Shown here one piece after another: positions 1-64,000 of a stretch of 64,000 bases of DNA. Position 1 is the first letter of the stretch. Each line of letters begins with the position of its first letter. Both the position numbers and the translations under genes were made by a program. The notes under the pieces are model-generated. The model made no database searches. It was not told where the DNA came from and saw only the letters and a list, made by a program, of their open reading frames with translations. The stretch covers positions 372,001-436,000 of the forward strand of contig JAQGEQ010000283.1 in the NCBI GenBank assembly GCA_034620365.1, given 5' to 3'. This stretch comes from Pegea sp. RAD2-039 (Eukaryota; Chordata; Thaliacea; Salpida; Salpidae).

Positions 1-196
1 AAAAATCGTTTTAAATAAAAGTATGTACATAGAATATCACAAGTTTCTGAATAAAACTTTTACAAAACTTGATCTAAACTTGATTGTTATCATTAGTAAA
101 CAAACTTTGTATATCATATAAAAATAATATATCACTTAAAACTAAAACGATTTCATATGGACATTTTAAAACTAAAAACGTATTTTTTTTCTTCAG
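1..196 (+). repeat. 5' flank of ZNF-A ending in a splice acceptor
   Basis: This AT-rich stretch is the gene-proximal end of the family's shared 5' flank and is nearly the same as the bases before ZNF-G (54080-54276). It ends in a T-rich tract and CTTCAG, with the AG at 195-196. That is a good 3' splice site 15 bases before the ZNF-A ATG. No upstream exon can be identified because the window begins here. Confidence 0.65.
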
Positions 197-211
197 CCTA
201 TTAACTTGAAA

Positions 212-1258
212 ATGAACTTGATACAAGGCAGCAACTTTGCACGAAAAAGAAAACTTTCATTAGATGATGATGAAAAAAGTTTTAATAAGAAAACTGCAGA
301 AAAGAAAATTTTGGTAAACACTTCTGGTGGAGTACATAGCTTGTATAAAAGTCATGCTGATCATACTAGTTTAAATAATACTAAAGAAATTCCAACAACT
401 ACAAGTTTCCCTTTTAAAGACACTAACAGTGATAGGAAAGCATTCAAAGGGAAAGAAAATAATAAAAAAAACAAACAATCATCTAATTTCAAAATCAAAT
501 ATGAATGTTCAGACTGTAACAAGAAATTTAAATGCAAATCTCAGCCTGTTTACCATGAAAGAACTCATACTGTTGAGAAGCCATATGAATGTATAGTTTG
601 TGGAAGAAAATTTGCACATAATTCCAGTCTTTCAATTCATGAAAGAACTCATACTGGTGAAAAACCATATGAATGTCTTGTTTGTGAAAGAAAATTTAGT
701 CAAAGATCTAATCTTGTATGTCATGAAAGAACTCATACTGGTGAGAAACCATATGAATGCAGTGCTTGTGGAAAAAAATTTACTTATAATTCCAATCTTT
801 TAACACATGAAAGAACTCATACTGGCGAGAAACCATATAAATGCAATGTTTGTGAAAGAAAGTTTAGTCAAAAAACCCATTTGTTATGTCATGAAAGAAC
901 TCATACTAGTGAGAAGCCATATGAATGCATTGTTTGTGAAAGAAAATTTAGTCATAAATCTAGTCTTCTATGTCATGAAAGAACTCATACTGGTGAGAAA
1001 CCATATGAATGTATTGTTTGTGAAAAGAAGTTTAGTCATAGGTCTAGTCTTCTATGTCATGAAAGGACTCATACTGGTGAGAAGCCATATGAATGTATTG
1101 TTTGCGGAAAAAAATTTACTAATATTTCCAATCTTTTAACTCATGAAAGAACTCATACTGGGGAGAAGCCATATGAATGTGCTGTTTGTGGAAGACGATT
1201 TGCTCGAAGTTCCAATCTTGTAACTCATGAAAGGACTCATACTGGCGAGAAACCATAG
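212..1258 (+). CDS. C2H2 zinc-finger protein ZNF-A, 9 fingers, intact
   Basis: The frame encodes 348 residues, a probable nuclear DNA-binding factor. Residues 1-96 form the family N-terminus: [14 protein letters not shown] (a likely nuclear localisation signal), an acidic LSLDDDEK stretch, then a Ser/Asn/Lys-rich linker. Nine C2H2 fingers follow from about residue 97, each C-X2-C-X12-H-X3-H and joined by HTGEKP linkers (variants HTVEKP after finger 1 and HTSEKP after finger 5). I chose the ATG at 212 because it is the first Met after the acceptor AG at 195-196 and is conserved in the paralogues; an upstream in-frame TTG is not needed. The stop is a TAG replacing the Tyr codon of a next finger, and a decayed tenth finger lies just beyond. 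AATAAA at 1387-1392 is a likely polyadenylation signal. No stop or frameshift breaks the frame, so it could be functional. Its target is unknown. Confidence 0.9.
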   Translation: MNLIQGSNFARKRKLSLDDDEKSFNKKTAEKKILVNTSGGVHSLYKSHADHTSLNNTKEIPTTTSFPFKDTNSDRKAFKGKENNKKNKQSSNFKIKYECSDCNKKFKCKSQPVYHERTHTVEKPYECIVCGRKFAHNSSLSIHERTHTGEKPYECLVCERKFSQRSNLVCHERTHTGEKPYECSACGKKFTYNSNLLTHERTHTGEKPYKCNVCERKFSQKTHLLCHERTHTSEKPYECIVCERKFSHKSSLLCHERTHTGEKPYECIVCEKKFSHRSSLLCHERTHTGEKPYECIVCGKKFTNISNLLTHERTHTGEKPYECAVCGRRFARSSNLVTHERTHTGEKP

Positions 1259-2640
1259 GAATATGTTTTTCTGTGAAAAAAAATTTAGTCGAAATTCAAG
1301 TCGATTACGCCATGAAATGATGCATGTTTCTCAGAAAAAGTGAGATCATTTTGCTGGTAAAAGTTTACTCACAATTTATAAGAATGAATAAATAGCTTTG
1401 TGAAGATCAGAGGGTTTAAAAATATAGTTTTTAAAATTGATTTTTCAGTTTGAGTTGTTTTTATTTTATTAATAATTGTTTTATTGATCATATGGTGTAT
1501 GTTACAGTAAATAATAATGATTTGAAAAGTTATTTTTTTTATTGTTTGTGATCGACGGTACGTATTTTTTTTGTAAACGAACTATATCTTATTTCGTTTT
1601 TATTCCAAGTTTTTAAACCCACAAGTTATTTATTGTACTTTATTTATTATTAAAAAGTTTCTGTATTTAGATTTTAATCTCTTAGTTAATCAATGCTGTG
1701 CAAACTGCTGATAGATTTCAGTTTATGTTTAGAAATTCGTTTAAAACTTTTTAAATTTCTGCAACTTATTACTCTTTACAATCTGTGTTATTTTTTTGAT
1801 TGAAACTTCAGTTTTTAGTAGATACTCAAAATAATTTCAACAAAATAAAGTTTTAATTCATAAAATCTCTTTTTCCAACCTAATGCTATTTTGTTTATCA
1901 TTTCATTTTAGAAATAAATACTTTTTAATAAATCATTGCATCATAATTAATCCCTTCTGCTATAGCACTAAGCTGTTTATTACCCGAATGGTTAAAACTA
2001 ACTTGAAAGATTGAGTTGATGAAAAATTGAAATAATTATCTAATTTTCTTAAACTTTGTTAGCAAGCCAGTTATTATGTCAGAAGAAGAAATACTTGCCT
2101 AACGTTTGCCAGTAAGTTCAGTTTAAACTATTTTATAATAGTTTTATTTTAAGTTGTCAATTTAGATTTAATAATATTTCATTTTTCTTAAATTACTTTC
2201 AGTATATCTAAACACAATTACTTTTTCAACTGAATTACTTTCAGCAAACAAGATAAAACCAAAACATCTAGATACTTTAGTTTGCCGTTGTCTTTAAATT
2301 ATGCAATCTACAAATTCAATTTCTTAAAGAAATCGTTTAATTTATCTTTAAAATATGGTATTTAATAATCAGCACAAATTTGTGGATAATTTAAAAAAAT
2401 CATTATGTAGAATTTGATTCATAAAAAAAATGTTTCAAAAATAATTCAGTTTATTGTTTACAATATTAGAAAACTGGAAACTTTATTAGTTAAACGAAAA
2501 GTTGATTTAACATATCTATCCACACGATATCTTGGCCAAAAATCATAATCTTTATAATAAACCTTTTAAATTATGTTTATAAAAATAAACATTTTAACTG
2601 CAAACAATAATCATATATATTATTACAAATGTAATAGCAA
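1259..2640 (+). repeat. 3'-flank duplicon, copy 1 (behind ZNF-A)
   Basis: It starts with a decayed finger (1259-1342: first Cys codon changed to Tyr, one extra base, then a readable C-terminal half ending in a TGA). About 1.3 kb of AT-rich non-coding DNA follows. The same sequence stands behind ZNF-B (13133), ZNF-F (42413) and ZNF-G (55675), and without a gene at 26999. Shared landmarks include AATAAATAGCTTTGTGAAGA and TTGCCAGTAAGTTCAGTTTA. The first 130 bases are the likely 3' UTR. I see no other gene. Confidence 0.8.
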
Positions 2641-3080
2641 TTTTTTAACGTTTTTGTAACGTTTTTTCACAATTTTTTTCAATATTTTTAAAGCATTTTT
2701 CAAATAATTTTAAAAAAATAACAAAAAATAAATTAAAAAGGAATGATTGGAAATTCTGGACGAGCATTTCGAAAAAACTTAGAAATTTAAAAACTTAAAT
2801 TAGTAATTCAAATTTGAAGTAAATATTTTTGTTTAAATGATTTAAACCTAAATATACAAACTCAAATTGAAAACTTGATATGATGATCCTACGATGAAAA
2901 ATTGTTTAAAAATTACTTTTTCGAATGGTGTCATCCTGGAGTCATTTTGGATTTTATGTTTGTATTAGTAACTTTAAATACTTGTTTTTGTTATTTATTT
3001 ATTACAATCAGTACTACCTAGTATGATCAATGAAAACAATTTAACCATTTAATCGTTGGTTTGAGAATTAGGATCTTCGA
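2640..3080 (+). repeat. Distal 3'-flank module
   Basis: This non-coding stretch recurs at about 28190-28560 and 44840-45225, with a short piece at 57612-57680. More diverged relatives lie at 16140-16380 and 31970-32210. A shared landmark is GAATGGTGTCATCCTGGAGTC. No reading frame is evident. Confidence 0.65.
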
Positions 3081-3935
3081 AAATTTTAAAGAATAAATTG
3101 CCTTAGATACCATATTGACTGTTATGTCAAGATCTACCATCTCAGAGACATTTGTAAGAATGTCGGAGTAGGAGAGAGAAGGAGTATTGCCATAATCGGT
3201 TATAAAAACGCTATTAAATTGGTTGTTAAGCACCTCAGCTTTATTTTCTGGTTCCATCTCAAGCTGGTCGCTGTTATCAATTAGGGAAGGTATTTGAGAT
3301 CTCGCCTTAAGCATGCGATTTATGAAACCAAAAAACGTTTTCTTGCAAGGTGAAGATAAAACTGCATTTTCTCTTCCCAAATAGAAATTAGAAATAGATT
3401 TCTTGTAAACTATACGAAGATCTCTGTACAGAGATTAGATGGAAGGATCTGTTTTAGATTGTCTGTATAGGAGGTTTTTTAAATGTTGTAAATTCTTTAA
3501 ATTTTTGGGCAAATGTGGTGTTTCGTTGGCTCTATAGAAAATAATGAACTTTTTGATTGACTCTTTAACGATGTTAGTAAACTTTGAGTAAATAGTATTG
3601 ATGTTTTCAGTAGAGTTGAAAACAGAAATCCAGTCAACATCTAATAGAAACTTGTTAATACCGTTATAACTTCCACAGTAAAAATTTCTTTTGTTTGACG
3701 TTTTAATGTTCTTAAAGAAAATTTGGTGGAGCTTGAATTCAATCATATTGTGATCGCATGTCAAAGCAAAAGGTTCTTTTTGATCAACGTAGATAATGTT
3801 CTCGGGTTTAGATGTGATAAGAAGATCCATAGTATTAGCACTAACTTGGGTCGGAAAAGTAACCATCTGGGATAGATTATTGGCATTGAGGAAGCTTACA
3901 AAGGCTTGACTTAGAAAGGGTGAATTAGTAGTATC
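3020..3935 (-). mobile_element. LINE (non-LTR retrotransposon) fragment
   Basis: Read on the minus strand, two open stretches (3866-3435 and 3380-3027) give the junction of a LINE ORF2. First comes the end of an APE-type endonuclease (MDLLITSKPENI, then TCDHNMIEFKL, matching the usual LDL-ITS...SDH-I-F pattern). Next is the linker, then the start of the reverse-transcriptase region (EVLNNQFNSVFITDYG). The endonuclease frame stays open upstream of 3866 to about 3935. The catalytic RT motifs and both ends are missing, and the frame is interrupted between the two open stretches. The style suggests the CR1/Jockey group, but the clade is not certain. Related scraps lie at 28756-28830 and 29195-29417. 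Confidence 0.75.
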
Positions 3936-4381
3936 GTTTACTAATATCGTTTATAGTTTACTAATAAAAATATTATCTAATTGTTGATATTTTTGTTATA
4001 TTAATAATTTTTACATATTACTTTTAACAAATCACATTTATTAGTTTGTTTGATTTATCTAAAGTAGTTTAGGACAATTAGAATTAAATTCCATCTAATC
4101 TAGCAACTTGATCTTTAGTTCGAGAATTAGGGTCATCGAAAATTTTCAATCGCTTAAAATGATCAATACAGGATTAGCAACAAATCTGACGTATAAATAA
4201 TAAAACCAAATAGTTCGTAAAGATCTTATTTAATAAAAAGTTTAAAATACACTAACTGCTAAACAACCAGCAAAATATGGTTCATCTGATGTTTTTCCAA
4301 GTTTAAAAAAGATTAAAAAGTCAATTAAGTTTTTATCAACCTATAATTGTAAGTTTGATGTAAACATTTGGGTAATAATAA
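3936..4381. other. AT-rich spacer
   Basis: No gene is seen. It contains a second short copy (about 4115-4160) of the GAGAATTAGG-TCGAAAATTTT motif that also borders the LINE on its other side (3055-3085). A stretch near 4075-4125 is related to the module at 16490-16560 and 32305-32380. Confidence 0.5.
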
Positions 4382-4498
4382 TCCTGAAATTTTGATGCAG
4401 TTTCTTATATTTAAAGATATATAAATTGAGTCCTTCAACAATCATGCATCTTTACAATCAGTCAACATTTAAATATTTCCTAACTAACTGAATTATGT

Positions 4499-4554
4499 CA
4501 TCAGTATTTGTTGAAACAATCTCATTTGATAATGGTTGAAATAGAATACTGATG
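4499..4554 (+). other. Hairpin 1 of the alpha repeat
   Basis: Perfect 10-bp inverted arms CATCAGTATT (4499-4508) and AATACTGATG (4545-4554) enclose 36 bases. The arms are kept in the other alpha copies, including the partial copy near 44550-44605. Confidence 0.6.
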
Positions 4555-4629
4555 CTTTGTTAATTAAACATCCCCTTTATAATAACTTTGCCATGAAATT
4601 CATAATGTGAGTTAGCCACATAAAAAGCA

Positions 4630-4666
4630 GACAACACAATCGGTATCACCGATTCGCTTCGTTGTC
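4630..4666 (+). other. Hairpin 2 of the alpha repeat (nested stem)
   Basis: Outer arms GACAAC/GTTGTC (4630-4635, 4661-4666) enclose inner arms AATCGGT/ACCGATT (4638-4644, 4648-4654) with loop ATC. The same structure stands at 7999-8037. At 10178-10216 the inner arms read AGTCGGT/ACCGACT, a paired change that keeps the stem. It is decayed in the copy near 6895-6935. Confidence 0.6.
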
Positions 4667-4756
4667 ACATGATTGCTGGTCATCTGGCTGTTAGAGAATC
4701 AAACCGACAGCAGATGCAAAGCTTGCAATTGAATTTTATGAATATTTGGCCCGCTA

Positions 4757-4799
4757 TAATCTGCACTTTATAGCAAGAAACACAATAAAGTGCAGATTA
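4757..4799 (+). other. Hairpin 3 of the alpha repeat
   Basis: Perfect 15-bp arms TAATCTGCACTTTAT (4757-4771) and ATAAAGTGCAGATTA (4785-4799) enclose a 13-base loop. The fourth copy (10298-10312 with 10326-10340) keeps the stem with one A-to-G change that would be a G:U pair in RNA. Copies two and three carry mismatches. The loop sequence is unchanged in all four. Confidence 0.65.
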
Positions 4800-6425
4800 C
4801 ATCGGGACGAATTGTGACAATTTTACTGAAAAAATTTGGATGTTATATGCAGTGTATTCAGTTTTATGTTTGTGGTTATCTGGCCGTTAGAGAATCGATG
4901 CTTCCATAAAAATGAATTTAAATTTCTACATGTTGCCTACATTTTCTAAACAAAATAGAATTCTGGTTTTATCTTAACTAACTTTTCATAATCAATGAGA
5001 AAAATAATTACTAATTAAATATTTTTTTTTCAGGTTACCAAGAACTAACCAAAATAATTATTTAAAAATTCAATAAATATAAACGATATATAGAAACAAT
5101 AATAAATTCATAATTTCTTATTCTTATCACCTTTTGTAAAAGAAATAAGATTGTCAATAAATCTTAAACTAAAAATAAAACTTATTAAAAGTTATACTTA
5201 TTTTGTTTGAAAACTAAATGTTGAGGACATTCTAGAATGAAAATTATTGAAACAGCTTAACGTTTGAATATTAAGTAAGAAATTTTTACAAAAATAGATT
5301 GGTCGATTACATTTAGGTAGAACCATGAGATTTTACAAGCGCAAGTTTTTTCACACTGTTTTTTAAGGTGTTTTCAAATCAATTATCTTCAATTATTGTG
5401 AATATTACTTTTCTATCAGATATAAGTTTCACTATCTTAGAAGATTTTATTTTCACAGTTTTAAATTAAAAATAAATAATTAAAGGAAATGTGTTTTATA
5501 TTTTGAATACTTTTTAATATAAATAAGTCAAGAAAAATTCAGTTTATATTTTTATTTACTTTTTCAAACTTTACTAAATGTACAATGACACAATATCTAA
5601 TAAATATTTCAACTTTGTAAATTTAGATTTTCACACCATTACTTATTAAACTAAATAATAGTTAAATAAATTTCTTAGGAGTTTTACTACTTCTATAATA
5701 ACAAAACTGTTAGAGGGCACAATGAACGTTGCTGCTATTTTTAGAATAAAGTAGTTTTCATGATTGAAATATAAATGATGGAATTTTTATGAAAAATTTT
5801 CAAATTTGAATAAATTTCAATAAATTTTTTTTTAAATAATAAAAAAATAAATTTCAAGAAAAAATATATAAAATAGGTGATAGGAAACCCTTTACTTTTA
5901 ACACTAAATAGCTGTATATACAATGTAGTTAGATAAATAATTACATAAACATCAATAGCTACTAGATAGTGATAATTTAATAGTCATATAACTGGAATAC
6001 AACATCTCAATAAACAGATTTATAAATTACTTTTGCTTCATCACCGTCTAAGTTCGTTAAACGACTTTAATTAATTCCATAAATAGAGATAATAGTTTCT
6101 GATGCAATTCAAGATGCTGGATTGGATCAGAAACACTGAGCATGTTTTTTGTTTGTTTATTTTGATGGTACAAATGGAGCTAGTGTGACCTTACCACTGA
6201 CTGCAGTAGCCGCTTTGCACAGTTTCCTTAAGTTATTTGGAGGCTTATATAGGCTTGTTTAAGTTTTGAGTTTGTGGTTTACTCAAAAAATTGTTTAAAA
6301 ATATAATATCTATGAGTATATATAATGTTATATGAGTTTATTCATTGTTTTCTTTACATTATCTGTTATCAATTTATTTCTAGATTTCGCTTTCTTAGTA
6401 GTTGTTATTATTAGTAGTTGATAAA

Positions 6426-6614
6426 ATGAAATATTTAAAAGCATTTATGTTTAAAGATGACGTCATCCCTTCCTATCAAAACAAAAACAGCCTCGGGGCA
6501 TTGAGTCAGGTTTTATCACAATCGAATTTTAACTCAAAATTTAGTTTTATTCATTTTTCTATTAGAGGATTAAAGATGAAAAAACCGGTTTTATTAAAAA
6601 AAATTAATTGCTGA
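6426..6614 (+). CDS. Small hypothetical ORF in beta, copy 1 (62 aa)
   Basis: I do not recognise this product. The frame starts MKYLKAFMFKDDVIPSYQ, continues with a Ser/Asn/Gln-rich middle, and ends in a Lys-rich tail. A near-identical frame lies in the second beta copy (9710-9916), where six codons past the end of copy 1 remain open. The first 150 bases are almost the same in both copies and are richer in GC than their surroundings. They include the palindrome TGACGTCA at 6458-6465. A T-rich tract ending in CTTAG (about 6400) just upstream could be a splice acceptor, so this may be an exon instead of a whole gene. Two close copies are weak evidence of coding, because young duplicates keep open frames by chance. 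Confidence 0.3.
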   Translation: MKYLKAFMFKDDVIPSYQNKNSLGALSQVLSQSNFNSKFSFIHFSIRGLKMKKPVLLKKINC

Positions 6615-6652
6615 AACCAATTAACAATTTAGTGGATATCAGATAACGTTTT

Positions 6653-7814
6653 ATCCTGAAATTTTGATGCAGTTTCTTATATTTAAAGATATATAAATTG
6701 AGTCCTTCAACAATCATTACAATCAGTCAATATTTAAACATTTCCTAACTAACTGAATTACGTCATCAGTATTTGTTGAAACAATCTCATTTGATAATTG
6801 TTGAAATAGAATACTGATGTTTTGTTAATTAAACATCCCCTTTATAACAACTTTGCCATGAAATTCATAATATGAGTTAGCCACATAAAAAGCTGACAAC
6901 ACAACCGGTATCATAGACTTGCTTTGTTGTAACAAGATTGCTGGTCATCTAGCTGTTGGAGAATCAAACCTACAGCAGATGCAAAGCTTGCAATTGAATA
7001 TTATGAATATTTGGCCCGCTATAACCTGTACTTTATAGCAAGAAACACAATAAAGTGCAGATTACATCGGGACGAATTGTGACAATTGTACTGAAAGAAA
7101 ATTTGGATTTTATATGCAGTGTATTCAGTTTAATGTTTGTGGTTATTTGGCTGTTAGATAATCGATGATTCCATAAAAATGAATTTAAATTTCTACACGT
7201 TGCCTACATTTTCTAAACAAAACCGAATTCTTGTTTTATCTTAACCAATGAGAAAATAAATTACTAATCGTTAAATTGTTTTCAGGTTACCAAGTACTAA
7301 GTAATTAGGATAATTTAAAAATTAAATAAATATAAACGATATATAGAAACAAAAATAAATTCATAATTTCTTATTCTTATCACCTTTTGTAAAAAGAAAT
7401 AAAATTGCTAATAAATCCTAAACTAAAAATAAAACTTATTAAAAGTTATTCCTATTTTTTTGAAAACTAAATGTTTAGGACATTCTAGAATGAAAATTAT
7501 TGGAAATAGCTTAAAGTTTGAATAATAAGTAAGAAATTTTTACAAAAAAACATTGGTCGATTATATTTAAGTAGAACCATGAGATTTGACAAGCGCAAGT
7601 TTTTTCACACTGTTTTTTAAGGTGTTTCAAATCAATTATCTTCAGTTATTTTTAAAATGAATCTGCTATCTTATAGCTTTCTTATAAGATTTTATCCTCA
7701 CAGTTTTAAATTTTAAATAAATACTTAAAAGAAATTTGCTTTATATTTTGAATACTTTTTGAATAAAGCAAAATTTAGTTTACAATTAAGTTAAATTTAA
7801 GCTAAAATAAGTTT
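6653..7814 (+). repeat. Tandem array unit 2 (prefix + alpha)
   Basis: This repeats the 4382-5600 sequence with scattered substitutions and ends near 7790 without a beta segment. Hairpin 2 is broken here and hairpin 3 has mismatches, so this is the most decayed alpha copy. Confidence 0.7.
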
Positions 7815-9937
7815 ACAATCTATACAATCAGTCAACATTTAAACATTTCCTAACTAACTGAATTATGCCATCAGTATTTGTTGAAACAATCTCATTTGAT
7901 AATGGTTGAAATAGAATACTGATGTTTTGTTAATTAAACATCCCCTTTATAATAACTTTGCCATGAAATTCATAATATGAGTTAGCCACATAAAAAGCTG
8001 ACAACACAATCGGTATCACCGATTCGCTACGTTGTCACATGATTGCTGGTCATCTGGCTGTTGGAGAATCAATCTGCCAGCAAATGCAACGATTGCAATT
8101 AAATGTTATGAATATTTGGCCCGCTAAAGTCTGCACTTTATAGCAAGAAACACAATATAGTACAGATTACATCGGGACGAATTGTGACAATTGTACTGAA
8201 AGAAAATTTGGTTGTTATATGCAGTGTATTCAGTTTAAAGTTTGTGGTTGGAAGTAATTGCATAAAAATGAATTTAAATTTCTACATGTTGCCTACATTT
8301 TATAAACAAAACAGAATTCTTGTTTTATCTCAACTAATAAGAAAGTAAATTACTAATCGTTAAATTGTTTTCAGGTTACCAACAACTAACTAATTAGGAT
8401 AATTTAAAAATAAAAAAAATAATAAGGATAAATAAAAACAAAAACAAAAATAAATTCATAATTTCTTATTCTTATCACCTTTTGTAAAAGAAATAAGATT
8501 GCTAATAAATCTTAAACTAAAAAAAAGCTAATTAAAAGTTATTCTTATTTTGTTTGAAAACTAAATGTTGAGGACATTCTAGAATGAAAATTATAGGAAA
8601 CAGTCTAAAGTTTGAATATTAAGTAAGAAAACTTTACAAAAATAGATTGGTCGGCAAGTTTTTCATACTTATTTAAGGTGTTTTCAAATCAATTATCTTC
8701 AATTATTGTGAATATTACTTTTCTATCAGATATAAGTTTCACTATCTTAGAAGATTTTATTTTCACAGTTTTAAATTAAAAATAATTAATTAAAGGAAAC
8801 GTGTTTTATATTTTGAATACTTTCTAAATTAAATAAATCAAGAAAAATTCAGTTTATATTTCTATTTACTAAATTTTACTAAATGTACAATGACACAATA
8901 TCTAATAAATATTTCAACTTTGTAAATTTACATTTTTACATCATTACTTATTAAACTAAAAAATAGATAAATAACTTTCTTAAGAGTTTTATTACATCTA
9001 TATTAGCAAAACTGCTAGAGGGCGCAACAGACTTTGTTGCTATTTTTAGAATAAAGTAGTTTTCATGATTGAAATATAAATGATGGAATTTTTATGAAAA
9101 ATTTTCAAATTTGAATAAATTTTTTTTTAAATAATAAAAAAATAAATTTCAAAAAAAAATATATAAAATAGGTGATAGGAAACCCTTAACTTTTAACACT
9201 AAATAGCTGTATATACAATGTAGTTAGATAAATAATTACATAAACATCAATAGCTACTAGATAGTGATAATTTAATAGTCTTATAACTGGAATACAACAT
9301 CTCAATAAACAGATTTATAAATCACTTTTGCTTTATCACCGTCTAAGTTCGTTAAACGACTTTAATTAATTCCTTAAATAGAGATAATAGTTTCTGATAC
9401 AATTCAAGATGCTGGATCGGATCAGAAACACTAAGCATGTTTTTTGTTTGTATATTTTGATGGTACAAATGGAGCTAGTGTGACCTTACCACTTGCTACA
9501 GTAGCTGCTTTGCACAGTTTCCCTTTGTTATTTGGAGGTTTATATCTGTTAATTTAAATTTTGAGTTTGTGGTTTACTCAAAAAATTATTTAAAAATAAA
9601 TTTATTTTGGTTATATGAGTTTTATTCGTTGTTTTCTTCACATTATTTGTTATCAATTTATTTCTAGATTTTACTTTCTTAGTAGTTGTTATTATTAGTA
9701 GTTGATAAAATGAAATATTTAAAAGCATTTATATTTAAAGATGACGTCATCCCTTCCTATCAAAATAAAAACAGCCTCGGGGCATTGAGTCAGGTTTTAT
9801 CACAATCGAATTTTAACTCAAAATTTAGTTTTATTCATTTTTCTATTAGAAGATTAAATATAAAGAAACCTGTTTTATTACAGAAAATTAATTGCAGAAA
9901 CCAATTAACAATTTAGTGAATATCAGATAACGTTTTA
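7815..9937 (+). repeat. Tandem array unit 3 (alpha + beta)
   Basis: Alpha copy 3 (about 7815-9000) has hairpin 2 intact. It is followed by beta copy 2 (about 9000-9937), which holds the second small ORF. The 75-bp prefix is missing at its left edge. Confidence 0.7.
9710..9916 (+). CDS. Small hypothetical ORF in beta, copy 2 (68 aa)
   Basis: This is the duplicate of the frame at 6426-6614, starting MKYLKAFIFKDDVIPSYQ. Most differences are single substitutions. The stop of copy 1 (TGA) reads as a sense codon here, so this protein is six residues longer. The conserved core again carries TGACGTCA (9742-9749). No family is recognised, and the call depends on the pair remaining open. Confidence 0.28.
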   Translation: MKYLKAFIFKDDVIPSYQNKNSLGALSQVLSQSNFNSKFSFIHFSIRRLNIKKPVLLQKINCRNQLTI

Positions 9938-11225
9938 TCCTGAAATTTTGATGCAGTTTCTTATATTTAAAGATATATAAATTGAGTCGTTCAACAATCA
10001 TTACAATCAGTCAATATTTAAACATTTCCTAACTAACTGAATTATGTCATCAGTATTTGTTGAAACAATCTCATTTGATAATGGTTGAAATAGAATACTG
10101 ATGTTTTGTTAATTAAAAATCCCCTTTATAACAACTTTGCCATGAAATTCATAATGTGAGTTAGCCACATAAAAAGCTGACAACACAGTCGGTATCACCG
10201 ACTCGCTTCGTTGTCAAATGATTGCTGGTTGTTAGAGAATAAAACCAACAGCAAATGCAACGATTGCAATTAAATGTTATGAATATTTGGCCCGCTATAG
10301 TCTGCACTTTATAGCAAGAAACACAATAAAGTGCAGATTACATCGGGACGAATTGTGACAATTGCATTGAAAGAAAATTTGGTTGTTATATGCAGTGTAT
10401 TCAGTTTAATGTTTGTGGTCGGAAGTATTTGCATAAAAATGAATTTAAGTTTCTACATGTTGCCTACATTTTATAAACAAAACCGAATTCTTGTTTTATC
10501 TTAACTAATAAGAAAATAAATTACTCATCATTAAATTGTTTTCAGGTTACCAACAACTAACTAATTAGGATAATTTTAAATTAAATAAATATAAACGATA
10601 TATAGAAACAAAAATAAATTCTTAATTTCTTATTCTTATCACCATTTGTAAAAGAAATAAGATTGCCAATAAATCTTAAACTAAAAATAAAACTTATTAA
10701 AAGTTATTCTTATTTTGTTTGAAAACTAAATGTTTAGGACATTCTAGAATAAAAATTATTGGAAACAGTTTAACGTTTGAATAATAAGGAAGAAAACTTT
10801 ACAAAAATACATTAGTCGATTACATTTAGGTAGAACCAAAAGATTTGACAGGCGCAAGTTTTTTCACTTTTTTTTAAGGTGTTTTCAAATCAATTATCTT
10901 CAGTTATTGTGAATATTACTCTGCTATCAGATATAATTTTCACTTTCTTAGAAGATTTTATCTTCACAGTTTTCAATTATAAATAAATACTTAAAGTAAA
11001 TCTGTTTTATATATTTAAATACTTTCTAATATTAATAAATAAAGTAAAATTCAGTTTATATTTCTATCTATTATTGCAAATTTTACTAAATGTACAATGA
11101 CACATTATCTAATAAATATTTCAACTTTGTAAATTTACATTTTTACACCATTACTTATTAAATTAAATAATAGTTAAATAACTTTCTTAGGAGTTTCATT
11201 ACTTCTATATTAACAAAACTGTTAT
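9938..11225 (+). repeat. Tandem array unit 4 (prefix + alpha)
   Basis: The last unit carries the compensatory version of hairpin 2 (10178-10216) and a near-perfect hairpin 3 (10298-10340). It ends in a T/A dinucleotide stretch near 11230-11260. Confidence 0.7.
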
Positions 11226-12155
11226 ACATTTATATATTTTTATATATATATATTTGTTATTACATTTTTAATATTTAAATGATTAATATTTAAAAGAAAC
11301 TTCTAGAAAATTAATACTTTTATGTTGCTTTAAAAGAAACAAAAAAGGAATGCAAGCTGCATTAACAAATTCTCTTAATAAGTTTAGATTTGTAGTTACT
11401 CAATATTGCTGAAAAATTTTAATGCACAACAAATATTAACAGCAAAGCAGTAAAATCATCAAAATAATAATCGACAAGTTACAAAATCCATACAGCAGAA
11501 GCTTCTAAAACTTTGATTCTGTCATCATAATTTACGTGCAAATATTTTTATGTTTCTAACATTGCTTTCAAAATTATGATTTCTACAAACTTTTTTGTAG
11601 ATCAATAAATCACTTTTATGAATTAAACATATATATATATATGTCTTGTTAAATATACTTAAACAGAATATGCTTGGTAACGTCAACTGTGTTGTATAAA
11701 TTTCTCAAAGGAAGTGCTTTATTATGTTTTGCATCTTCTAGTTGATTGTAGGCTTAATGTGGATAAAATATTACAATTTGTGTTACATGATCCAGAATTG
11801 TTTTCGATGTCTTGTAATATTTTCTAGCTTGCTTAATTTTATGAAAAATTGCTTTTCTTTACTATTTTAAAGTTTTAAAAGTTTAAAAGGCTAAGAACAT
11901 TTTGTTTTTATAAAGTTCATTTTAAATACTATTATGTATGTGAAACATTATAAATTTATGCTTTCTGGAAAACTTTTGTTTAAGTGTGAATGGTTTACTG
12001 TAACAATTTGTATACAAACTTTATCACATGAAATAAATTAATAAGGAATATAACTCTGTATGAAAATCTTTAAATTAACTATGTATTGTTTCATTAGTAT
12101 TTTTTTAAATTTGTAATAAACGTTATAATAACAACAATTTTTTCTTTAAATTCAG
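11226..12155 (+). repeat. 5' flank of ZNF-B
   Basis: AT microsatellites lie at about 11230-11260 and 11628-11645. From about 11290 to 11600 the sequence closely matches the ZNF-F 5' flank at 39460-39770. A diverged match continues to the splice acceptor TTTAAATTCAG (AG at 12154-12155). No other gene is seen. Confidence 0.6.
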
Positions 12156-12170
12156 ATTATTAAGTAAACA

Positions 12171-13132
<962 letters not shown>

Positions 13133-14640
13133 GAATATGTTTTTTTGTGAAAAAAAAAAATTTAGTTGAAATTCAAGTTGATTACGCCATGAAATGATGC
13201 ATGTTTCTTAGAAAAAGTGAGATCATTTTGCTGGTCAAAGTTTACTCACAATTTATAAGAATGAATAAATAGCTTTGTGAAGATCAGAGGGTTTAAAAAC
13301 ATAGTTTTTAAAATTGTTTTTTCAGTTTGAGTTGTTTTTATTTAAGTAATATTTGTTTTATTGATCAAATGGTGTATGATACAGTAAATAATACTGATTT
13401 GAAAAGTTATTTTTTCTTTTATTGTTTGTGATCGGCGGCTTTTATTTTTATTTGTAAACGAACCATATCTTATTTCGTTTTTATTCCAAGTTTTTTTAAA
13501 CCCACAAGTTTTTTATTGCCCTTTATTTATTATCAAAAAGCTTCTGTATTTAGATTTTAATTTCTTAGTTAATCAATGTTGTGCAAACTGCTGATAGTTA
13601 TTAGGTTATTAGGTTTTTGTTTAGAAATCCGTTTAAAACTTTTTAAATTTCTGCAACTTATTACTCTTTGCAATTTGTTTTTATTTCTTTAATTGAAACT
13701 TCAGTTTTTAGTAGATACTCAAAATAATTTCAAGAAAATAAAGTTTTAATTCATAAAATCTCTTTTTTCAAATCTAATGCTTTTTTGTTTATCATTTCAT
13801 TTTAGAAATAAATACTTTCTAATAAATCATATTGCATCATAATTAATCCCTTCTGCTATAGCACTTAGACGTTTATTACCCAAATGGTTAAAACTAACTT
13901 AAAAGATTGAGTTGATCAAAAATTGAAATAATTATCTAATTTTCTTAAACTTTGTTAGCAAGCCAGTTATTACATCAGAAGAAGAAATACTTGCTTAACG
14001 TTTGCCAGTAAGTTCAGTTTAAAATATTTTATAATAGTATTATTTTAATTTGTCAATTTAGGTTTAATAATATTCTTTTTTTCTTAAATTACTTTCAGTT
14101 TATCTAAACACAATTAATTGTTCAACTGAATTACTTTCAGCAAACAAGATAAAACCAAAACATCTAGAAACTTTAGTTTGCCGATGTCTTTAAATGATAC
14201 AATCTACAAATTCACCGAATTTTTTGAGAAAATCTTTTAGTTTATCTTTAAAATAAGTTTTTTAATAATCAGCATAAGTTTGTGGATAACGTAAAAAAAC
14301 CATTAAGTAGAATTTAATTCATAAAAAAATGTTTCAAAAATACTTCAGTTTATTGTTTACAATATTAGAAAACTGGATATTTCATTAGATAAACGAAAAG
14401 TTGATTTAACACATCTATCCACACGATATCTTAGCCAAAAATCATAATGTCTATTATAAACATTATAAATTATGTTTATAAAAATAAAAATTTTAACTGC
14501 AAAGAATAATCATGTATATTATTCTAAATGTAATAGCAAGTTGTTACAACAAATTTTAACTCACAATAACTTTGTCTCGCTACTAAGAGAAGTTAATTAC
14601 TAAAAATTTTCCAGAATAAATTTTCACATTTATACAATGA
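13133..14640 (+). repeat. 3'-flank duplicon, copy 2 (behind ZNF-B)
   Basis: This is the same duplicon as at 1259-2640, beginning with the decayed extra finger. Its far end (about 14550-14640, CACAATAACTTTG...) matches 43725-43830 behind ZNF-F. No gene is seen. Confidence 0.75.
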
Positions 14641-17398
14641 TACAAAAAGTGTTATGTAGAGAAACGTATAACAGTTTCTGATTTAACTTTTGTCAGAAAC
14701 TTCAAGCGACGAGATAAAGGCGACTCTTCTAACTTCTTTTTGAAATGTATATTATTTAGCTATATTTTTAACACCTTTTATTTGTACAAATACAAATAAA
14801 GTAGAACTTGTTTTTCTATCAAATAGCAAAAGTAATTTTATTTAAATGAAATATAGCTCAAAAATGAAGGCTATTAGCTACGTGTATCAAGCAGCAAAAA
14901 TTTATATAAAAAGTTGCTCTGCTTTAACTTTATCTATTAGTGAAACTAAAACTGATGTATACAGTTTAAGTTATTAGATAAAACAAACAAAAAATTGAAA
15001 AAATTATAAATTTCTTTTTAAGAACATCAAAATATTTGATAACATAATTCTGTAGCCTAGAATTGTCATAAGAGCAAATTATTGTACTCTGTAGTTTATT
15101 TAAAAACAAAATAACTGAAAACGACTTAATGCACGTGATAAAGAGAGCCTTGAGGTAATTCTTTCCAACTTGAAGGAAGCTTATCTACAAATTTATCTAA
15201 AAATCAATTAAGATAATATGATCTTTGCCTAATCATTTTGTGCTGGTTTGTGTAACCTTACCACTTATGCAGTTTTTCCGAAACTTCTTTTAGTCACACT
15301 TAGATTTTACAACTTTTGTTTCTTGGTAATCTGGACTTTTTTATTGACATTACTTTTTTCATTTTAGAAATTGGTTGTAGATTTCCGGTTTTATTTAATG
15401 TATATTTATATAACAAACCATATAAAAAAATTGGTTGATATTCTAAATTTTTATATATAATATGCTATATGAAATACATCATCTCCACAAGTACTAGTTC
15501 ATAACTTACCCGATTGGTCGTTTGAAATTAACATCCTTAGAATTAACATATTGAGTTGCTAAGACAGTTTGAATTGCTTTCCTTATTTTGTAACTTCATA
15601 CGTAAGACAGGAGAACTAATAAATGCTAATTTGTTACCAGTCCATTTTAATCTAATAGATAAAACTGCTTTAAATTGCTAGAATGTTTTTGAACGATATT
15701 GTTTCATTACTTAAATACGTCAGATTTGTTCGTATTTTTGTTCTTATTTCTTCACGCATTTATTTCTTCACAAATTAATACAGGATTTGTACATTTTAAT
15801 GTCAGATATTTTTCATTATTCTGTAGATCCTTTTGAGCGTTTGTGACTTTTGATGGTTTTTCATCTTTAAATCTCGAACAACGGAATAAGTTGCTAAATG
15901 AGATAGAATGATTTTCCTTTTTTATATTATTTCTTATATTCTAGGTTTTCTTAATCTAATTTCAATATATCAGACGTACTGATAAATGTTGATTTGTTAC
16001 ATTGATGGTTTTATGAATGATTTTAAAGTAATAATTAAGAATTGATAAATCTTCACATAAAAAAATTCAAAAAACAACCGTACAAAAAGTGCGATGCGTA
16101 TCTCAAAAAACTATAAAATAATAAAACATAAAAGAGTATTTCAAATTTGAGGCAAATACTTTTATTTAAATTTTTTAACTTAAAAATACTAACTCATATT
16201 GTAAAGTTTTATACCAAGAATAAAAATAGTTTAAAATTCACTTTTTGGAAGGTATCATCCTTAAGACATTTTGGCTGTCTTGTTGGTATTAGCAACTTTA
16301 AATACTTATTTTTATTAATTTTAGTTTACAAAGTGGTAAATTTTAAAGTAAATTCCTCATTCCAACCAAATGTTATTTCATAAGACCTTTTCATAAGATT
16401 ATTTCAGGAATAATCTCTTTATAGTTATAATCAGTTACTGCACCGATGGTTTGGCTGGGTGTTTTGGTTTGTTGCGATTTGTTTGGATAATTATAGTTCC
16501 ATTTAAATTAGCAACTTAATATTTGGTTCGATAATTAGAATTACCAAGAGCTGAAATAGATATAGTTATATATCTGATGTAAAAGTATTAAACAGAACAG
16601 TTTAAAACACTCTAGCAACTTGCTTACAAGAATATTAATCGCAAAGTTTAAAAATGATGGAGTAGTAACCGATAAGAAAATATTAGTTTTTCTGCCGTAC
16701 TTCTGAAGTTACAAAATTATAAAGTAATTTAAACTATTTAAAAAACTCAATCTGTTAATTTTGATCTAACTATTTGGGTAAGAAATAGTCAATTGCTATA
16801 GAAGATGATTTATTTATGATGATGTAATTGTCGATAATATGAAATGTTAGAAAACTTCTTTTTCTAAATTTATAGTATGAAGAGGATAATAACATTTATT
16901 GTTTTTATCTCCAACAAGCATTTTAAGAAAGGAAATAGATTTTAAGATTTCAAACATAAGTTTTCTCATAAAAATTGCAATAATTACTAAAAACTGTAGT
17001 TTTACTTTCATAATAATAAAAACAAATTACAAAAATAATCAGTTTTACAAACATATAAGGATTTAACGAATCTTTAGATGGTAACTAAAAAGTAACCACA
17101 ATTTCATATGTGCTTATCAACTAACATAATATAATTACTTTCAAAAACTTTTTGAAAAGTAATAAAAGATGTTAACAAATACTTAATATACAAAGTTCGA
17201 AAATTAAGGAATAAAAAAGTTTTTTTAATAGTTTACAGAAGAGCTGTACGAGAATAACAACATAACAATACCAACTTTAGTTTAAAGTAAAAAATTAAAT
17301 GTAAGATAATAGTTCAATAATAGAGTAATCATTAAAATAGTTAATTAAAGCATAAATTGCAACAACCAATTGAGTAAACGTTAACCAGCAAAATGATT
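14641..17398 (-). repeat. 3' side of the ZNF-C segmental duplication
   Basis: About 2.7 kb of AT-rich non-coding DNA matches 30490-33220 downstream of ZNF-E in the same order and orientation. It begins near 14680 with a shared TTTCTGATTTAACTTTTGTC. Short open frames here, such as 16147-16383, lack support. The bases next to the gene (17341-17398) are the likely 3' UTR. An ATTAAA-type signal on the minus strand near 17223 is a weak candidate. Confidence 0.7.
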
Positions 17399-18697
17399 TT
17401 AACTTTCTTGATTATTATGAGTTTTTTCATGACATACAAGGCCAGATTTTTGACTAAATTTTTTTTCACAAACAAGACATTCATATGGTTTCTCACCAGT
17501 ATGAGTTCTTTCATGGCATAACAAATGGGTTTTTTGACTAAACTTCTTTTCACAAACAATACATTCATATGGTTTCTCACCAGTATGAGTTCTTTCATGA
17601 TTTAAAAGACTGAAATTACGTGCAAATTTTTTTCCACAAACAACACATTCATATGGTTTCTCACCAGTATGAGTTCTTTCATGATTTAAAAGACTGAAAT
17701 TACGTGCAAATTTTTTTCCACAAACAACACATTCATATGGCTTCTCACCAGTATGAGTTCTTTCATGACTTAAAAGACTAGATTTTTGACTAAATTTTCT
17801 TCCACAAACTATACATTTATATGGCTTCTCACCAGTATGAGTTCTTTCATGACTTAAAAGACTAGATTTTTGACTAAATTTTCTTTCACAAACAGTGCAT
17901 TCATATGGCTTCTCACCAGTATGAGTTCTTTCATGAATTAAAAGACTTGATTTTTGACTAAATTTTCTTTCACAAACAATGCATTCATATGGCTTCTCAC
18001 CAGTATGAGTTCTTTCATGAATTAAAAGACTGGAATTAAGTGCAAATTTTCTTTCACAAACAATGCATTCATATGGCTTCTCACCAGTATGAGTTCTTTC
18101 ATGACTTAAAAGACTAGATTTTTGACTAAATTTTCTTCCACAAACTATACATTCATATGGCTTCTCACCAGTATGAGTTCTTTCATGAATTAAAAGACTA
18201 GATTTTTGACTAAATTTTCTTTCACAAACAATGCATTCATATGGCTTCTCGCCAGTATGAATTCTTTCATGACATAACAAATGGGTTTTTTGACTAAATT
18301 TTCTTTCACAAACTTTACATTCATATGGCTTCTCACCAGTATGAGTTCTTTCATGATAAACAAGCTGAGATTTGCATTTAAATTTCTTGTTACATTCTAT
18401 GCATTCATATTTCATTTTGAAATTAGATGATTGTTTGTTTTCTTCATTATTTTCTTTCCTTTTGAATGCTTTTTTATCACTGTTAGTGTCTTTAAAAGGG
18501 AAACTTGTAGTTGTTGGACTTTCTATAGTATTATTTAAACTAGTTTGATCAGCATGACTTTTATACAAGCTATATACTCCACTTGAAGTGTTTACCAAAA
18601 TTTTCTTTTCTGCAGTTTTATTATTAAAACTTTTCTCATCATCATCTGATGACAGTTTTCTTTTTCGTGCAAATTTGCTGCCGTGTATCAAGTTCAT
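17399..18697 (-). CDS. C2H2 zinc-finger protein ZNF-C, 12 fingers, intact
   Basis: The frame encodes 432 residues. Residues 1-96 are the family N-terminus ([20 protein letters not shown]...), with the basic cluster followed by acids. Twelve C2H2 fingers with HTGEKP linkers follow. Their helices are dominated by SQKSSLL, with [16 protein letters not shown] and ARNFSLLN variants. Fingers 9 and 10 are an exact 84-bp tandem copy. The protein ends in [10 protein letters not shown], which aligns with the relic terminus found downstream of the TAG in clade A/B/F/G; this copy therefore keeps an older end. The start is the ATG complement at 18695-18697. The acceptor (CTGAAG on the plus strand, AG complement at 18713-18714) lies just upstream. 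A probable nuclear DNA-binding protein, open throughout. Confidence 0.9.
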
Positions 18698-18712
18698 TTT
18701 CAAGTTAATTGG

Positions 18713-20165
18713 CTGAAGAAAAAAAGAACTTTGTTAATATTAAAATGTCCATATAAAATAATTTTAGTTTTAAGAGATATTTTATTTCTATAGGATATAC
18801 AAAGTTTGTTTATGTAATGATAACAATCAAGTTTAGATCAAGTTTTGTAAAAGTCATAACCAGAAATTGTTGATGTTCTATATACATATTTTTATTTAAA
18901 ACGAATTTGAATAACAATTTTTTGTAAACGTTTGCAAGTATTTTCACAAATTGTTGTTTATAGTTCAATATTTTATATTGGTTATAAGGTTATATACATA
19001 TCAACCTTAAAAAATACATATTTAAATATCATGGAAATGTATAAAGAATTTATAGCTTACAAGCCAACATAAACGAACAAAATTTCACTTAAAGTCTAAT
19101 ATTTTGACAGTTATAAACATTTACTACAAATTTTTATTTTAAAAATTTAATGTCTAAACGCAATACCTGCAAAAACTTCAAAAAATCAATACTAGCGATT
19201 GTCTTCTAAAATTAAGCAAGCTACATAAGTTTACAAAACATCAAAAATCATTCATGATCATCTAACAACAATCGTTTTTCTATATTGACATTAAGCTTGC
19301 AAGTAACTAAAGAGGCAAAAGCGACTAACAAAACCTTATAATTTAAGCTAAATTATAACAATATATATAACATAAATGACTTTACCAAATATATAAAATT
19401 TTCGTCAAAGTCTTCTTAAGAATATATATATATATGTTTGATTTAGAAAAGTGATTTATTAATCTTCAAAACAGTTTGGAGAAATTATAATTTTGAAAGT
19501 AGTTTTAGAAACAAAACAATCTTTGCAGGCAAATTCTGATGATAATATCAAAGTTATAGAAGCTTTTACTATTATGATTTTGTTGTTGTAGATGATTATT
19601 TAAATGGTTTTGCTGCTTTGTTCTCAGTATTTTGGTACATTATGTTTTTTATTATTATAAAGTAACTGCAAAATCCAAACTTTGTAAGATTATTTGTTCA
19701 TTCGCTTTTTATTATTTTTGTATTTTATATTTTTAAAAGTTGCAAATAAACATTAAATTTCAAGAAATACTAATAGATATTATTCATTTCAATTTTTTTG
19801 TACAACCTCTGAAAAACTATTCTATAAGGTATTCTTGTTTTTGGATGAGTCTGTGGGTATAACAACTATGCACCACCAACAAATCAATGAATAAGTGAAG
19901 TTTTAAGAAAGAATTTCAAGAAGAGCAGTAAGAGGTACATTTTGGTTCACAAAGCTACAAACAATAAGTGGATAAGTAGTGTTGTTATTGTTAGTAGTGA
20001 AAGTAGAATATTTTACCATTTACGTAAATGCTTCATCTCCTATTACTCTATCTACGTAGTTCATTCTGTAGTCGACACTGGTTTGTTAGTAGTGTTTTGT
20101 TAGTTATCTTCGTTATTAGTTTCCCTTTGCAAATTAAATAAAGCTTCTTTAAAGAGTTTTTATCA
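18713..20165 (-). repeat. 5' flank of ZNF-C
   Basis: This is the family 5' flank in minus orientation, matching 34746-36700 (ZNF-E) and the reverse complement of 52330-54280 (ZNF-G). The far end (19940-20150) holds the GTGTTGTTATTGTTAGTAGT module that recurs at 36530, 49410, 52450 (reversed) and in part at 56720. It is the likely place for the promoter and any 5' exon, but no TATA box or exon can be assigned. Confidence 0.65.
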
Positions 20166-21045
20166 TTAGAGTTGGGAAAATGTGATTTATTCCAATTAAG
20201 AAACCGAAAATTAACTTTCTATAAATAAATTTTACATAACAACATGCACACACTCGTTTAATTTATCATTTAATTTTCTGATGGATCTGTAGATTGTTTT
20301 TTGATGGTTGAATACTGTTTTTAAGGTTTCGAATATAAGAGTGAATAAAGTTACGTTACACAATTAAGAGATACACAATCTTAAACATTCTTGAAAAAAA
20401 CTTACTTCTAAGCAAAACAGTCATTTACTTCCGAGCGTTACGATTTCAAAAACTAAAAGTCGTAAGAAAAAGATACCTATCTAAAATTCAGAAAGTTGTT
20501 TTTTTGAAAAATTATATATGAAACAGATTAGGTTTTTATCAATATAATGTATATTTATATTAAACAATTAAGGAAGCAGAGAATTATTAAAAACTTTTCT
20601 CAAAACAACTACTACATTTACAAAATAATTTTAAACATTTAATCTGCAACGGAGATATAATAACTTTTTGAACTTTTTTTTAAATAAAAACTAATGAATA
20701 CATATTTGTTAAACCATTAAGACTTTAACCATTTAACAAGCTAAAAACCTCATGAAGACCACACATTGACCAGAAAAATTGACCAAATATTTTTCTTTGA
20801 TTGGCAGTTTTTTCAATAGTTTTAAAATTAAGAATATTTATCAATATTGTGTTCAATGAATTATCACTTAAGTGAAATTTGTAAATTTTTGTAGAATAAG
20901 TTTTTTTCTTTACAACTCTAAAAGAAAGTTATTACAAGTACAGAATAAATTCAATATTTGTAAATACTGATTTATTTATTTGTTTTTTAAATTTTATAAG
21001 CATTTATTTATCTTAATTTATTTTATTTTATTTTATTTATTGCAA
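20166..21045. other. AT-rich stretch without recognised content
   Basis: I see no gene or clear match to the other modules of the window here, only short A/T tracts. Confidence 0.45.
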
Positions 21046-21047
21046 TT

Positions 21048-21084
21048 ACGCGAAGGAGAGTGCCTAATGTTACCTGTCGCTAAC
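21048..21084 (-). mobile_element. SINE tail fragment
   Basis: On the minus strand it reads GTTAGCGACAGGTAACATTAGGCAC...CTTCGCGT, the tail domain of the SINE at 29871-30045. The tRNA-like head is absent. Confidence 0.6.
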
Positions 21085-21119
21085 ACAAATTCTCACAAAT
21101 AATAACTATTATAAATATT

Positions 21120-22090
21120 TGAGTTGGAAATGTAAAAAGAAAATGTTGTAAGACTTGGTATTTCATTTACCTCAAAGCTATTGTTATGATAACAATTTCC
21201 TTTTTTTCTTGTTTGTTTAAGTTAATTATTTGTTTGCATTCTTACTTATTAAAATAATAAATACTAAGGATTCTTCAGATTTAAGCAAACGACAACTTTT
21301 AATTGCAATCAAATCATTTTATTTTTTTAGGATTAGTTTATGTGAATTTGTAAATAGCTTTGTGTTGACATTAGCCATTTGTAAGGTTTTTGCTTCATAA
21401 CAAAATTATCAAATTTTGAGTTGGCTTTTAGAGTTTGTTTTTAATATGAGTAATCTCATAGTTGTAGACTAATATTCATTTTTTCATTGAAATCATTTTA
21501 TCTTTAGGTTTTAGTTAAGCTTTTAGTTAAAATTTAATAAATAAATTGCTCTCAAGGAGTCCAAAAAAAGAAAATTTTTAACTAAATCAAACCAATATAA
21601 TCGAAAATTAACGTCTTAACTCAAAGTTAAACATTTTTCCAAAACCTTAGTAAGAGTTCTCTGTTAACAATAATCGAACTCATACAAAAACTGAACTGTG
21701 CATGTATCATTTTTCGATAGTAGTTTTTTTTTTGTTTAAAGCATAATTAAGATAGAGATTTCATATTAATTTTAAAGAATTCTTCATAAGTTTTTACAGA
21801 ATATTTCTAAATGAATAATCTGTACTTTCTTTCATATTATTGCTTTTTATTAGCCTTTTAAAATACAAAATACTGAAAAAAAATAAAAACTAGCTTCTTA
21901 TGAAGTTTAGTTTTCTCTGTTAAAAAATATTAAGAACAAATATATTGATATCAAAGCAGTAGCATTCAAATAATAATCGACAAGCTACAAAAACCAAACA
22001 GCAGAAACTTCTAGAACTTTGGTCCTGTCATCATAATTTACGTGCAAGTGAGTTTTTTTGTTTCCACAATGTTTCAAATATATAATTTTT
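21120..22090 (+). repeat. Duplicated module upstream of the ZNF 5' flank
   Basis: About 1 kb matches 38800-39720 in order and orientation, including a segment (about 21945-22050) also found at 11440-11545 and, reversed, at 50590-50690. In the 39-kb copy the sequence leads into ZNF-F, but here it is cut off near 22090 and no gene follows. Confidence 0.6.
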
Positions 22091-22149
22091 CCAAAAGTTT
22101 TTGAAGATTACTACTTTCCTATTGAGCTTTGACTGCTTTAATCTAAAGC

Positions 22150-22475
22150 AAAATGTAAATTTGCCTTAAAATCAAATTACCAAAAATCTGATCAAAACGT
22201 AAAGCTATTTTAAAATTTCAAATAATGATTTTGTTTAGAAATTAAGAACCTTAGGATGAAAAATCTAGAAATAAATTGATATCAAATGATGTAAAGAAAA
22301 CAATCAATAAAACATTTCTCACAAAATTTAATTAATTTATTTTTATACAGCCTTTCTGTAAACCACAAACTCAAAACTTAGAATAACCCCCAAATAACCT
22401 GAAGGAGCTATGCAAAGCGGTTACTGCAGCCAGTGAGAAGGTGACAGTAGCACCATTTGCAGCATCAAATTAAAG
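22150..22475 (-). repeat. Gamma module, reversed copy
   Basis: This is the reverse complement of the module at 38080-38400 and 50220-50530, and of the stretches before the beta ORFs (6170-6400, 9470-9680). A shared landmark is GCAAAGCGGTTACTGCAG. No coding frame. Confidence 0.6.
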
Positions 22476-22487
22476 AATTTAGGACAA

Positions 22488-22625
22488 TTTATACAAGCTA
22501 TATACTCCACAAGAATTATTTAGCAAAATTTGCTTTTCTACAGTTTTATTATTAAAACTTTTCTCATCATCATCTGATGAGAGTTTTCTTCTTGGTGCAA
22601 ATTTGCTGCCGTGTATCAAGTTCAT
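22488..22625 (-). pseudogene. ZNF-D, 5' fragment of a zinc-finger gene
   Basis: Only the first 45 or so codons of the family N-terminus remain ([22 protein letters not shown]..., ending near the VYSLYK motif), starting at the ATG complement 22623-22625. The upstream acceptor (CTGAAAAAAA on the plus strand) is degraded compared with the CTGAAG of intact copies. No finger follows; the gene is cut at about 22488 where the gamma module begins. Its 5' flank continues to about 23430. A truncated duplicate, not a working gene. Confidence 0.8.
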
Positions 22626-22639
22626 TTTCAAGTTAATAG

Positions 22640-23430
22640 GCTGAAAAAAAAAACTTTTTTAATTTTAAAATTTGCATATAAAAAAATCTTAGTTTTAAGT
22701 GATATATTATTTTTATATGAACAAAGTTACTTTACTAATGATAACAATCAAGTTTAGATCAAGTTTTGTAAAAGTCTTATTTCGAAACTTGTGATATTCT
22801 ATATACATATTTTTATTTAAAACGAATTTGAAGAACAAATTTTTGTAAACTTTTGCAAGTATTTTCACAAATTATTGGTTATAGTTCAATATTTAGACAA
22901 CAAAATTTATAATTCTATAAAAATAAATAGAAAAAAGTTCTTCTATAGAAAAAGCATTATTGTTTTACATATAGCAGTTACGAGTGCAAAACACGTTTGC
23001 TTGTGAAAATGATAGCATGAGTTCAGAAACTATAAATTAAAAATTATGTAATAAATGTAAGATTTAACAGTGTTTAAAATAGATCAACAAGAAGTTAAAC
23101 CTTTATTTTACAGATTTTAATCTGCAGTTATTTATCTCATATTCAAGTGTAAAGTCCTTAATAGAATTAACTTGTATGATGTTACATTAATAGTGAGCAA
23201 CAATTAATCCAAAAATATATCAAACTATTTCTAGTTATTTTTAATTACAAATATACTTAATTATATTTATATATATATATATTATATTATAGTAATAGTT
23301 AGAGAATATTTTAATGAAAATTCAAGAGTTGATTTTGACTTATTGAATTAAATTAAAAATGATAACTCAACTTTAAAAAATACATATTTAAGTATCATGG
23401 AAATGTAAACCAAATTTACAGCTTACAAGC
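22640..23430 (-). repeat. 5' flank of ZNF-D
   Basis: This matches the proximal 0.8 kb of the ZNF-E 5' flank (34740-35520). It ends where a CAA-rich satellite begins. Confidence 0.65.
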
Positions 23431-23552
23431 CAACAACAAACAATTTCAACAACAAAAAATTTCAACAACAACAATTTCAACAACAACAAGCACCAACAAC
23501 AACAAACAATTTCAACAACAACAAACAATTTCAACAACAACAAACAATTTCA
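23431..23552. repeat. CAA-rich minisatellite
   Basis: An irregular tandem repeat of about 18-20 bp built from ACAATTTCAACAACAACA, about 122 bp long, with almost no G on the plus strand. It sits exactly between the ZNF-D flank and the start of the forward delta block. Confidence 0.85.
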
Positions 23553-26500
23553 ATGTTAAAGGAAAAAAGCTTTCATAGCTGTGAAATTACTTGATAAATA
23601 TTTCTCTGCTTTACCAATTTCATTCAATCTAGTATTTGTCTGGAGGAAAGTATTTTTGTAAACTTTTATTTTTCTCTAAAAGTTTCATTTATTAAAAATT
23701 TTGAGACAAACTTTATTTCTTTGACATTAGTCTTATAGAAGACTATAACTTACTGATAGTTGCATAAAACTTTTGTTGTAAGTTCAAAGTGTGTGAGCTA
23801 GACTATTTATCTAACAGATCTAAGAATACAAAAATTATAATTTTACAAAATATGAAATAAAACTATTATAGTGTCAGCTTTTTTACTTTTTTTTAAACCT
23901 TACACTTAGTTAAAAAACTAATCTGATACTAATTTCTAGGTTTTTTTAGGGTTTTTAATTCAGTGAAACAATCTGTTAGCTAATTTTGATCAACTTAAAT
24001 TGTTTATCAGAACTAAAATAACTAAGCAGTGCAATTATCAAAGATACTGATGATGTAATATCTAATATAGAACTTTTACTTCTGCAAACATCTTAGATAC
24101 AGAACTCAACTTAATACTTTCTTTTTTAATTTAGTGAATTACTGAGTTGGAAAACTATACAAGAACATAGCCTGAAGCAATGCAAAGTTTTTAAAGTTAT
24201 TTATCATCAGCGACGTCTAGCGTCAGCTTTTACGACTAAAACAATTAATATTAAAACATCGTTAAATAAATTGTTCTAATTTTACAGAAAAGTGGTTTTA
24301 GTTACACAAAATATATAATTTTAGATTTGAATTAGTTTTTAAAAATTAAACTAAGTTCTTATAACATATATAATAATGATAGAACATACAAGAAGAAAGA
24401 ATAAATACAAGAAGAATACTAATAAGAATAATATTTAGAAAAAAAATAAGGATAGAAACAAGAAGAACATTTACTTATGATAAGATATACAAACAACTTA
24501 AAAAATTTAAATTATGATAAGATTTGTAGGAAAATAAAATCAAATACTGATTAATATTAAAGACTAAAAAATATAAATCAAAATTATCCTTCTCTTTTTA
24601 TACATTGTAAGTATTTGTAAGTTTTTATCAAACCTAGCATTAAAATTAATAAGCTTAATAAAACATTTAAAATAATTTTAACAAAATCATAACATCGAAT
24701 ATATTGACTAAATTCTCAAATAATTTTATAAATAGAAATCAGTGAACCAGAACCTTTGCAGTTTGTGGCGACGATTTGTTTGATAAAGTAAAATACTGAA
24801 AAGAAAGATTAATATTTTGATATAACAGCTAAATAAAGAGATAAGATAATTCAAATAAAATTATCATTAATAACCAAAATATTAACAAACTAAAATGATA
24901 CTTTCTTTAAGGGTATTAATTGAAATTAAAAGAATATGAAATTTATTGGCTGGTTAATAAATTTATACATGTCTACAAGTTGTCTATTTCAAATTCTTGC
25001 GCGTTTTCAACACCTAATACGTCTACTGTTCCATAATAATTCTTTTACTATCATCTCTTTCGATTTAATAATTGTCAAAACAAAAGTTAATTTTAATAAT
25101 TACTTTCTCTTTTATAACTTTGATTTATTTAGAACTCTTACAAAATGTTTTCCTTTGAGAACAATTTTAAATTACTTTTTTTACTTAGTTAAATTAATTT
25201 TCTACAAAAAGTTTATCGAAGACTAGAAAGAAAAAAACTTTTATAAAACAACTAAGTGAAATAATAAATTTATTACAAATATACTAATGGTAGTCTACCA
25301 ATATTACGATTATTATCAAATTTAAAGGTTTTATTAACAACAAGAGTTGAAAATAATATATTTTCAGAAATTCAAATTTTTATAAAGTTAATCGACAGAT
25401 TGTCGATTTCAAAATATTGCTAGTGTGGAGGTAAATTGGCTGAGCAATTTGTTGAACTAAAAAATAGTTCTTTGTTTTATTAATTTCTTTTGATCTAGTA
25501 TTTGTCAGGAGGAAAGTACTTTTTCAAACTTTTCTTTTTCTCTATAAGTTTGATTTATTAAAAACTGTTAGACAAACTTTATTTCTCTGACATCAATCTT
25601 ATAGAAGACTGTATCTTATTTCTAGGTGCAAAATACTTTTGAGTTTAAACTTTTTCAAGTAATTCGTTAAAACTAAACATATTTTTTATATAAAGATATT
25701 TGTATTAGTTTGAATAACATTTTTACAAATATTAAAAAATAAAGTCTTTCAAGTTCAAAGTCTTAGACTATTTATCCAACAGATCTAAGGAGAAATTTAC
25801 AATTTTACAAAATATGAAAATAAAATTATTACAGCGACATGTTGTGGCTGAAAAATAAATATTAAAATCTAATTTTATTTGACAATATTTTTTGATTTAG
25901 AGTCTAATAAAAGAAATTCCAATATAAGTGAGACAAACTGCAAATAAATTGTTAAGGTCAGTTTTTATCTGACTCTTAATTAATTGACATGGTAGAATTT
26001 GTTAGATAATATTTTTCTTTGATCTTACTAATGTTATTCTAAACTTATTTAAGTATTTTAGGAAAACAGTTGATTAATTTTAGTTTTATAATTATTATAT
26101 AATATTATATACTTAGATAATATTTATATAATTATATACTAGTAGTGAATTATACTTTGCATTATTTGAATATTTTGGAAAATAATATTTTTTTGATTAC
26201 GTCACACATAACGTTTTCAAACACAATTTTTTTGTGATGAATTTTTGAAACTAGTTCAAGCTTCAAATTTTAGTAATGAAGAATTGTCTTTAAGTATAAA
26301 TAAAGAAATCAAAATATTTTTATTTTATAATCTATAAGTTGAAATAAAAGAATTCAGTTTAAAATCACTTAAATGTATTCATTATGAGAACATGCAGAAA
26401 ATATTTTGGAATGTAAAATTTTTCTTATTTATTTTTGAAATATTTTCATATTGAGATGAATTTTTCCAATCAATCGAGCTGCAATTTATGAGTAAAATAT

Positions 26501-27001
26501 ACAATACAAGTTTTTTTCAATATTACTTGAATGCAATTAAATGAATGTAATTACTTTAAAAAAACATTCTTTATTAGACAAAGTAATTTAAATTTTTAAG
26601 AAATTAGGCAAATTTTTCAACAATGAGAAGAATTTATTTAAACTTTGGAATTTTAATTTAGCAGCTTTTAGATTGTTAATTATATAAATTCTTATCATTG
26701 ATATGCTATCTGTCAAAAATCAATAAATTGAAATTATTCCAACACCATTTGGAAAACTCATTGCTGTTTCAAATAACTTTTCAATTAATGTTACAGCTTT
26801 TTTAGGTTTGTGTGTATGATTAATAAACTTAGGAACTATCAACGTAAGCCACAAAATTATTTGTTTCAATAAAATGAATAAATTTCATTTTTCTGCTTCC
26901 ATGAATGCTGTTGAAAATAATAGGAATACATTTTCTTTAAATCTAATAATTTTTTTTATTGTTTAGCAATAAAACCTTCTTGTAATATATAGTGACCGTT
27001 T
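23551..27001 (+). repeat. Delta block, forward copy
   Basis: About 3.4 kb whose reverse complement occurs at 45411-48430 and 57871-61375. It contains two diverged direct sub-repeats (around 23600-23850 and 25490-25800: GTATTTGTC-GGAGGAAAGTA, then AGACTATTTATC-AACAGATCTAAG). It also holds a 96-codon ORF and a palindromic ATCGACAGATTGTCGAT at 25391-25407. At the left it is cut by the CAA satellite, and at the right it joins a gene-less 3'-flank duplicon at about 26999. Confidence 0.75.
24936..25226 (+). CDS. Hypothetical 96-aa ORF of the delta block, copy 1
   Basis: Unrecognised product, MKFIGWLINLYMSTSCLF..., hydrophobic and aromatic-rich. The same frame is intact at 47057-47347 and 59699-59989 (both minus), and a roughly 60% identical 88-residue version lies at 61596-61862. 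The first few residues could form a short hydrophobic segment, but there is no clear signal peptide or cleavage motif. The copies differ at about one residue in ten without an obvious excess of silent changes, and no promoter or splice context is visible. It may be a non-coding repeat that is open because of its composition. Confidence 0.3.
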   Translation: MKFIGWLINLYMSTSCLFQILARFQHLIRLLFHNNSFTIISFDLIIVKTKVNFNNYFLFYNFDLFRTLTKCFPLRTILNYFFYLVKLIFYKKFIED

Positions 27002-28560
27002 GAGCTGTTTTTATTTTATTAATATTTGTTTTATTGATCAAATGTTGTATGTTACAGTAAATAATAATGATTTGAAAAGTTATTTTTTATTCTATTGTTT
27101 GTGATCGGCGGTGTGTATTTTTTTTTGTAAACGAACTATATCTTCGCTCTTATTCCAACTTTTTTTAAAGCCACACGTATTTTATTGTACTTTATTTATT
27201 ATCAAAAAGCTACTGTATTTAGATTTAAATTTCTGAGTTAATCAATGCTGTGCAAACTGCTGATAGATTTTAGTTTTTGTTAAAAAATCCGTTTAAAACT
27301 TTTTAAATTTCTGCAACTTATTACTTTTTGCAATTTGTTTTTATTTTTTAAATTGAAACTTCAGTTTTTAGTAGATACTCAAAATAATTTCATGAAAATA
27401 AAGTTTTAATTCATAAAATCTCTTTTTTCAAACTTAATGCTATTTTGTTTATCATTTCATTTTAGAAATAAATACATTTTGATAAATCATATTGCATCAT
27501 AATTAATCCCTTCTGCTATAGCACTAAGCCGTTTATTACCCGAATGGTCAAAACTAACTTAAAAGATTGAATTGATGAAAAATTGAAATAATTATCTAAT
27601 TTTCTTAAACTTTGTTAGCAAGCCAGTTATTACTTCAGAAAAAGAAATACTTGCTTAATGCTTGCCAGTAAGTTCAGTTTAAACTATTTTATAATAGTAT
27701 TATTTTAATTTGTCAATTTAGATTTAATAATATTCTTTTATTCTTAAATTACTTTCAGTATATCTAAACACAAATACATTTTCCACTGAATTACTTTCAG
27801 CAAAAAAGATAAAACCAAAACATCTAACTTTAGATTGCCGATGTCTTTAAATAATGCAATCTACAAATTCACCGAATTTGTTGACAAAGTCTCTTAGTTT
27901 ATCTTTAAAATAAGTTTTTTAATAATCAGCACAAGTTTGTGGATGACGTAAAAAAACCATTATGTAGAATTTAATTCATAAAAAAATGTTTCAAAAATAC
28001 TTCAGTTTATTATTTACAATATTAGAAAACTGGATATTTCATTAGATAAACGAAAAGATGATTTAACACATCTATCCACACGATATCTTAGCCAAAAATC
28101 ATAATGTTTATAATAAACATTATAAATTATGTATATAATAATTAACATTTTGACTGGAAAGAATAATCATATATATTATTTAAATGTTATAGCAATTTTT
28201 TAACGTTTTTGAAACGTTTTTTCACAATATTTTTAAAAGCATTTTTCAAATATATTTAAGAAAATGTGTGGAAATTCTGGAGGTGTATTTAGAAAAAACA
28301 ACTTTGAAATTTAAAAACTTAAATTAGTAATTTAAATTTGAAGTAAAAATTTTTTGTTTAAATGATTTAAACCTAAATACACAAACTCAAATTGAAAACT
28401 TGATACTACGATGAAAGATTGTTTAAAAACTATGTTTTCGAATGGTGTCATCCTGGAGTCGTTTTGTTTTTTTGTTGGTATTAGTAACTTTTAACAATTG
28501 TTTTTATTATTTATTATTTAGAATCAGTTATATTTAACATTATTTGTTGTGCTTAGTATG
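26999..28560 (+). repeat. 3'-flank duplicon, orphan copy without a gene
   Basis: This matches 1445-3040 downstream of ZNF-A almost from end to end, including the distal module (28190-28560). It lacks the finger array and the first 180 bases. It is joined directly to the end of the delta block. No gene is seen. Confidence 0.75.
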
Positions 28561-28755
28561 ATCATTGAAATAATTTAACTCCTTTTGCTTGTTTCAAATT
28601 CTTTATTCTAAAACAAATATTATCTCATAAGATTAATCTACCTTTGGAACATATTCCTTATGGTTACTAAATCAATGCTTTGCTTAAACAATTTAATTTT
28701 TTATCATTTGAGAAAAATCAATTTCAGTTTACCTCATTGATAATCAATCAAGGAT

Positions 28756-28830
28756 AACTTTATTCTCTGGTTCCATCACAAGTTGGTTACTGTTATCAAG
28801 CAAGGTAGGTAATTTAGACCTCTCCTTAAT
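28756..28830 (-). mobile_element. LINE scrap
   Basis: The sequence CTCTGGTTCCATCACAAG and its neighbours match the LINE at 3245-3315 (RT N-terminal region, minus strand). It is too short to translate usefully. Confidence 0.55.
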
Positions 28831-29194
28831 CTTTTAACTAAAAATTGTATTACATGACATGTTTTAAAAAATCATTTTAAATATTCTTGCAATACAAAAA
28901 GTAAAAGTTTTTAATTAATTATCTACTTCAAACCAAGAGATGGTTTGTATTCTTCTAATACCATTTGGAAAGATCTCGTAACATATATTTAAAACATAAA
29001 ATGGATTAAAACTGTTCTGTAATTAAGTGTAGTGTTTCGGGTACCCCCTTACATAAGAATAATGATATTTTTCATCTAAATTTGTAAGACTCTTCGTTTG
29101 GTCAGAGTTATGTTAAAGTATGGCAATAAAAGTAGTAAGAGGGAGGAAGTACTTTTTCTTAAAAGTAAAGTAGGGATCTGATCAAGGGTGTTTG
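28831..29194. other. Spacer with a possible THAP-like remnant
   Basis: At 29010-29084 (+) the frame reads NCSVIKCSVSGTPLHKNN followed by DIFHLNL, then a stop. The C-X3-C start and the basic TPLHKN...FH pattern resemble the opening of a THAP zinc-binding domain. No conserved later residues (the C-X2-H pair or AVPTIF box) can be seen. The segment 28896-28995 recurs at 29449-29540. No intact gene. Confidence 0.25.
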
Positions 29195-29417
29195 AAACTG
29201 ATGATTTCAAGGAATAAATAGCACTATCTACCATATTGACCGTTTAGAGAAGATTTATCATATCCTAGACATCTTTAACATTTTTAGAGTAGGAAACAGA
29301 AGTAGTATTGCCATTATCAGTAATAAAAACGCTATTAAAGTAATTGTGTAGTAATTTAACTTTACTCTCTGGTTCCATCACAAGTTGGTTACTAATATCA
29401 AGCAAGGTAGGTACTTG
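29195..29417 (-). mobile_element. LINE fragment, second copy
   Basis: This corresponds to 3090-3290 of the larger LINE fragment: shared ACCATATTGAC, AGTATTGCCAT and AAAACGCTATTAAA in the same order. It is decayed and without an open frame. Confidence 0.65.
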
Positions 29418-29708
29418 TTGTAGAACTTCATTTTAAACATTGTTGATAGATAAAAAAGTAAAAGTTTTTAAATATTCAATTACTTCAAACCAAGAGATGG
29501 TTAATACTTTGCTAATACCATAAGTTGGAATCTGTTAACATATATTTTTAGCTAAATGAATGTAAACTGAAAAGTTGATTACTAGTTGATTGAGCTTAGT
29601 AAGTACTTTAACTAAGTCATTTTCTATCAAGTGTTATCGAAATAACATGTGTTACATATTTTACATTCTATTTTTTTGACTAAATATATGTTATTTGTGA
29701 AAATGTTT

Positions 29709-29748
29709 GTTAGCGAGAGGTGCTCTCTTCAGGCACCCTCCTTCGCAT
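29709..29748 (+). mobile_element. SINE tail fragment
   Basis: It reads GTTAGCGAGAGGTGCTCTCT then AGGCACCCTCCTTCGCAT, the tail domain of the SINE 160 bp further on. GGTGC/GCACC form a small stem. The head is absent. Confidence 0.65.
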
Positions 29749-29870
29749 TTTTTGTAATAAATGAAAAGAAAAAAATGTTGAAACAAATTTAAGCTTTTCT
29801 TAGAATTAAATTAAGTGATGACTCCTTTAGCAAAGTTCGGCATCTTGACAATAATTATTTACTTAAAAAA

Positions 29871-30045
29871 GATCCTGCCTGGTGGCGAGGCGGTTTTACA
29901 CCCAACTTCTAGCTAGAAAGTACCGGGTTCGACCCCAGGTGGAGACATATTTATATAATCCTGAGAAAAACCAAAAAAACTCGTGAGCTTGTGTGTTAGC
30001 GAGATGTGCTCTCCTTAGGCACCCTCCTTCGCATTTAAATAAATG
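29871..30045 (+). mobile_element. tRNA-derived SINE, near complete
   Basis: The head (29871-29947) is tRNA-like, with an A-box-like TGGTGGCGAGGCGG at 29880-29893 and a good B box GGTTCGACCCC at 29926-29936, as in an RNA polymerase III internal promoter. A middle part follows, then a tail domain at 29995-30034 (GTTAGCGAGATGTGCTCTCC...GGCACCCTCCTTCGCAT) shared with fragments at 21048, 29709 and 38699. It is the only GC-rich short element nearby. It ends in an A-rich stretch, and the LINE partner is unknown. Confidence 0.7.
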
Positions 30046-30489
30046 AAAAATTTATCTGCTAAAAATGATATTGCTTTACTAATTCGAAAACTGCTTCCAG
30101 TTTTATTACAAATATCCTTTGAAGCTGGTTAATAATGGTTAGTAACTCTAAAAAGGCTTTTTAATACTAAAGGCTCTAATAAGTCTTAAGAGGATTGCAA
30201 AAACCACTGCTCATTTTGAACGAAAGCTAATTTTTAATTTTATTATTTAAAATAAATTTTATTAATTGAAATTTCGAAGATGATATTCAGATCTTTTTTT
30301 AGAAACATTTTTTATATTACTTTCATTCATTTGCTGATAAAAGGTTTAAATATCCGTAGTAAACAAATCAATGAAAAAGTTGTTTCTAAGTTTTTTTATC
30401 AATTCTTTTTCATCTATACTTTTAACTTTTTACTACGATTTTGTTATTCAATCTTTTCTTTCAATTTTGAAAACTTTTAGTCAACCCGT
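30046..30489. other. AT-rich spacer
   Basis: An open frame at 30280-30480 is Phe/Ile-rich, has no second copy and no family resemblance, and looks compositional. Nothing else is seen. Confidence 0.45.
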
Positions 30490-33347
30490 GAATCTCAGAT
30501 CACAGTTTCTGATTTAACTTTTGTCAGAAACTTCAAACGACGAGATAAAGGCGACTCATCTAACTTCTTTTTGAAATGTTTATTATTTTGTTGTATTTTT
30601 AACACGTTTTATTTGTACAAAAACAAATAAAGTAGAACTTTTTTTTCTATCAAATAGCAAAAATAATTTTACTTAAATGAAATATAACTCAAAAATGAAG
30701 GCTATTAGCTAAGTGTATCAACTACATTTATATAAAAAGTTGCTCTGCTTTAACTTTACCTATTAATGAAACTATAACTGATGTATACAGTTTAAGTTAT
30801 TAGATAAAACAAACGAAAATTGACAAAATTATATATTTCTTTTTAAGAACATCAAAATATTTGATAACATAATTTTGTAGCCTATAGTTGTCGTAAGAGC
30901 AAATTATTGTACTTTGTAGTTCATTTAAAAACAAAATAACTTAAAACGCCTGTGATAAAGAGAGCTTTGAAGTAATTCTTTCTAACTTGAAGGAAGCTTA
31001 TATACAAATTTATCTAAAAATCAATTAATATAATATGATCTTTGCGTAATCATTTTGTGCCGGTTTGTGTAACCTTACCACTTATGCAGTTTTTCCGAAG
31101 CTTCTTTTAGTCACAGTTAGATTTTACAACTTTCGTTTCTTAGTAATCTAGACTTTTTTTATTGACATTACTTTTTTGATTTTAGAAATTGGTTGTAGAT
31201 TTCTGGTTTTATTTAATGTAGATTTAATATAATAAACCATATAAAAAAATTGGTTGATATATTAAAATTATTATATATAATATGCTGTATGAAATCAAAT
31301 CATCTCCAATAGTACTAGTCCATAACATACCCGATTGGTCTTTTGAAATAAACATCTTAAGAATTAACATATTGAGTTGCTTAAACAGTTTGAATTGCTT
31401 TCCTTATTTTGTAACTTTATACGTGAAACAGGAGAACTAATAAATGCTAATTTGTTACCAGTCCATTTTAATCGAATCGATGAAATTGCTTTAAATTGCT
31501 AGAATGTTTTTGAACCGTTTTGTTTCATTACTTAAACGTCAGATTTGTTTGTATTTTTAGTTCCTATTATTTCACACATATATTTCTTCACAAATTAATA
31601 CAGGATTTGTACATTTTATTGTCAGAATTTTTTTATTTTTCTGTAGATCCTTTTGAGCGTTTGTGACTTTTGATGGTTTTTCATCTTTAAATCTCGAGCA
31701 ACGGAATAAGTTGCTTAATGAGATAGAATGATTTTCCTTTTTTATATTCATTCTTATATTCTAGTTTTCTTAATCTAATTTCAATACATCATAGGTACTG
31801 ATAAATGTTGATTTGTTACAATGATGGTTTTATGAATGATTTTAAAGTAATAATTGAGAATTGATAAATCTTCACAAAAAAAAATTACAAAAAACAACGG
31901 TACAAAATGTGCGATGTGTATCTCAAAAAACTATAAAATAATAAAATTTGAAAGAGTATATCAAATTTGAGGTAAAAATTTTTATTTAATTTTTCTAATT
32001 TAAAAATACTAACTCACATTGTAAGACTTTATACCAAGATTAACAATTGTTTAAAATTCACTCTTTGTGAAGGTATCTGTCTTAAGACATTTTGGCTGTT
32101 TTGTTGGTATTTAAGCAACTTTAATTATTAATAAATAAAATGTTTTTATAATTTATAGTAAATAAGATTTAGTGGTAAATTCTTCATTCCAAACAAATGT
32201 TATTTCATAAGACTTTTTCATAAGATTATTTCAACTAAGGAATAATATCTTTATAGTTATAATCAGTTACTGCATCGATGGTTTGGTTAGGTGTTTTGGT
32301 TTGTTGTGATAATTAGAGTTCCATTTAAATTAGCAACTTAATGGTTGGTTCGATAATTAGAATTACCAAGAGCTGAAATGGATCTACAGTTATGTATCTA
32401 ACGCAGAAGTAGTAAACCGAAAAGCTTAAAACACTCTAGCAACTTGCTTACAAAAATATTAATCGTAAAGTTTGAAATTAATACAGTAGTAACCGATAAG
32501 AAAATATTAGTTTTTCTGCCGTACTTCTGAAGTTATAAAATTATAAAATAATTTAAACTATTTAAAAAACTCAATCTGTTAATTTTGATCTAACTATTTG
32601 GGTAAGAAATAGTCAAGTTTTATAGAAGATGATTTATTTATGATGATGTAATTGTCGATAATAAGAAATGTTAAAAAACTTCATTTTCTAAATTTATAGT
32701 ATGAAAAGGATAATAACGTTTATTGTTATTATCTCTAACAAGCATTTCAAGAATGGAAATAGATTTTAAGATTTCAAAAATTAGTTCTCATAAAAATTGC
32801 AATAATTACTAAAAACTGTAGTTTTACTTTCATAATAAAAACAAAACACAAAATTAATCAGTTATGCAAACATGTAAGGATTTAGGGGATCTTAAGAGAG
32901 TAACTAAAAAGTAACCACAATTTCGTATGTGCTTATCAACTAACATAATATAATTACTTTCAAAAACTTGTTGAAAAATAATAGAAGATGTTAACAAATA
33001 CTTAAAATACAAACTTTGAAAATTAAGGAATACAAACAAATTTTTTAATAGTTTACAAAAATAATTCACGAAAATAACAACATGAGAATACCAACTTTAA
33101 TTCAAAGTAAAATATTAAATTTAAAACCATTATTATGTATTGTAGACTTACACACTATTTCAATAATAGAGCAATCATTAAAATAGTTAATTAAAGCATA
33201 AATTGCAACAACCAGCCAAACAAAAAATCATTATTTTGTTTCCTTTAAACTCCAAGATCTTTATATAGTTAAGTTACTTTTTAGTTTAAAAATATTTTTA
33301 TTTATCCATACTTGAATTGTGAGTAAACATTTACCAGCAAAATGATT
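30490..33347 (-). repeat. 3' side of the ZNF-E segmental duplication
   Basis: This matches 14680-17380 downstream of ZNF-C in the same order. The 110 bases at 33225-33340 are not shared with ZNF-C. AATAAA on the minus strand (33297-33302), 46 bases past the stop, is a good polyadenylation signal. Confidence 0.7.
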
Positions 33348-34730
33348 TTACTTCTTCTGATTAAAATGAGTTCTTTTGTGGTATGAAAGACTGGAATTAC
33401 GAGCAAATTTCCTTCCACAAACAATACATTCATATGGCTTCTCACCAGTATGGGTTCTTTCATGACATAACAAATGGGTTTTTTGACTAAACTTTCTTTC
33501 ACAAACAATACATTCATATGGCTTCTCGCCAGTATGAGTTCTTTCATGATTTAAAAGACTGAAATTATGTGCAAATTTTCTTTCACAAACAATACATTCA
33601 TATGGCTTCTCACTAGTATGAGTTCTTTCATGACTTAAAAGATTAGATCTATGACTAAATCTTCTTCCACAAACAGCACATTCATATGGCTTCTCACCAG
33701 TATGAGTTCTTTCATGACTTAAAAGACTAGATCTTTGACTAAATTTTCTTTCACAAACAATGCATTCATATGGCTTCTCACCAGTATGGGTTCTTTCATG
33801 ACATAACAAATGGGTTTTTTGACTAAACTTTCTTTCACAAACAATACATTCATATGGCTTCTCGCCAGTATGAGTTCTTTCATGATTTAAAAGACTGAAA
33901 TTATGTGCAAATTTTCTTTCACAAACAATACATTCATATGGCTTCTCACCAGTATGAGTTCTTTCATGACTTAAAAGATTAGATCTTTGACTAAATTTTC
34001 TTTCACAAACAATGCATTCATATGGTTTCTCACCAGTATGAGTTCTTTCATGACATAACAAATGGGTTTTTCGACTAAACTTTCTTTCACAAACAATACA
34101 TTCATATGGCCTTTCACCAGTATGAGTTCTTTCATGACATAACAAATGGGTTTTTTGACTAAACTTTCTTTCACAAACAATACATTCATATGGCTTCTCG
34201 CCAGTATGAGTTCTTTCATGACTTAAAAGACTAGATCTTTGACTAAATTTTCTTTCACAAACAATGCATTCATATGGTTTCTCACCAGTATGAGTTCTTT
34301 CATGACATAACAAATGGGTTTTTCGACTAAACTTTCTTTCACAAACAATACATTCATATGGCTTCTTGCCAGTATGAGTTCTTTCATGATAAACAAGCTG
34401 AGATTTGAATTTAAATTTCTTGTTACAGTCTAAGCATTCATATTTGATTTTGAAATTAGATGATTGTTTGTTTTCTTCATTATTTTCTTTCCTTTTGAAT
34501 GCTGTTTTATGGCTGTTAGTCTCTTTATAATGGCAACTTGTAGTTGTTGGAATTTCTTTAGTGTTATTTAAACTAGTTTGATCTGCATGACTTTTATACA
34601 AGCTATATACTCCACCAGAAGTGTTTGCCAAAATTTTCTTTTCTGCAGTTTTCTTATTAAAACTTTTTTCATCATCATCTGATGACAGTTTTCTTTTTCG
34701 TGCAAAGTTGCTGCCGTGTATCAAGTTCAT
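33348..34730 (-). CDS. C2H2 zinc-finger protein ZNF-E, 13 fingers, intact
   Basis: The frame encodes 460 residues. The family N-terminus ([14 protein letters not shown], acidic patch, Ser/Asn/Lys linker) is followed by 13 C2H2 fingers. Fingers 5-8 (SRKTH, SQRSN, AHNFS, SQKTH) and 9-12 (SQRSS, SHRSN, AHNFS, SQKTH) form a repeated four-finger block with a 336-bp period. Linkers vary once each to HTGKKP, HTGERP and HTSEKP. The C-terminus [10 protein letters not shown] matches the end of ZNF-C and the relic end in the other clade. The ATG complement is 34728-34730; the frame stays open 15 codons upstream, across the splice acceptor (AG complement at 34746-34747), so the ATG is the better start. 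Open throughout; probable nuclear DNA-binding protein with unknown target. Confidence 0.9.
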
Positions 34731-34745
34731 TTTCAAGTTAATAGG

Positions 34746-36690
34746 CTGAAGAAAAAGAACTTTCTTAATTTTCAAATGTGCATAAAATAGTTTTACTTTT
34801 AAGTGATATATTATTTTTATATGAACAAAGTTACTTTACTAATGATAACAATCAAGTTTAGATCAAGTTTTGTAAAAGTCTTAACCACAAACTTCTGATA
34901 TTCTATATACATATTTTTGTTTAAACCGAATTTGAAGAAAAATTTTTTGTAAACTTTTCCGAGTATTTTCACAAATTGTTGGTTATAGTTCAATATTTAG
35001 ACAACAAAATTTCCAATTCTATATTAAAGAAATAGAAATAAATTCTTCTATAGAAAAGGCATTATTGTTTTACATGTAGCATTTTTGAGGGCAAAACACG
35101 TTTGCTTGTGAAAATGATAACATGAGTTCAGAAACTAAAAAATAAAAAGTATGTAATAAATGTAAGATTTAAGAGTGTTTAAAATAGATCAACAAGAAGT
35201 TAAACCTTTATTTTACAGATTTTAATCTGCAGTTATTTATCTCATATTCAAGTGTAAGTTCCTCAATAGAGTTAACTTGTATGAATTTATATTAATAGTG
35301 AGCAACGATTAATAAAAAAATATATCAAACTATTTCTAGTTATTTTTAATTACATATATACTTAGTTATGTTTATATATTATATTTTAGTTATAGTTAGA
35401 GAATATTCTAATCAAAAGTCAAGACTTAATATTGACTTATTGAATATACATTAGATTTAATTTAGAAACGATAAGCTCAACCTCAAAAAATACATATTTA
35501 AATATCATGGAAATCTATATAGAATTTATAACTTACAAGCCAATATAAACGAACAAAGATTTACTTAAAGTCTAATATTTTGACTGTTATAAACATTTAC
35601 TACAAATTTTTATTTTAAAAAAGTTCATGTTTAAACGCTATACCAGCAAATACTTCCCAAAAATCAATACTAACAATTGTCCTTTAAAATTAAGCAACCT
35701 ACATAAGTTTACAAAACATCGAAAATCATTCATGATCATCTAACAACAATCATTTTTCTCTGTTGGCATTAAGTTTGCAAGTAACAAAAAGAGACAAAAG
35801 AGAGCAACAAAACATTATAATTTAAAATAAGTTATGATAATATATATAACACAAATGACGTTACCAAACATAATAACTTTTGGTCAAGGTCTTCTTAGGA
35901 ATATATATATGTTTGATTTATAAAAGTGATTTATAAATCTTCAAAACAGTTTGGAGAAATTCTAATTTTGAAAGCAATGTTAGAAACACAAAAATCTTTG
36001 CACGCAAATTCTGATGATAATATTAAAGTTATAGAAGCTTTTGCTATTATGATTTTGTTGTTTGCTGATTAACATTTTGATGCCTTTACTGCTTTGTTCT
36101 CAATATTATAGTACAATACATCTTTTTATTATTATCAAGTAACTGCAAAATCCAAACTTTGTAAGAGTATTTGTTCAATCAGTTTTTATTATTTTTAGTA
36201 TTTTATATTTTTTAAAGTTACAAATAAACAATAAATTTCAAGAAATACTTATAGATATTAATCATTTAAGGTTTTTTTTTTTTAAAACCTCTAAAAGCTA
36301 TTCTAAAAGGTATTATTATTTTTTGATGAGTTTGTGGGTATGTTTGACTGAATACAGTAATTAATTGCTAGAATAACTTGATTTCACAAAAAACATTATT
36401 AAAGTGATATAACAACTATGTACCACCTTCAAAGCAATGATTAAGTGAAGTGTTAAGATAGAATTTCAAGAATAGCAGTAAGAAGTACATTTTAGTTCAC
36501 AAAGCTACAAACAATAAGTGGAAAAGTAGTGTTGTTATTGTTAGTAGTGAAAGTAGAATATTTTGGCATTTACGTAAATGTTTCATCCCCTATTACTCTA
36601 TATACCTAGTTCATTCTGTAGTCGACAGTGGTTTGTTAGTAGTGTTTTGTTAGTTTTCTTCGTTATTAGTTTCCTTTTACCAATTGAATA
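34746..36690 (-). repeat. 5' flank of ZNF-E
   Basis: About 1.95 kb matches the ZNF-C flank and the reverse complement of the ZNF-G flank (52330-54280). It lies between ZNF-E and a divergently oriented sister relic (37285-37618), so it may have been a shared bidirectional control region. No exon is identifiable. Confidence 0.65.
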
Positions 36691-37284
36691 AAGCTAAATA
36701 TGAAAGTTTTCAGATATGGAATTTTAATATCAGATTTTCAATACTATTCAAAATAAAGTTTTTAGATAAATGCTCTTAGCTGTCAAAATATTAGATTTGA
36801 ATTAAAATTTGTTAGTTTTTATTGACTTATATGTTATACAATTCTTATAAATTACAGGGTAATAAACTATTGATTTTTTTAATTGAGCTTTTAATGTTTA
36901 ACTTTTTTAGTATTATATTTTGTTTTTAAAATTTCAATTTTCATTTCCATTTATTTTCTGCTGATTAAGTAAATCAAAATCAACACTTAAATTTGAATTT
37001 ATTGAGTATATTGAAAATATTGACTCTATTTTATTTATCATTAAAACTTAAAAAAACACTTTTAATATGTTTTTTGAATTAATCGTTGCTCTCAATCTAT
37101 GATACATCATAAACTTAAATTTTATTGAAAAGTTAACACTTAGATATTGGATAAAACTATTTTAACATTGTTTTCTTAAAATCTTTAGAAGTAGGTTATA
37201 ATTTGATTGCATCTGTTTAAACTGTTTGAACCTTTTTCTTTCTTGTATACAGCTTAATATTTAATTTAAAACTCCTTTTATAAG
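36691..37284 (+). repeat. Eta module (5' region of the sister relic)
   Basis: This recurs at 49575-49800 and 56815-57400 (+) and at 51720-52330 (-), each time adjoining a sister relic or a place where one was lost. A shared landmark is TTTTCAGATATGGA followed by TTTTAATATCAGATTTTCAA. Non-coding. Confidence 0.65.
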
Positions 37285-37618
37285 GGTATCAAGTAGATCA
37301 AATTAGTTTTAACAATGCAAACAGAGATAAAATAAGTGTTTCTTACTCTTATTAAGATAATAGCAAGACTAAAAAAGTAGACAAAGAAAAAGAAACCAGA
37401 CTTGTAAAAAAAATAAATCTTATTTCAGGAACTATTATGAATCCATAGTTTGTAACAAACATTTAAAATCCAAATCTAAAGTTATAATTCACGAAAGAAC
37501 TCACACTGGTGAGAAGCCACATGAGTGTATAGTTTGTGAAAGAAAGTTTGGTCGAAATTCAAATCGTTTACACAATGAAAGAATATGCAAATGTGAAATA
37601 GAATATGTTGATCTGTAA
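37285..37618 (+). pseudogene. Sister-family zinc-finger relic r1
   Basis: The N-terminal part reads VDQISFNNANRDKISVSYSY, stop, DNSKTKKVDKEKETRLV, clearly related to residues 46-85 of ZNF-B (HVDQTSLN...TSYSYEEVGKNAKADQEK). After a frame change come two fingers: [24 protein letters not shown], then [19 protein letters not shown] with the second finger's His positions altered. A TAA ends the frame at 37616-37618. At least one stop and one frameshift; long dead. It faces away from ZNF-E. Confidence 0.75.
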
Positions 37619-38698
37619 ATGTAAGTTCTTTTGGAAAACCCATATATTATGTTGCTATTGTATTTAAAAACATGAAGATGTGACTGGGGTAAGATCTAAA
37701 GTTTTAAAATATAAAGAATTATTTATTTGCATTTAAAAACAATTTAGTTTTTATTCTTAAATTGATAAATTTGATCAAAAATTATAATAAATATAATTAC
37801 AAGATAAATAATTACATATTCGTTAATAGGTTATAAATAGTGAGAATATAACAGCCATAGTAACTGAAATATAAGATCTCAATAAACAGATATATAAATT
37901 AATTTTGCTGTACCAATGTCTAGTGTCTAAAAAAAATCTATAGTCAATTTTCTAAACACAGATTACAGTTTCTGATACAATTCATTTCATTGGATTGATT
38001 CAGTAAGAAAAAGACTTCATTTAACTCTTTCTAAGCGTTGAGCAAGGCTAACAGACAAAGGTCGTTTTTAAATGTTTAATTTGATTGTGCAAATGGGGCC
38101 ACTGTGACCTTCTCACTGGATGCAGTAACCGCTTTGCACAGTATCTTCACGTTATTTGGGGGCTTTTATGGGTTATTCTAAGTTTTGAGTTTGTGGTTTA
38201 CAAAAAGGTTGTATAAAAATAAATTAATTAATTTTGGTGAGATAAGTTTTATTGATTGTTTTTTTTTACATCATTTCAGGTCAATTTATTTTTAGGTTTT
38301 GCTTTATAAGGTTCTTAATTTCTAAACAAATTGTTTAATTGAAATTTTAAAACAGCTATACGTTTTGATCACTTTTTTGGTAATTTGATTTTTAAGCAAA
38401 TCCGAAAAATAACAAGGTAAGTATTTAAAAACGACCAATTAACAGCATTACTTAGTAAATTGAAGAAAATGAAAAACAAAAACATTTCGAAAATAATCGT
38501 TTAACAACTAACAGCATGTAATCATTTATCTTTTTTAGTTTACCAGAAAATTCGACAGCTCGTAACAGCAAAAAGAACAAAACTCCATAACAATTTTGAC
38601 TTGGACTCAAGTAATGAAATGTTTTTTATTATCTAACGATACTAAATAAAAGATGCTTTAATCATAATTTTTCCATATTTATTGCAATAAACAAAAAG
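37619..38698 (+). repeat. Gamma module and flanks
   Basis: Positions 37660-37800 match 49800-49910, and 37800-38340 match 49910-50470, including the GTGACCTTCTCACTGGATGC stretch and TCTCAATAAACAGAT. The remainder (38400-38690) has no match or gene that I can see. Confidence 0.6.
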
Positions 38699-38745
38699 AA
38701 GGGTGCCCGAAAAGAGCACCTCTTGCTAAACCACAATCTCACATA
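38699..38745 (-). mobile_element. SINE tail fragment
   Basis: On the minus strand it reads TTTAGCAAGAGGTGCTCTTT followed by CGGGCACCCTTCTTTT, a diverged SINE tail with the same small GGTGC/GCACC stem. Confidence 0.55.
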
Positions 38746-41012
38746 CAACACATTTTGTACTTAATTTAGTTGGAAATTAAGAAAGAAAAAGATGTAACAT
38801 TTGGCATATCAGTGGACTTAAAAATGATTGTTATAGTTCCAATTTCATCTATTCTTGTTAGCTTATTTTATCTGTTTATTTGCATTCTTGCTTAACCAAA
38901 TCGTAAATACAATATATTAATCACACTTAAGCATATGACAACTTATAATAGTAAACTAAAAATTCTAGGTTTGTAGGATTGATTAATGTGAAATAATATA
39001 TAGCCGTGTGTTGACAACAAGTACACGTAAATTTTCTGCTTTATACTAAAATTAATAGAAAGTAATTTTTAATATTGAATCACTATGAGTAATCTCAAAG
39101 TTATGGATTAATATTTATTTTTTAATTCAAATCATTTTATATTTTGGTTTATTTATAGGTTATTTTTTAGTTAAAGTTTAATAAATAAATAAATCAAATA
39201 AAATCTGAAAAATAAAAGAAATATAAATAAGTCATTAGGAAATACAAGAAAATAATTTTTTTATTAAAATATCAAATGATTTTCTAAAAGATTTTTAAGA
39301 GCTTTCTAATAAAAATTATCGACCTCAAACAAAAATTGAACTGTAAAAGTATCACTTTTAAGGAAGTTTGTATTTCTTTTGGAACTTAATCTTTGATTAA
39401 GTTTTTGTAGGATAAAAAATTTCAGGTTGATTTTATGTTTTTCTTTAGTTTCTACAAAAAAAGTTTAAATGTTTAATGTTTAAAAGAAACTTCAGGAAAA
39501 TGAATACTTTTATGTAGCTTTATAATAAACAAAAAAAGAATGCAAGCTTCACTAACATAGCCTCTTAAGAAGTTTAGATTTGCAGTTACTCAATATTGCT
39601 GAAAAATTTTAATGCACAACAAATATTAATAGCAAAGCAGTAAAAGCACCAAAATAATAATCAACAAGCTACAAAACCCATACAGCAAAAGCTTCTAGAA
39701 CTTTGATTCTGTCATCATAATTTACCTACAAACAATTTTTTATTTCCAACACTGCTTTCAAAATTATAATTTCTCTCAACTGTTTTGAAGATTAATAAAT
39801 CACTTTAATAAATCAAACATATTTATATATATTCTTAAGAAGACTTTGACTAAAAGCTTATATGTTTGGTAACGTCATTTGTGTTATATATTTTATCATA
39901 ATTTTGTTTAAATTATAAGGTTTTGTTGCTCTCTTTTGTCTCTTATAGTTACTTGTAAACTTAAAGTCAATAGAGAAAAATGATTGTTGTTAGATGATCA
40001 TGAATGATTTTTGATGTTATATAAACTTATGTAGCTTGCTTAATTTTATTAGACAATTGTTAGTATTGATTTTAGTGAAGTTTTTGCAGGTATTGCGTTT
40101 TGACATGAAATTTTCAAACTTTTTTAAAATAAAAATCTTAAGTCAATGCTAAGAACTTTAAATTAATTTTGTTAGATTATGTAGGATTGTCAGTTATAAA
40201 TTCTTTATACATTTTCATGATATTTAAATATGTATTTTCTTAAAGTTGAGCTTATCGTGTCTAAATTAAATATCGTGTAAATTTAATAAGTCAATATCAA
40301 GTCTTGACTTTTGATTAAAAGAGTCTCTAACTTTTGTATTTCTGTAAATAAAAATAATTAGAAATAGTTCGATATGATTTTTAATTACTCGTTGCTCTCT
40401 TATAAATATCATCATAAAAGTTAAGTGTATTGAGGACTTCAATTTGAGATAAATAACTTAAGTTTTTAAAGACATTTTACTAAAATCTTTAAACTTAAGG
40501 AGTAACTTTTTGTTCTATTTTGAACACTATTAAATCTTAAATTTCTTACATACTTCTTAATTTTTAGTTTCTGAAATCATGTTATCATTTTCACAAACAA
40601 ACGTTTATTGCCCTCGTAACTGCTACATGTAACGCAATAATGCCTTTTCTATAGAAGAATGTTTTTCTATTTGTTTATTATAAAATTGAATATTTTGGTG
40701 TCTAAATATTGAACTATAACCAACAATTTGTGAAAATACTTGCAAAAGTTTACAAAAATTTGTTAATCGAAAGTTCTTTTTATTTACCAATATCTACATG
40801 AAACATGATAAGTTTCTGGTTTAGACTTTTAAAAAACATTAATTAAGCTTGTTTGTTAGCATTGGTGAACAAAATTTGTATATCATATGAAAATATTATA
40901 TCACTTAAAAATCAAAGTTTGTAGTTAAAACATTATATATTATGTAAAAACAATTTTTTTTTATGATTTCGTAGAGACATTTTAAATTTAATTTTTTTTT
41001 CTTTAAATCTAG
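38746..41012 (+). repeat. 5' flank of ZNF-F and upstream module
   Basis: Positions 38800-39720 match 21120-22090. From 39460 the ZNF 5' flank runs to the splice acceptor CTTTAAATCTAG (AG at 41011-41012). A diverged copy of the proximal flank sits before ZNF-B. No other gene. Confidence 0.6.
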
Positions 41013-41027
41013 CCTAGTAACTAGAAA

Positions 41028-42412
41028 ATGAATATGATAGAAGAGAGCAAATTTGACCGAAAGAGGAAACTGTCATCAGATGATGATGAGAAAAGTTTTA
41101 ATAATAAAACTGCGGAAGAGACAAATTTGGTAAACACTTCTGGTGGAGTACATAGCTTGCATAAAAGTCATGCTGATCAAACTAGTTTAAATAATACTAA
41201 AGAAATTCCAACAACTACAAGTTTCCCCTTTAAAGACACTAACAGTGATAGGAAAGCATTCAAAGGGAAAGAAAATAATGAAGAAAATAAACTATCATCT
41301 AATTTCAAAATCAAATATGAATGCTTAGACTGTAACAGGAAATATAAATGCAAATCTCAGCTTATTTATCATGAAAGAACTCATACTGGTGAGAAGCCAT
41401 ATGAATGTAAAGTTTGTGAAAGAAAATTTAGTCAAAAAACCCATTTGTTATGTCATGAAAGAACTCATAGTGGTGAGAAGCCATATGAATGCATTGTTTG
41501 TGAAAAGAAGTCTAGTCAAAACGCACATTTGTTAAGCCATGAAAGAACTCATACTGGTGAGAAGCCATATGAATGCATTGTTTGTGAAAGAAAATTTGCA
41601 CATAATTCCAGTCTTTTAAATCATGAAAGAACTCATACTGGTGAGAAACCATATGAATGTAAAGTTTGTGAAAGAAAATTTAGTCAAAAAACCCATTTGT
41701 TATGTCATGAAAGAACTCATAGTGGTGAGAAGCCATATGAATGCATTGTTTGTGAAAAGAAAATTTGCACGTAATTCCAGTCTTTTAATTCATGAAAGAA
41801 CTCATACTGGTGAAAAGCCATATGAATGTATAGTTTGTGAAAGAAAATTTGCACTTAATTCCAGTCTTTTAATTCATGAAAGAACTCATACTGGTGAGAA
41901 GCCATACGAATGTATTGTTTGTGAAAAAAAGTTTAGTCAGAAAGCCCATTTGTCAAGTCATGAAAAAACTCATACTGGTGAGAAGCCATATGAATGTAAA
42001 GTTTGTGAAAGAAAATTTAGTCAAAAAACCCATTTGTTATGTCATGAAAGAACTCATAGTGGTGAGAAGCCATATGAATGCATTGTTTGTGAAAAGAAAA
42101 TTTGCACGTAATTCCAGTCTTTTAATTCATGAAAGAACTCATACTGGTGAAAAGCCATATGAATGTATAGTTTGTGAAAGAAAATTTGCACTTAATTCCA
42201 GTCTTTTAATTCATGAAAGAACTCATACTGGTGAGAAGCCATACGAATGTATTGTTTGTGAAAAGAAATTTAGTCATAGGTCTAGTCTTATATGTCATGA
42301 AAGAACTCATACTGGTGAGAAGCCATATGAATGTATAGTTTGTAAAAGAAAATTTAGTCATAATTCCAATCTTGTAACTCATGAAAGGACTCATACCGGC
42401 GAGAAACCATAG
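41028..42412 (+). pseudogene. ZNF-F, C2H2 zinc-finger pseudogene, 13 fingers
   Basis: The ATG at 41028 lies 15 bases after the acceptor. The family N-terminus (MNMIEESKFDRKRK...) precedes 13 fingers. The first frame ends at 41774 after five full fingers because one extra A in finger 6 (near 41758-41765, GAAAAGAAAATTT) shifts the reading. The same lesion recurs 337 bp later in finger 10 (stop at 42111), because a four-finger block was duplicated after the insertion. The last fingers are readable in the third frame to the clade's terminal TAG at 42410-42412. As it stands the product would be 248 residues with five good fingers. The rare linker HSGEKP marks fingers 2, 5 and 9. AATAAA lies at 42542-42547. 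Confidence 0.88.
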
Positions 42413-43835
42413 GAATATGTTTTAATTGTGAAAAAAAATTTAGTTGAAATTCATGTCGATTACGCCATGAAATGATTCATGTTTCTCAGAAAAAGTGAGA
42501 TCATTTTGCTGGTCAAAGTTTACTTGCTATTTATAAGAAGAAATAAATAGCTTTGTGAAGATCAGATGGTTTAAAAATATAATTTTTAAAATTGTTTTTT
42601 CAGTTTGAGTTGTTTTTATTTAATTAATATTTGTTTTATTGATCAAATGTTGTATGTTACAGTAAATAATAATGATTTTAAAAGTTATTTTTCTGTTATT
42701 GTTTGTGATCGGCGATTCGTATTTTTTTTTGTAAACGAACTATAACTTGTTTCATTCTTATTCCAAGTTTTCTTAAACCCACAAGTTTTTTAATGTCCTT
42801 TATTTATTACCAAAAAGCTTCTGTATTTAGATTTTAATCTCTTAGTTAATCAATGTTGTGCAAACTGCTGATAAATTTTAGTTTTTGTTTAGAAATCCGT
42901 TTAAAACATTTTAAATTTATGCAACTTATTACTCTTCACAATTTGTTTTTATTTTTTTAATTGAAACTTCAGTTTTTAGTAGATACTCAAAATAATTTCA
43001 AGAAAATAAAGTTATAGATCATAAAATCTCTTTTTTCCAACCTAATGCTATTTTGTTTATTATTTCATTTTAGAAATAAATGCTTTTTAATAAAACATAT
43101 TACATAATAATTATCCCTTCTGCTATAGCACTAAGCAGTTTATTACCCGAATGGTTAAAACTAACTTGAAAGATTGAATTGATGAAAAATTGAAATAATT
43201 ATCTAATTTTTTTAAACTTTGTTAGCAAGCCAGTTATTACGTCAGAAGAAGAAATACTTGCTTAATGTTTGCCAGTAAGTTCAGTTTAAACTATTTTATA
43301 ATAGTATTATTTTAAGTTGTCAATTTAGGTTTAATAATATTTTATTTTTCTTAAATTACTTTCAGTATATCTAAACACAATTACTTTTTCAACTGAATTA
43401 CTTTCAGCAAACAAGATAAGACCAAAACATCTAGAAACTTTAGTTTGCCGATGTATCTAAATTATGCAATCTACAAATTCACCGAATTTCTTGAGCTAAT
43501 CTTTTAGTTTATCTTTAAAATATGTTCTTTAATAATCAGCACAAGTTTGTTGATAATTTAAAAAAATCATTATGTAGAATTTAATTTATAAAAAAAAATT
43601 TACAAAAATACTTCAGTTTATTAATTCAGTTTATGTAATAATCATTTTAAATTATGTTTATAAAAATAAACAGTTCAACTGCAAACAATAATCATATATT
43701 ATTACAAATGTAATAGCAACTTATTAAACCAAATTTTGACTCACAATAACTTTCTTTAGCTTTTAAGAGAAGTCAATTACTAGAAGTTTTCTAGACTAAA
43801 TTTTCACATTTATACAATTATACAATAAAGTTAAA
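42413..43835 (+). repeat. 3'-flank duplicon, copy behind ZNF-F
   Basis: This is the same duplicon as at 1259 and 13133, starting with the decayed extra finger. Its end (43725-43835) matches 14550-14640. No gene. Confidence 0.75.
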
Positions 43836-44509
43836 TTAATATAAACATATAAGATGGTTTGAAATATTGTAGACAAAAAACTATTAGACTGATAGATTTA
43901 TTGTAAATAAGAACCACATAACACTTACTTTAATTAGTTTTCTCAAACAAATATTTTACTTAAGAAGTATAAAAAATATAAAACAACAAATTTAGGATTT
44001 CATTTTGAGTAATAGATCAAACCTTAAAATTCTAAAAAAAGTATAGCAAAGAATTTACATATAATTATGTTCTAGACAAAATCTATCGATTAAATTTATT
44101 AAGATTTTTTTGGCATTTTTTAGCTTTTATGACGGTTTATCGTTTTCCGTAGTCAAATTGTTTAATAAAAAACTATAAATTTTTAGTTTGTAGTCAATAA
44201 CATATTACATAAATGTAATTCAATGATAATCTACATTTTTAAAAGCTTTGAAAACGAAATTATATTAGTGGACTTGAAATCGAGGTATATTAGAAGAAAT
44301 TTTAAATTAAATTTTTGAACAGTCAAGATGTTTTTTCTAATTACAAAGACCTTTACTAATGAATTAGAAAAGTTTTATTTGAAAAAAAATAATCACTGAA
44401 ACCAGTTAACAATTTAGTGGATATCATTTAACTTTTTATTTATTTTAATTTATTTTATTATTTTTAAGTAGTTTTAAATATTTATAAAAGTCCTTCATTA
44501 ACCCTGCAT
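43836..44509. other. Mostly unique AT-rich spacer
   Basis: I see no gene. The last part (about 44395-44430, GAAACCAGTTAACAATTTAG) is the end of a beta segment as at 6610-6650 and 9895-9935. Confidence 0.45.
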
Positions 44510-44800
44510 TTTTACAATCAGTCAACATTTAAACAGTTCCTAACTAAATGAATTATGTCATCAGTATTTGTTGAAACAATCTCATTTGATAACGGTTGAA
44601 ATAGAATACTGATGTTTTGTTAATTAATCATCCCCTTTACAACAAGTTTGCCATGAAATTCATAATATGAGTTAGCCACACAAATAGCTGATGGTATCAC
44701 ATACTTGCTTCGTTGTCATATGATTGCTGGTCATTTGGCTGTTAGAGAACCGACAGCAGATGCAATGCTTCTAATTGAATGTTAAGAATATTTGGCCACT
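44510..44800 (+). repeat. Partial alpha repeat (fifth copy)
   Basis: This matches the first 290 bases of alpha (4455-4760) with hairpin 1 kept. It is deleted through hairpin 2 and stops before hairpin 3. Confidence 0.7.
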
Positions 44801-45410
44801 CATACAAGAGATTTGATAAGCGCAATTTTTTTCAAAGTTTTTCAATGCATTTTTTAAATAATTTTACAAAAATGACAAAAAATAAATTTAATAAAAATGA
44901 TAGGAAATTCTGGAGGTGCATTTCGAAAAAAAAACTTTGAAATTTAAAAACTTAAATTAGTAATTCAAATTTGAAATAATCATTTTTGTTTAAATTAATT
45001 AAATCTAAATATACAAATTCAAATTGAAAACTTGATACTACGATGAAAGACTGTTTAAAAATTATTTTTCCGAATGGTGTCATCATGGAGTCATTTTGGT
45101 TTTTTTATTGGTATTAGTAACTTAAAATATTTGTTTTTATTATTTATTCTTTACAATCAGTACTACTTAGTATGATCAATGAAACAATTTAACTATTTAA
45201 TCATTGGTTCGAGAGTTAGGATGTTCGAAAGTTTATTTAAAATTTATTGACAATCTTATTTCTTTTACAAAAGGTGATAAATAAACGAAACTGTAAAGTT
45301 TTATGTTTTGAGTTTTGATTTGAATTTTTTTTAATTAACTTTAAATTCATTTTTATGGAATCCATAGATTCTCTAACAGCCAGATAACCACAAATATTAA
45401 ACTGAATTCA
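44801..45410. repeat. Distal 3'-flank module plus reversed alpha end
   Basis: Positions 44840-45225 match 2690-3060. Positions 45240-45410 are the reverse complement of alpha sequence (AACAGCCAGATAACCACAAA and the TTTCTTTTACAAAAGGTGAT part). The same reversed pair precedes the delta copy at 57690-57870. Confidence 0.6.
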
Positions 45411-48400
45411 AGATGAAAAAAAAGAAACCTTTATTGATATAATTACTTATGTCTTACAAAACGGTCACTATAGATTAGAAGAAGGTTTTATTGCTAAACA
45501 ATAAAAAGAATTATTAGATTTAAAGAAAATATATTCATAATAGGAATAATTTCAATTTATTGATTTTAGACAGATAGCATATAATGATAAGAATTTTTAT
45601 AATTAACAATCTAAAAGCTGCTAATTTAATATTCGAGAGTTTAAATAAATTCTTCTCATTGTTGAAACAACTGTCTAATTTCTTAAAAATTGAAATTACT
45701 TTGTCTTATAAGGAATGTTTTTTAAAGTAATTACATTCAATTAATTGCATTCAAGTAATATTTAAAAAAAACTTGTATTGTATATTTTACTCATAAATTG
45801 CAGCTCGATTGATTGGAAAAATTCTTATCAATATGAAAATATTTCAAAAATAAATAAGAAAAATTTTACATTCCAAAATATTTTCTGCATGTTCTCATAA
45901 TGAATACATTAAAGTGATTTTAAACTGAATTCTTTTATTTCAACTTATAGCTTATAAAATAAAAATATTTTGTTTTCTTTATTTATACTTAAAGACAATT
46001 CTCTGTTAATAAAATTTGAAGCTTGAACTAGTTTCATAAAATCATCACAAAAAAATTGTGTTTGAAAACGTTATGTGTGACGTAATCAAAAAAACATTAT
46101 TTTCCAAATTATTCAAATAATGCGAAGTATAATTCACTACTAGTACATAATTATATAAATATTATCTAAGTATATAATATTATATAATAACTATAAAACT
46201 CAATTTAATCAACTGTTTTCCTAAAATAGTTAAATAAGTTTAGAATAACATTAGTAAGATCAGAGAAAAATATTATCTAACAAATTCTACCATGTCAATT
46301 AATTAAGAGTCAGAGAAAAACTGACCTTAACAATTTATTTGCAGTTTGTCTCACTTTTATTGGAATTTCTTTTATTAGACTGTAAATCAAAAAATATTGT
46401 CAAATAAAATTAGATTTTAATATTTATTTTTCAGCCACAACATGTCGCTGTAATAATTTTATTTTCATATTTTGTAAAATTGTAAATTTCTCCTTAGATC
46501 TGTTTGATAAATAGTCTAAGACTTTGAACTTGAAAGACTTTATTTTTTAATATTTGTAAAAATTTTATTCAAACTAATACAAATATCTTTATATAAAAAT
46601 ATGTTTAGTTTTAACGAATTACTTGAAAAATTTAAACTCAAAAGTATTTTGCACCTAGAAATAAGATACAGTCTTCTAAAAGATTGATGTCAGAGAAATA
46701 AAGTTTGTCTAACAGTTTTTAATAAATCAAACTTATTGAGAAAAAGAAAAGTTTGAAAAAGTACTTTCCTCCTGACAAATACTAGATCGAAAGAAATTAT
46801 TAAAACAAAGAACTATTTTTTAGTTCAACAAATTGCTCAGCTAGTTGTCCACCACACTAGCAATATTTTGAAATCGACAATCTGTCGATAAACTTTATAA
46901 AAAATTGAATTTCTGAAAATATATTATTTTAAACTCTTGTTGTTAATAAAACTTTTAAATTTGAATATAATAATCGTAATATTGGTAGACTACCATTAGT
47001 ATATTTGTAATAAATTTATTATTTCACTTAGTTGTTTTATAAAAGTTTTTTTCTTTCTAGTCTTTGATAAACTTTTTGTAGAAAATTAATTTAATTAAGT
47101 AAAAAAAGTAATTTAAAATTGTTGTCAAAGGAAAACATTTTGTAAGAGTTCTAAATAAATCAAAGTTATAAAAGAGAAAGTAATTATTAAAATTAACTTT
47201 TGTTTTGACAATTAATAGATGGAAAGAGATGATAGTCAAAGAACTATTATGGAACATTAGACGTATTAGGTCTTGAAAACGAGCAGGATTTTGAAATAGA
47301 CAACTTGTAGACATGTATAAATTTATTAACCAGCCAATAAATTTCATATTCTTTTAATTTCGATTAATACTCTTGAAGAAAGTATCATTTTAGTTTGTTA
47401 ATATTTAATATTGGTTATTAATGATAATTTTATTTGAATTATCTTATCTCTTTATTTAGCTGTTATATCAAAATGTTAATCTTTCTTTTCAGTATTTTTA
47501 CTTTATCAAACAAATCGTCGCCACAGACTGCAAAGGTTCTGGTTCACTGATCTATATTTATAAAAATATTTGAGAATTTAGTCAATATATTCGATGTTAT
47601 GATTTTGCTAAAATTATTTTAAATGTTTTATTAAGCTTATTAATTTTAATGCTAGGTTTGATAAAAACTTACAAATACTTACAATGTATAAAAAGATAAG
47701 GATAATTTTGATTTATATTTTTTAGTCTTTAATATTAATCAGTATTTGACGCTAGACGTCGCTGAAGATAAATAATTTTAAAAACTTTGCATTGCTTCAG
47801 GCTATGTTATTGTATAGTTTTTCCAACTCAGTAATTCACTAAATTAAAAAAGAAAGTATTTAGATGAGTTCTGTATCTAAGATGTTTGCAGAAGTAAGAG
47901 TTCTATATTAGATATTACATCATCAGTATCTTTGATAATTGCACTGCTTAGTTATTTTAATTCTGATAAACAATTTAAGTTGATCAAAATTAGCTAATAG
48001 AGTGTTTCACTGAATTAAAAAAACCTAAAAAAACCTATAAATTAATATCAGATAAGTTTTTTAACTAAGTGTAAGGTTTAAAGAAATAAAAAAGGTGACT
48101 CTATAATAGTTTTATTTCATATTTTGTAAAATTATAATTTTTGTATTCTTAGATCTGTTAGATAAATAGTCTAGCTCACAGACTTTGAACTTACAACAAA
48201 AGTATTATGCAACTATAAGTAAGTTATAATCTTCTATAAGACTAATGTCAAAGAAATAAAGTTTGTCTCGAAATTTTTAATAAATGAAACTTTTAGAGAA
48301 AAATAAAAGTTTACAAAAATACTTTCCTCCAGACAAATACTAGATTGAATGAAATTCGTAAAGCAGAGAAATAGTTATCAAGTTATTGCACAGCTATGAA

Positions 48401-48515
48401 AGCTTTTTTCCTTCAACATTTTGGAATCGACAATCTGTCGATGAACTTTAAATAGATTTGACTTTCTGCAAAATATTATTTTCAACTTATGTTATTAATA
48501 CCAACATTTGAAAAT
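45411..48515 (-). repeat. Delta block, reversed copy 1
   Basis: This is the reverse complement of 23551-27001 with two losses: about 190 bp missing near 45540 and about 320 bp missing at 47750 compared with the 57.9-61.5 kb copy. ATCGACAATCTGTCGAT occurs at about 46874 and 48423, once per sub-repeat. Confidence 0.75.
47057..47347 (-). CDS. Hypothetical 96-aa ORF of the delta block, copy 2
   Basis: This is the same frame as at 24936-25226, read on the minus strand, intact from ATG to stop. Substitutions include LLFHNN to LMFHNS and FDLII to FHLLI. No recognised domain; the coding status is as doubtful as for copy 1. Confidence 0.3.
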   Translation of the reverse strand: MKFIGWLINLYMSTSCLFQNPARFQDLIRLMFHNSSLTIISFHLLIVKTKVNFNNYFLFYNFDLFRTLTKCFPLTTILNYFFYLIKLIFYKKFIKD

Positions 48516-49217
48516 ACATTCAATAACACAACGTATTTAATAGATAAGATAAATCATATTTTCTTGTTCTAAACGGTGGTTTCTTTTCTTTAATTGGGAA
48601 AAAATGAAATTGAGTTAAGTATAATAATATTCTTCGTAAGAAAAAAATTTTTATTTTAAAATTGAACCAACAAACACTAAATTGAAGCAAGTTTATGAAA
48701 CCCATACAAGTTATTAAAAAATGTTTCTGAAAAGTATTTTTTCTGAAATTTGGAAATTGTTTTACATTTTGAAGTTGAATTATTTTCAACGAATCTTAAC
48801 TGTTCAATCTTTTAAAGGTTTTTTTAAATTTGTTTCATGAGTTTCATCCATCAAAACAGATTTAATGAAAAATTTTATAAGAAGTTATTAATAAAAAAAA
48901 ATCGTTGTTTAAAACGATGAAGGCAAATTAATTATTTAATAAAAATATTTGAAATTACTCATACTGAGTTCAATCGGAAAATTGTTCAATGAAAAAATTG
49001 ATTTTATTCAAATCCAAAGAATAATCGTTAAATTAAAATAATTTTGTACAAACTACGAAGTCAACATCTATTGAACTGATAATGATTGTATATTATGTGA
49101 GCACAACAAAGTTTAACAATTTATTTAAAGTAATATTGCAAAAACTATTAAAATTCTGATCACCTATTAAAAAAGGTTATTTTGTTGAGAAAGTCTTAAA
49201 GGTTGTATCAGTTGATG
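48516..49217. repeat. Theta module, copy 1
   Basis: Positions 48590-49217 match 63258-63885 nearly base for base. The 1.7 kb that separates delta from theta in the second copy is absent here. An open frame at 48520-48789 (-) spans the junction and has no intact partner, so I do not call it a gene. Confidence 0.65.
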
Positions 49218-50689
49218 GAAAAAAGGTTTTACTGAATACAGTAATTAATCGCTAGAAAAACTTGATTTCAGAAAAAAAAGGATTAAAGTGATATAACAAC
49301 TATGTACCATCTACAAAGCAATGATTAACTAAAGTGTTAAGATAGAATTTCAAAAGAGCAGTAAGAAGTACATTTTAGTTCACAAAGCTACAAACAATAA
49401 GTTGAAAAGTAGTGTTGTTATTGTTAGTAGTGAAAGTAGAATATTTTACCATTTGCGTAAATGTTTCATCCCCTATTACTCTATATACATAGTTCATTCT
49501 GTAGTCAACACTGGTTTGTTAGTAGTGTTTTGTTAGTTTTCTTTGTTATTAGTTTACAATTACAAATTGAATAAAGCTAAAGATGAACGTTTTCAGATAT
49601 GGAGTTTTAATATCAGATTTTCAAAACTATTTAAAATAAAAGTTTTGGCTAAATACTCCTGTCTGTCAAATTAATAGATTTTAAATTAAATTTTGTTAGT
49701 TTATGTTGCCTTATCTGTTATAAAATACTTATACATTACAAGGGAATTAAATTATTGATTTTTGTTAATTGAACTTTTCATGTTTAACTATATTATTGTA
49801 TTTAATAACATGAAGAAGTGACTGGTTTAAGATCTAAAGTTTTAAAAATTAAATAAATATTTGATTTACTTTTAAAAAAATATTTAGTTTCCATTCTCAA
49901 ATTAATAACTTTGATCAAAAATTATAATAAATATAATTACAAGATAAATAATTGCATAATCGTTAATAGGTAATAAATAGTGAGAATATAACAGCCATAG
50001 TAACTGAAATACTAGATCTCAATAAACAGATTTATAAATCACTTTTGCTTCATCAATATCTACTTACAAACACTTTTAGTCAATTCTCTAAAAACAGATT
50101 ACAGTTTCTGATACAATTTATGTCAGTGGATTGATTCAGTCAGATAAAGACTTTAATTAACTCTTTCTAAGCTTTGAGCAAGGCTAACAGACAAAAGTTG
50201 TTTTAACTTTCTTCAACTCGATGGTGCAAATGGGGCCACTGTGACCTTCTTACTGGCTGCAGTAACCGCTTTGCACAGTACCTTCACGCTATTTGGGGCT
50301 CATTTAGGTTATTTTAAGTTTTGAGTTAGTGGTTTACAAAAAAGCTTGTATAAAAATAAATTAATTAATTTTGATGACAAAAGTTTTATTCATTGTTTTC
50401 TTTACATCATTTCATATCAATTTAGATCTTGCATTCTAAGGTTTTTAATTTCTAAACAAATTGTTTAATTGATATTTTAAAATAGAACATCACTTTTTTG
50501 TCTTGATCACTTTTTTGGTAATTTGATTTTGAGGCAAATTTAGGATTTTGGTTTAGATTAAAGCTGTCAAAGCTCAAGAAAAAAGTAATCTTCAAAAACT
50601 TTTGGAGAAATTATAATTTTGAAAGCAACGTTGGAAACAAAAAAACTCACTTGCACGTAGATTATGATGACAGGATCAAAGTTTTACAA
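49218..50689 (+). repeat. Mosaic of 5'-flank, eta and gamma modules
   Basis: Positions 49240-49575 match 36340-36690 and 49575-49800 are eta. Positions 49800-50530 match 37660-38400 with the sister relic missing between. The last 100 bases (50590-50690) are a reversed piece of the ZNF 5' flank. No gene. Confidence 0.6.
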
Positions 50690-51250
50690 GTTTCGGAAGC
50701 TCCACTTAATCGAACTCTTCCTGCTGCAGTCCCCAAGCAACTCTGCAAGTCACCTAGAGCACCGCTTCCCACCTCAAGAGTTCTACGGTCTAAACCAGCC
50801 ACGGTCGAGCTACACCAACATCGGCTCCATCTGCAGCTCCCAAGTGACCGCGCGCACAAGTAACCTAGAACACCGCGACCCAGCTCTAGAGCCATTCGTT
50901 CAAAACCAACAACGATCGACACGACTACTTCACTATAACCTCGGCTCCCTCTGCAGCTCCCAAGTGACTGCGCGCGCAAGTCACCTAGAACACCGCGTCC
51001 CAGCTCTGGAGCTCCCTTCTCTATGGAGTACACGACTCAAGATCCTATTGATGTTATTAGGACCCCTCATCGCTTACCCATCACGACGGTCTAGCTACGC
51101 TTTCACCTGGGTGAACGAGCTCACGCTCACCCCTATCGTTTCAAGACAAGATTTACACCGATACATGCTGTCAACTATGGTTGTACCCACCTGGTACAAC
51201 CCCTCCACACCTAGGATACCGATAATGACACCATATTGCCATAGAAGTTT
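50690..51250. other. GC-rich island with internal repeats
   Basis: About 560 bp with more than half G+C in a window of about one quarter. Three related units of 110-120 bp lie at about 50710, 50821 and 50941; the last two share TCGGCTCC-TCTGCAGCTCCCAAGTGAC at exact 120-bp spacing. Frames are open on both strands (50664-51266 plus; 50662-51033 minus), as expected for GC-rich DNA. The plus frame shows the protein repeat CSSQVTAR-S-LEHR-PALE. I recognise no family. The flanks are ordinary AT-rich modules, so this looks like an inserted foreign or mobile segment. Confidence 0.7.
51179..51201 (+). other. Hairpin near the end of the GC-rich island
   Basis: Perfect 9-bp arms GGTTGTACC (51179-51187) and GGTACAACC (51193-51201) enclose a five-base loop. 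A weaker GGGTGA/TCACCC pair lies at 51109-51114 and 51127-51132. Confidence 0.6.
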
Positions 51251-51470
51251 TCGATGGTTTGGTTAGGTGTTTTGGTTTGTTTTAGTTTGCTTTGATAATT
51301 AGAGTTCCATTTAAATTAGCAACTTAATGGTTGGTTCGATAATTAGAATTACCAAGAGCTGAAATGGATCTACAGTTATATATCTAGCGTAGAAGTAGTA
51401 AACCCAATAGTTTAAAACACTCTAGCAACTTGCTTACAAGAATATTAATCGTAAAGTTTAAAAATGATTA
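51251..51470. repeat. Fragment of the ZNF-C/E duplication
   Basis: The sequence TCGATGGTTTGGTTAGGTGT and its downstream neighbours match 32275-32480 and 16440-16660. It is cut on the left by the GC-rich island. Confidence 0.6.
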
Positions 51471-51479
51471 ATTTCATTA

Positions 51480-51700
51480 CGAGTTCTTTTGTGAATTATA
51501 AGTTTAGATTTAGATTTTAAATGTTTATTACAAACTATGCATTCATTCTTTTTCCTGAAAGAAGATATATATTTTTTTACAAGTCTGATATATTTTTCTT
51601 TGACTGCTTTTGCAGTCTTGCTAATTTCTTAATAAGAGCACTAATTTTATCTCTGTTTATGTTGTTTATACTAGTTTGATTTGCGTAACACCCTTATAAA
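51480..51700 (-). pseudogene. Sister-family zinc-finger relic r2
   Basis: On the minus strand the N-terminal part (an AATCAAACTAG start, then CAGAGATAAAATTAG) and one finger (NECIVCNKHLKSKSKLIIHKRTR) are readable and match relics r1 and r3 and the start of ZNF-B. The finger lies at about 51485-51560. Multiple stops. It is oriented away from ZNF-G, with the eta module and the ZNF 5' flank between them. Confidence 0.72.
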
Positions 51701-54276
51701 AGGAGTTTTAAACTAAATATTAAGATGTATGCATGAAAGTAAAAGGTTCAAACAGTTGCAAACAAATTAGACCATACTTCTATAGATTTTAAGAAAAAAA
51801 TTTTAAACAGTTTTATCCAATATCTAAGTATTAATTTTTCAATAAAATTTAAATTTATGATGTAACATACATTGAGAGCAACAATTAATTCAAAAAATGT
51901 TTTAAAAGTTTTTTTTAAGTCTTAATGATAAATATAATAGAGTCAATATTTTCAATATACTCAATAAATTCAAATTTAAGTGTTGATTTTGATTTACTTA
52001 TAATGCAGAAAATAAATGGAAATGAAAATTGAAACTTTAAAACAAATTAAAATACTAAAAAAGTTAAACATGAAACTAATAAGGCACAATCATATATCAG
52101 ATATGTAGGCAATATAAATTAAAAAAAAATAATTTAATACCCTTGTAATGTATAAGAATTGTATAACAGTTAAGGCAATTTAAGCGAACAAATTTTAATT
52201 CAATTCTAATTATTTGACAGACAGAAGTATTTAGCTAAAACTTTTCTTTTGAATAGTTTTGAAAATCTGATTTTAAAACTCCATATCTGAAAACTTCCAT
52301 ATTTAACTTTATTCAATTGGTAAAAGGAAACTAATAACAAAGATAACTAACAAAACACTACTAACAAACCAGTGCCGACTACAGAATGATCTACATATAT
52401 AGAGTAATAGGGGATGAAACATTTACGTAAATATTCTAATATCACTACTAACAATAACAACACTACTTTTCAACCTTATTGTTTGTAGCTTTGTGAATTA
52501 AAATGTACCTATTACTGTTCTTCTTGAAATTCTACCTTAACACTTTACATAATCATTTCTTTGTAGATGGTACATAGTTGTTATATCACTTTAATATCCA
52601 TTTTTGTGAAAAAAAAGTTTTTCTAGTACTTAATTACTGTATTCAGCCAAACATACCCACAGACTCATCCAAAAATAATAATACCTTTTAGATTAGTTTT
52701 CAGAGGTTTTATAAAAAAAAACTTTAAATGATTAATATCTATAAGTATTTCTTGAAATTTATTGTTCATTTGTAACTTTAAAAAATAAAAAATAATAAAA
52801 ACTGAATGAACAAATACTCTTACAAAGTTTGGATTTTGCAGTTACTTTTTAATAATATAGAAATGTAATGTACCAAAAAGTCGCTTTATAATATTAAACA
52901 GCAAAAGTATCCAAATGTTAATCAGCAACCAACAAAATCAAAATAGCAAAAGCTTATATAACTTTGATATTCTAATCAAAATTTGCTTGCAAAGATTGTT
53001 TTGTTTCTAACATTACTTTCAGAATTAGAATTTCTCCAAACTGTTTTGAAGATTAATAATACTTTTTTATAAATCAAACATATATATATTCTTAAGAAGA
53101 CTTTGACCAACAGTTTAAATGTTTGGTAACGTCATTTGTGTTATATATATTATTATAATTATATTAAATTATAAGGTTTTGTTGCTCTTTTTTGCTTCTT
53201 TTAGTTACTTGTAAACTTAATGCCAATAAAGAAAAATGATTGTTGGTAGATGATCCTGAAAGATTTTCGATTTTGTGTAAACTTATGTAGCTTATCTAAT
53301 TTTATAAGACATTTGCTAGTATTGATTTTTGTGAAGTTATTGCAGGTATAGAGTTTAGACATCAACTTTTCAAACCTTTTTAAAATAAAAATGATTAGTA
53401 AATTTCAAATGAAAATTTGAAGTGAATGGTTAACACTGTCAGAGTATTAGACTTTAAGTCAATTTTTGTTAGATTATCTTGGTTTGTAAGTTATAAATTC
53501 TTTATACATTTCCATGATATTTAAATATCTATTTTTTAAAGTTGAGCTTATCATTTTTAAATTAATTCAATAAGTCAATATCAACTCTTGAATTTTCATT
53601 AAAATATTCTCTATATATAACTGATATATAATATATATATATAAATATTACTAGGTATATTTGTAATTAAAAATAACTAGAAATAGTTTGATATATTTTT
53701 TGATTAATCGTTGCTCACTATTAATGTACATCGTACAAGTTAATTCTATTGAGGAATTTACACTTGAAAATGAGATAAATAACTGCAGATTAAAATCTGT
53801 AAAATTAAGGTTTAAATTCTTGTTGGTCTGTTTTAAATACTGTTAAATCTTATATCTTTAAAATGCTTTTTAATTTTTATTTTCTGAACTCATGTTATCA
53901 TTTTCACAAGCAAACGTGTTTTGCCCTCGTAACTGCTATATGTAAAACAATAATACCTTTTCTATAGAAGAATTTTTTTATATTTATTTATTATAGAATT
54001 GGATATTTTGTTTTCTAAATATTGAACTATAACCAACAATTTGTGAAAATACTTGCAAAAGTTTACAAAAAATTGTTGTTCAAATTCGTTTTAAATAAAA
54101 TTATGTATATAGAACATCAAAAGTTTCTGGTTAAGACTTGTAAAAAACTTGATCTAAACTTGATTGTTATCATTAGTACACAAACTTTGTATATCATATA
54201 AAAATAATATATCACTTAATACTAAAAATATTTTATATGTAAATTTTAAAATTAAAAAAGTTTTTTTTTTCTTCAG
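51701..54276 (+). repeat. Reversed eta module and 5' flank of ZNF-G
   Basis: Positions 51720-52330 are eta reversed. Positions 52330-54280 are the family 5' flank in plus orientation, ending in a T10 tract and CTTCAG, 15 bases before the ATG. An AT microsatellite lies at about 53620-53645. No exon can be recognised. Confidence 0.65.
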
Positions 54277-54291
54277 CCTATTAACTTGAAA

Positions 54292-55674
54292 ATGAACTTG
54301 ATACAAGGCAGCAACTTTGCACGAAAAAGAAAACTGTCATCAGACGATGATGAGAAAAGTTTTAATAATAAAACTGCAGCAAAGAAAATTTTGTTAAACA
54401 CTTCTGGTGGAGTATATAGCTTGTATAAGAGTCATGCTGATCAAACTAGTTTAAATAATACTATAGATATTCCAACAACTACAAGTTTCCCTTATAAAGA
54501 GTCTAACAGAGATAAGAAAGCATTCAAAGGGAAAGAAAATAATGAAGAAAACAAACAATCATCTAATTTCAAAATAAAATATGAATGCTTAGATTGTAAC
54601 AAGAAATTTAATTGCAAATCTCACCTTGTTTGTCATAAAAGAACTCATACTGGTGAGAAGCCATATGAATGTGTTGTTTGTGAAAAGAAGTTTAGTCAAA
54701 ATTCCAATCTTTTAACTCATGAAAAAACTCATACTGGTGAGAAGCCATATGAATGCATTGTTTGTGAAAGAAAATTTAGTCAAAATTCCAATATTTTAAC
54801 TCATGAAAAAACTCATACTGGTGAGAAGCCATATGAATGCATTGTTTGTGAAAGAAAATTTAGTCAAAAAACCCATTTGTTATGCCATGAAAGAACTCAT
54901 ACTGGTGAGAAACCACATGAATGTGTTGTTTGTGAAAGAAAATTTAGTCAAAAACATCATTTGTTAGGTCATGAAAGAACTCATACTGGTGAGAAACCAT
55001 AGGAATGTGTTGTTTGTGAAAAGAAGTTTAGTCAAAATTCCAATCTTTTAACTCATGAAAAAACTCATACTGGTGAGAAGCCATATGAATGCATTGTTTG
55101 TGAAAGAAAATTTAGTCAAAAAACCCATTTGTTATGCCATGAAAGAACTCATACTGGTGAGAAACCACATGAATGTGTTGTTTGTGAAAGAAAATTTAGT
55201 CAAAAACATCATTTGTTAAGTCATGAAAGAACTCATACTGGTGAGAAGCCATATGAATGCATTGTTTGTGAAAGAAAATTTAGTCAAAAAACCCATTTGT
55301 TATGCCATGAAAGAACTCATACTGGTGAGAAACCATATGAATGTCTTGTTTGTGAAAGAAAGTTTAGTCGAAAATCTAGTCTTTTAAGTCATGAAAGAAC
55401 TCATACTGGTGAGAAGCCATATGAATGTGTTGTTTGTGAAAAGAAGTTTAGTCATAGGTCTAGTCTTCTATGTCATGAAAGGACCCATACTGGTGAGAAA
55501 CCATTTAAATGCATTGTTTGTGAAAGAAAATTTAGTCATAGGTCTAGTCTTCTATGTCATGAAAGAACCCATACTGGTGAGAAGCCATATGAATGTGCTG
55601 TTTGTGGAAGAAGATTTGCCCGAAATTCCAATCTTGTAATTCATGAAAGGACTCATACTGGCGAGAAACCATAG
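54292..55674 (+). pseudogene. ZNF-G, C2H2 zinc-finger gene with one internal stop, 13 fingers
   Basis: The ATG at 54292 follows the acceptor. The family N-terminus ([14 protein letters not shown]...) and 13 fingers lie in one continuous frame, interrupted only by TAG at 55000-55002. There the Tyr codon at the start of finger 6 has changed from TAT to TAG. A terminated product would be 236 residues with five fingers; otherwise the frame runs to the usual terminal TAG. Fingers 2-5 and 6-8 are related blocks, with fingers 2 and 6 exactly 336 bp apart. [17 protein letters not shown] occurs twice (fingers 5 and 8). One lesion only, so it is either a very young pseudogene, a truncated but active gene, or a sequencing or allelic difference. 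AATAAA lies at 55804-55809. Confidence 0.85.
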
Positions 55675-56720
55675 GAATATGTTTTTTTTTTAAAAAAAAA
55701 ATTAGTTGAAATTCAAGTTGATTACGCTATGAAATGATGCATGTTTCTTAGAAAAAGTGAGATCATTTTGCCGATAAATGTTTACTCACAATTTATAAGA
55801 ATGAATAAACAGCTTTGTGAAGATCAGAGGGTTTAAAAATATAATTTTTAAAATTGTTTTTTCAGTTTGAGTTGTTTTTATCTTATTTATATTTGTTTTA
55901 ATGATCAAATGGTGTATGTTACAGTAAATAATAATGATTTGAAAAGTTGTTTTTCTTTTATTGTTTGTGATCGGCGGTGTGCATTTGTTTTTGTAAACGA
56001 ACTATATCTTCGTTCTTATTCCAACTTTTTTTAAACTCACAAGTTTTTTCTTGTATTTTATATATTATCAAAAAGCTACTGTATTTAGATTTTAATTTCT
56101 TAGTTAATCAATGCTGTGTAAACTGCTGATAGTTATAAGATTTTTGTTAAGAAATCCGTTAAAATCTTTTTAAATTTCTGCAACTTATTACTCTTTGCAA
56201 TTAGTTTTTATTTTTTTAATTGAAACTTCAGTTTTTAGTAGATACTTAAAATAATTTCAAGAAAATAAAGTTTTAAAATTTTTTAAATTCATAAAATCTT
56301 TTTTTTCAAACCTAATGCTATTTTATTTATCATTTCATTTTAGAAATAAATACTTTTTAATAAATCATTACATCATAATTAATCCCTTCTGATATAGCAC
56401 TAAGCTGTTTATTACCCGAATGGTTAAAACTAACTTAAAAGATTGAGTTGATGAAAAATTGAAATAATTATCTAAATTTCTTAAACTTTGTTAGCAAGCC
56501 AGTTATTACGTCAGTAGAAGAAATACTTGCTTAATGTTTGCCAGTAAGTTCAGTTTAAACTATTTTGTAATAGTATTATTTTAAGTTGTCAATTTAGATT
56601 TAATAATATTCTTTTTCTCTTAAATTACTTTCAGTATATCTAAACACAATTACTTTTTCAACTGAATTACTTTCAGCAAAAAAGATAAGATTAAAACATC
56701 CAACTTTAGTTTGCCGATGT
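55675..56720 (+). repeat. 3'-flank duplicon, copy behind ZNF-G
   Basis: This is the same duplicon as at 1259, cut short near 56720 where a piece of the distal 5' flank (GTGTTTGTTAGTAGTGTTTT) begins. The decayed extra finger at its start is the most eroded copy. Confidence 0.75.
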
Positions 56721-57408
56721 AATTGACAGTGTTTGTTAGTAGTGTTTTGTTAGTTATCTTTGTTTTTACTGTTTTTTAGTTATCTTTGTTATTAGTTTCG
56801 TTTTTCAAATTCAATAAAGCTAAAGATGAAAGTTTTCAGATATGAAGTATTAATATCAGAGTTTCAAAACTATTCAAAATAAAAGTTTTAGCTAAATGCT
56901 CTTGGCTGTCAAATAATTAGAATTGAATTAAATTTTGCTAGTTTATATTGCCTTATCTGTTGTTCAATTCTTATACATTACAAGGGTATCAAATTATTGA
57001 TTTTCTTTAATTGAGCTTTTTATATTTAATTTCTTCTGTATTATATTTTGTCTTTAAAGTTTCAATTTTCATTTCCATTTATTTTCTGCATTATAAGTAA
57101 ATCAAAATCAACACTTAAATTTGAATTTATTGAGTATATTGAAAATATTGAGTTTATTATATTTATCATTAAAACATAAAAAAAAACTTTTAAAACATTT
57201 TTTGAATTAATTGTTGCTCTCAATGTATGTTACATCATAAATTTATATTTTATTGAAGAATTAACACTTAGATATTGGATAAAACTATTTTAATTTTTTT
57301 CTTAAAATCTTTAGAAGTAGGTTACAATTTGTTTTCATCTGTTTGAACGTTTTTTTTTCTTCTATACATTATAATATTTAGTCTACAACTCCTTTTATAA
57401 GGGTTCCA
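56721..57408 (+). repeat. 5'-flank piece and eta module
   Basis: Positions 56721-56815 match 36625-36690, followed by eta (56815-57400). The segment leads directly into relic r3. No gene. Confidence 0.6.
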
Positions 57409-57614
57409 CGTAGATCAAGCTAGCTTAATCAAAAAAAGCAGAGATAAATTAAGTGTACCTTACTCTTATTAAGATATTAGCAAGACTACAAAGCAGTCAA
57501 AGAAAAATATACCAGACTTTTAAATAAAAATAAATCTCTTTTCAGGAGCAAGAATGAATGCATAGTTTGTAACAAACATTTATAATTCAAATCTAAAGTT
57601 ATAATTCACGAAAG
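57409..57614 (+). pseudogene. Sister-family zinc-finger relic r3
   Basis: Decayed N-terminal part (VDQASLIKKSRDKLSVPYSY, stop, DISKTTKQSKKN) and the first part of one finger (NECIVCNKHL, a stop, then SKVIIHER), cut at 57614. It is the closest relative of r1 and r2. Confidence 0.7.
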
Positions 57615-57870
57615 ACAGTACTACTTAGTATGATCAATGAAAAATTTAAATATTTATTCTTTAGTCTAAGAATTAGGATCAACAAAAATTTTTTTAAGAT
57701 TTATTGACAATCTTATTTCTTTTACAAAAGATGATAAATAAACGAAACTGTAAAGTTTTATGTTTTGAGTTTTGATTTGATTATTTTTAATTAACTTTAA
57801 ATTCATTTTTATGGAATCCATCGATTCTCTAACAGCCAGATAACCACAAATATTAAACTGAATTCATGAT
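57612..57870. repeat. Distal module piece plus reversed alpha end
   Basis: The sequence TACTACTTAGTATGATCAAT matches 3012 and 45168. From 57690 it is the same reversed alpha segment that precedes the delta copy at 45240-45410. Confidence 0.6.
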
Positions 57871-60800
57871 GAAAAAAAAAGAAACCTTTATTGATATAAT
57901 TACTTATGTCTTACAAAACGGTCACTATAGATTAGAAGAATGTTTTATTGGTAAAGAATAAAAAAAATTATTAGATTTAAAGAAAATGTATTGATATTAT
58001 TTTCAACAGCATTCATGGAAGCAGAAAAATGAAATTTAATCATTTTATTGAAACGAAAAATTTTGTGGCTTACGTTGATATTTCCTAAGTTTATTAATCA
58101 TACAAACGAATTTAAAAAACTTGTAACATTAATAGAAAAGTTATTTGAAACAGAAACAAGTTTTCCAAATGGTTTTGGATAGAATAATTTCAATATATTG
58201 ATTTTTGACAGATAGCATATCAATGATAAGAATTTTTAAAATTAACAATCTAAAAGCTGCTAAATTAATATTCCAAAGTTTAAATAAATTCTTCTCATTG
58301 TTGAAAAATTTGCCTAATTTCTTAAAAATTGAAATTACTTTGTCTAATAAAGAATGTATCTTTAAAGTAATTACATTCATTTAATTGTTTTCAAGAAATA
58401 TTGAAAAAAACTTGTATTGTATATTTTACTCATAAATTGCAGCTCGATTGATTGAAAAAAATCTTATCAGTTAATGAAAATATTTCAAAAATAAATAAGA
58501 AAAATTTTACATTCCAAAATATTTTCTGCATGTTCTCATAATGAATACATTAAAGTGATTTTAAACTGAATTCTTTTATTTCAACTTATAGCTTATAAAA
58601 TAAAAATATTTTGATTTCTTTATTTATACTTAAATACAATTCTCCATTACTAAAATTTGAAGCTTGAACTAGTTTCATAAAATCATCACAAAAAAATTGT
58701 GTTTGAAAACGTTATGTGTGACGTAATCAAAAAAACATTATTTTCCAAAATATTCAAATAATGCAAAGTATAATTAACTACTAGTATATAATTATATAAA
58801 TAATAAGTAAGTATATAATATTATAAAATAATTATAAAACTAAATTTAATCAACTCTTTTCCTAAAATAGTTAAATAAGTTTAGAATAACATTAGTAAGA
58901 TTAAAGAAAAATATTACCTAACAAATTCTACCATGTCAATTAATTAAGAGTCAGAGAAAAACTGACCTTAACAATTTATTTGCAGTTTGTCTCACTTTTA
59001 TTGGAATTTCTTTTATTAGACTGTAAATCAAAAAATATTGTCAAATAAAATTAGATTTTAATATTTATTTTTCAGCCACAACATGTCGCTGTAATAATTT
59101 TATTTTCATATTTTGTAAAATTGTAAATTTCTCCTTAGATCTGTTTGATAAATAGTCTAAGACTTTGAACTTGAAAGACTTTATTTTTTAATATTTGTAA
59201 AAATTTTATTCAAACTAATACAAATATCTTTATATAAAAAATATGTTTAGTTTTAACGAATTACTTGAAAAATTTAAACTCAAAAGTATTTTGCACCTAG
59301 AAATAAGATACAGTCTTCTATAAGATTGATGTCAGAGAAATAAAGTTTGTCTAACAGTTTTTAATAAATCAAACTTATAGAGAAAAAGAAAAGTTTGAAA
59401 AAGTACTTTCCTCCTGACAAATACTAGATCGAAAGAAATTAATAAAACAAAGAACTATTTTTTAGTTCAACAATTTGCTCAGCTAATTTACCTCCACACT
59501 AGCATTATTTTGAAATCGACAATCTGTCGATAAACTTTATAAAAAATTGAATTTCTGAAAATATATTATTTTCAACTCTTGTTGTTAATAAAACCTTTAA
59601 ATTTGAATATAATAATCGTAATATTGGTAGACTAATATTAGTATATTTGTAATAAATTTATTATTTCACTTAGTTGTTTTATAAAAGTTTTTTTCTTTCT
59701 AGTCTTCGATAAACTTTTTGTAGAAAATTAATTTAATTAAGTAAAAAAAGTAATTTAAAATTGTTCTCAAAGAAAAACATTTTGTAAGAGTTCTAAATAA
59801 ATCAAAGTTATAAAAGAGAAAGTAATTATTAAAATTAACTTTTGTTTTGACAATTATTAGATCGAAAGAGATGATAGTCAAAGAATTATTATGGAACAGT
59901 AGACGTATTAGGTCTTGAAAACGAGCAGGATTTTGAAATAGGCAGCTTGTAGACATGTATAAATTTATTAACCAGCCAATAAATTTCATATTCTTTTAAT
60001 TTCAATTAATACCCTTGAAGAAAGTATCATTTTAGTTTGTTAATATTTAATATTGGTTATTAATGATAATTTTATTTGAATTATCTTATCTCTTTATTTA
60101 GCTGTTATATCAAAATATTAATCTTACTTTTCAGTATTTTTACTTTATCAAACAAATCGTCGCCACAGACTGCAAAGATTCTGGTTCACTGATTTCTATT
60201 TATAAAATTATTTGAGAATTTAGTCAATATATTCGATGTTATGATTTTGCTAAAATTATTTTAAATGTTTTATTAAGCTTATTAATTTTAATGCTAGGTT
60301 TGATAAAAACTTACAAATACCTACAATGTATAAAAAGAGAAGGATAATTTTGATTTATATTTTTTAGTCTTTAATATTAATCAGTATTTGATTTTATTTT
60401 CCTACAAATCTTATCATATTTTAAATTTTTTAAATTGTTGGTATATCTTATCATAAGTAAATGTTCTTTTTGTTTCTATCCTTATTTTTCTTCTAAATAT
60501 TATTCTTATTAGTATTCTTCTTGTATTTATTCTTTCTTCTTGTATGTTCTATCATTATTATAAATGTTATAAGAACTTAGTCTAATTTTTAAAAACTAAT
60601 TCAAATCTAAAGTTGTTTATTTTGTGTAACTAAAACCACTTTTCTATAAAATTAGAACAATTTATTTAACGATTTTTTAGTTTTAATTGTTTTAGTCGTA
60701 AAAGTTGACGCTAGACGTCGCTGATGATAAATAACTTTGAAAAGTTTGCATTGCTTCAGGCTATGTTATTGTATAGTTTTCCAACTCAGTAATTCACTAA

Positions 60801-61547
60801 GTTAAAAAAGAAAGTATTGAGTTGAGTTCTGTATCTAAGATGTTTGCAGAAGTAAAAGTTCTCTATTAGATATTCATCATTATTTTTGATATTTGCACTG
60901 CTTAGTTATTTTAATTCTGATACACAATTTAAGTTGATCAAAATTAGCTAATAGAGTGTTTCACTGAATTAAAAAAACCTAAAAAAACCTAGAAATTAGT
61001 ATCAGATTAGTTTTTTAACTAAGTGTAAGGTTTAAAAAAATGTAAAAAAGCTGACCCTATAATAGTTTTATTTCATATTTTGTAAAATTATAATTTTTGT
61101 ATTCTTAGATCTGTTAGATAAATAATCTAGCTCACAGACTTTGAACTTACAACAAAAGTATTATGCAGCTATCAGTAAGTTATAATCTTCTATAAGACTA
61201 ATGTCAAGGAAATAAAGTTTTTCTCAAAATTTTTAATAAATAAAACTTTTAGAGAAAAATAAAAGTTTACAAAAATACTTTCCTCCAGACAAATACTAGA
61301 TTGAATGAAATTCGTAAAGCAGAGAAATAGTTATCAAGTTATTGCACAGCTATGAAAGCTTTTTTCCTTCAACATTTTGGAATCGACAATCTGTCGATAA
61401 GCATTAAAAGGATTTGACATTCTGCAAAATATTATTTTCAACTTATGCCATTAATACCAACATTTGAAAATACATTCAATCACACAACGTATTTAATATA
61501 TAAGATTTATCAATTTTTCTTGTTCTTAAACGGTGGTTTAATTTCCA
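57871..61547 (-). repeat. Delta block, reversed copy 2 (most complete)
   Basis: This is the reverse complement of 23551-27001, without the deletions seen in copy 1 at 45540 and 47750. ATCGACAATCTGTCGAT palindromes lie near 59516 and 61382. The two direct sub-repeats lie about 1.9 kb apart (cut by about 0.3 kb in copy 1). Confidence 0.75.
59699..59989 (-). CDS. Hypothetical 96-aa ORF of the delta block, copy 3
   Basis: Intact third copy of the MKFIGWLINLYMSTSCLF frame, differing from copy 1 at under ten residues. Nothing else supports expression. Unrecognised. Confidence 0.3.
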   Translation of the reverse strand: MKFIGWLINLYMSTSCLFQNPARFQDLIRLLFHNNSLTIISFDLIIVKTKVNFNNYFLFYNFDLFRTLTKCFSLRTILNYFFYLIKLIFYKKFIED

Positions 61548-61595
61548 AAATAAACTGAAGAGAAGAGAAAATAGCTTCAAAAAAAGTCAGAAACT

Positions 61596-61862
61596 TTAAC
61601 AGCTTTTTATTTTTGAAACTAAATTCAAGGAGTAGAAATATTTAGAAATTCTTCTCAGAAGAAAACATTTTGTAACAGTTCTAAATAAACTAACATTATA
61701 AAGGAGAAAGTAATTAATAAAATTGACTTTTGTTTTGACAAATATTAGATCGAAAGAGATGATAGTAAAAGAAGTATTATGAAACATTATTACTTCTTTG
61801 AAACGCGGTAGATTTTGAAATAAACAATTTATAGAATATATAAATTTATTATTGGGTATCAT
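61596..61862 (-). CDS. Diverged 88-aa relative of the delta ORF
   Basis: The core SFTIISFDLIFVKTKVNF, followed by NYFLLYN, SLFRTVTKCF and LLRR, aligns with residues 36-80 of the 96-residue ORF at about 60% identity. It has a shorter, different N-terminus (MIPNNKFIYSINCLFQN). It sits at the expected place in the second sub-repeat of delta. Retention of one open frame despite clear divergence is the best hint that the frame may be or have been coding. It is absent from the 48.5-kb copy because of the 1.7-kb difference there. Confidence 0.3.
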   Translation of the reverse strand: MIPNNKFIYSINCLFQNLPRFKEVIMFHNTSFTIISFDLIFVKTKVNFINYFLLYNVSLFRTVTKCFLLRRISKYFYSLNLVSKIKSC

Positions 61863-62225
61863 TTTACTTCGTTAATTTTTAATATTAGTTAATAATGATA
61901 ATTTTATTTGAATTATCTTATTTTCCTTTGTACTTTCTTTGTTATTTAAACTGTTTTCTATCAAATAATTTTTGAAATCTAGTAATGATGAGTAATTAAT
62001 AATGACATCAACAAAACCTAATAGGACGTTATAAAGCTAAAATAAAATGAGGAAGAAGATAAAGCAAAGATGTAGGAATAATCACAATGATGATGCTGAT
62101 CACAAATAATACTTTAGAGCTAATGATCAGTTTTTTAATTGTAGAAAGAATAAGGAACAATCGATTGGAGACATAATCTGCTCTTCATCAATCCTTAACT
62201 TGCACAAATAAATGATGAGAGCATT
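61863..62225. other. End of delta sub-repeat and transition
   Basis: Up to about 61930 the sequence still matches 60010-60110. Beyond that it is unique, purine-rich DNA without a gene. Confidence 0.5.
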
Positions 62226-62229
62226 TTGA

Positions 62230-63112
62230 TGTGATGACATCACACTCTTACTTGTTGGATGTTGCTATGAGAAAAGCAAATAGAAAAATAATAATCCAAA
62301 CTATGAGAATACACTTTGACGTGTAATGATGACGTCACTAGATGATGATGACGACTTCATTTTAATATTTTGTCAAAATATTTGAGTATGAAGTTGTTTG
62401 TGATTTGATGACGTCACAAAACCACTTGTGACGTCATCATCATTATCGGATTCAATAACAAACTCACAAACTGATCATGACGTTATCAGCATCATGCACT
62501 CTAACAAGTCTGAAATCAATGATGATGTCGCCAGTTCAAGAGTTGATGACGTCACTACAATCGGTTTTACCATGACTACACATGATTGTTGTTTTCTGAG
62601 AAAGTCATATATGGTGATGAAGTCCTTTGATCTCGTAGTATGGTTACCTGTAGTGACGTCATCAAGTAAAAGTTTAGGGAAGCTACAGAAGGCGAAAGAT
62701 CTTATAATTATATTGTGGTATGGTTGCTTGTAGTGACGTCATTAAGAAGAAGCATAGACAAGCTACAGAAGGCGAAAGAATTAAACAGAACGTAAAATTA
62801 TGTTGTGAACAAGTTTGACGTCATCAACTTGGATAGAAAAGAAGTAAAGTTAAATTTTGAACCAACAATTGATACATTGATAAACGGATAGGATTGAGTG
62901 ACGTCATCATCATCATCGATGTGATGAAAAATTGACTACGACATTATGATATTAATAATGACGTCATCAGTTTATTTTCATAAAAAAATTGAAATGGTGA
63001 TAGCACCACGGGCGTCATTAATAATTTATAAATTTGTGCATTTACTTTAAAAACTAATCGAATTAGTCTACGTCATCATCATAATCTAATCTGATGAGGT
63101 CATCAGTTTGAA
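62230..63112. repeat. Cluster of TGACGTCA palindromes
   Basis: Nine perfect TGACGTCA octamers lie at 62330, 62409, 62429, 62547, 62654, 62734, 62816, 62899 and 62959. Near matches lie at 62233 (TGACATCA), 62478 (TGACGTTA), 63012 and 63069. Most are extended by ATCATCAT or a mirror of it. Two neighbouring units (about 62633-62711 and 62714-62790) are an 80-bp imperfect tandem repeat sharing AGCTACAGAAGGCGAAAGA. TGACGTCA is the classic CRE bound by CREB/ATF bZIP proteins. A frame at 62428-62733 crosses the repeats and is not convincing as a gene. Confidence 0.75.
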
Positions 63113-63257
63113 AACTTTGATGTAACTGAAATTGATATATTATTTATATTATTTGATAACATCAAATTAGAAAATCTGTCTAAAGAACTTAACTGAACAA
63201 ACTTCTTAAAAAACTTTAAGTTATTTTAAAAAATTATATAAAAAGTAAAATAAAATA
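63113..63257. other. AT-rich junction
   Basis: Short unique stretch between the palindrome cluster and the theta module. Nothing is seen. Confidence 0.4.
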
Positions 63258-63885
63258 ATTGGGAAAAAATGAAATTGAGTTAAGTATAATTATATTCTTC
63301 GTAAGAAAAATTTTTTCTCTTAAAATTGAACCAACAAACACTAAATTGAAGCAAGTTTATAAAAACCATACAAGTTATTAAACAATGTTTCTGAAATGTA
63401 TTTTTTCTGAAATTTGGAAATTGTTTTTATATTTTGAAGTTGAGTTATTTTCAACGATTCTTAACTGTTCAATCTTTTAAAGGTTTTTTTAAATTTGTTT
63501 CATGAGTTTCATCCATCAAAACAGATTTAATGAAAAATTTTATAAGAAGTTATTAATAAAAAAAAATCGTTGTTTAAAACGATGAAGGCAAATTAATTAT
63601 TTAATAAAAATATTTGAAATTACTCATACTGATTTCAATCGAAAAATTGTTCAATGAAAAAATTGATTTTATTCAAATCCAAAGAATAATCGTTAAATTA
63701 AAATAATTTTGTACAAACTACGAAGTCAACATCTACTATATTGAACTGATAATGATTGTATATTATGTGAGCACAACAAAGTTTAACAATTTATTTAAAG
63801 TAATATTGCAAAAACTATCAAAATTCTGATCACCTATTAAAAAAGGTTATTTTGTTGAGAAAGTCTTAAAGGTTGTATCAGTTGA
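63258..63885. repeat. Theta module, copy 2
   Basis: Nearly identical to 48590-49217, ending at TATCAGTTGATG, after which the two copies diverge. No gene. Confidence 0.7.
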
Positions 63886-64000
63886 TGTAAGCAAGCAGAT
63901 GACGAAAAAGTTCTTTTGCTTTCATATAGCAACACGATGCAGTGACAAAAAATCAAAAAATTTTAATTCATTAACCCAGTTTATTATTTTTGTTTCACTA

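What the first reader, a model, noticed from the sequence alone, without database searches (positions are those of the whole stretch)
62230..63112. Nine perfect TGACGTCA sites in about 640 bp
In DNA of this composition the octamer is expected far less than once in this length. It recurs nine times with spacings of about 20 to 120 bp and several near matches, often extended by ATCATC. TGACGTCA is the full cAMP-response element for CREB/ATF proteins. Either this is a minisatellite whose unit contains the palindrome, or a dense enhancer or decoy array. The palindromic sites are kept while the intervening bases have changed greatly, which favours selection.
Basis: partly seen in the sequence, partly recalled or inferred. 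Interest (0 to 1): 0.7.

Follow-up and report, generated by a model that had tools for sequence, protein, structure and literature searches.

The report
Genome-wide repeated CREB-site palindrome cluster
The nine identical 8-letter DNA sites are real, and they are one dense patch of a short palindrome, the classic CREB protein docking site, that is repeated far more often than expected throughout this animal's genome, including inside genes, for a reason not yet known.

Summary
Confirmed: nine perfect TGACGTCA in 637 bp (62330-62966); 0.26 expected in the whole window. The setting changes the reading. (1) The cluster is one copy of an old dispersed, AT-rich repeat: 81 matching pieces on 15 contigs. 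(2) The octamer is iterated genome-wide: 27,792 copies in 105.7 Mb against 969 for its reversed control, in predicted exons, short introns, repeats and unrelated tandem arrays. In 50 kb of gene-rich loci it is exact: 179 copies against 0-11 for each one-base neighbour. (3) In the window's repeat family octamers survive better than other words: 69 of 92 against 53%, p=2e-4. In a C148 satellite they do not. (4) The genome encodes a CREB and a Jun bZIP. Best reading: an iterated CREB/ATF-type bZIP site kept by selection or biased spread; binding is inferred, not shown. It resembles cyanobacterial HIP palindromes, but HIP density is not met. Seven paper searches listed no such report. Species unidentified.

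The parts
62330..62337 (.). perfect TGACGTCA, site 1 (TGATGACGTCACT)
62409..62416 (.). perfect TGACGTCA, site 2 (20 bp from site 3)
62429..62436 (.). perfect TGACGTCA, site 3 (TGACGTCATCATCATT)
62547..62554 (.). perfect TGACGTCA, site 4
62654..62661 (.). perfect TGACGTCA, site 5 (in first copy of the 70-bp duplication)
62734..62741 (.). perfect TGACGTCA, site 6 (in second copy of the 70-bp duplication)
62816..62823 (.). perfect TGACGTCA, site 7
62899..62906 (.). perfect TGACGTCA, site 8 (TGACGTCATCATCATCATCG)
   Evidence: the 16-mer TGACGTCATCATCATC counts 118 forward and 107 reverse genome-wide
62959..62966 (.). perfect TGACGTCA, site 9
62232..62242 (.). near match TGATGACATCA
62478..62485 (.). 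near match TGACGTTA
63068..63078 (.). near match CTACGTCATCA
63092..63102 (.). near match TGATGAGGTCA
62630..62779 (+). two-copy tandem duplication, 70-bp copies 62630-62699 and 62710-62779, 83% identical
61048..63094 (.). stretch shared, with gaps and insertions, with diverged copies (about 74-90% identity) on other contigs. In 12 of the 13 diverged 3-kb copies L013-L025 the match ends at 63092-63094; C191 (L037) matches on to 63295, C267 (L038) stops at 63069, and the near-identical C255 copies match beyond, so the ends are not fixed

Best explanation
The cluster is a dense local patch of a genome-wide iterated palindrome, core TGACGTCA, with a flank consensus TGATGACGTCATCA. It is carried here by an old dispersed AT-rich repeat. 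Shown: the genome-wide excess, the exactness of the core in gene-rich loci, its presence in predicted exons and short introns, in repeats and in unrelated tandem arrays, and its better survival than other words in this repeat family. Inferred: the word is read as double-stranded DNA by a CREB/ATF-type bZIP dimer (a CREB and a Jun are encoded), and neighbouring sites, with a mild preference for a 20-bp step (about two helical turns), may be bound together. That binding gives a small benefit, or a repair/conversion bias, that creates and keeps perfect copies. Repeats and satellites then multiply some of them, and those copies may simply decay.
For: 27,792 TGACGTCA against 969 for the reversed word. 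Pairs spaced 10-40 bp: 5,606 against 0. Pairs spaced exactly 20 bp: 466, where the mean over the 31 spacings would be 181; outside tandem arrays the listed spacers look unrelated. In 50 kb of gene-rich loci 179 perfect copies against 0-11 for each of 24 one-mismatch words; in 197 sites of 13 loci the flanks prefer TGA before and TCA after. It is the most enriched 8-mer in those five loci, 146-fold. Motif-masked home-made gene models on 15 loci: 138 sites in 42.7 kb exon, 88 in 18.4 kb intron, 22 in 40.0 kb other; 64 of 184 introns hold one. Conservation in the window's family: 69 of 92 octamers intact against 53% of other consensus 8-mers (p=2e-4) and 56% of 8-mers with four G/C (p=1e-3), 8 representative copies. 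Twelve bZIP_1 matches over cut-off, of which two were read: the CREB piece matches CREB1 in the PDB, E=2.6e-19, the Jun piece JunD, E=9.3e-20.
Against: No binding, chromatin or expression data. In the 25-bp satellite on C148 the core is no better kept than the rest (0.889 against 0.892; 24 of 71 intact). After correction for base composition by class the gene-body preference shrinks: 118x exon, 211x intron, 91x other. Having a CREB and 12 bZIP matches is ordinary for an animal (recall). About 28,000 sites, many in exons, is unlike the promoter use of CREB sites that I know (recall). Part of the 20-bp excess comes from 20-bp tandem arrays (e.g. C8:368056 onwards). The loci used for exactness and gene models were fetched because they hold an extended form of the word; only one 10-kb stretch (L047, 2 sites) was chosen blind, and two 10-kb stretches next to cluster copies (L031, L035) have none. 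The gene models are home-made and not checked against transcripts.
Confidence: 0.45

Rival explanations
1. Self-propagating word without a regulatory job: a DNA-level bias (mismatch repair, gene conversion or methylation-linked repair) creates and restores perfect TGACGTCA, as proposed for HIP1 in cyanobacteria.
For: Exactness and preferred flanks of the word, spread over predicted exons, introns, other DNA and repeats, and uneven regional density (39 of the 58 pairs listed from the first 2.9 Mb of C1 lie at 2.01-2.22 Mb). Elhai's paper proposes such a repair model for HIP sites (abstract and section 3.1 read).
Against: No enzyme identified; none was searched for. The C148 array is not restored to perfection.
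Confidence: 0.25
2. RNA-level element: copies in a pre-mRNA pair with each other (the word is self-complementary) and help the splicing of the roughly 56-nt introns.
For: 64 of 184 predicted introns hold the word, 20 hold two or more, often within 30 nt of the donor; in 13 loci GT[AG]AG is followed by the word within 40 bp 54 times against 26 expected.
Against: Predicted exons and non-genic repeats hold it too; at most 5,606 close pairs exist for 27,792 sites. Of the two kinds of neighbour that would still pair through G-U, TAACGTCA/TGACGTTA is rare (5) and TGATGTCA/TGACATCA (15) is also the CpG decay product, so this point is weak.
Confidence: 0.12
3. Ordinary decayed minisatellite or transposon leftovers: the cluster is passive repeat DNA and the word was simply in the ancestral unit.
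For: The cluster is in a dispersed repeat, with one 70-bp tandem duplication and several spacings near 80 bp; C148 satellite cores decay like the rest.
Against: It cannot explain the same octamer in unrelated arrays (25-, 63-, 24-, 21- and 20-bp units), in predicted exons and introns, or the better survival in this family.
Confidence: 0.15

Closest known systems
cAMP response element (CRE, TGACGTCA) bound by CREB/ATF bZIP dimers
   Same: Identical octamer; the flank consensus resembles the bZIP motif GGATGACGTCATCC named for ATF4 in PMC9930257 (passages); CREB and Jun encoded.
   Different: Known CREs are mostly few per promoter (recall). Here there are 27,792 copies, many in predicted exons and introns. 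Binding untested.
HIP1 and other highly iterated palindromes of cyanobacteria (PMC4390886, abstract and section 3.1 read)
   Same: 8-bp palindrome, exact, strongly over-represented, with preferred flanks.
   Different: Those are bacterial and generally 1000-2000 per Mb; here 263 per Mb overall (27,792 in 105.7 Mb) and very uneven; no methyltransferase link tested.
Transposon-associated loop-anchor motifs in placozoans (PMC12221973, passages read)
   Same: A short motif spread with repeats through an animal genome of roughly 100 Mb.
   Different: There the motif sits in Mutator terminal repeats at promoters. Here the octamer is also found in predicted exons, introns and unrelated arrays, and looping is untested.

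Membership tests
CRE / CREB-binding site | exact octamer TGACGTCA | tested here: met
   nine sites
CRE / CREB-binding site | a cognate bZIP encoded in the genome | tested here: met
   CREB and Jun pieces
CRE / CREB-binding site | bound by CREB/ATF and drives transcription | not testable with these tools
   needs ChIP-seq/DAP-seq and reporters
Highly iterated palindrome (HIP) | palindrome in large genome-wide excess | tested here: met
   27,792 against 969
Highly iterated palindrome (HIP) | density of 1000-2000 per Mb | tested here: not met
   about 263 per Mb overall; some loci chosen for the word exceed 1000 per Mb (e.g. L043, 58 in 10 kb)
Highly iterated palindrome (HIP) | associated DNA methyltransferase | not tested
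   no search made
Minisatellite | head-to-tail array of one unit | tested here: not met
   no TRF array at 62.2-63.1 kb; one two-copy 70-bp duplication
DNA transposon end / subterminal repeats | terminal inverted repeats, target duplication or transposase | tested here: inconclusive
   dispersed copies with unclear ends; longest inverted arms found in 61900-63300 are 28 nt, 71%; target duplication and transposase not searched

The most novel reading that the evidence does not exclude
An animal genome carries its own highly iterated palindrome: the core TGACGTCA, with flank consensus TGATGACGTCATCA, is written tens of thousands of times, most densely in gene bodies, and read by a CREB/ATF-type bZIP as an architectural or gene-body element. 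It has spread into coding sequence, around splice donors, and into repeats such as the one in this window.
Probability: 0.3. Interest if true: 0.85.

Novelty: new variant of a known kind. Interest (0 to 1): 0.66.

Why it matters
Exact short words iterated through a whole genome are known from bacteria (HIP1, uptake sequences), where their origin is debated. A 29-fold excess of the CREB site in an animal, inside predicted exons and introns, would open that question in a system where the likely reader protein is already known, and would bear on how regulatory words arise and persist outside enhancers.

Tried and rejected
Not supported: a chromadorean nematode (exact SL1 22-mer absent; the TTAGGN search returned TTAGGG runs). 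No Rfam match at gathering score and no tRNA in the window. No fixed link to the neighbouring zinc-finger genes: zinc-finger matches occur in the 10-kb stretches of cluster copies L034/L035 and L038, but not in L032, L033, L036 or L037. No single conserved pair element: listed 20-bp pairs outside tandem arrays have unrelated spacers. COX1 was not found in the assembly, so no mitochondrial identification. Passages of PMC7854359 (compact annelid genome) were read for a possible species match; it gave none. The first exon/intron run was replaced by a motif-masked run, because the word contains a stop codon in one frame and could be pushed into introns; both used 15 loci and left out the array loci L004, L029, L030 and L041. 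The first conservation test, conditioned on the window copy, was replaced by a consensus-conditioned test on 8 representatives; it gave a smaller but still significant excess. One search was meant for 20 blind stretches and ran on L047 alone. The spacing list had one row too many (59) and was redone with 58 pairs; the 10-of-58 excess at 20 bp seen there is local, and genome-wide it is 466 against a mean of 181. The listings of paper searches showed no report of this excess; only open-licence papers are held.

Full report
The window lies in a 105.7-Mb eukaryotic assembly of 387 contigs (C60:372001-436000). A search for TTAGGN repeats returned TTAGGG runs, several at contig starts, and an 18S fragment scores as eukaryotic SSU. 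From recall it looks like a fast-evolving bilaterian animal; no tool named the species.

Observation. Nine perfect TGACGTCA lie between 62330 and 62966. The 64-kb window holds 11, against 0.26 expected in shuffles; in the 883 bp of the finding 0.0035-0.042 would be expected. The stretch is not a tandem array by TRF, though it contains one 70-bp duplication at 83%. Eight of the nine sites match TGATGACGTCA on one strand; none has the full 14-mer.

It is one copy of a dispersed repeat. A search of the own genome with 62200-63120 gave 81 matching pieces on 15 contigs (40 of 55 candidates scored, so a lower bound). Two C255 copies are 98-99% identical over the whole query; the others are partial, 77-98%. 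Alignment to 3-10 kb around copies shows a shared stretch of roughly 61048-63094, with insertions and internal repeats. The match ends at 63092-63094 in 12 of the 13 diverged copies L013-L025, but not in L037 or L038. No transposase was looked for, and no zinc-finger gene is consistently nearby.

It is one patch of a genome-wide excess. TGACGTCA occurs 27,792 times, against 969 for ACTGCAGT, its letters read backwards (that control has no CpG). The 16-mer TGACGTCATCATCATC counts 118 forward and 107 reverse, controls 0. Two octamers 10-40 bp apart occur 5,606 times, control 0; exactly 20 bp apart 466 times, against a mean of 181 per spacing, partly from 20-bp tandem arrays. Unrelated arrays share only the octamer: 25-bp units on C148, 63-bp units on C1 that read as protein in one frame (frame read by eye), and 18-39-bp units on C23.

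Exactness and flanks. In five gene-rich loci (50 kb: L040, L043-L046) there are 179 copies; each of the 24 one-mismatch words listed has 0 to 11. The flanks prefer TGA before and TCA after in 197 sites of 13 loci. It is the most over-represented 8-mer in the five loci, 146-fold over a dinucleotide model. TCACGTGA was also in excess (17 against 0.64).

Place in genes. A home-made exon/intron model with the word masked, on 15 loci (101 kb; array loci left out), puts 138 sites in 42.7 kb of exon, 88 in 18.4 kb of intron and 22 in 40.0 kb of other DNA; 64 of 184 introns (median 56.5 nt) hold one and 20 hold two or more. With composition taken into account the enrichments are 118x, 211x and 91x, so all classes are enriched and the gene-body preference is modest. 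Most of these loci were fetched because they hold the word; one blind 10-kb stretch (L047) has 2 sites, and the 10-kb stretches L031 and L035, next to cluster copies, have none. Examples of introns with the word after the donor are in L043, which looks like a VPS13 gene (by eye, from recall).

Conservation. Among 8 representatives of the window's repeat family, consensus octamers are intact in 69 of 92 cells, against 53% for 679 other consensus 8-mers (p=2e-4), 47% for the 72 with CG and 56% for the 74 with four G/C (p=1e-3). An earlier test conditioned on the window copy gave 85 of 115 against 31% and is biased by that choice. Against this, in the C148 satellite the core is no better kept than the rest (0.889 against 0.892; 24 of 71 intact). 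In the C1 coding array each core is intact in 34 of 35 units (core columns 0.996, rest 0.955), where protein constraint or recent amplification would do the same.

Reader protein. Pfam bZIP_1 gives 12 matches over cut-off, an ordinary number by recall. Two were read: one has the CREB basic region and zipper (E=2.6e-19 to a CREB1 chain), one is Jun (E=9.3e-20 to JunD). The PDB hit 1dh3 is, from recall, CREB bound to a CRE. The flank consensus resembles the bZIP motif GGATGACGTCATCC named for ATF4 in PMC9930257 (passages). Binding is therefore plausible and untested.

Interpretation. The cluster itself is ordinary in being a repeat copy; what is unusual is the genome-wide iteration of an exact CRE palindrome. 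I favour selection or biased spread of a bZIP-bound DNA word (0.45), over a repair-driven HIP-like word without a regulatory role (0.25), passive repeat remains (0.15) and an RNA pairing element (0.12). The listings of seven paper searches showed no report of such an excess in an animal; the library is limited to open-licence papers. TGACGTCA is already known as a top conserved upstream 8-mer shared by worms, flies and mammals (PMC551538, passages), which concerns promoters and not a genome-wide iteration.

Noticed in passing
window 176-1287, 12168-13157, 17399-18733(-), 33348-34835(-), 41025-42444, 54256-55687: Six related C2H2 zinc-finger gene copies with 84-bp finger repeats; those at 12168, 41025 and 54256 are split over two or more ORFs.
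   Followed up: partly
window 3027-3950 (-): Two ORF fragments resembling a non-LTR retrotransposon by eye; one has an Exo_endo_phos_2 match below the curated cut-off, the other no match.
   Followed up: no
window 24930-25226, 47057-47353(-), 59699-59995(-), 61596-61871(-): A similar 91-98 aa ORF recurs four times; no Pfam match for the one tested; probably repeat DNA.
   Followed up: no
L030 (C23:386001-396000) 3063-4484 and 5774-7795: Long arrays of a 14-bp unit (102 copies) and an 11-bp unit AAGAAGATTAG (184 copies, 98% matches) beside TGACGTCA arrays.
   Followed up: no
L041 (C1:5270001-5280000) 6651-9031: 63-bp array, 35 copies found at up to 18 mismatches, two TGACGTCA per unit, open in one frame as a Thr/Ser-rich protein repeat read by eye.
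   Followed up: partly
gene-rich loci L040, L043-L046: A second palindrome, TCACGTGA, is also in excess (17 against 0.64 expected).
   Followed up: no
window 50522-51266: Local G+C peak (0.339 in 50-52 kb) with overlapping ORFs on both strands and no Pfam match for the one tested.
   Followed up: no
G000:C1 about 2.01-2.22 Mb: 39 of the 58 close pairs listed from the first 2.9 Mb of C1 lie here (listing): density is regional.
   Followed up: no
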